Virus record (IMG/VR): IMGVR_UViG_3300017971_000844
Coordinates: 1-21,108 of that record
DNA from: a virus
DNA: 21,108 nucleotides
Strand: one strand, 5' to 3'
The notes under the pieces were generated by a model, which was not told the DNA's origin, ran no database searches, and saw only the letters and a list, made by a program, of their open reading frames with translations. Positions 1-21,108 of this stretch are shown here, one piece after another. Numbering within the stretch: the stretch's first letter is position 1; each line of letters starts with the position of its first letter. The position numbers and the translations under genes were made by a program.

Positions 1-18
1 GCCCTGGCGGGCGGCCCT
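1..18. repeat. GC-word mosaic, right end (cut by window edge)
   Basis: The first bases are made of the words GCCCTGGC, GGGCGG and CCCTGG that fill the later inter-unit blocks. They run straight into cassette copy 1, so the block to which they belong lies mostly outside the window. Confidence 0.7.
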
Positions 19-105
19 GGAAACTATTTCGGAATTCTCGAAAGTAGTTCCTTGCTTATCGGTGTGGCGCAGGTAGTGTATTGTTGTCGGGCGGCAACGG
101 GCCGC
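19..105 (+). promoter_or_regulatory. Repeated leader cassette, copy 1 (class A, 87 bp)
   Basis: This is the reference copy. In order it holds GGAAACTA, a near-palindrome around GAATTC (TTTCGGAATTCTCGAAA, 27-43), a candidate promoter, and a GGGCGGCAACGGGCCGC hairpin word. The promoter guess is TTGCTT at 52-57 and TAGTGT at 74-79 with a 16-base spacer; a TGTATT at 77-82 is an alternative -10 box. The same 87 bases recur ahead of four other units, with one visible C/T difference (GGTGTGG or GGCGTGG). Conservation, strand and position just upstream of start codons support a regulatory role. The promoter boxes themselves are inference. Confidence 0.75.
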
Positions 106-160
106 AACGGGCGGCAACGGGCCGCCCGCCAGCAACGAGACCGATTGTGAGGGTTACACC

Positions 161-442
161 ATGTCGCACAGTTATGACGTTTATGCCGAAACGTGGGAAA
201 AACACGATGGGCGGCATGTGACGGTTGGGGAGCTTCGTTGCAAAATCCAGGTTAGGTCGTATGTGGCGGCTTACCCGTATCGGCATCGTGTGATAACTGT
301 ACACGCTGTACCGACTCGCATCGCGAAACGGTCTGAATCGTATTTGCGGGTTAAGCGGGAATTAGGGGATGATTGGTCCACCGACATTCTCGCGTCCGAT
401 TGTGAGGTTGAGTGCGATATTCTCGAACAACTGGGAGAGTAG
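161..442 (+). CDS. Hypothetical protein, 93 aa (unit 1, gene 1)
   Basis: I do not recognise this protein. It is soluble, rich in charged residues and tyrosine, and has no signal peptide or membrane segment. Residues about 20-60 could form beta strands (alternating V, I, R and Y), followed by an acidic C-terminus ending EQLGE. The start is chosen for the GAGGG ribosome-binding site at 149-153, about seven bases before the ATG, in a leader that directly follows cassette copy 1. The next gene starts five bases after the stop, so the two form a two-gene unit. The small size and position suggest a phage early accessory protein; that is inference. Confidence 0.75.
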   Translation: MSHSYDVYAETWEKHDGRHVTVGELRCKIQVRSYVAAYPYRHRVITVHAVPTRIAKRSESYLRVKRELGDDWSTDILASDCEVECDILEQLGE

Positions 443-446
443 GATT

Positions 447-746
447 ATGCCACCTGTAACGGTCGTGCGGCTTGGTTTTCCTGAGACGGAAACGACGGAT
501 ATTCTGATGGTAGTGGAAGGGCCCGCTCGTAAGGTTTATGAGCATTTTGGCAGAGGTGCCAAATTGTTCGGCCCTGGCGAAATTGACGTTTTGCCTATCG
601 GCGACGATGGTCCGGCCGATGCGGATTTTAACGCCCGCATGGATGTTATCGCTCGTGACGATTCTTACGATGTTTCCTTCGCGCTGACCAATGGTAACGG
701 TTGGACCGTTTGGACGGGTCGTGAGAATATTCCGACTTCGAAATAA
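447..746 (+). CDS. Hypothetical protein, 99 aa (unit 1, gene 2)
   Basis: I do not recognise this protein. The chosen start (MPPVTVVRLGF) follows GGGAGAG at 433-439 and lies just after the stop of the previous gene. A longer reading from 369 would overlap that gene heavily and lacks a comparable ribosome-binding site. The protein mixes beta-prone stretches (TVVRLGF, DILMVVEG, DVSFALTNGNGWTVW) with acidic turns and looks like a small single-domain alpha/beta protein. It has no cysteine cluster, signal peptide or membrane helix. The GC-rich mosaic begins right after its stop codon. Confidence 0.72.
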   Translation: MPPVTVVRLGFPETETTDILMVVEGPARKVYEHFGRGAKLFGPGEIDVLPIGDDGPADADFNARMDVIARDDSYDVSFALTNGNGWTVWTGRENIPTSK

Positions 747-903
747 CGGGCGGCCCTGGCGGCCCGCGTGTGGCTCCGCCAGCAACGGGCGGCCCGCGTG
801 TGGCCCTGGCCCTGGCGGGCGGCCCTGGCGGCCCGTGTGGCCCTGGCGGGCGGCCCTGGCGTGTGGCTCCGCGCTTTGAGCCCTGGCCCTGGCGGGCGGC
901 CCT
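747..903. repeat. GC-word mosaic block 1 (157 bp)
   Basis: The block consists almost entirely of permuted words: GCCCTGGC, GGGCGGCC, CCGCGTGTGGC and TCCGCCAGCAACGGGCGG. The words contain almost no TA, so several reading frames stay open on both strands. The resulting Gly/Ala/Pro/Arg reading frames are artefacts. The block separates the end of unit 1 from cassette copy 2. Confidence 0.85.
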
Positions 904-990
904 GGAAACTATTTCGGAATTCTCGAAAGTAGTTCCTTGCTTATCGGTGTGGCGCAGGTAGTGTATTGTTGTCGGGCGGCAACGGGCCGC
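904..990 (+). promoter_or_regulatory. Leader cassette, copy 2 (class A)
   Basis: Same layout as copy 1, with the GAATTC dyad at 912-928. The leader goes on to the start codon at 1043 through further GGCGGCAACGGGCCGCC hairpin words and ends CAACGGAGAACGGGTT. From 904 to 1049 it matches cassette copy 4 and its leader (2558-2703) base for base except for one C/T, which indicates recent duplication or gene conversion. Confidence 0.75.
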
Positions 991-1042
991 CAGCAACGGG
1001 CGGCAACGGGCCGCCAAGGCCGCCAGCAACGGAGAACGGGTT

Positions 1043-1354
1043 ATGACGACTAAGCGGAAACTGCGAGTTGTGGCGAATGCTCCGGTTCGTAAGGCTGTTG
1101 CGGGTGTTGACACTTATCACGATGATAAGGAAAGCGCCATCGAAGCCGTTTGTGCGGCCTGTTACGATTGTGGCTTTGCTACCGAGCCGACCGATCTGAT
1201 CGGTGACGACGGTTATACCACTTGGAGGCTCTTTCACGATCCTAACGGTCGTGGCGTCATTAACGAATGTGAGCCTCTTGACAATTGCATCGCCATTGCA
1301 TGGTATACCATGCCGAGCGGTCGTATCGAATTAACCGTTTACGTCAGCATCTGA
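1043..1354 (+). CDS. Hypothetical protein, 103 aa (unit 2, gene 1)
   Basis: I do not recognise this protein. It has a basic N-terminus (TTKRKLRVV), a cysteine group CAACYDCG around residues 37-44, and a beta-prone C-terminal half (YTTWRLFHD, IAIAWYTMPSGRIELTVYV). With only that cysteine group plus isolated later cysteines, a metal site is possible but not shown. The start follows GGAGAACGGGTT, the same ribosome-binding context used by the 424-residue gene in unit 4. Two further small genes follow within 15 bases each, giving a three-gene unit. Confidence 0.78.
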   Translation: MTTKRKLRVVANAPVRKAVAGVDTYHDDKESAIEAVCAACYDCGFATEPTDLIGDDGYTTWRLFHDPNGRGVINECEPLDNCIAIAWYTMPSGRIELTVYVSI

Positions 1355-1368
1355 CGATTGGAGGGGTC

Positions 1369-1488
1369 ATGTTGGCTCTAGTATATGGGGCAGCTTTCCT
1401 ACTTCTGCTGTGTTTGCAGGACAGGGACATTGCGCGGGCTACGCTGATTGGCGTGGCGATAGCGATTACGCCGTTCATCCTGTTTTAA
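1369..1488 (+). CDS. Two-helix micro-membrane protein, 39 aa
   Basis: The start is at 1369, after GGAGGGG (1360-1365 region) with close spacing. A longer in-frame reading from 1285 would overlap the upstream gene. The protein is nearly all hydrophobic: residues about 2-16 (LALVYGAAFLLLLCL) and 25-39 (TLIGVAIAITPFILF) flank a short charged turn, QDRDIAR. It is probably a small inner-membrane protein with two transmembrane segments. The function is unknown; phage early membrane micro-proteins often modulate the host envelope or superinfection, but nothing here shows that directly. Confidence 0.7.
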   Translation: MLALVYGAAFLLLLCLQDRDIARATLIGVAIAITPFILF

Positions 1489-1500
1489 GGGGTCGTACCG

Positions 1501-1902
1501 ATGTTGACGAAAGTTCAGTTCAGAACGGATAGCGTGTTTGGTCGGAATGCCGGGTTCGTGACGGAGATTCCGTACGGGAAGGTCGTGCGGATCGTCCTGG
1601 CTGAAACGAAGGAATGGGTGGACGACGGTTGTAAGGGTGGTATCGACGCGCTTGCTCGTAACGTCTTTATGGTTATTCCGGCCATTCCGATCTGGACCGA
1701 TTCTGACGGCGGCAACGAAGAGCCGGGTCCTGCTGGTGCTCACGTCAATATCGATGATCGGGATAATACCGTTTTCTTCGGTCTTGAGTGTGAGAAGCGT
1801 ACGTGGGGTCATGTGGGTTTTGGCGGTGAGTTGAAACACGCCGAACACTTCGATGGTCCGGTTGATAAGGTTCACGCGGCCATTGACCTTTTTTCCGATT
1901 AG
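1501..1902 (+). CDS. Hypothetical protein, 133 aa (unit 2, gene 3)
   Basis: I do not recognise this protein. The ATG follows AAGGGG (1487-1492) that overlaps the stop of the membrane micro-protein, which suggests translational coupling. The sequence is acidic and soluble, with beta-like segments (KVVRIVLAET, NVFMVIPAIPIW, NTVFFGLEC, WGHVGFGGEL). It contains two cysteines, far apart. A minus-strand reading over the same stretch shows no ribosome-binding site and is treated as a shadow. The gene ends unit 2 and abuts the shortest GC-word block. Confidence 0.76.
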   Translation: MLTKVQFRTDSVFGRNAGFVTEIPYGKVVRIVLAETKEWVDDGCKGGIDALARNVFMVIPAIPIWTDSDGGNEEPGPAGAHVNIDDRDNTVFFGLECEKRTWGHVGFGGELKHAEHFDGPVDKVHAAIDLFSD

Positions 1903-1963
1903 TCCGGCGGCCCGCGTGTGGCTCCGCCAGCAACGGGCGGGCGGAGCCCTGGCGGGCGGCCCT
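1903..1963. repeat. GC-word mosaic block 2 (61 bp, shortest)
   Basis: Contains a single run of CCGCGTGTGGCTCCGCCAGC, then GGGCGG and GGAGCCCTGGC words. It gives the minimum block that still sits between a gene end and a cassette. Confidence 0.8.
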
Positions 1964-2050
1964 GGAAACTATTTCGGAATTCTCGAAAGTAGTTCCTTGC
2001 TTATCGGCGTGGCGCAGGTAGTGTATTGTTGTCGGGCGGCAACGGGCCGC
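1964..2050 (+). promoter_or_regulatory. Leader cassette, copy 3 (class A)
   Basis: The dyad is at 1972-1988, with the GGCGTGG variant. The leader tail differs from copies 2 and 4: it repeats CCGCAACGGG three times and then TTGTAGGGGTTACTCCG up to the start codon. The number of hairpin words in the leader therefore varies between copies. Confidence 0.73.
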
Positions 2051-2097
2051 CAGCAACGGGCCGCAACGGGCCGCAACGGGTTGTAGGGGTTACTCCG

Positions 2098-2412
2098 ATG
2101 AAACTGTTTTTCATGAATCTCGAGGTTGACGGGTTTATGGGGATGTACCCGATTGCAGCGAAGGATCGGGCTGGCGCGATGCTGGCGCTTCGACGGGTTG
2201 TGCCGAATCCTCTGTTTTCGCGGCTCGTGTCGATTAACGAGGTTTTCCGGCTTGACGATGATATGCTGGATATGGCGCTCGAAGCGCTCGGGGTATGGTT
2301 TGGCAATTGTTGCGATCACGCCGACGGTAACGATTCTGTCAGCGATGCCGATTGGGATGAAATTCTCGAAATTGAGCGTCGCACGCATAAAATGCTCTGC
2401 AAGCTATCGTAG
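2098..2412 (+). CDS. Hypothetical protein, 104 aa (unit 3, single gene)
   Basis: The ATG at 2098 follows TAGGGG (2084-2089); an in-frame reading from 2026 would translate the cassette hairpins and is rejected. The protein begins MKLF, has a predicted helix around DRAGAMLALRRVV, then an acidic helical part (DDDMLDMALEAL) and an acidic C-terminus. It weakly resembles the 106-residue protein of unit 5 in its MKLF start, a central 'A..A...VV...P' pattern and overall length, so the two may be diverged copies. No function is assigned. Confidence 0.74.
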   Translation: MKLFFMNLEVDGFMGMYPIAAKDRAGAMLALRRVVPNPLFSRLVSINEVFRLDDDMLDMALEALGVWFGNCCDHADGNDSVSDADWDEILEIERRTHKMLCKLS

Positions 2413-2557
2413 CGGGCGGAGCCCTGGCGGGCGTGTGGAGCCCTGGCCCTGGCGGGCGGCCCGCGTGTGGCTCCGCCAGCAACGGGCGGCCCTGGCGGGC
2501 GTGTGGAGCCCTGGCGGAGCCCTGGCCCTGGCGGGCGGGCGGCCCGCGTGTGGCCCT
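2413..2557. repeat. GC-word mosaic block 3 (145 bp)
   Basis: Word order here is GGAGCCCTGGC, GGGCGTGTGGA, GCCCTGGC, GGGCGGCCCGCGTGTGGC and so on. The order differs from block 1 although the words are the same. Confidence 0.83.
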
Positions 2558-2644
2558 GGAAACTATTTCGGAATTCTCGAAAGTAGTTCCTTGCTTATCG
2601 GCGTGGCGCAGGTAGTGTATTGTTGTCGGGCGGCAACGGGCCGC
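2558..2644 (+). promoter_or_regulatory. Leader cassette, copy 4 (class A)
   Basis: The dyad is at 2566-2582. This is the near-identical partner of copy 2, including the whole leader down to the start codon at 2697. It drives the longest gene of the left arm. Confidence 0.75.
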
Positions 2645-2696
2645 CAGCAACGGGCGGCAACGGGCCGCCAAGGCCGCCAGCAACGGAGAACGGGTT

Positions 2697-3971
2697 ATGA
2701 CGATTGAGACGCTCGCAACGGTTCGCATCGGTGATCGGGGTTTGACGGCTTTGCGGGTCAACGTCGATGGTCTGAATAAGCGGGCCGCGCGGCATGGGAT
2801 GGAACCAATGGCCGTGACGGTTACGCGTACTGTGCAGTTTTTCCCGCTGCGGTACAGAAAGTCCGATGGTACGCGTTATATCGGTTGTGCCAGCGATCTG
2901 CATGATGTCGAGATTACGGGTCAAGCCCCTCGTATCAATGGTTGGGCGCTTGCGGCCTGTATCGATTTTACAACTGAGATCGGTACTGTCGTTAAAATCG
3001 CTCCGGGGCGTGACGACGACGGTAGCTTTGAAACGTATCGTACGCATAATGGCGCTTGTGAGCATTGTAACACTAACAGGCGTCGCAATGATGTTTTCGT
3101 TTTGGAGAATGAGGACGGTCGGCGCAAAGTTGTCGGTCGCAACTGTCTTGCCGATTTTCTCCGTTGCAAGGGCGCTGACGCTTTCGCACGTTACGCCGAA
3201 TATGCCGATAAGGTGCGTGAACTGGTTCGCAGCGATGGTGCCGATGAGTCCGATTATTACGGCGGCGGCTGTGGGCCAACGGCTACGCGGCTTGAAACGT
3301 ATTTGCCGGTCGTATCGGCTTTGATGAAAAAGGTCGGTTGGGTCAGTCGTACCGCTTCTCGCGAAGCTGACGGTGGTATGGCTACTGCCGATTTGGCGTG
3401 GGTTATCATTTCTCCGCGTAATTCCTACGATAGGAAATTGGCGGATTCGTTGGAATTGGAGGTTTGTGCGGCTGATCACGCTATTGCCGCTCGCGCCACT
3501 GAGTGGGCTCGTAACGTCGATGTCAGTGGTAACGAATATCTGTATACTATCAGTCAGATCGCTCATAAGGGTGAGGTGGCTGAGCGCGGTCTTGACGGTT
3601 ACGCGGCCTCGATCATCATTGCCTATCGTAAGGCTTGTGAGCGTGAGGCGCTTGAAGCCGAACGTAAGGCCCGTAACAAAAATAAGGTCTGGTTCGGTAC
3701 TGAGAAGAAACGCGAAAAGGGGCTTCGCGTCACCTGTAAGGGTTTGCACACTTTCGAGGGTCATTACGGTCCTACCACTATCGTGCGTTTTGAGCATCGT
3801 ATCAATGATAACGACGTTGCGGTTCTGGTCTGGTTTGCCAGTGGCGCACGTGAGAACGATTGGGAGGTTGATGAGGATTACACCATCGATGCCACTGTTA
3901 AGGGTCATGACGATCACGAGAAGTATGGCAAACAAACCAAGATTAACCGTGTGAAGGCTCACGCGGCTTAG
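2697..3971 (+). CDS. Zinc-knuckle / OB-like domain protein, 424 aa
   Basis: This is the only large left-arm gene. Residues 121-124 form CEHC, followed by TNRRRNDVFVLE and then KVVGRNCLADF around 144-154. This cysteine and arginine arrangement recurs in uncharacterised phage and plasmid proteins and probably binds zinc. Residues about 335-422 (LRVTCKGLHTF, YGPTTIVRFEH, VLVWFASG, YTIDATVKGHDDHEKYGKQT) look like a beta-barrel nucleic-acid-binding (OB-like) domain. The middle is helical and charged. A role in phage DNA metabolism is inference. The start follows GGAGAACGGGTT. A 455-residue reading on the opposite strand is a shadow that continues into the cassette. The codon ends are T- and C-rich, as in neighbouring early genes. 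Confidence 0.88.
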   Translation: MTIETLATVRIGDRGLTALRVNVDGLNKRAARHGMEPMAVTVTRTVQFFPLRYRKSDGTRYIGCASDLHDVEITGQAPRINGWALAACIDFTTEIGTVVKIAPGRDDDGSFETYRTHNGACEHCNTNRRRNDVFVLENEDGRRKVVGRNCLADFLRCKGADAFARYAEYADKVRELVRSDGADESDYYGGGCGPTATRLETYLPVVSALMKKVGWVSRTASREADGGMATADLAWVIISPRNSYDRKLADSLELEVCAADHAIAARATEWARNVDVSGNEYLYTISQIAHKGEVAERGLDGYAASIIIAYRKACEREALEAERKARNKNKVWFGTEKKREKGLRVTCKGLHTFEGHYGPTTIVRFEHRINDNDVAVLVWFASGARENDWEVDEDYTIDATVKGHDDHEKYGKQTKINRVKAHAA

Positions 3972-4203
3972 TCCGGTTGTGCCGACGGGCGGCCCGCAAC
4001 GGGCGGGCGGCCCGCAACGGGCGGGCGGAGCCCTGGCCCTGGCGGAGCCCTGGCGGCCCGCGTGTGGCCCTGGCGGCCCGCGTGTGGCTCCGCGCTTGCT
4101 GGCGGCCCGCGTGCGGCCCTGGCGGAGCCCTGGCGGGCGTGTGGGCGGCCCTGGCCCTGGCCCTGGCGGGCGTGTGGGCGTGTGGCTCCGCGCTTGGAGC
4201 CCT
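3972..4203. repeat. GC-word mosaic block 4 (232 bp)
   Basis: It opens with two copies of GGGCGGCCCGCAACGGGC and then the usual words. CGCGTGTGGC and GCCCTGGCCCTGGC runs are frequent. Two long open readings across it are artefacts of the TA-poor words. Confidence 0.84.
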
Positions 4204-4290
4204 GGAAACTATTTCGGAATTCTCGAAAGTAGTTCCTTGCTTATCGGCGTGGCGCAGGTAGTGTATTGTTGTCGGGCGGCAACGGGCCGC
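4204..4290 (+). promoter_or_regulatory. Leader cassette, copy 5 (class A)
   Basis: The dyad is at 4212-4228. The leader continues AACGGGCGGCAACGGGCCGC and ends in a distinct GGCCAGGGCAAAACGAGGTACGG stretch that supplies the GAGG ribosome-binding site of the next micro-gene. Confidence 0.73.
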
Positions 4291-4339
4291 AACGGGCGGC
4301 AACGGGCCGCCAGGGCCAGGGCAAAACGAGGTACGGATT

Positions 4340-4426
4340 ATGACGGTCGCGCTTACAGTCGCGCTTGGAGCGCTTACAACGATTCTGTGGATCGTCATGT
4401 GCGTGCAGAAAATTCTGGAGGGTTAG
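4340..4426 (+). CDS. Single-helix membrane micro-protein, 28 aa
   Basis: It reads MTVALTVALGALTTILWIVM and then CVQKILEG. The hydrophobic core covers about residues 3-20 and ends in a short basic/polar tail, typical of a single transmembrane helix. ACGAGG at 4326-4331 gives a ribosome-binding site about eight bases upstream. The stop is followed three bases later by the GTG start of the next gene, and cassette copy 5 lies just upstream. These facts support a real gene despite its length. The function is unknown. Confidence 0.6.
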   Translation: MTVALTVALGALTTILWIVMCVQKILEG

Positions 4427-4429
4427 GTC

Positions 4430-4615
4430 GTGACGAAAAAACACTTTGTGATGATGGCGGCCAAGTTTAAGGGTCTTTACGATTCTGCCGCCGACGTGCC
4501 CGAATGTAGGGCTGGTATCATCCTTGCCGTTTATGCGTTCTGCGACGTTGCAGAGGATGCTAACGGTCGGTTTGATCGTGACCGATTTTGCAAGGCTGCC
4601 GGTATTCACGGTTAG
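4430..4615 (+). CDS. Small conserved phage protein, 61 aa (GTG start)
   Basis: It begins with GTG, placed after GGAGGG at 4418-4423. The pattern 'MTKKHF..MA..FK', a central helix AGIILAVYAFCDVAEDANG and the ending FDRDRFCKAAG matches a type of short hypothetical protein common in phages of many hosts, in which the C-terminal 'FDR.RF..A.G' is the most constant part. The function of that family is unknown. It lies between a membrane micro-gene and the 106-residue gene in the same unit. Confidence 0.75.
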   Translation: MTKKHFVMMAAKFKGLYDSAADVPECRAGIILAVYAFCDVAEDANGRFDRDRFCKAAGIHG

Positions 4616-4655
4616 GCCGGATTCCCCGAAAATTCACTCTGTGAGGGTCGCATCG

Positions 4656-4976
4656 ATGAAGCTGTTTCGTTTCATTTTCGCGGATTGTCCGTTCGGTACG
4701 GATACGACGATTGTGCTGATGGCGGGGAAAACTCTGCTTGAAGCGTTCGAGTGGGTCGTGCGGATTGATCCGACTCTCGAGGATCGGGAGCTTGTGCGGA
4801 TTACTCCGATCAAGTCGCTTCGTTCGGTCGAGGCGCATGCAGCGGATTTCTCGGTTGGGGTGTTCTTTGGCGATTGGAACGACCGTAACGGTCGTGCCGA
4901 TGTTGCCGAATCCCTGGCTGTAGCGGAAAGGAAGTTCGCGACGCTTGGTGCGATTAGGCGAATTCGTCCCGATTGA
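4656..4976 (+). CDS. Hypothetical protein, 106 aa (unit 5, gene 3)
   Basis: The start at 4656 (MKLFRFIFADC) follows GTGAGGG at 4641-4647; a longer reading from 4524 overlaps the previous gene. The fold looks alpha/beta: FRFIFADCPFG, a helix LLEAFEWVVRI, ELVRITPI, then FSVGVFFGDWN and a basic C-terminus RRIRPD. It shares the MKLF opening and helix/VV pattern with the unit 3 protein, a possible distant paralogue. No function is recognised. Confidence 0.75.
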   Translation: MKLFRFIFADCPFGTDTTIVLMAGKTLLEAFEWVVRIDPTLEDRELVRITPIKSLRSVEAHAADFSVGVFFGDWNDRNGRADVAESLAVAERKFATLGAIRRIRPD

Positions 4977-4987
4977 AATCGTCCGGG

Positions 4988-5057
4988 GGATTGTGCGTCA
5001 TATAGGGGCAGCGCTCAGCGCTATCGGCCCGCGCCCGTCCGCACGCCCCTACAATCC
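4988..5057 (+). terminator. Two-part inverted repeat after unit 5
   Basis: GGATTG (4988-4993) pairs with CAATCC (5052-5057), and TAGGGGC (5003-5009) pairs with GCCCCTA (5045-5051). Two AGCGCT palindromes lie inside. It comes 11 bases after the stop codon. There is no clear T-run, so a structural or attenuating role is as likely as intrinsic termination. Confidence 0.4.
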
Positions 5058-5145
5058 CTACAATCCTCAAATCCGTTAAAATCCTCAAAATCCTCAAATT
5101 CGTCAAAATCGTTAAATCCCTCAAAACCCTCAAATTCGGCATAAT
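5048..5145. repeat. 9-bp periodic array
   Basis: Two CCTACAATC units are followed by nine in-phase 9-mers from 5065 to 5145: CCTCAAATC, CGTTAAAAT, CCTCAAAAT, CCTCAAATT, CGTCAAAAT, CGTTAAATC, CCTCAAAAC, CCTCAAATT, CGGCATAAT. The consensus is about C(C/G)TCAAAAT. It is A-rich on this strand and stands out inside the GC-rich inter-unit DNA. The opposite-strand reading gives a Leu/Arg/Ile repeat without a ribosome-binding site, so I treat it as non-coding. Confidence 0.8.
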
Positions 5146-5150
5146 CGGAC

Positions 5151-5412
5151 CTTGGTGTGGCCCTGGCCCTGGCGGAGCCCTGGCGGGCGGCCCGCGTGTG
5201 GCGTGTGGAGCCCTGGCGGCCCGTGTGGAGCCCTGGCCCTGGCGGGCGGGCGTGTGGAGCCCTGGCCCTGGCGGGCGGAGCCCTGGCGGGCGTGTGGCTC
5301 CGCCAGCAACGGAACGGGCCCGCGCACGCGTACGCGTGTGGGCGGAGCCCTGGCGGGCGGCCCGTGTGGCCCTGGCGTGTGGCCCTGGCGTGTGGCCCTG
5401 GCGTGTGGCCCT
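5151..5412. repeat. GC-word mosaic block 5 (262 bp)
   Basis: It includes an unusual CCCGCGCACGCGTACGCG stretch at about 5318-5336 and ends in four tandem copies of GCGTGTGGCCCTG-type words (5366-5412), so local tandem expansion is visible. Confidence 0.84.
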
Positions 5413-5532
5413 GGAAATATTTTCGGGCGTGTTTTCCCGTGTTTTTGCGTGTTTTCGAGAATTCTCGAAAGTAGTTCCTTGCTTATCGGCGTGGCGCAGG
5501 TAGTGTTTTGTTGTCGGGCGGCAACGGGCCGC
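5413..5532 (+). promoter_or_regulatory. Leader cassette, copy 6 (class B, 120 bp)
   Basis: Replaces the first part of class A by GGAAATATTTTC and three CGTGTTTT words at 5428, 5438 and 5448, exactly 10 bp apart. A perfect 18-base palindrome, TTTCGAGAATTCTCGAAA, follows at 5453-5470. The promoter-proximal part is as in class A, except that the TGTATTG word reads TGTTTTG. The stepping by one helical turn and the perfect dyad look like a protein-binding array. Confidence 0.75.
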
Positions 5533-5560
5533 CAGCAACGGGCCGCAACGGAGCGAGACA

Positions 5561-5704
5561 ATGCCGGGAGTCGTAACGAAAATGACGGTTTTCACGCATC
5601 GGCGTGAAATACTGGCCCTTGGCGGCTGGCGTCTGATCGTAGCGGTTCTTCTGGCTAAGCCGGGAACTCCGTTTCTTACAGTTTTCACCCGAGTTGTAAG
5701 GTAA
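5561..5704 (+). CDS. Micro-protein, 47 aa, possibly membrane-associated
   Basis: It begins MPGVVTKMTVFTHRREI and continues with a hydrophobic stretch LALGGWRLIVAVLLA (about residues 18-32), then a KPGTPF turn and a basic end FTRVVR. The start lies directly behind cassette copy 6, with GGAGCGAG at 5549-5556 as a ribosome-binding site; an internal ATG at residue 8 is an alternative. The next gene follows after five bases. One membrane segment is plausible but is interrupted by an arginine. The function is unknown. Confidence 0.52.
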   Translation: MPGVVTKMTVFTHRREILALGGWRLIVAVLLAKPGTPFLTVFTRVVR

Positions 5705-5709
5705 CTATC

Positions 5710-5931
5710 ATGGACTCAGCAACTAGCGACGCCCTTACTTGGACATATCACCGCGAATATAGCGTATTTGTGCGCGAAACTTTGGACGGTCCGGCCGACT
5801 TGCTTTATTGTGGCTCTGATCCCGTGTTCGCCTACCGACTGCGCGACAATTTCAAGTCGGCCGACTGCGCCGCGTGGGTTGACGTGAAATACTGGGCGCA
5901 GCGCGGCGACGGCTTGCAACGTAGCCTGTAA
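5710..5931 (+). CDS. Hypothetical protein, 73 aa
   Basis: The ATG follows GTAAGG (5696-5701). The sequence is soluble and aromatic-rich: TWTYHREYSVFVRETLDG, DLLYCGSDPVFAYRLRDNF, WVDVKYWAQRG. The pattern of short strands and the 'LLYCGSDPVFAYRLRD' centre suggest a small beta-rich domain. I do not recognise it. It ends unit 6, and a clear hairpin terminator follows 30 bases after the stop. Confidence 0.72.
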   Translation: MDSATSDALTWTYHREYSVFVRETLDGPADLLYCGSDPVFAYRLRDNFKSADCAAWVDVKYWAQRGDGLQRSL

Positions 5932-5961
5932 CCCCCAACGGGGCAACGGTTTGGGACTGGT

Positions 5962-5991
5962 AAGGCCGCCCGCGCTGCAACGGGCGGCCTT
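5962..5991 (+). terminator. Intrinsic-type terminator hairpin after unit 6
   Basis: AAGGCCGCCCG (5962-5972) pairs perfectly over 11 bases with CGGGCGGCCTT (5981-5991) across the loop CGCTGCAA. It is followed by GCTTTGC, a weak T-run. The stem is built from the same GGGCGGCC and GCAACGGG words that make up the cassettes and mosaics. Confidence 0.65.
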
Positions 5992-6020
5992 GCTTTGCGC
6001 GCGTTTGGCATAGTATTTGC

Positions 6021-6310
6021 AACGCGCGTGCGCGGGCGGGCGCGGGCGGGCGTGTGGGCGGGCGGAGCCCTGGCGGGCGGGCGTGTGGCTCCGCCAGCAA
6101 CGGGCGGGCGTGTGGAGCCCTGGCGGCCCGCGTGTGGCCCTGGCGGGCGTGTGGAGCCCTGGCGGCCCGCGTGTGGCCCTGGCGGAGCCCTGGCGGGCGT
6201 GTGGAGCCCTGGCGGGCGGGCGTGTGGCGTGTGGAGCCCTGGCGGCCCGTGTGGCTCCGCCAGCAACGGGCGGGCGGAGCCCTGGCGGGCGGGCGTGTGG
6301 GCGGAGCCCT
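6021..6310. repeat. GC-word mosaic block 6 (about 290 bp)
   Basis: Starts in alternating GCGCGTGCGCGGGCGGGCGC and passes into the standard words. GGCGGGCGTGTGGAGCCCTG recurs several times in close order, so parts are near-tandem. Confidence 0.84.
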
Positions 6311-6430
6311 GGAAATATTTTCGGGCGTGTTTTCCCGTGTTTTTGCGTGTTTTCGAGAATTCTCGAAAGTAGTTCCTTGCTTATCGGTGTGGCGCAGGTA
6401 GTGTTTTGTTGTCGGGCGGCAACGGGCCGC
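6311..6430 (+). promoter_or_regulatory. Leader cassette, copy 7 (class B, 120 bp)
   Basis: Same length and layout as copy 6. The CGTGTTTT words are at 6326, 6336 and 6346, and the palindrome is at 6351-6368. It differs visibly from copy 6 at the GGTGTGG/GGCGTGG position. The two class B copies lead the last two units of the left arm. Confidence 0.75.
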
Positions 6431-6462
6431 CAGCAACGGGCCGCCAGCAACGGAGCGATACG

Positions 6463-6561
6463 ATGATTAACGACGTAACGATTATCGGGGCCGCGTTCTT
6501 CGCCGCCGTCATAATCGGAAGTTGGCTCCAAACGCAGCTATTCGCGCCCCGCTATTTCTAA
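6463..6561 (+). CDS. Single-helix membrane micro-protein, 32 aa
   Basis: It reads MINDVTIIGAAFFAAVIIGS then WLQTQLFAPRYF. The hydrophobic segment covers about residues 5-19, with an aromatic tail, as in short inner-membrane proteins. GGAGCG at 6452-6457 is the likely ribosome-binding site. It is the first gene behind cassette copy 7, and the second gene starts 17 bases after its stop. It resembles the 28-residue protein of unit 5 in architecture but not in sequence. Confidence 0.58.
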   Translation: MINDVTIIGAAFFAAVIIGSWLQTQLFAPRYF

Positions 6562-6577
6562 CCCGGAGAATCGGAAC

Positions 6578-6712
6578 ATGCGTACTGAACGGTATTATCA
6601 GGACGGGTTCGGTTGGAAACTCGAGACCGGATATTCGCGCCAGCCGTCACAGCCGGACTGGCTCGAGAGAATCTTCGCGAAAATTGACGCGTTTTGTCGT
6701 CGATTGCCGTAG
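6578..6712 (+). CDS. Hypothetical protein, 44 aa
   Basis: The start follows CCGGAGAA at 6562-6569. The protein is polar and aromatic: RTERYYQDGFGWKLETGYSR, then PDWLERIFAKIDAFCRRLP, which should form a short amphipathic helix. The long alternative readings on the opposite strand run on through the GC mosaic and are rejected. It is the last recognisable gene before the 2-kb region without genes. Confidence 0.55.
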   Translation: MRTERYYQDGFGWKLETGYSRQPSQPDWLERIFAKIDAFCRRLP

Positions 6713-6814
6713 ATCGGCGCACGTTTTGCTAGGCGGGCCCAGGGAGGGGCCTGCATAACCGGAAAATCCGCTATAACCGGGCAGGCGGCTGCGCCTTCCT
6801 TGGCATAGGGGTAT

Positions 6815-7153
6815 GCGCGGAGCCCTGGCCCTGGCCCTGGCGGGCGGGCGTGTGGGCGGGCGGAGCCCTGGCCCTGACCCTGGCGGGCGGGCGGCCCGCG
6901 TGTGGCGTGTGGCTCCGCCAGCAACGGGCGGGCGTGTGGGCGGAGCCCCGCGCGCGGAGCCCTGGCCCTGGCCCTGGCGGAGCCCCGCGCGCTTGTCTCT
7001 CGGTGTGGCCCTGGCCCTGGCGGGCGGGCGGCCCGTGTGGGCGGCCCGTTGCTGGCGTGTGGGCGGAGCCCTGGCCCTGGCCCTGGCGTGTGGAGCCCCG
7101 CGCGCGGGCGTGTGGGCGGAGCCCTGGCGGGCGGCCCGCGTGTGGCGTGTGGG
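6815..7153. repeat. GC-word mosaic block 7 (longest; no cassette follows)
   Basis: The same words as the other blocks, with added GGAGCCCCGCGCGC variants, but it ends at GTGTGGGCAACAACC and passes into a different repeat landscape. No GGAAACTA/GAATTC core or downstream gene follows. Just upstream, ATAACCGG appears twice (6755 and 6773). Confidence 0.82.
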
Positions 7154-7440
7154 CAACAACCAAGGAACCAAGGCCCGTACAGGCCGGATATTCGGTGCAT
7201 GTGGCCCTGGATTGGCCCTGCGCCGTACCATGCGCCGGTATGCAAGAGGGATGCGCCGGTAATGCGGGCTGCATAACCGGCACATGCTGTGTATCTGAAC
7301 CTACATGGCCACATGTAACGATTATGCAAGGCCATATGTAGGGGTGGTACTGGTTGTAGGTGGCAAAGATGCACCATTTCTGTAGGTAGGGCTGTTGGTT
7401 GTGCCGGAAAACCGGATTATGCAAAGTGGGCAATATACAG
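7154..7440. other. Non-coding repeat region, left part
   Basis: No credible gene is present. Repeated words occur in both orientations: ATGCGCCGGTA at 7230 and 7251, CCGGTAATGC at 7256, GCATAACCGG at 7271, and GATTATGCAA at 7320 and 7415. CTACATGGCC (7301-7310) forms an inverted repeat with GGCCATATGTAG (7330-7341), with one bulged base. GGTTGTAGG is at 7352. Iteron-like DNA is the best description. Confidence 0.6.
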
Positions 7441-7970
7441 CCCTCCCTCACAACCCGCACAGATTCTACAACCCCACCTCCCAGGACACTACTTCCCCCA
7501 TACAACTGTCACCACCGTTACCACCAACGCCATTATGGCCCCTAAACCCCTATTTCTGGGTGGGTTTAGGACACTTGCGCTGGTTATAGGGCCCCTTAGA
7601 TGCCCCTCCACATTGCACAACCAGCACAGCCCCTACAACCTGAACCGCGCTGAGGCCCTACAACCCCTACAACCCGTCCTACAACCCACCCAGACCTCCC
7701 AACCCCACCACCGGATGTTCCACATGCACCGATTGTGAGGCCGTACAATCGGAATCGCTGGTCATAACGATTGTACCGCTCTGCATGTAGGGGATGTGCA
7801 GGTTGTAGGGGTGGTGGTATGGTCGTAGGATGTGGGTGGGTGAGTGGGTGTGTATGATCTGGTAGGATTGTAAGGTTGTGGTTGTACCATCTGGTAGGGT
7901 TGTGCAGGTCCGGTTGCAACGGTGGTAGGGGTGGGTCTAAAAAGTAGGAGGTTGATGGTAGGTGGGATTA
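7441..7970. repeat. TACAACCC / GGGTTGTA array with strand switch
   Basis: The left half is C-rich, with CCTACAACC-type words near 7467, 7632, 7656, 7664 and 7679. The right half is G-rich, with GTAGGGG and GGTTGTAGGG words from about 7787. At the switch, CCGATTGT (7730-7737) pairs with ACAATCGG (7746-7753), and GTACAATCG (7744-7752) pairs with CGATTGTAC (7769-7777), giving mutually exclusive hairpins. No gene with a ribosome-binding site is seen on either strand. Confidence 0.65.
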
Positions 7971-7992
7971 TAGGTCTCTCTTGCCCTATCGA

Positions 7993-8040
7993 CTGAATTT
8001 ATTTTGGAAATATTTTCTTTGACGCGTCAAATAAATCCAG
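7993..8040. promoter_or_regulatory. 48-bp dyad with central GACGCGTC palindrome
   Basis: CTGAATTTATTT (7993-8004) pairs with AAATAAATCCAG (8029-8040) at 11 of 12 positions. Inside lie GGAAATATTTTC (8006-8017), the same word as in the class B cassettes, and the perfect 14-base palindrome TTTGACGCGTCAAA (8018-8031). AGAAATATTTTC follows at 8039. The site looks like a protein-binding or replication element. Confidence 0.55.
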
Positions 8041-8159
8041 AAATATTTTCGCGTGCCAACACCCAACAATCTGGCCGCTCGGCCGCGATCTCCCAGGTCC
8101 CCTATTGACTGTTCCGATGGGGTCAAAAAAGTCGAATTTTCCGTCTGGGGAGGTGGGGA

Positions 8160-8462
8160 GGAGAAAAAGACTTTCTCCGTAAAACGCGTTTTTTGCACTT
8201 AAACCAGTTTTCACATGGGAAACTCTTTTACTCCTCCTCCCCTCCCCACTTTGACGCGTCATGAGCCAAAGGCAGCCCCTGAAGGGGTTTACGACTTGCA
8301 TACCCCCCATCAGAGGGGGGGGAGGAGGCAAATCTCCTCCCCCCCCCACATGGGGGGTTCGACGCGTCCAATCGTCTCATAATGAGACAAGTGTAGCATT
8401 TTGCTACACTTTTGGCCTCATACCCCCCACATGGGGGGGGGGAGGAAAACATTTTCCTCCCC
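8160..8462. repeat. Cluster of strong hairpins upstream of the terminase gene
   Basis: In order: GGAGAAA/TTTCTCC (8160-8178); AAAACGCGTTTT palindrome (8181-8192); TGACGCGTCA (8252-8261); a 13-bp GGGGGGGGAGGAG stem with loop GCAAAT (8315-8346); GACGCGTC (8361-8368); GTCTCATAATGAGAC (8374-8388); a 10-bp stem (8389-8411); CCCCCC-ACAT-GGGGGG (8423-8438); and GGGGAGGAAAA/TTTTCCTCCCC (8439-8462). All were read directly. The density of perfect dyads in about 300 bases suggests replication or packaging DNA. Confidence 0.65.
8389..8413 (+). terminator. Hairpin with T-run, terminator-like
   Basis: AAGTGTAGCA pairs perfectly with TGCTACACTT across TTT, and TTTT (8410-8413) overlaps and follows the stem end. 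It could stop leftover transcription before the late operon. No gene lies just upstream. Confidence 0.45.
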
Positions 8463-8610
8463 ACCTCCTCCCCACCTGTTCAAGTGTACACCAACAGCCC
8501 GAATCCGGGCCACCAGACTGTGCCCAGCCAACCGGCCAACCGTCCTAATTCAGGGGCACCGGGTGGGTCAAAATCGAACTATTTTGAAGAAAAAAGAAAA
8601 AAAGATTTTG

Positions 8611-8646
8611 CCTATAATCCTTAAAATCGTGAAAATTTGCATAATC
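8611..8646 (+). promoter_or_regulatory. Candidate late promoter in a 9-mer array
   Basis: CCTATAATC, CTTAAAATC, GTGAAAATT and TGCATAATC follow each other every 9 bases, like the array near 5065. A TATAAT box (8613-8618) lies behind an A/T-rich tract and 88 bases before the first late gene. No good -35 box at standard spacing is seen, so promoter status is tentative. Confidence 0.4.
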
Positions 8647-8705
8647 CCTACTTTTTTTCTATCAAAACGCCCGGAACGGCCCATAAGTGTAATAGGAGAC
8701 ACGAT

Positions 8706-9203
8706 ATGAGTCGAAAATGCAAATGGATGACAGAAAAAGGTCAATGCGGCCAAAACGCAATGATGGATTCCGAATTTTGCGAGTCTCATGCAGTAAAATC
8801 GGACCAAATTGACCTCGGAGCCTACGCGATCAACAAAATCCTCTTCGGGGACGCCCCGGAGCGGCACGCGAAGGCCTCGGAACTGAAATCTTTGCGAACG
8901 GAGATCGCACTTCTGAAGACGTTCTGCGAAAAGCGGATCAACCTGATGGAGAGCGACGCGGACTTCATCTCCTCGATGGGACCAGTCAAGGACGCCTTTA
9001 TGGCCATCGAGAAGCTAGTGGTGTCCTGCCACAACATGGAGGTCAAAATCGGCGAGCTTCTGAGCAAGCAATCACTGATGAGCCTTGCCCAGAAGATCGT
9101 CCACGTCATATCGACCAACCTCGAGGGTGTCGAAAACAAGGACATCATCCTCGAGAAAGTCGGAAAAGAAATCGTAGACCTCATTGCACAGCAGGAGAAC
9201 TAG
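8706..9203 (+). CDS. Putative terminase small subunit-like protein, 165 aa
   Basis: The start at 8706 follows AGGAGA (8694-8699); an in-frame extension from 8637 has no ribosome-binding site. The N-terminus carries a zinc-binding pattern C5-x8-C14-x10-C25-x2-H28 within a 'KC..M.EKGQCGQNAM.DSEFC.SH' framework, as in a group of small phage DNA-binding proteins. The rest is a long helical region (SELKSLRTEIALLKTFCEKRINLM; VKDAFMAIEKLVVSCHNMEVKIGELLSKQS), which fits an oligomerising body. Known TerS proteins recognise the packaging site, often next to their own gene, and the hairpin-rich DNA just upstream fits that. The assignment is inference, because TerL lies 6.4 kb downstream. Confidence 0.55.
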   Translation: MSRKCKWMTEKGQCGQNAMMDSEFCESHAVKSDQIDLGAYAINKILFGDAPERHAKASELKSLRTEIALLKTFCEKRINLMESDADFISSMGPVKDAFMAIEKLVVSCHNMEVKIGELLSKQSLMSLAQKIVHVISTNLEGVENKDIILEKVGKEIVDLIAQQEN

Positions 9204-9204
9204 A

Positions 9205-9411
9205 ATGTCCGACCTTACCAAAGCTGCGAAGTCCGTCTGGGCCTCGAAGACCGTCTGGGTTAACGCCCTCACGCTGGTCGCTGGCGTCGTCACGTACGTC
9301 GCGGGCCACGAAGTGATCGCCGACAACCCCGCCCTGGTGTCCGGCCTCGTGGCCGTCCAAGGCCTCGTCAACATCGTGCTGCGTCTCGTGACCAGCAAGC
9401 CGATCAAGTAA
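9205..9411 (+). CDS. Holin-like small membrane protein, 68 aa
   Basis: AGGAG at 9193-9197 precedes the ATG, and one base separates it from the previous stop. A short charged N-terminus (SDLTKAAKSVWASK) leads into TVWVNALTLVAGVVTYVAG. A second hydrophobic segment, about residues 43-62 (ALVSGLVAVQGLVNIVLRLV), is followed by a basic end TSKPIK. The 'SKTVWVN' opening and 'VNIVLRLVT.KPI' ending are typical of small phage membrane proteins annotated as holins or holin-like. Holins form lesions in the inner membrane at lysis. Proof of that role is absent. Confidence 0.6.
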   Translation: MSDLTKAAKSVWASKTVWVNALTLVAGVVTYVAGHEVIADNPALVSGLVAVQGLVNIVLRLVTSKPIK

Positions 9412-9424
9412 ACCGCCACCACAC

Positions 9425-9439
9425 CTGCCAAAATGGCAG
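9425..9439 (+). other. Short intergenic hairpin
   Basis: CTGCCA-AAA-TGGCAG lies 13 bases after the holin-like gene and 15 before the next start. No T-run follows. It may affect message stability or coupling. Confidence 0.35.
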
Positions 9440-9454
9440 TCACTGGAGCCAAAA

Positions 9455-9664
9455 ATGAGCGAAGTAGTCCGAAAATCAGAGCCGCGAATGGCGATGCCCG
9501 CCGTGTCCAGCATGGGCGCAGTCGGTAACGTCGGCGCTGGCCCGAACCCGGATGTCGTGCAGAAGTCCGAGCCCCGCGACGTTCCCGCCAACGGCGGAAG
9601 CGCGATGGGTGCGGTCCCGACGCCAGTCGGAAGCGACAAGCCCGTAGTTCGCAAGAGTCAGTAG
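9455..9664 (+). CDS. Low-complexity repeat peptide, 69 aa
   Basis: The motif V(V/Q)(R/Q)KSEPR appears at about residues 4-11 and 35-41, and a related VVRKSQ forms the C-terminus. Between them lie Gly/Ala/Pro/Val stretches with two 'SxMGAV' copies (SSMGAVG, SAMGAVP). The protein is thus two and a half copies of a unit of about 31 residues and is probably disordered. No GGAGG-type site is obvious: GGAGCC at 9445-9450 is close to the ATG. The function is unknown, and neighbours suggest a late gene. Confidence 0.6.
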   Translation: MSEVVRKSEPRMAMPAVSSMGAVGNVGAGPNPDVVQKSEPRDVPANGGSAMGAVPTPVGSDKPVVRKSQ

Positions 9665-9672
9665 TCTCGAAT

Positions 9673-9745
9673 GGCACCGGCCCTGAGGCATCCCCTCCGG
9701 GTCGGTTGCCTACTTTTTAGGCACCAAAACGGCAAATCCGGTGCC
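9673..9745 (+). ncRNA. Candidate three-way-junction RNA
   Basis: The outer stem is GGCACCGG (9673-9680) with CCGGTGCC (9738-9745). Arm 2 is CCC-T-GAGG (9681-9688) with CCTC-C-GGG (9694-9701), leaving one symmetric mismatch. Arm 3 is GG-T-TGCCTA (9704-9712) with TAGGCA-CC (9718-9725), loop CTTTT. About 12 unpaired bases link arm 3 to the outer stem. It could be a leader of the next gene or a processed RNA. The fold was found by eye. Confidence 0.42.
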
Positions 9746-9781
9746 TCCTCAGCCCATAAGCCTCATCCGAGAGAGAAATTC

Positions 9782-10471
9782 ATGAAAATCGCCTCTCTGC
9801 TCCTCCTCTTCTGCCTAACCACGCCCATTCTGGCCCAACAGGAAGCCCCGACCGACACAGCCCCCACTCCTCACGCTGTAGTCGTCGAAGAGGCAAAAAT
9901 CGTGCTCGTCGCCCCTTCTACCGCGCGTGTTGGCGAGTTGGTTCGCCTTGACGTTACAGAGTCGGCCGGAAAGGAATTCCAGTGGCTAGTGATTCCCGGC
10001 TCTCCCGACTTCGAGGTGTATGCGCAGGGCAGACGAGCCGTTTTTTCGGCCCGAGCGGCCGGAGAGTACCGATTTGTCGTCGCTTGTGCCGTCGGAGACA
10101 CGGTTGACGTCATCACGCACGTAATCACGATCATTGGCCCGCCGCCGGAACCCACCAGCCAGTCACTGGCCGAATGGATTCCTTTCTGGATGTGGCAGTA
10201 CGATTTGCCCCTCGAGGAGAAATTGGCCCTGGCCGACAGCTTTGAGGGGATCGCCTCAAGGGCTCAGACGCTCCATACGGCCCAGGATTGGATTCAGGCG
10301 ACCGCAGAGAGCAATAAAGCCGTTTTGGGCGTTAGAATCGACGCCTGGGCTCCTATTTTGGACAAAATCGGGGCCGCACTGTACAAAATGGCTCAGGACG
10401 GCGTTTTGGTCACTCCTGAGCAACATTCGGCAGTTTGGATGGAGATCGCCTCTGGTCTGAGAAAGGGCTAG
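9782..10471 (+). CDS. Exported beta-sandwich (PKD/Ig-like) protein, 229 aa
   Basis: The N-terminus MKIASLLLLFCLTTPILAQQ is a Sec signal peptide with likely cleavage after ILA; the cysteine lacks a good lipobox. Residues about 38-118 look like a PKD/Ig-type beta sandwich: VLVAPSTARVGELVRLDVTES, FQWLVIPGS, RRAVFSARAAGEYRFVVACAVGD, HVITIIGPPPEP. A Pro-rich linker leads to a helical C-terminal domain rich in Trp and Leu. Such proteins occur in phages and on bacterial surfaces and may act in adhesion or in lysis. The start was taken at 9782 with GAGAGA upstream; the longer reading from 9671 would run through the structured intergenic RNA. Confidence 0.7.
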   Translation: MKIASLLLLFCLTTPILAQQEAPTDTAPTPHAVVVEEAKIVLVAPSTARVGELVRLDVTESAGKEFQWLVIPGSPDFEVYAQGRRAVFSARAAGEYRFVVACAVGDTVDVITHVITIIGPPPEPTSQSLAEWIPFWMWQYDLPLEEKLALADSFEGIASRAQTLHTAQDWIQATAESNKAVLGVRIDAWAPILDKIGAALYKMAQDGVLVTPEQHSAVWMEIASGLRKG

Positions 10472-10474
10472 GAA

Positions 10475-11482
10475 ATGGACCGACGCAACGCACTAAAAGG
10501 ACTGGCGACGGTGGCGGGCGGATTGCTCGTGCCGAAAGGCGTTTTTGCGGGAGTTTCAGACCTTTTTAAGCCCGGAATGAACTTTGGCTGGCACCGAGAC
10601 GACGCCAGCCTCAGGAATTTCATAGAAAGGCACCGATACCCCTTTGTCAGGCAGCAAAATCACGAAATTCGTGGTTCTGGCCAGGGAAAGAAGGCTTTCC
10701 TGCACCTGCCGCTCGAACGAGTGATGGGCTCGGCATTCGCGCCGCACGACCAGAAAGCACCGGATTGCGTCTCGCAGGGGTTTGCCCTCGGGACAGACAT
10801 GGTTTCGGCCGTTCAGATCGTCACGCAGCGAAAACCCGAGAAATGGGTTGCCAAAGCGGCCACAGAGCCCATTTATGGCGGCTCCAGGGTCGAAATCGGC
10901 GGATATACGGGTCCTGGCGGCGGTTCGACCGGCCACTGGGGCGCTGAGTGGATCAGCCGGTATGGGATACTTTTGCGGCAGAGATACCCCGGTGGGTTTG
11001 ATTTCACGACCTATGACCATCGTTTGGCCGAAGAGTACGGCCGCGAAGGTTGCCCGGACGCTCTTGAGCCCGTAGCGAAGCTGCACCCGGTCAAAAAGAC
11101 CGCGATCTGCACGAGCTACCGGGAAATGTGCGACTGCATCTACAACGGATGCCCGGTCGTCGTCTGCTCGAGCGTCGGATTTGGTAACGGTGGGATTTGC
11201 ACCCGCGACAGCGAAGGCTTCCTGACGCGGAAGCGACGCCCGTGGTACCACTGTATGCTGTTTGGCGGGTATGACGACGAATACAGACGCCCTGGCGGGT
11301 TGTGCTTCAACTCTTGGGGCATTGACTGGATCAACGGCCCGACACGCGGCCCGCAGCCGCTAGGTACGTTCTGGGTTGACGCTAGCACGGTGGACCGGAT
11401 GCTTTCGGAAGGGGACTCGTTTGCCCTCAGTGGCTATGTGGGCTATCCCCGACTTGTTATTCCTCCCTACGTTCTACGGTGA
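10475..11482 (+). CDS. Tat-like exported papain-family (C1) cysteine protease, 335 aa
   Basis: The N-terminus MDRRNALKGLATVAGGLLVP has the twin arginine (3-4) and moderate hydrophobic stretch of a Tat signal. The catalytic set of papain-like enzymes is visible: Cys98 in APDCVSQGFA with Gln93 upstream, His259 in PWYHCMLFGGYDD, and Asn279 in CFNSWG. A Gly-rich insert (YTGPGGGSTG, about 144-153) lies between. Family members hydrolyse peptide bonds. In a phage this could serve lysis, virion processing or degradation of host surface protein, none of which is shown. It starts four bases after the previous stop, with GGAA upstream, in the exported-protein gene trio. Confidence 0.75.
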   Translation: MDRRNALKGLATVAGGLLVPKGVFAGVSDLFKPGMNFGWHRDDASLRNFIERHRYPFVRQQNHEIRGSGQGKKAFLHLPLERVMGSAFAPHDQKAPDCVSQGFALGTDMVSAVQIVTQRKPEKWVAKAATEPIYGGSRVEIGGYTGPGGGSTGHWGAEWISRYGILLRQRYPGGFDFTTYDHRLAEEYGREGCPDALEPVAKLHPVKKTAICTSYREMCDCIYNGCPVVVCSSVGFGNGGICTRDSEGFLTRKRRPWYHCMLFGGYDDEYRRPGGLCFNSWGIDWINGPTRGPQPLGTFWVDASTVDRMLSEGDSFALSGYVGYPRLVIPPYVLR

Positions 11483-11486
11483 AACA

Positions 11487-11972
11487 ATGAAACGTCGCCT
11501 CATCACCCTCGCAGGAGTCCTCTATGTCACGTTTGCCTTACTTTCGGCTCACAGCGCTGTGGGCACGATTACAAGCCCTGCTCATCTCCATGTTGGTGAA
11601 GGGTATGACCTGGGCCAAGGTGGACAAACTGATACAGATAGCGAACGAAGCGATAACGCTGACGCGTATACCGGACCAACCGACAAGCCCGAAGTCGCCG
11701 ACGACGCCAAATCTGAGTTCGTCATCACCGTCTACTCCGCAAGTTGGTGCGGACCCTGCGCAGTCTGGAAGCGACGAGAACTGCCAGCTTTATTGAAAGC
11801 CGGGTACAAGGTCAAGGTCCTTGACGTCGATGAGGTCGAAGAGCCCAAGTACGTTAAGGCTGTACCGACTGTTGTGGTCTCTCGAAAGGGAAAAGTGCTG
11901 GAAAAACGGAACTATTGGAAGGCCGCAGACATTATCAAGTACATCGAGAAACAACTCTCCCTGAAAGGGTAA
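11487..11972 (+). CDS. Exported thioredoxin-fold protein, 161 aa
   Basis: Residues 1-24 form a Sec signal peptide (KRRLITLAGVLYVTFALLSA). A polar, probably disordered linker to about residue 75 precedes a short thioredoxin domain: FVITVYSASWCGPC (active site Cys88 and Cys91), KVKVLDVDE, the cis-proline motif AVPTVVV (Pro127), and a final helix AADIIKYIEKQL. Thioredoxin-fold proteins reduce or exchange disulfides; in the periplasm it could act on the disulfide-containing neighbours. It starts four bases after the protease stop, with a weak GGTGA site. The linker region overlaps a second plausible reading frame. Confidence 0.75.
   Translation: MKRRLITLAGVLYVTFALLSAHSAVGTITSPAHLHVGEGYDLGQGGQTDTDSERSDNADAYTGPTDKPEVADDAKSEFVITVYSASWCGPCAVWKRRELPALLKAGYKVKVLDVDEVEEPKYVKAVPTVVVSRKGKVLEKRNYWKAADIIKYIEKQLSLKG
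11524..11796 (+). CDS. Possible overlapping gene, 90 aa, inside the thioredoxin gene
   Basis: It lies in the +1 frame relative to the thioredoxin gene. It has a better ribosome-binding site (AGGAG 11513-11517, six bases before the ATG) than its host gene. The product begins MSRLPYFRLTALWARLQALL and continues with an amphipathic helix (TWAKVDKLIQIANEAITLTR) and a Ser/Thr/Pro-rich tail. From about 11590 to 11670 its codon third positions are richer in G/C than those of the host frame. It could be an embedded gene, or the older coding frame of the region. It could also be chance. Confidence 0.4.
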   Translation: MSRLPYFRLTALWARLQALLISMLVKGMTWAKVDKLIQIANEAITLTRIPDQPTSPKSPTTPNLSSSSPSTPQVGADPAQSGSDENCQLY

Positions 11973-11975
11973 CCC

Positions 11976-12305
11976 ATGACCAACCCAGTTAACATCCACA
12001 AGGACGTCGTGACCCGCGAGGACGGTATTCGCCAAGGCACAACGAACCTTACAACAGCGAACACAACGATCAACGCGATCCCGACTCAACTGGCACCCAT
12101 CAAAGGCGTCCAGCTTCGAGCCGGTATCGCCAACGCCGGTACGGTCTATATCGGCGGCGCGGACGTTGATTTCGCCACGGCCAATGCTCTGTGCGGTTTA
12201 CCGCTTGAGGCTGGCGACGTGATCTTTCTTCCGGTTGGCGACACCGACCAGATCAAAGCGGTGAACTCTGACGCCAACGACATCCTTCACTGGCTGGTAA
12301 TGTAA
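11976..12305 (+). CDS. Probable virion decoration/head-fibre type protein, 109 aa
   Basis: The C-terminal 70 residues (GVQLRAGIANAGTVYIGG, LCGLPLEAGDVIFLPVGDTDQI, ILHWLVM) match a compact beta domain common in phage structural proteins with the pattern 'V.LRA...NAGTVYVG...G.PL.AGD...LPV...'. The N-terminus is polar and Asn/Thr-rich. It begins three bases after the thioredoxin gene and is followed by one base and then the solenoid protein, which fits a surface-protein cluster. The precise virion position is inference. Confidence 0.55.
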   Translation: MTNPVNIHKDVVTREDGIRQGTTNLTTANTTINAIPTQLAPIKGVQLRAGIANAGTVYIGGADVDFATANALCGLPLEAGDVIFLPVGDTDQIKAVNSDANDILHWLVM

Positions 12306-12306
12306 G

Positions 12307-13458
12307 ATGCGACCTGACTTGTACGATAGAGGTGCGAGATTCATCACAATACAACCGGGTGGTTGTTGTGGTGGAGGGGGTGGTACGCCCGGTGTGTTCA
12401 CAGTCGAGACCACTACTTGGAACTACACGAGTGTTTCATTTTCTAAGTCTGGCAACGTGGCCAAGTTCACCACGACCGACTACGACACGAACACCGTCAA
12501 TGTAACGCAGACAGTAAACAACCCGCGATTCGATTGGACGAGCAACAACGGCGGTATGACGGTAATGACCGAAGAGACCGACACGGTCTGCACGATCCAG
12601 TGTCGAAGCTCAGGGCTCGATACCCTCTGCATAACAGGCGATTGGCCATCTTTGACGTCGATTGACGCGGACACCAACCCTAACGTCACCACCATCAATC
12701 AAGGTAACTGGGCAAACATCGAGGACATGGACTTCACGGCATTGAGTCTCACTGAGTTTGAGACCTTCGAGTGGCCTTCCTTGAACTCACTGTACATAGC
12801 AGGTGCTTCGCATAGTCTTACTTCGTTCAACACATACGAGTGGCCCAACATGACCGTCTTGAGCTTGGTCTCAAGCGGGAACCTCGCCGGTATGAACATT
12901 GCTCAAGACTGGCCGAGCCTCGAAACCATCAACATTCGCGGCTGTAGCTTGAACACGTTCGAGCCCGGCACATGGAATAGGGTCAAGTACATCGACTGCG
13001 GCTACATCTCCTTTGCCACCATGAACAACCAAAGCACTTGGACTGCCTTGGAAAAGTTGATCTGCATTGTGGCGTACATGACTAGTGTCACTACGCACAA
13101 CACATGGACTAATTTGCAGGAGTTGTGGTTAGGTTGGGGAAGATTCACGTCAGGTACTTTCGAAACGCATAATGAGTGGACTGACCTTGAGTGGTTGTAC
13201 CTCAACAAAAGCGCCTACACGTTGAACGCTCTTACTATTCATCCGGGTTGGACCAAGTTCGACTACCTTGACTTCAGAGAAAGTGGCATTCCTGCCGCCG
13301 ACATCGACACGATCATTGAAGACGTGGACGCCATAGGCACCAGCGGCGGCAACCTGGATTATCGAAACTCAACATACGCCGCCGACTCGAACAGAAGTGC
13401 GTCAGCGAACACGGCGATTTCGAACCTAGTAGGGAGGGGCTGGACAGTCCTACGATAA
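12307..13458 (+). CDS. Tryptophan-repeat (LRR-like) solenoid protein, 383 aa
   Basis: After a Gly/Cys-rich segment (PGGCCGGGGGTPG, about residues 17-29) and a beta-rich region, ten repeats of 21-24 residues start at about residue 110. Each begins with Trp in the frame '.(D/E/N/G/S)W(P/T/A)xLxxLxI' (DWPSLTSI, EWPSLNSL, EWPNMTVL, DWPSLETI, TWTALEKL, TWTNLQEL, EWTDLEWL, GWTKFDYL). This resembles a leucine-rich-repeat or BspA-like solenoid, used in many surface proteins for binding. A role as a receptor-binding or tail-associated protein is inference. The C-terminal part (ADIDTIIEDVDAIGTS, SNLVGRGWTVL) looks like a capping domain. The stop overlaps the next start (TAATG). Confidence 0.68.
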   Translation: MRPDLYDRGARFITIQPGGCCGGGGGTPGVFTVETTTWNYTSVSFSKSGNVAKFTTTDYDTNTVNVTQTVNNPRFDWTSNNGGMTVMTEETDTVCTIQCRSSGLDTLCITGDWPSLTSIDADTNPNVTTINQGNWANIEDMDFTALSLTEFETFEWPSLNSLYIAGASHSLTSFNTYEWPNMTVLSLVSSGNLAGMNIAQDWPSLETINIRGCSLNTFEPGTWNRVKYIDCGYISFATMNNQSTWTALEKLICIVAYMTSVTTHNTWTNLQELWLGWGRFTSGTFETHNEWTDLEWLYLNKSAYTLNALTIHPGWTKFDYLDFRESGIPAADIDTIIEDVDAIGTSGGNLDYRNSTYAADSNRSASANTAISNLVGRGWTVLR

Positions 13459-13706
13459 TGGTAAAGATAGTAGCAAAAGATCACAAGCCCATGGTCGGAA
13501 TCTTCCGAAAAGACAACGACGAGCTTCATTGCGTAGTTGACTGGAGCCTGGACCCGAACGACGATTCAGTTCTCGAGTTCGATTCCTCGATCTACTACAA
13601 AGTGACCGGCAACACGTACGAGGAAGTCACGAGCGGACGTAAGGACACCAAACCAAAGAGAGGCCGCTGGATCGACGACATGGAGAGGGAAGCCGAAGGC
13701 CTATGA
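13458..13706 (+). CDS. Hypothetical protein, 82 aa
   Basis: I do not recognise this protein. It has beta-like segments VKIVAKDHKPMVGIF and ELHCVVDWSL, acidic loops, then a basic stretch KDTKPKRGRWI and the acidic end EREAEGL. There is no membrane segment. TAATG overlap with the solenoid gene and ATGA overlap with the following membrane gene indicate tight translational coupling. Confidence 0.68.
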   Translation: MVKIVAKDHKPMVGIFRKDNDELHCVVDWSLDPNDDSVLEFDSSIYYKVTGNTYEEVTSGRKDTKPKRGRWIDDMEREAEGL

Positions 13707-13984
13707 TGGATTTGCTTTTACAAGCCGCTTACCACGGCGCACCAGTCGCCGTCTTGGCCTGCTTGATCAGCGAGAGCCAGCTACTGAGCCCGATCCGTCA
13801 CAAGCTAAACTACCCTCTCCTGTATTGTCCGATCTGCCTTGGCTTCTGGATTGCTCTCCCGGTGCTCGCCCTTTACGGCCCGATACAGTACCTAGTGACA
13901 GTAGCCTTTTCGAACCTGTGGATGTTGATCATCCTGAAGACCTACGAAGCGTTGGACGCGACCTACGAGGACGACAATGGTTAA
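13703..13984 (+). CDS. Membrane protein with CPxC motif, 93 aa (DUF1360-like)
   Basis: Three hydrophobic segments are visible: about 12-27 (GAPVAVLACLISESQL), 46-62 (LGFWIALPVLALYGPIQ) and 63-78 (YLVTVAFSNLWMLIIL). Between the first two lies the motif YCPICLGFW (about residues 41-49), which is characteristic of small membrane proteins of the DUF1360 type and of related phage proteins. The function is unknown. The CPxC could bind metal or be redox-active, of interest given the thioredoxin gene nearby. The start uses the first of two adjacent ATGs. Confidence 0.6.
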   Translation: MMDLLLQAAYHGAPVAVLACLISESQLLSPIRHKLNYPLLYCPICLGFWIALPVLALYGPIQYLVTVAFSNLWMLIILKTYEALDATYEDDNG

Positions 13985-14660
13985 TCCAGTCTACTTAGCG
14001 ATGGCTGAGAATGACGACGTAGATCACGTCCGAGTCAGCGAAGACAACCCGCTACCCGTCACAAACGCCAGTGGCAACACGGTCAACAACGTCAGCTACG
14101 TGAGCATCGTCGAAGGTGGTCGAGTAGCAGCCATCGACGACAACACGAACTCGCTTCAATTTGTCGATTACGAGCACCACGAAATTCATGGCGGTAGCGC
14201 GTACCGGGCTGGATCACAAGAGACTCCAAACGCCGCAGGCACTCTGAGCCTCACTTGGACTACTCCGAATAACGGCAAACAGATGCACATGGTTTTCTCG
14301 GTAGAGACAGCCAACTCATCTGAAGTCACAATTTATGAAGACGTCAGCTTCACATCCAACGGGACGGCCATCACTCCGAGGAACGCCAACCGCAACTCTG
14401 CGGACGCCAGCAGCGTTCAAACAGTTGAGAAGGATGCCACGGTTAACGTCGTTGGAGCGACAATCCTCGGACATAAGCACATCGGTGCCGTCGGAGTGAA
14501 ACAAAACGACCCCAGCTTTGGTGGTGCTACTGAAGCCCGGCACGAGTGGGTGCTGAAGGAAGACACAACGTACCACATCGAAGTGGAGGACGTCTCTGGT
14601 GAAAGTCACGACATGTGGATCGGACTCGATTGGTACGAACACACTCCCAAGACCTCATAG
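13977..14660 (+). CDS. Probable virion surface protein, 227 aa
   Basis: The start overlaps the previous gene by eight bases. The sequence is Asn/Val/Ser/Thr-rich and beta-rich throughout (HVRVSEDNPLPVTNASGN, VNNVSYVSIVEGG, GTLSLTWTTPNNGKQMHMVFSVETANSSEVTIYEDV, TTYHIEVEDVSGE, WIGLDWYEH). The N-terminal 'RV....PLPVT' and central jelly-roll-like pattern occur in phage baseplate, tail or head decoration proteins. No enzymatic motif is visible. The role is inferred from composition and from placement before the packaging genes. Confidence 0.6.
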   Translation: MVNPVYLAMAENDDVDHVRVSEDNPLPVTNASGNTVNNVSYVSIVEGGRVAAIDDNTNSLQFVDYEHHEIHGGSAYRAGSQETPNAAGTLSLTWTTPNNGKQMHMVFSVETANSSEVTIYEDVSFTSNGTAITPRNANRNSADASSVQTVEKDATVNVVGATILGHKHIGAVGVKQNDPSFGGATEARHEWVLKEDTTYHIEVEDVSGESHDMWIGLDWYEHTPKTS

Positions 14661-14667
14661 GTGAACA

Positions 14668-15000
14668 ATGCGACTGACACGTAAAGAGAAGAAGTACAAG
14701 CGGCAGCTACGACGACGAACTTTCATTGAATACGCGTCAGGTCGTCTGGATCGCGACAATGCGGCCGTGGTGATGTCGGTCATCAACTCCCCGGTCGCTT
14801 TGCGAAAGCTGATCTTCAAACTCGAACACAACGTGAATCCTTGGGCAAAGAAGGGTTTCTCCGGTTTCGACTGGAAAGAGTTCTTCCTGAACGTCTGGGA
14901 TTGGATCAAAGAGAACTGGGATGACATCCTGATGATCATCCTCAAGCTCGCCCCGCTGCTGCTCCTCCAGCCGCAGTACGCCGAGCTACCTCGCCGATAG
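14668..15000 (+). CDS. Small protein with C-terminal membrane helix, 110 aa
   Basis: The N-terminus is extremely basic (RLTRKEKKYKRQLRRR) and could bind nucleic acid or acidic lipids. A helical middle (AAVVMSVINSPVALRKLIFKLEHN) follows, then an aromatic segment (GFDWKEFFLNVWDWIKENW) leading into a membrane-like helix DILMIILKLAPLLLLQ (about 86-101). This basic head plus membrane tail may place it at the inner membrane. It starts after GTGA with short spacing. I do not recognise the family. Confidence 0.65.
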   Translation: MRLTRKEKKYKRQLRRRTFIEYASGRLDRDNAAVVMSVINSPVALRKLIFKLEHNVNPWAKKGFSGFDWKEFFLNVWDWIKENWDDILMIILKLAPLLLLQPQYAELPRR

Positions 15001-15018
15001 CCTCAACTAGGAGCAACC

Positions 15019-15621
15019 ATGCGTATCCCTAACCCATTCGCCAACCACCCGCACACCCGCGTTATTTTCGACGACGCCGTTATGGTCGTCGGGCCGTGCG
15101 ACTCCGTTGAAGTCAACGACGACACCGAACTAGCAGTCATCGAAGCCGTGAACGTCGGCCGCAGCGACGCTGACGTGGTGTACGCCGCTCGAGTGTGGAC
15201 CCAAGCTGATGGCCTGATGGGTCAGGACACGTACGAGAAGAAAGTGAAAATCGAACTCGAAGCGAAGAAGCTCGAGAAGGATCAGCAAGCCTTCGCCGCG
15301 CGTCAGCGAGCCGAGAAGGAAGCGAAGAAGCGCGAGAAGATCGACGCCGAGTACGCCGAGAAGGATCGCAAGGCCCGCGAAGAAGACAAGACCGCGATGG
15401 AGATCGCCCAGGCACTCAAGGAAGAAATTCGCAAATCTCCGATGAGAATGAAGAACGGACAGCCCACCGTCGAGAAAGCCATCGAAGACAAGTATGGAGA
15501 CGATGCTTGGCAGTACAACAAGGAAGACGGCGAGACGCTTGACGACGAAGGTAACCGAGTCAATGACAGCGATCTGAAGTCCGGCGACATGTTGGACATG
15601 GGCGACACCCTCGAGATGTAG
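15019..15621 (+). CDS. Charged coiled-coil protein, 200 aa
   Basis: GGAGCA at 15009-15014 precedes the start. Residues about 1-70 form a compact domain (VIFDDAVMVVGPCDSVEV, ADVVYAARVW). Residues about 75-140 are Glu/Lys/Arg/Ala heptad material (EAKKLEKDQQAFAARQRAEK, then AEKDRKAREEDKT), a long coiled coil. The acidic C-terminus ends with SDLKSGDMLDMGDTLEM. It lies directly before TerL, where small packaging or assembly proteins are often found, but no TerS motif is visible. It might be an alternative small terminase. Confidence 0.66.
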   Translation: MRIPNPFANHPHTRVIFDDAVMVVGPCDSVEVNDDTELAVIEAVNVGRSDADVVYAARVWTQADGLMGQDTYEKKVKIELEAKKLEKDQQAFAARQRAEKEAKKREKIDAEYAEKDRKAREEDKTAMEIAQALKEEIRKSPMRMKNGQPTVEKAIEDKYGDDAWQYNKEDGETLDDEGNRVNDSDLKSGDMLDMGDTLEM

Positions 15622-15627
15622 GTCTGT

Positions 15628-17295
15628 ATGACACAGAAGGAACTACTCAAGGACTTCGGTGATCAACTGTTTGCTGGTCTGGTGTCCCGCACACTGGACA
15701 AATGCAGCAGGTGGGTGTGCCACCGTCGTATCATGGGTGAGCCCTTCCCAGGCAACTACACGTTCAAGTACCACCCGTGGTGCAAAGAAGTTCACGACTG
15801 CAACTCCGGCTTCTGCACAGTCATGAAAGCCGCTCAGTTGGGTCTAACGGAGGCCGCGATCAACCGCGCCTTCCACACTGTGGACGTTCTCAAGAGAGAC
15901 GTCCTGTATGTGCTGCCGACGGCGTTGAACGCCAGTGACTTCTCGAAGTCGCGGTTCAACACCGCCCTGCTGCACAGCCCGTATTTGGCCGATCTGTTCA
16001 CCGATACGAACACGGTTGGCCTGAAGCAAGCCGGTGGCGTCAACCTCTACATCAGAGGGTCACGCGGCGACAGCAACCTAAAGTCCATTCCGGTCTCCGA
16101 GCTAATCCTCGACGAAGCAGACGAGATGGACCAGCGAGCGATCTGGCTCGCTCTGGAGCGTCTGTCCGGTCAGTTGCACAAACATGTGTTCTCGCTGAGC
16201 ACGCCGACGATTCCGAACTTCGGAATCCACAAGCTGTACCAGCAAGGCACGCAGGAGCACTTCTACTTCAAGTGCCCGCGATGTGGCAAGACGACCGAAC
16301 TGATCTTCCCAGAGTGCCTGGAGATTTGCGGCGAGTCCATTACGGACCCGGAAGTGAAACGCTCGTACCTGAAGTGCAAGGAGTGCGAAGGGATACTGAC
16401 TCAGGAGGAGAAGCCCGAGTTCCTGAAGAAAGCATATTGGGAACCGACGGTAAGAGTTGAGGAAGATCATCGTAGCTTCTACGTCAACCAGATGTACAGC
16501 TACACCATCACGGCCGCTGACTTAGCCCTAGCATACTTCCGGGGCATCGGCGACGAGGCAGCCATGGTGGAGTTCCACAACTCCAAGCAGGGCTTGCCTT
16601 ACATCCCAGACGGCGGTCAAGTCACAGACAGTGAGATTGAAGTGGCCGTACAGAACTATTTCAAAGAGAGACAAAGACCAGACGTAGGCTCCGAACGACT
16701 CATCACGATGGGCGTTGACCAAGGTAAGATGAACAACATCGTGGTCATGGAATGGAGCGTGGATCACGGCATCGACATCAACGCATCGGCGTTCGGTAAG
16801 GTGCTGTTCGAAGGAAAGCTACCCGGAGACGACTTTAACACCCTCGACCCGCTGATGAGGGAATGGCAGGTGAAGGCCTGCGTGATCGACGCGGACCCGC
16901 AGATCAATGACGCGCGTCGATTCGCCCGCCGGTTCCCTGGCTACGTGTACTTGTGCCGTTACCGCCGAGGAGTGACGGGCAAGGAATTGCAAGTGTCGGA
17001 AGAGGAGAGTGGCGCACCCATCGTCACCGTGGATCGGACGAACTGGCTGGACGCTTCTATGGGGCGATTCCATTCAGACCGAATCCACATTCCTGCCGAT
17101 ACCTCGCTTGAGTTCAAGGACCATATGAAGGCCCTCGTGAGGACGTACGAGAAAGACGAGCTAGGCAACAGCAAAGCTGTCTACCTCAACACAGGCCCCG
17201 ATCACTTCGCACACGCTCTGAACTATGCTGAGATCGCCCTCCCATTGGCGGCAGGCATCGTGACGGGTGGCGACATCGAAGACAAGGTACTCTAA
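15628..17295 (+). CDS. Phage terminase large subunit, 555 aa (GpA-like)
   Basis: This is the ATPase and nuclease that packages DNA into the prohead. The N-terminal ATPase contains the variant Walker A AAQLGLTE (68-75) and Walker B LILDEADE (159-166). It is followed by a zinc ribbon CPRC (216-219) plus CKEC (250-253), an arrangement seen in GpA-type terminases. The nuclease part starts around MGVDQGKMNNIVVMEW (Asp364), with CVIDADPQINDARRF and the late DHFAHALNYAE motif. Length is normal for the family. It starts seven bases after the previous stop and is followed after two bases by the portal gene, the standard order. Confidence 0.93.
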   Translation: MTQKELLKDFGDQLFAGLVSRTLDKCSRWVCHRRIMGEPFPGNYTFKYHPWCKEVHDCNSGFCTVMKAAQLGLTEAAINRAFHTVDVLKRDVLYVLPTALNASDFSKSRFNTALLHSPYLADLFTDTNTVGLKQAGGVNLYIRGSRGDSNLKSIPVSELILDEADEMDQRAIWLALERLSGQLHKHVFSLSTPTIPNFGIHKLYQQGTQEHFYFKCPRCGKTTELIFPECLEICGESITDPEVKRSYLKCKECEGILTQEEKPEFLKKAYWEPTVRVEEDHRSFYVNQMYSYTITAADLALAYFRGIGDEAAMVEFHNSKQGLPYIPDGGQVTDSEIEVAVQNYFKERQRPDVGSERLITMGVDQGKMNNIVVMEWSVDHGIDINASAFGKVLFEGKLPGDDFNTLDPLMREWQVKACVIDADPQINDARRFARRFPGYVYLCRYRRGVTGKELQVSEEESGAPIVTVDRTNWLDASMGRFHSDRIHIPADTSLEFKDHMKALVRTYEKDELGNSKAVYLNTGPDHFAHALNYAEIALPLAAGIVTGGDIEDKVL

Positions 17296-17297
17296 AC

Positions 17298-19169
17298 ATG
17301 ACGCGCGACTCAAAGTTCCTGACGGCCATTCGACATCCCGAGTACCTCGAGGATGAACTGTATTGGTACGACTGGCGTGACACCTTCAATGGTGGGCAAC
17401 GGTTCGTGCGCAGGAACCTGAAGAAGTTCGCGCGAGAGACCGACGAAGATTTCACGGTCAGGAAGTTCTTCACGCCGATCCCGAGCTACGCGAAGGCAGC
17501 CGTGATCGACGTGCGGAACTCGATTTTCCAACGACTGAGCGACGTGACCCGACGCGGCGGCAGCGAGAACTACCGCAAAGCGGTGAACGGCGAGATCGGT
17601 GGCGTGGACAACAAAGGTTCAGCCATGCAGTCTTTCCTCGGCATCGACGCCCTGACCGAACTGCTGGTCATGGGCCGCGTGGGCGTGTACGTTGACATGC
17701 CGCAGTTGACCGGCTTCCGCACGATGGCGGACGAAGGCAACGCCCGACCGTACTGCTACATGTATCGAGTAGAAGACATCCTCTCCTGGGCCGTCGCCAA
17801 GCCGGAAGAGCCCGGCGACTTCACGGCCGTTCTGCTGCGTGACCGTGGCATCGATTACAACCAAGGCTTCTCGCACGGTGCGTACCTCCCGAGCGGTGGG
17901 TACACCCGTTACCGCTTCATGTGGATTGATCCGATCACCCGGATGGTCAAGATGAAGTTGTTTGATGAAGAAGACAACATGATCGACGTCCGAGGCGGAT
18001 TGATCATGGACGCCGAACAAGCGAAGAAGATGGACCCGACCGACCCGGAAGGCACCATCAACCTGGAACTGAACCGTATCCCGTTCACAATGCTCAGCAT
18101 CGGAGGCAGCTTGCTCAAGGATGTGTACAAGCACCAAGTGGCGCTGCTCAACCTGGGCTCCAGCGACGTCTCCTACGCATTGAAAGCAAACTACCCGTTC
18201 TTCATTGAACAGAAAGATTTAAGGGCAGTCGGCACCCACTTGAAAAAGATCGTGGATGACGATGGCACCTCAACGACTTCTGATAACAGTGAGGCTGGCG
18301 TGGCCGGTCGCACTGGTTCCAGTCATGGGCGTACTTACGACATGAAAGCAGATGCGCCCAGCTTCATTCACCCCAGTCCAGAACCGCTCATGGCGTCCAT
18401 GAAGCTCCAAGAGAAGCTGGAGGACGACATCCGTAAGTTGGTGAACCTCGCTGTACAGAACAAGATGGGACAGCGAGCGATCTCAGCAGAGGCCATGAAG
18501 CTGTCGGACCAGGGCTTAGAAGCTGGCCTTTCTTACATCGGTATGATTCTCGAAGGTGGCGAACGACGCGTAGCTGAGTTCTGGGCCGCGTACGAGAGCA
18601 AGGACCCGGATGCACGCCAGATCGCCACGGTGAAGTACCCGGATCGCTACAGCTTGAAGAACGACGAAGATCGCCTCAAGGAAGCCACTCAACTGGCCGA
18701 ACTGATGTATGCGGTCCCCGGCCGCGAGCCGAAGAAGGAACTGTCGAAGAAGATTACCACCGCGATGGTCGCTGGCGACATCAGCACCGAAGAACTCGAC
18801 GCGATCTTCAAGGGCATCGACGACGCCAACTACACGACATCTGATCCTGAGATCATCATCAGGGCCGTAGAAGCCGGGCTGTGCGGTGAGAAGACCGCGT
18901 CAATCGCTCTGGGCTTCGACGAAGAGGAATACTTGCAAGCACGCAAGGACCACGCAGATCGCGCCGCGCGAGTGCTAGAAGCACAGACCAAGGCCAAGAT
19001 CGAAGCGGGCGGAATGGAAAACCCGGCAGCCAGAGGAGTTGGCGACCTGGACAGCGACAAGGATTCGGGCAAGGAAGAACGAGAGGAAGTTAACGAAACG
19101 GACACGTCTGACGAGAAGACCCCGCCCACACGAGGGGAAGGCAAGAGCCTTAAGAAGGAAGACGACTGA
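17298..19169 (+). CDS. Phage portal protein, 623 aa (DUF4055-like)
   Basis: The N-terminal part holds the pattern FFTPIPSYAKAAVIDVRNSIFQ, RLSDVTRRGGSENY, GVDNKGSAMQSFLGIDALTELL and VMGRVGVYVDMPQL, which is characteristic of the DUF4055 group of portal-type proteins. The middle is beta-rich with SYALKANYPFF; the C-terminal third is long helices (SMKLQEKLEDDIRKLVNLAV) and ends in an acidic, Lys/Glu/Asp-rich tail (DSDKDSGKEEREE). Portals form the 12-subunit ring through which DNA enters the head. The stop overlaps the next start (TGATG). Confidence 0.88.
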   Translation: MTRDSKFLTAIRHPEYLEDELYWYDWRDTFNGGQRFVRRNLKKFARETDEDFTVRKFFTPIPSYAKAAVIDVRNSIFQRLSDVTRRGGSENYRKAVNGEIGGVDNKGSAMQSFLGIDALTELLVMGRVGVYVDMPQLTGFRTMADEGNARPYCYMYRVEDILSWAVAKPEEPGDFTAVLLRDRGIDYNQGFSHGAYLPSGGYTRYRFMWIDPITRMVKMKLFDEEDNMIDVRGGLIMDAEQAKKMDPTDPEGTINLELNRIPFTMLSIGGSLLKDVYKHQVALLNLGSSDVSYALKANYPFFIEQKDLRAVGTHLKKIVDDDGTSTTSDNSEAGVAGRTGSSHGRTYDMKADAPSFIHPSPEPLMASMKLQEKLEDDIRKLVNLAVQNKMGQRAISAEAMKLSDQGLEAGLSYIGMILEGGERRVAEFWAAYESKDPDARQIATVKYPDRYSLKNDEDRLKEATQLAELMYAVPGREPKKELSKKITTAMVAGDISTEELDAIFKGIDDANYTTSDPEIIIRAVEAGLCGEKTASIALGFDEEEYLQARKDHADRAARVLEAQTKAKIEAGGMENPAARGVGDLDSDKDSGKEEREEVNETDTSDEKTPPTRGEGKSLKKEDD

Positions 19170-19711
19170 TGGCATACTACGGCACCCTGACTGAAGCAAA
19201 CGCGTACTTCGAGAATCGCCTCCATTCGGACGCGTGGGCCGACTCGGCCGCTACGGATCGTCCCAAGGCGTTGACCGAGGCCACGATTCTGATCGACTCC
19301 CTGAACTACAAGGGAGTGAAGAACGCGGTATGGTCGATCATGTACGAACTGAATTCGTCAGGTAACTATGTGAAGATTCAGTCCAACCCGCCGACACGCG
19401 ACGAACTGATCGCCGCTGACGCCACGCAGGACCTTGAGTTCCCGCGTGGTCAGGATACGGAAGTCCCCACTGAAATCGAATGGGCCTGCTACGAACTAGC
19501 ACTGGCCATCCTTGAAGGCTTTGACCCGGAAGACGCGGTAGAAAGAACCAACATCATCCGGCAAGCATATTCATCCGTTCGGACAACCTACGCCGACGGA
19601 TTTCTCTCGCAAGAGTATCTTGCGTACGGTATTCCCACAGCACGCATTTGGAACTGGTTGAAGCCTCGGCTGTGTGATGACCGGATCATCAAATTAAGTA
19701 GGGCTGACTAA
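19169..19711 (+). CDS. Head-completion/adaptor protein, 180 aa (DnaT-like fold)
   Basis: The N-terminus YGTLTEANAYFENRLHSDAW followed by TDRPKALTEATILIDSLNYKG is typical of the small phage protein family often labelled 'DnaT-like'. In phage genomes it occurs between portal and capsid genes and is thought to be a gp6-like adaptor between portal and tail. ACYELALAILEGFD and VRTTYADGFLS complete the helical fold. The DnaT name comes from fold similarity and should not be read as a replication role. Confidence 0.75.
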   Translation: MAYYGTLTEANAYFENRLHSDAWADSAATDRPKALTEATILIDSLNYKGVKNAVWSIMYELNSSGNYVKIQSNPPTRDELIAADATQDLEFPRGQDTEVPTEIEWACYELALAILEGFDPEDAVERTNIIRQAYSSVRTTYADGFLSQEYLAYGIPTARIWNWLKPRLCDDRIIKLSRAD

Positions 19712-19728
19712 CGAAAGAGGTTAGGTTT

Positions 19729-20505
19729 ATGACACGCAACTTCCACACCAGCATCCTTTGTTTTGACGGCGAAGGTAATCCCGGCACCCCGGCCACGCCC
19801 CCAGCGGACCTACCCGGCGATTCCACACCCAATGCTGCCGATGTCGCGAAGTTCACGCAGGACGACTTGAATCGCATCCTGGCTGAAGACAAGCGCAAGC
19901 ACAAAGAACGCATGGCGCAACTCGAAGCCCAGATGCAAGAGTTGTCCCAGGACAAGTCTCTCAGCGAAGAGCAACGAACGGCCATGGCCGGTCAGTTGGA
20001 AGACCTTCGCAAGAGCTTCCGAACAGAGAAACAGCAGATCGAGCACGAGAAAGCTCAGGCCGAGGAACGGTACAAGACCGAACTCGAAGAGACAAAAGCT
20101 CGAGCCGACAAGTGGGAAAACTTGTACAAAGAAGAGAAAGTCGTTCGCTCGTTGCAGGATGCAGCGGCCGGAGCCGATGCGTTCAACTCGAACCAGATCG
20201 TTGGCCTCCTGCGACCGATGACCCAACTCAAAGAAGTCGAAGGCAATCTTCAGCCGATGATCGACTTCCCCGATATTGACGCAAAGACTGGCGAAGAGAT
20301 TCAAACGCTCCGCACGCCGGGCGACGCGGTCAAGAGAATGAAGGAACTGCCCAAAGTGTACGGAAACTTGTTCAAGTCCAACGTCGTGAGCGGCGTCGGT
20401 GCTGGACAGGCAGACACAGGCACAGGCGACATTGATTACGCGAGCATGACCTCGGAACAATACCGAGCAAAGCGCGAAGAGATCAAACGTCGGTTGTCAC
20501 AATAG
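19729..20505 (+). CDS. Capsid scaffolding protein, 258 aa
   Basis: GAGAG/AGAGGTT precedes the start (19716-19722). After a disordered Pro/Gly-rich N-terminus (GTPATPPADLPGDSTP), residues about 40-140 form a continuous Gln/Glu/Lys-rich coiled coil (RKHKERMAQLEAQMQELSQD, EQQIEHEKAQAEERYKTEL), then an alpha-helical domain and a basic C-terminal end, KREEIKRRLSQ. Coiled-coil body plus basic C-terminus directly before the major capsid gene is the classical scaffold arrangement; the basic end usually contacts the coat protein. Confidence 0.85.
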   Translation: MTRNFHTSILCFDGEGNPGTPATPPADLPGDSTPNAADVAKFTQDDLNRILAEDKRKHKERMAQLEAQMQELSQDKSLSEEQRTAMAGQLEDLRKSFRTEKQQIEHEKAQAEERYKTELEETKARADKWENLYKEEKVVRSLQDAAAGADAFNSNQIVGLLRPMTQLKEVEGNLQPMIDFPDIDAKTGEEIQTLRTPGDAVKRMKELPKVYGNLFKSNVVSGVGAGQADTGTGDIDYASMTSEQYRAKREEIKRRLSQ

Positions 20506-20515
20506 CGAATTAGCT

Positions 20516-20613
20516 GCCCAGCTTGGTTGTCCGCGCCTCCAAGCCGCAGGGCCTACCGGGAAGACCGGGTTCCGCCGCACGTAACCAGGGCCGTGTGGCT
20601 AGATCACACCTGG
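20516..20613 (+). promoter_or_regulatory. Structured leader of the capsid gene
   Basis: Stem 1 is GCCC-A-GCTTGG (20516-20526) with CCAAGC-CGCA-GGGC (20539-20552). A CCGG-GAAGA-CCGG hairpin (20557-20569 region) comes next. Stem 3 is CCAG (20585-20588) and GTGTG (20593-20597) with CACAC-CTGG (20605-20613), loop GCTAGAT. This 153-base gap is long compared with its neighbours, so a leader, promoter or processing site for strong capsid expression is likely. Confidence 0.45.
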
Positions 20614-20658
20614 GAGTCAGTTTAATCGCTTACTCAAACAAACCCGAAGGAGTTCAAA

Positions 20659-21108
20659 ATGAACTTGTTCCTCTGCTACGCCAACGACAACGACGCCCTC
20701 ATCCCCGAACTGTGGGCGAACGAGTCCCTCGCTATCCTCGAAGAGAACATGGTTATGGCCAACTTGGTCCACCGTGACTTCTCCCCGCTGGTAGCCTCCT
20801 ATGGTGACGTGGTCAACACGCGCCGCCCGTCGGAATTCGATATGCGACGTAAGTCGCAGAGCGACAGCGTCGAGAACCAAGACGCACAGAGCACCAACGT
20901 GCAAGTGCCCTTGGATCAGCACGTCTACGTTACGTTCACGATCAAGGACGAAGAGGCTTCCTTGTCCTTCAAGGAACTCGTGAGCTACTACATGCAGCCC
21001 GCCGCCAAAGAGATGGCGTCCGCCGTGGACCGTATTCTCATCGGTCAGATCCACCGCTGGTTGGCCAACACCGCTGGCAAGCTGGGTGGACTTAGCTCGA
21101 CCACGGCC
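20659..21108 (+). CDS. Major capsid protein, P22 coat-like, N-terminal 150 aa (partial)
   Basis: The ATG follows AAGGAG at 20647-20652. The reading frame is open to the window edge, so the gene is cut. MNLFLCYANDNDALIPELWANESLAILEENM starts the product; VHRDFSPLVASYGDVVNTRRPSEF and then VPLDQHVYVTFTIKDEEASLSF follow. YMQPAAKEMASAVDRILIGQ matches the P22-coat-protein-like family, where 'GD.V..RRP..F' and 'A...L...D..I' are recurrent. It forms the icosahedral shell. Position straight after the scaffold supports the call. A frame-shifted open reading across 20523-20777 is a shadow. Confidence 0.88.
   Translation, partial: MNLFLCYANDNDALIPELWANESLAILEENMVMANLVHRDFSPLVASYGDVVNTRRPSEFDMRRKSQSDSVENQDAQSTNVQVPLDQHVYVTFTIKDEEASLSFKELVSYYMQPAAKEMASAVDRILIGQIHRWLANTAGKLGGLSSTTA

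Follow-up and report, generated by a model that had tools for sequence, protein, structure and literature searches.

The window analysed here (the whole stretch of DNA, an IMG/VR virus record of 21,108 bp) encodes a large terminase of the GpA type (terL, 15628–17295, + strand), which served as the query for finding the family, a portal gene (17298–19169), and also a head-tail adaptor, a scaffold and a P22-type major capsid gene. The locus described below, which consists of a conserved core and a cluster of hairpins, stands at the head of the block holding the terL, portal, scaffold and major capsid genes, upstream of it and on the same strand. The first conserved gene downstream of the locus encodes a protein of 165 aa (8706–9203, + strand). 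Where these genes are seen together, the 165-aa gene is followed by a small protein, from its sequence likely a membrane protein, then by a peptidase-like gene and the terminase.

Relatives were gathered by a large-terminase scan, which yielded 50 related loci, and the records of 24 loci were searched whole; relatives of the 165-aa gene were present in 18 of these 24 records, and a direct scan of viral contigs with the 165-aa gene let no close relative pass. In the phage collection searched, neither the 165-aa gene nor the DNA of the locus turned up in a known phage, and the locus belongs to a family of uncultured tailed phages without cultured representatives in that collection. The literature searched, as far as its accessible portions go, held no description of the conserved locus. 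A search of species genomes returned only two matches, a 290-kb Planctomycetota MAG contig (L075, with the same gene block, TerL 62%) and an Anaerolinea MAG contig, which are only suggestive as a clue to the host.

The initial annotation had drawn attention to five hairpins next to the 165-aa gene and read them as a possible packaging site or, as a second idea, an origin. All five are present, both as read from the sequence and as computed: a perfect 13-bp stem (8315–8327/8334–8346), CCCCCC-ACAT-GGGGGG (8342–8357 and again 8423–8438), GGGGAGGAAAA/TTTTCCTCCCC (8439–8449/8452–8462), the palindrome GTCTCATAATGAGAC (8374–8388), and AAGTGTAGCA-TTT-TGCTACACTT, that is, the palindrome AAGTGTAGCATTTTGCTACACTT (8389–8411) of a recurring GTGTA...TACAC class. 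As claimed, CACATGGGGGG occurs twice, at 8347 and 8428. The arms of GGGGAGGAAAA/TTTTCCTCCCC are 2 nt apart, and the pair consequently forms a 10-bp stem with a loop of 4 nt. The sequences of the 13-bp stem and the first CCCCCCACATGGGGGG both exist, but not as two separate stems: they use the same C's (8342–8346) and are therefore mutually exclusive as drawn, and the fold is a single long imperfect G/C-run hairpin holding both (8302–8358, z −5.4). The CCCCCCACATGGGGGG and GGGGAGGAAAACATTTTCCTCCCC hairpins lie side by side at 8423–8462 (z −4.3). The longest inverted repeat of the window, a hairpin with 30-nt arms that are 87% complementary (8146–8175/8219–8248), lies outside the stretch annotated earlier and had been missed; it and 8339–8441 are the only two inverted repeats scoring at least 12 in the whole 21-kb window. 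Taken together, positions 8140–8500 fold with z-scores of −10.8 (DNA), −10.9 (RNA, + strand) and −11.1 (RNA, − strand), with 0 of 100 shuffles as good in each case. The segments 8299–8345 and 8419–8465 form a diverged duplication (77%). The window gave no Rfam match at the gathering score, and a tRNA search found none.

Folding was compared among relatives in 150-nt windows between the first palindrome of the core (see below) and the 165-aa gene, with a z below −3 being counted. This was the case for 5 of 8 windows here, 2 of 6 in L053, 1 of 6 in both G004 and L007, 1 of 5 in L028, none of the 27 windows from the other six relatives, and 2 of 56 coding controls. A minimum z of −5 or lower, taken as strong folding, was reached in 2 of the 10 relatives tested (L053 and L028). 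The lack of strong folding in the remaining eight, together with the diverged duplication and a single weak counterpart of the 8146–8248 hairpin at the far end of record G007 (nhmmer E 0.0023), is what one would expect if the hairpins, considered by themselves, were neutral repeats and duplications accumulating in a non-coding spacer. We give this reading an even chance, and it is compatible with the core being an initiation site. It is countered by the density of perfect palindromes with arms of at least 8, of which there are 14 in 14.9 kb of locus versus 28 in 120.2 kb of late genes across 14 genomes, a fourfold difference (the left gene block of the window, with 6 in 7.3 kb, is about as dense as the locus). 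It is countered also by the GTGTA...TACAC class, which was found in 4 genomes, each time in the locus or no more than about 600 bp from it, in a scan of 785 kb with some overlapping stretches; at least one of the listed hairpins is thus not random. The G/C-run stems look lineage-specific, as do most of the listed hairpins, which for this reason are mostly not the recognition core. A search of the collection with the 8146–8248 pattern gave 18 stretches, and besides G007 no comparable hairpin was seen in the flanks viewed. The 40-kb contig of G007 itself stops (L065, positions 1–80) within a hairpin with 15-bp arms that is weakly like the one at 8146–8248.

What is conserved in the family lies partly outside the stretch covered by the initial annotation. 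In the window (7933–8029), the core consists of three elements, the box GGGTGGGTC, GCCCTWTC and the palindrome TGACGCGTCA, in this order and with near-fixed spacing. An alignment of 14 genomes, including a variant with a changed palindrome (G013), places the two boxes on the + strand at 7929–7989, with GGGTC of GGGTGGGTC at 7933–7937 and GCCCTAT at 7983–7989. The first palindrome, TTTGACGCGTCAAA, spans 8018–8031 with its core GACGCGTC at 8021–8028; a second, TGACGCGTCA, follows at 8252–8261 and a third, GACGCGTC (TTCGACGCGTCC), at 8361–8368. The commonest 8-mer upstream of the 165-aa gene is GACGCGTC, which occurs in all 13 upstream regions compared (G003 was omitted and G004 taken because they are the same phage); the upstream regions of G013 and G015, outside this count, contain no exact GACGCGTC. 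In 11 of 11 genomes GGGTC lies 87–88 bp and GCCCT 37–39 bp before the first GACGCGTC, and these one-base differences in spacing argue against coding sequence. The box arrangement has a single match in the window and 0 in 100 shuffles, and the gap-free alignment of the core reaches 73 bits, compared with 32 ± 2 in rotated controls.

Fourteen of 17 genomes have a further G[AC]CGCGTC after the first palindrome and before the 165-aa gene, with the search in G025 confined to a stretch that ends short of that gene. GGGTC precedes the further palindrome by 84–91 bp in 7 of the 16 genomes that have one, two truncated contigs counted in, and the pair may be regarded as a partial second copy of the core module; the second GGGTC copy is absent from the window. 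Over 21 records (836 kb), 25 of 29 TGACGCGTC places fall in the locus, with five records lacking any; the counts are not fully independent, as G003 and G004 represent the same phage throughout the stretch compared. Repeat sites of the initiator type are thus concentrated at one place of the genome, as at an origin, and other functions are also compatible with such a concentration.

The core can be recognised from DNA. The pattern GCCCTWT-N29-32-TGACGCGTCA, run on viral contigs without protein information, returned 17 stretches, 14 of them from the phage family of the window; four of these 14 were new (G027, G029, G031 and G033), and each has both terL and the 165-aa gene. The remaining three stretches come from records without terL and without the 165-aa gene. 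G025 and G026 had already come up with a stricter pattern. The short core is accordingly sufficient to find further members of the family.

Upstream of the first palindrome the base composition changes abruptly. In the window, a C-rich arm with CCTACAACC-type simple repeats (7421–7771, GC skew −0.39 and −0.42) meets a G-rich arm with GGTTGTAGG-type simple repeats (7771–7946, GC skew +0.63). Across the family, the skew at −600 to −400 from the first palindrome is negative in 15 of 15 genomes (mean −0.32), at −400 to −250 negative in 14 of 16, and at −250 to −75 positive in 16 of 17 (mean +0.34); the anchor was one base off in 2 of 18 genomes (G009 and G013), which is immaterial for such wide bins. 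This sharp local inversion would fit divergent G-rich transcripts.

The 165-aa gene follows the first palindrome at a distance of 0.2–0.8 kb in 14 of 17 genomes. The exceptions are G027, with 2.5 kb and an intervening GIY-YIG-like reading frame (a sequence reading), G029, with about 3 kb, and G025, with 13.5 kb; since core and gene are 2.5–13.5 kb apart in these three genomes, the core is not merely the promoter of the 165-aa gene. The intervening DNA in G025 (L086, 44–57 kb), about 13 kb long, encodes an MmeI-type methylase, a serine recombinase and a protein that weakly matches PEP-CTERM, and may represent either cargo or an integrated flank.

The 165-aa protein begins with C-x8-C-x10-C-x2-H, invariant in all 13 aligned members, and continues with helices. 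Weak Pfam matches to WRC (7 of 13 members) and zf-C3Hc3H (4 of 13) fit the zinc motif only. The suggestion that this gene encodes the small terminase found no backing in similarity by family, sequence or fold: searches of Pfam, PHROGs, PDB sequences and PDB folds gave no small-terminase match, and no family or fold match of any kind. The absent fold match says little, because the predicted model is only of middling confidence (mean pLDDT 75, pTM 0.41).

We tentatively interpret the locus as a cis-acting initiation site, most likely for replication, with the hairpins being mostly lineage-specific additions. Several observations favour this: the near-fixed spacing of the core in all 11 genomes and its alignment score relative to the rotated controls; the recovery of the family by DNA pattern (14 of 17 stretches) and the concentration of TGACGCGTC places in the locus; the repeated dyads combined with the inversion of skew from −0.32 to +0.34; and the separation of the core from the 165-aa gene in G025, G027 and G029. 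That the hairpins are additions is favoured by the recurrence of strong ones in only 2 of 10 relatives. Of the initial proposal, the notion that the terL block begins with a special cis-acting locus holds and extends to conservation across the family, but the hairpins mostly do not serve as its recognition core; the origin, there the second idea, is the best-ranked reading here, centred on the core instead of the hairpins. Our best guess at a ranking puts replication initiation first, slightly ahead of packaging as a close second, with late-gene regulation third.

Under replication initiation, a dimeric protein encoded by the phage would bind the TGACGCGTCA dyads and might join a partner at the box in building a complex of fixed geometry, which would most likely open the DNA for replication. 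The skewed arms would give G-rich transcripts in both directions, and these could prime synthesis. In the window genome, the hairpins at 8146–8462 would then be extra stem-loops of the spacer, tolerated or mildly useful, rather than the recognition core. A comparable arrangement is found in PLE, a satellite of ICP1, whose RepA_N origin contains semi-palindromic repeats that can be bound by an initiator dimer (PMC7145576). The phage locus resembles such an iteron-type origin in being a non-coding region with semi-palindromic repeats suited to a dimeric initiator, and differs in that PLE has a RepA_N-like initiator and none is known for the phage locus. Several points speak against an initiation site. 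Genome-scale GC skew in the 117.6-kb relative G025 shows no turn at the core, and the locus adjoins the packaging and capsid block, not replication genes that were identified. The commonest position of the second palindrome, 90–200 bp before the 165-aa gene, would also suit a regulator of that gene. The distant relatives G012, G014, G015, G017 and L075 have no palindrome near their 165-aa gene, and the window is without the second GGGTC copy.

A packaging site, at which the terminase would bind the box and palindromes and cut, is a possible though doubtful reading; cos or pac stays under consideration because the locus heads the block of terL, portal, scaffold and capsid genes. The genome with the core has a GpA-type large terminase, the lambda kind, and lambda cos is likewise a rigid multi-part site, of about 200 bp with the subsites cosQ, cosN and cosB (PMC4669245). 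The likeness to a lambda-type cos thus covers a multi-part non-coding site of rigid order near packaging genes and the GpA-type terminase; the dyads here, in contrast, are fully palindromic and repeated, no TerS or R sites were recognised, and a cut within a fully palindromic site would be expected to leave self-complementary overhangs. We know of no cos site with skewed arms. Of 18 records, 14 have a contig end no more than 1.8 kb upstream of the 165-aa gene, and so does one more (G033) of the six found by pattern, which would suit physical ends. However, the ends share no fixed point, at least 5 of 14 viewed begin by eye in tandem repeats, and six records (the window, G019, G025, G026, G027 and G031) run more than 2.5 kb past on the left. 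Since the distances differ and several stops lie in simple repeats, the evidence favours assembly breaks over fixed physical ends, contigs not being virion ends, and fixed contig ends are ruled out as proof of cos because they vary.

Control of the late genes, in which a phage regulator would use the TGACGCGTCA dyads as operators and the core would govern transcription, divergent or rightward, into the late block, appears rather unlikely to us. Perfect dyads are typical of dimeric regulators, the second dyad often stands 88–200 bp before the 165-aa gene, and the skew inversion is compatible with divergent transcription. The spacing from second dyad to gene start varies, however, no terminator-like site is present, promoter-like matches are near the shuffled level (2 versus 0.7 ± 0.8), and the core is 2.5–13.5 kb off the 165-aa gene in three genomes. 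Phage operator clusters share with the locus the repeated perfect dyads near the start of a gene block, but the core here includes additional boxes with fixed spacing and can lie 2.5–13.5 kb away from the conserved gene that comes next. It is improbable, in our estimation, that the locus is of an undescribed type in which opposed skewed arms would drive divergent G-rich transcripts (R-loops) into the box-palindrome core, which would start replication and also mark the DNA for the neighbouring packaging genes, while rapidly evolving hairpins would tune the locus in each lineage. Transcription terminators between the left gene block and the late block would explain stable stem-loops between two co-directional blocks, but are very unlikely, as 7900–8800 contains 0 terminator-like sites against 1.9 expected from shuffles and the stems have no T-run.

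An ambiguous cluster of hairpins has in this way become a defined site, and the interval 7930–8260 is the place to seek replication starts or virion ends. The case is a caution as well: the hairpins that stand out in a control region can be what is least conserved in it.

Elsewhere in the window, positions 12307–13458 of the late block give a weak leucine-rich-repeat match, below cut-off, and two tandem stretches of L012 match the leucine-rich-repeat-like protein encoded there. On the left, a 424-aa gene has no relative in the 24 related records, and the gaps between the small genes (758–7180) are filled by GC-rich simple repeats (GGCCCTGGCGGGCGG, CAGCAACGGG and CGTGTGGCCCTGG). Positions 51–6415 also hold seven near-identical 40-bp units (CTTGCTTATCGG...TTGTTGTCGG), all on the + strand and several of them shortly upstream of a small + strand reading frame, which look like a multi-copy promoter module for the small-gene block.
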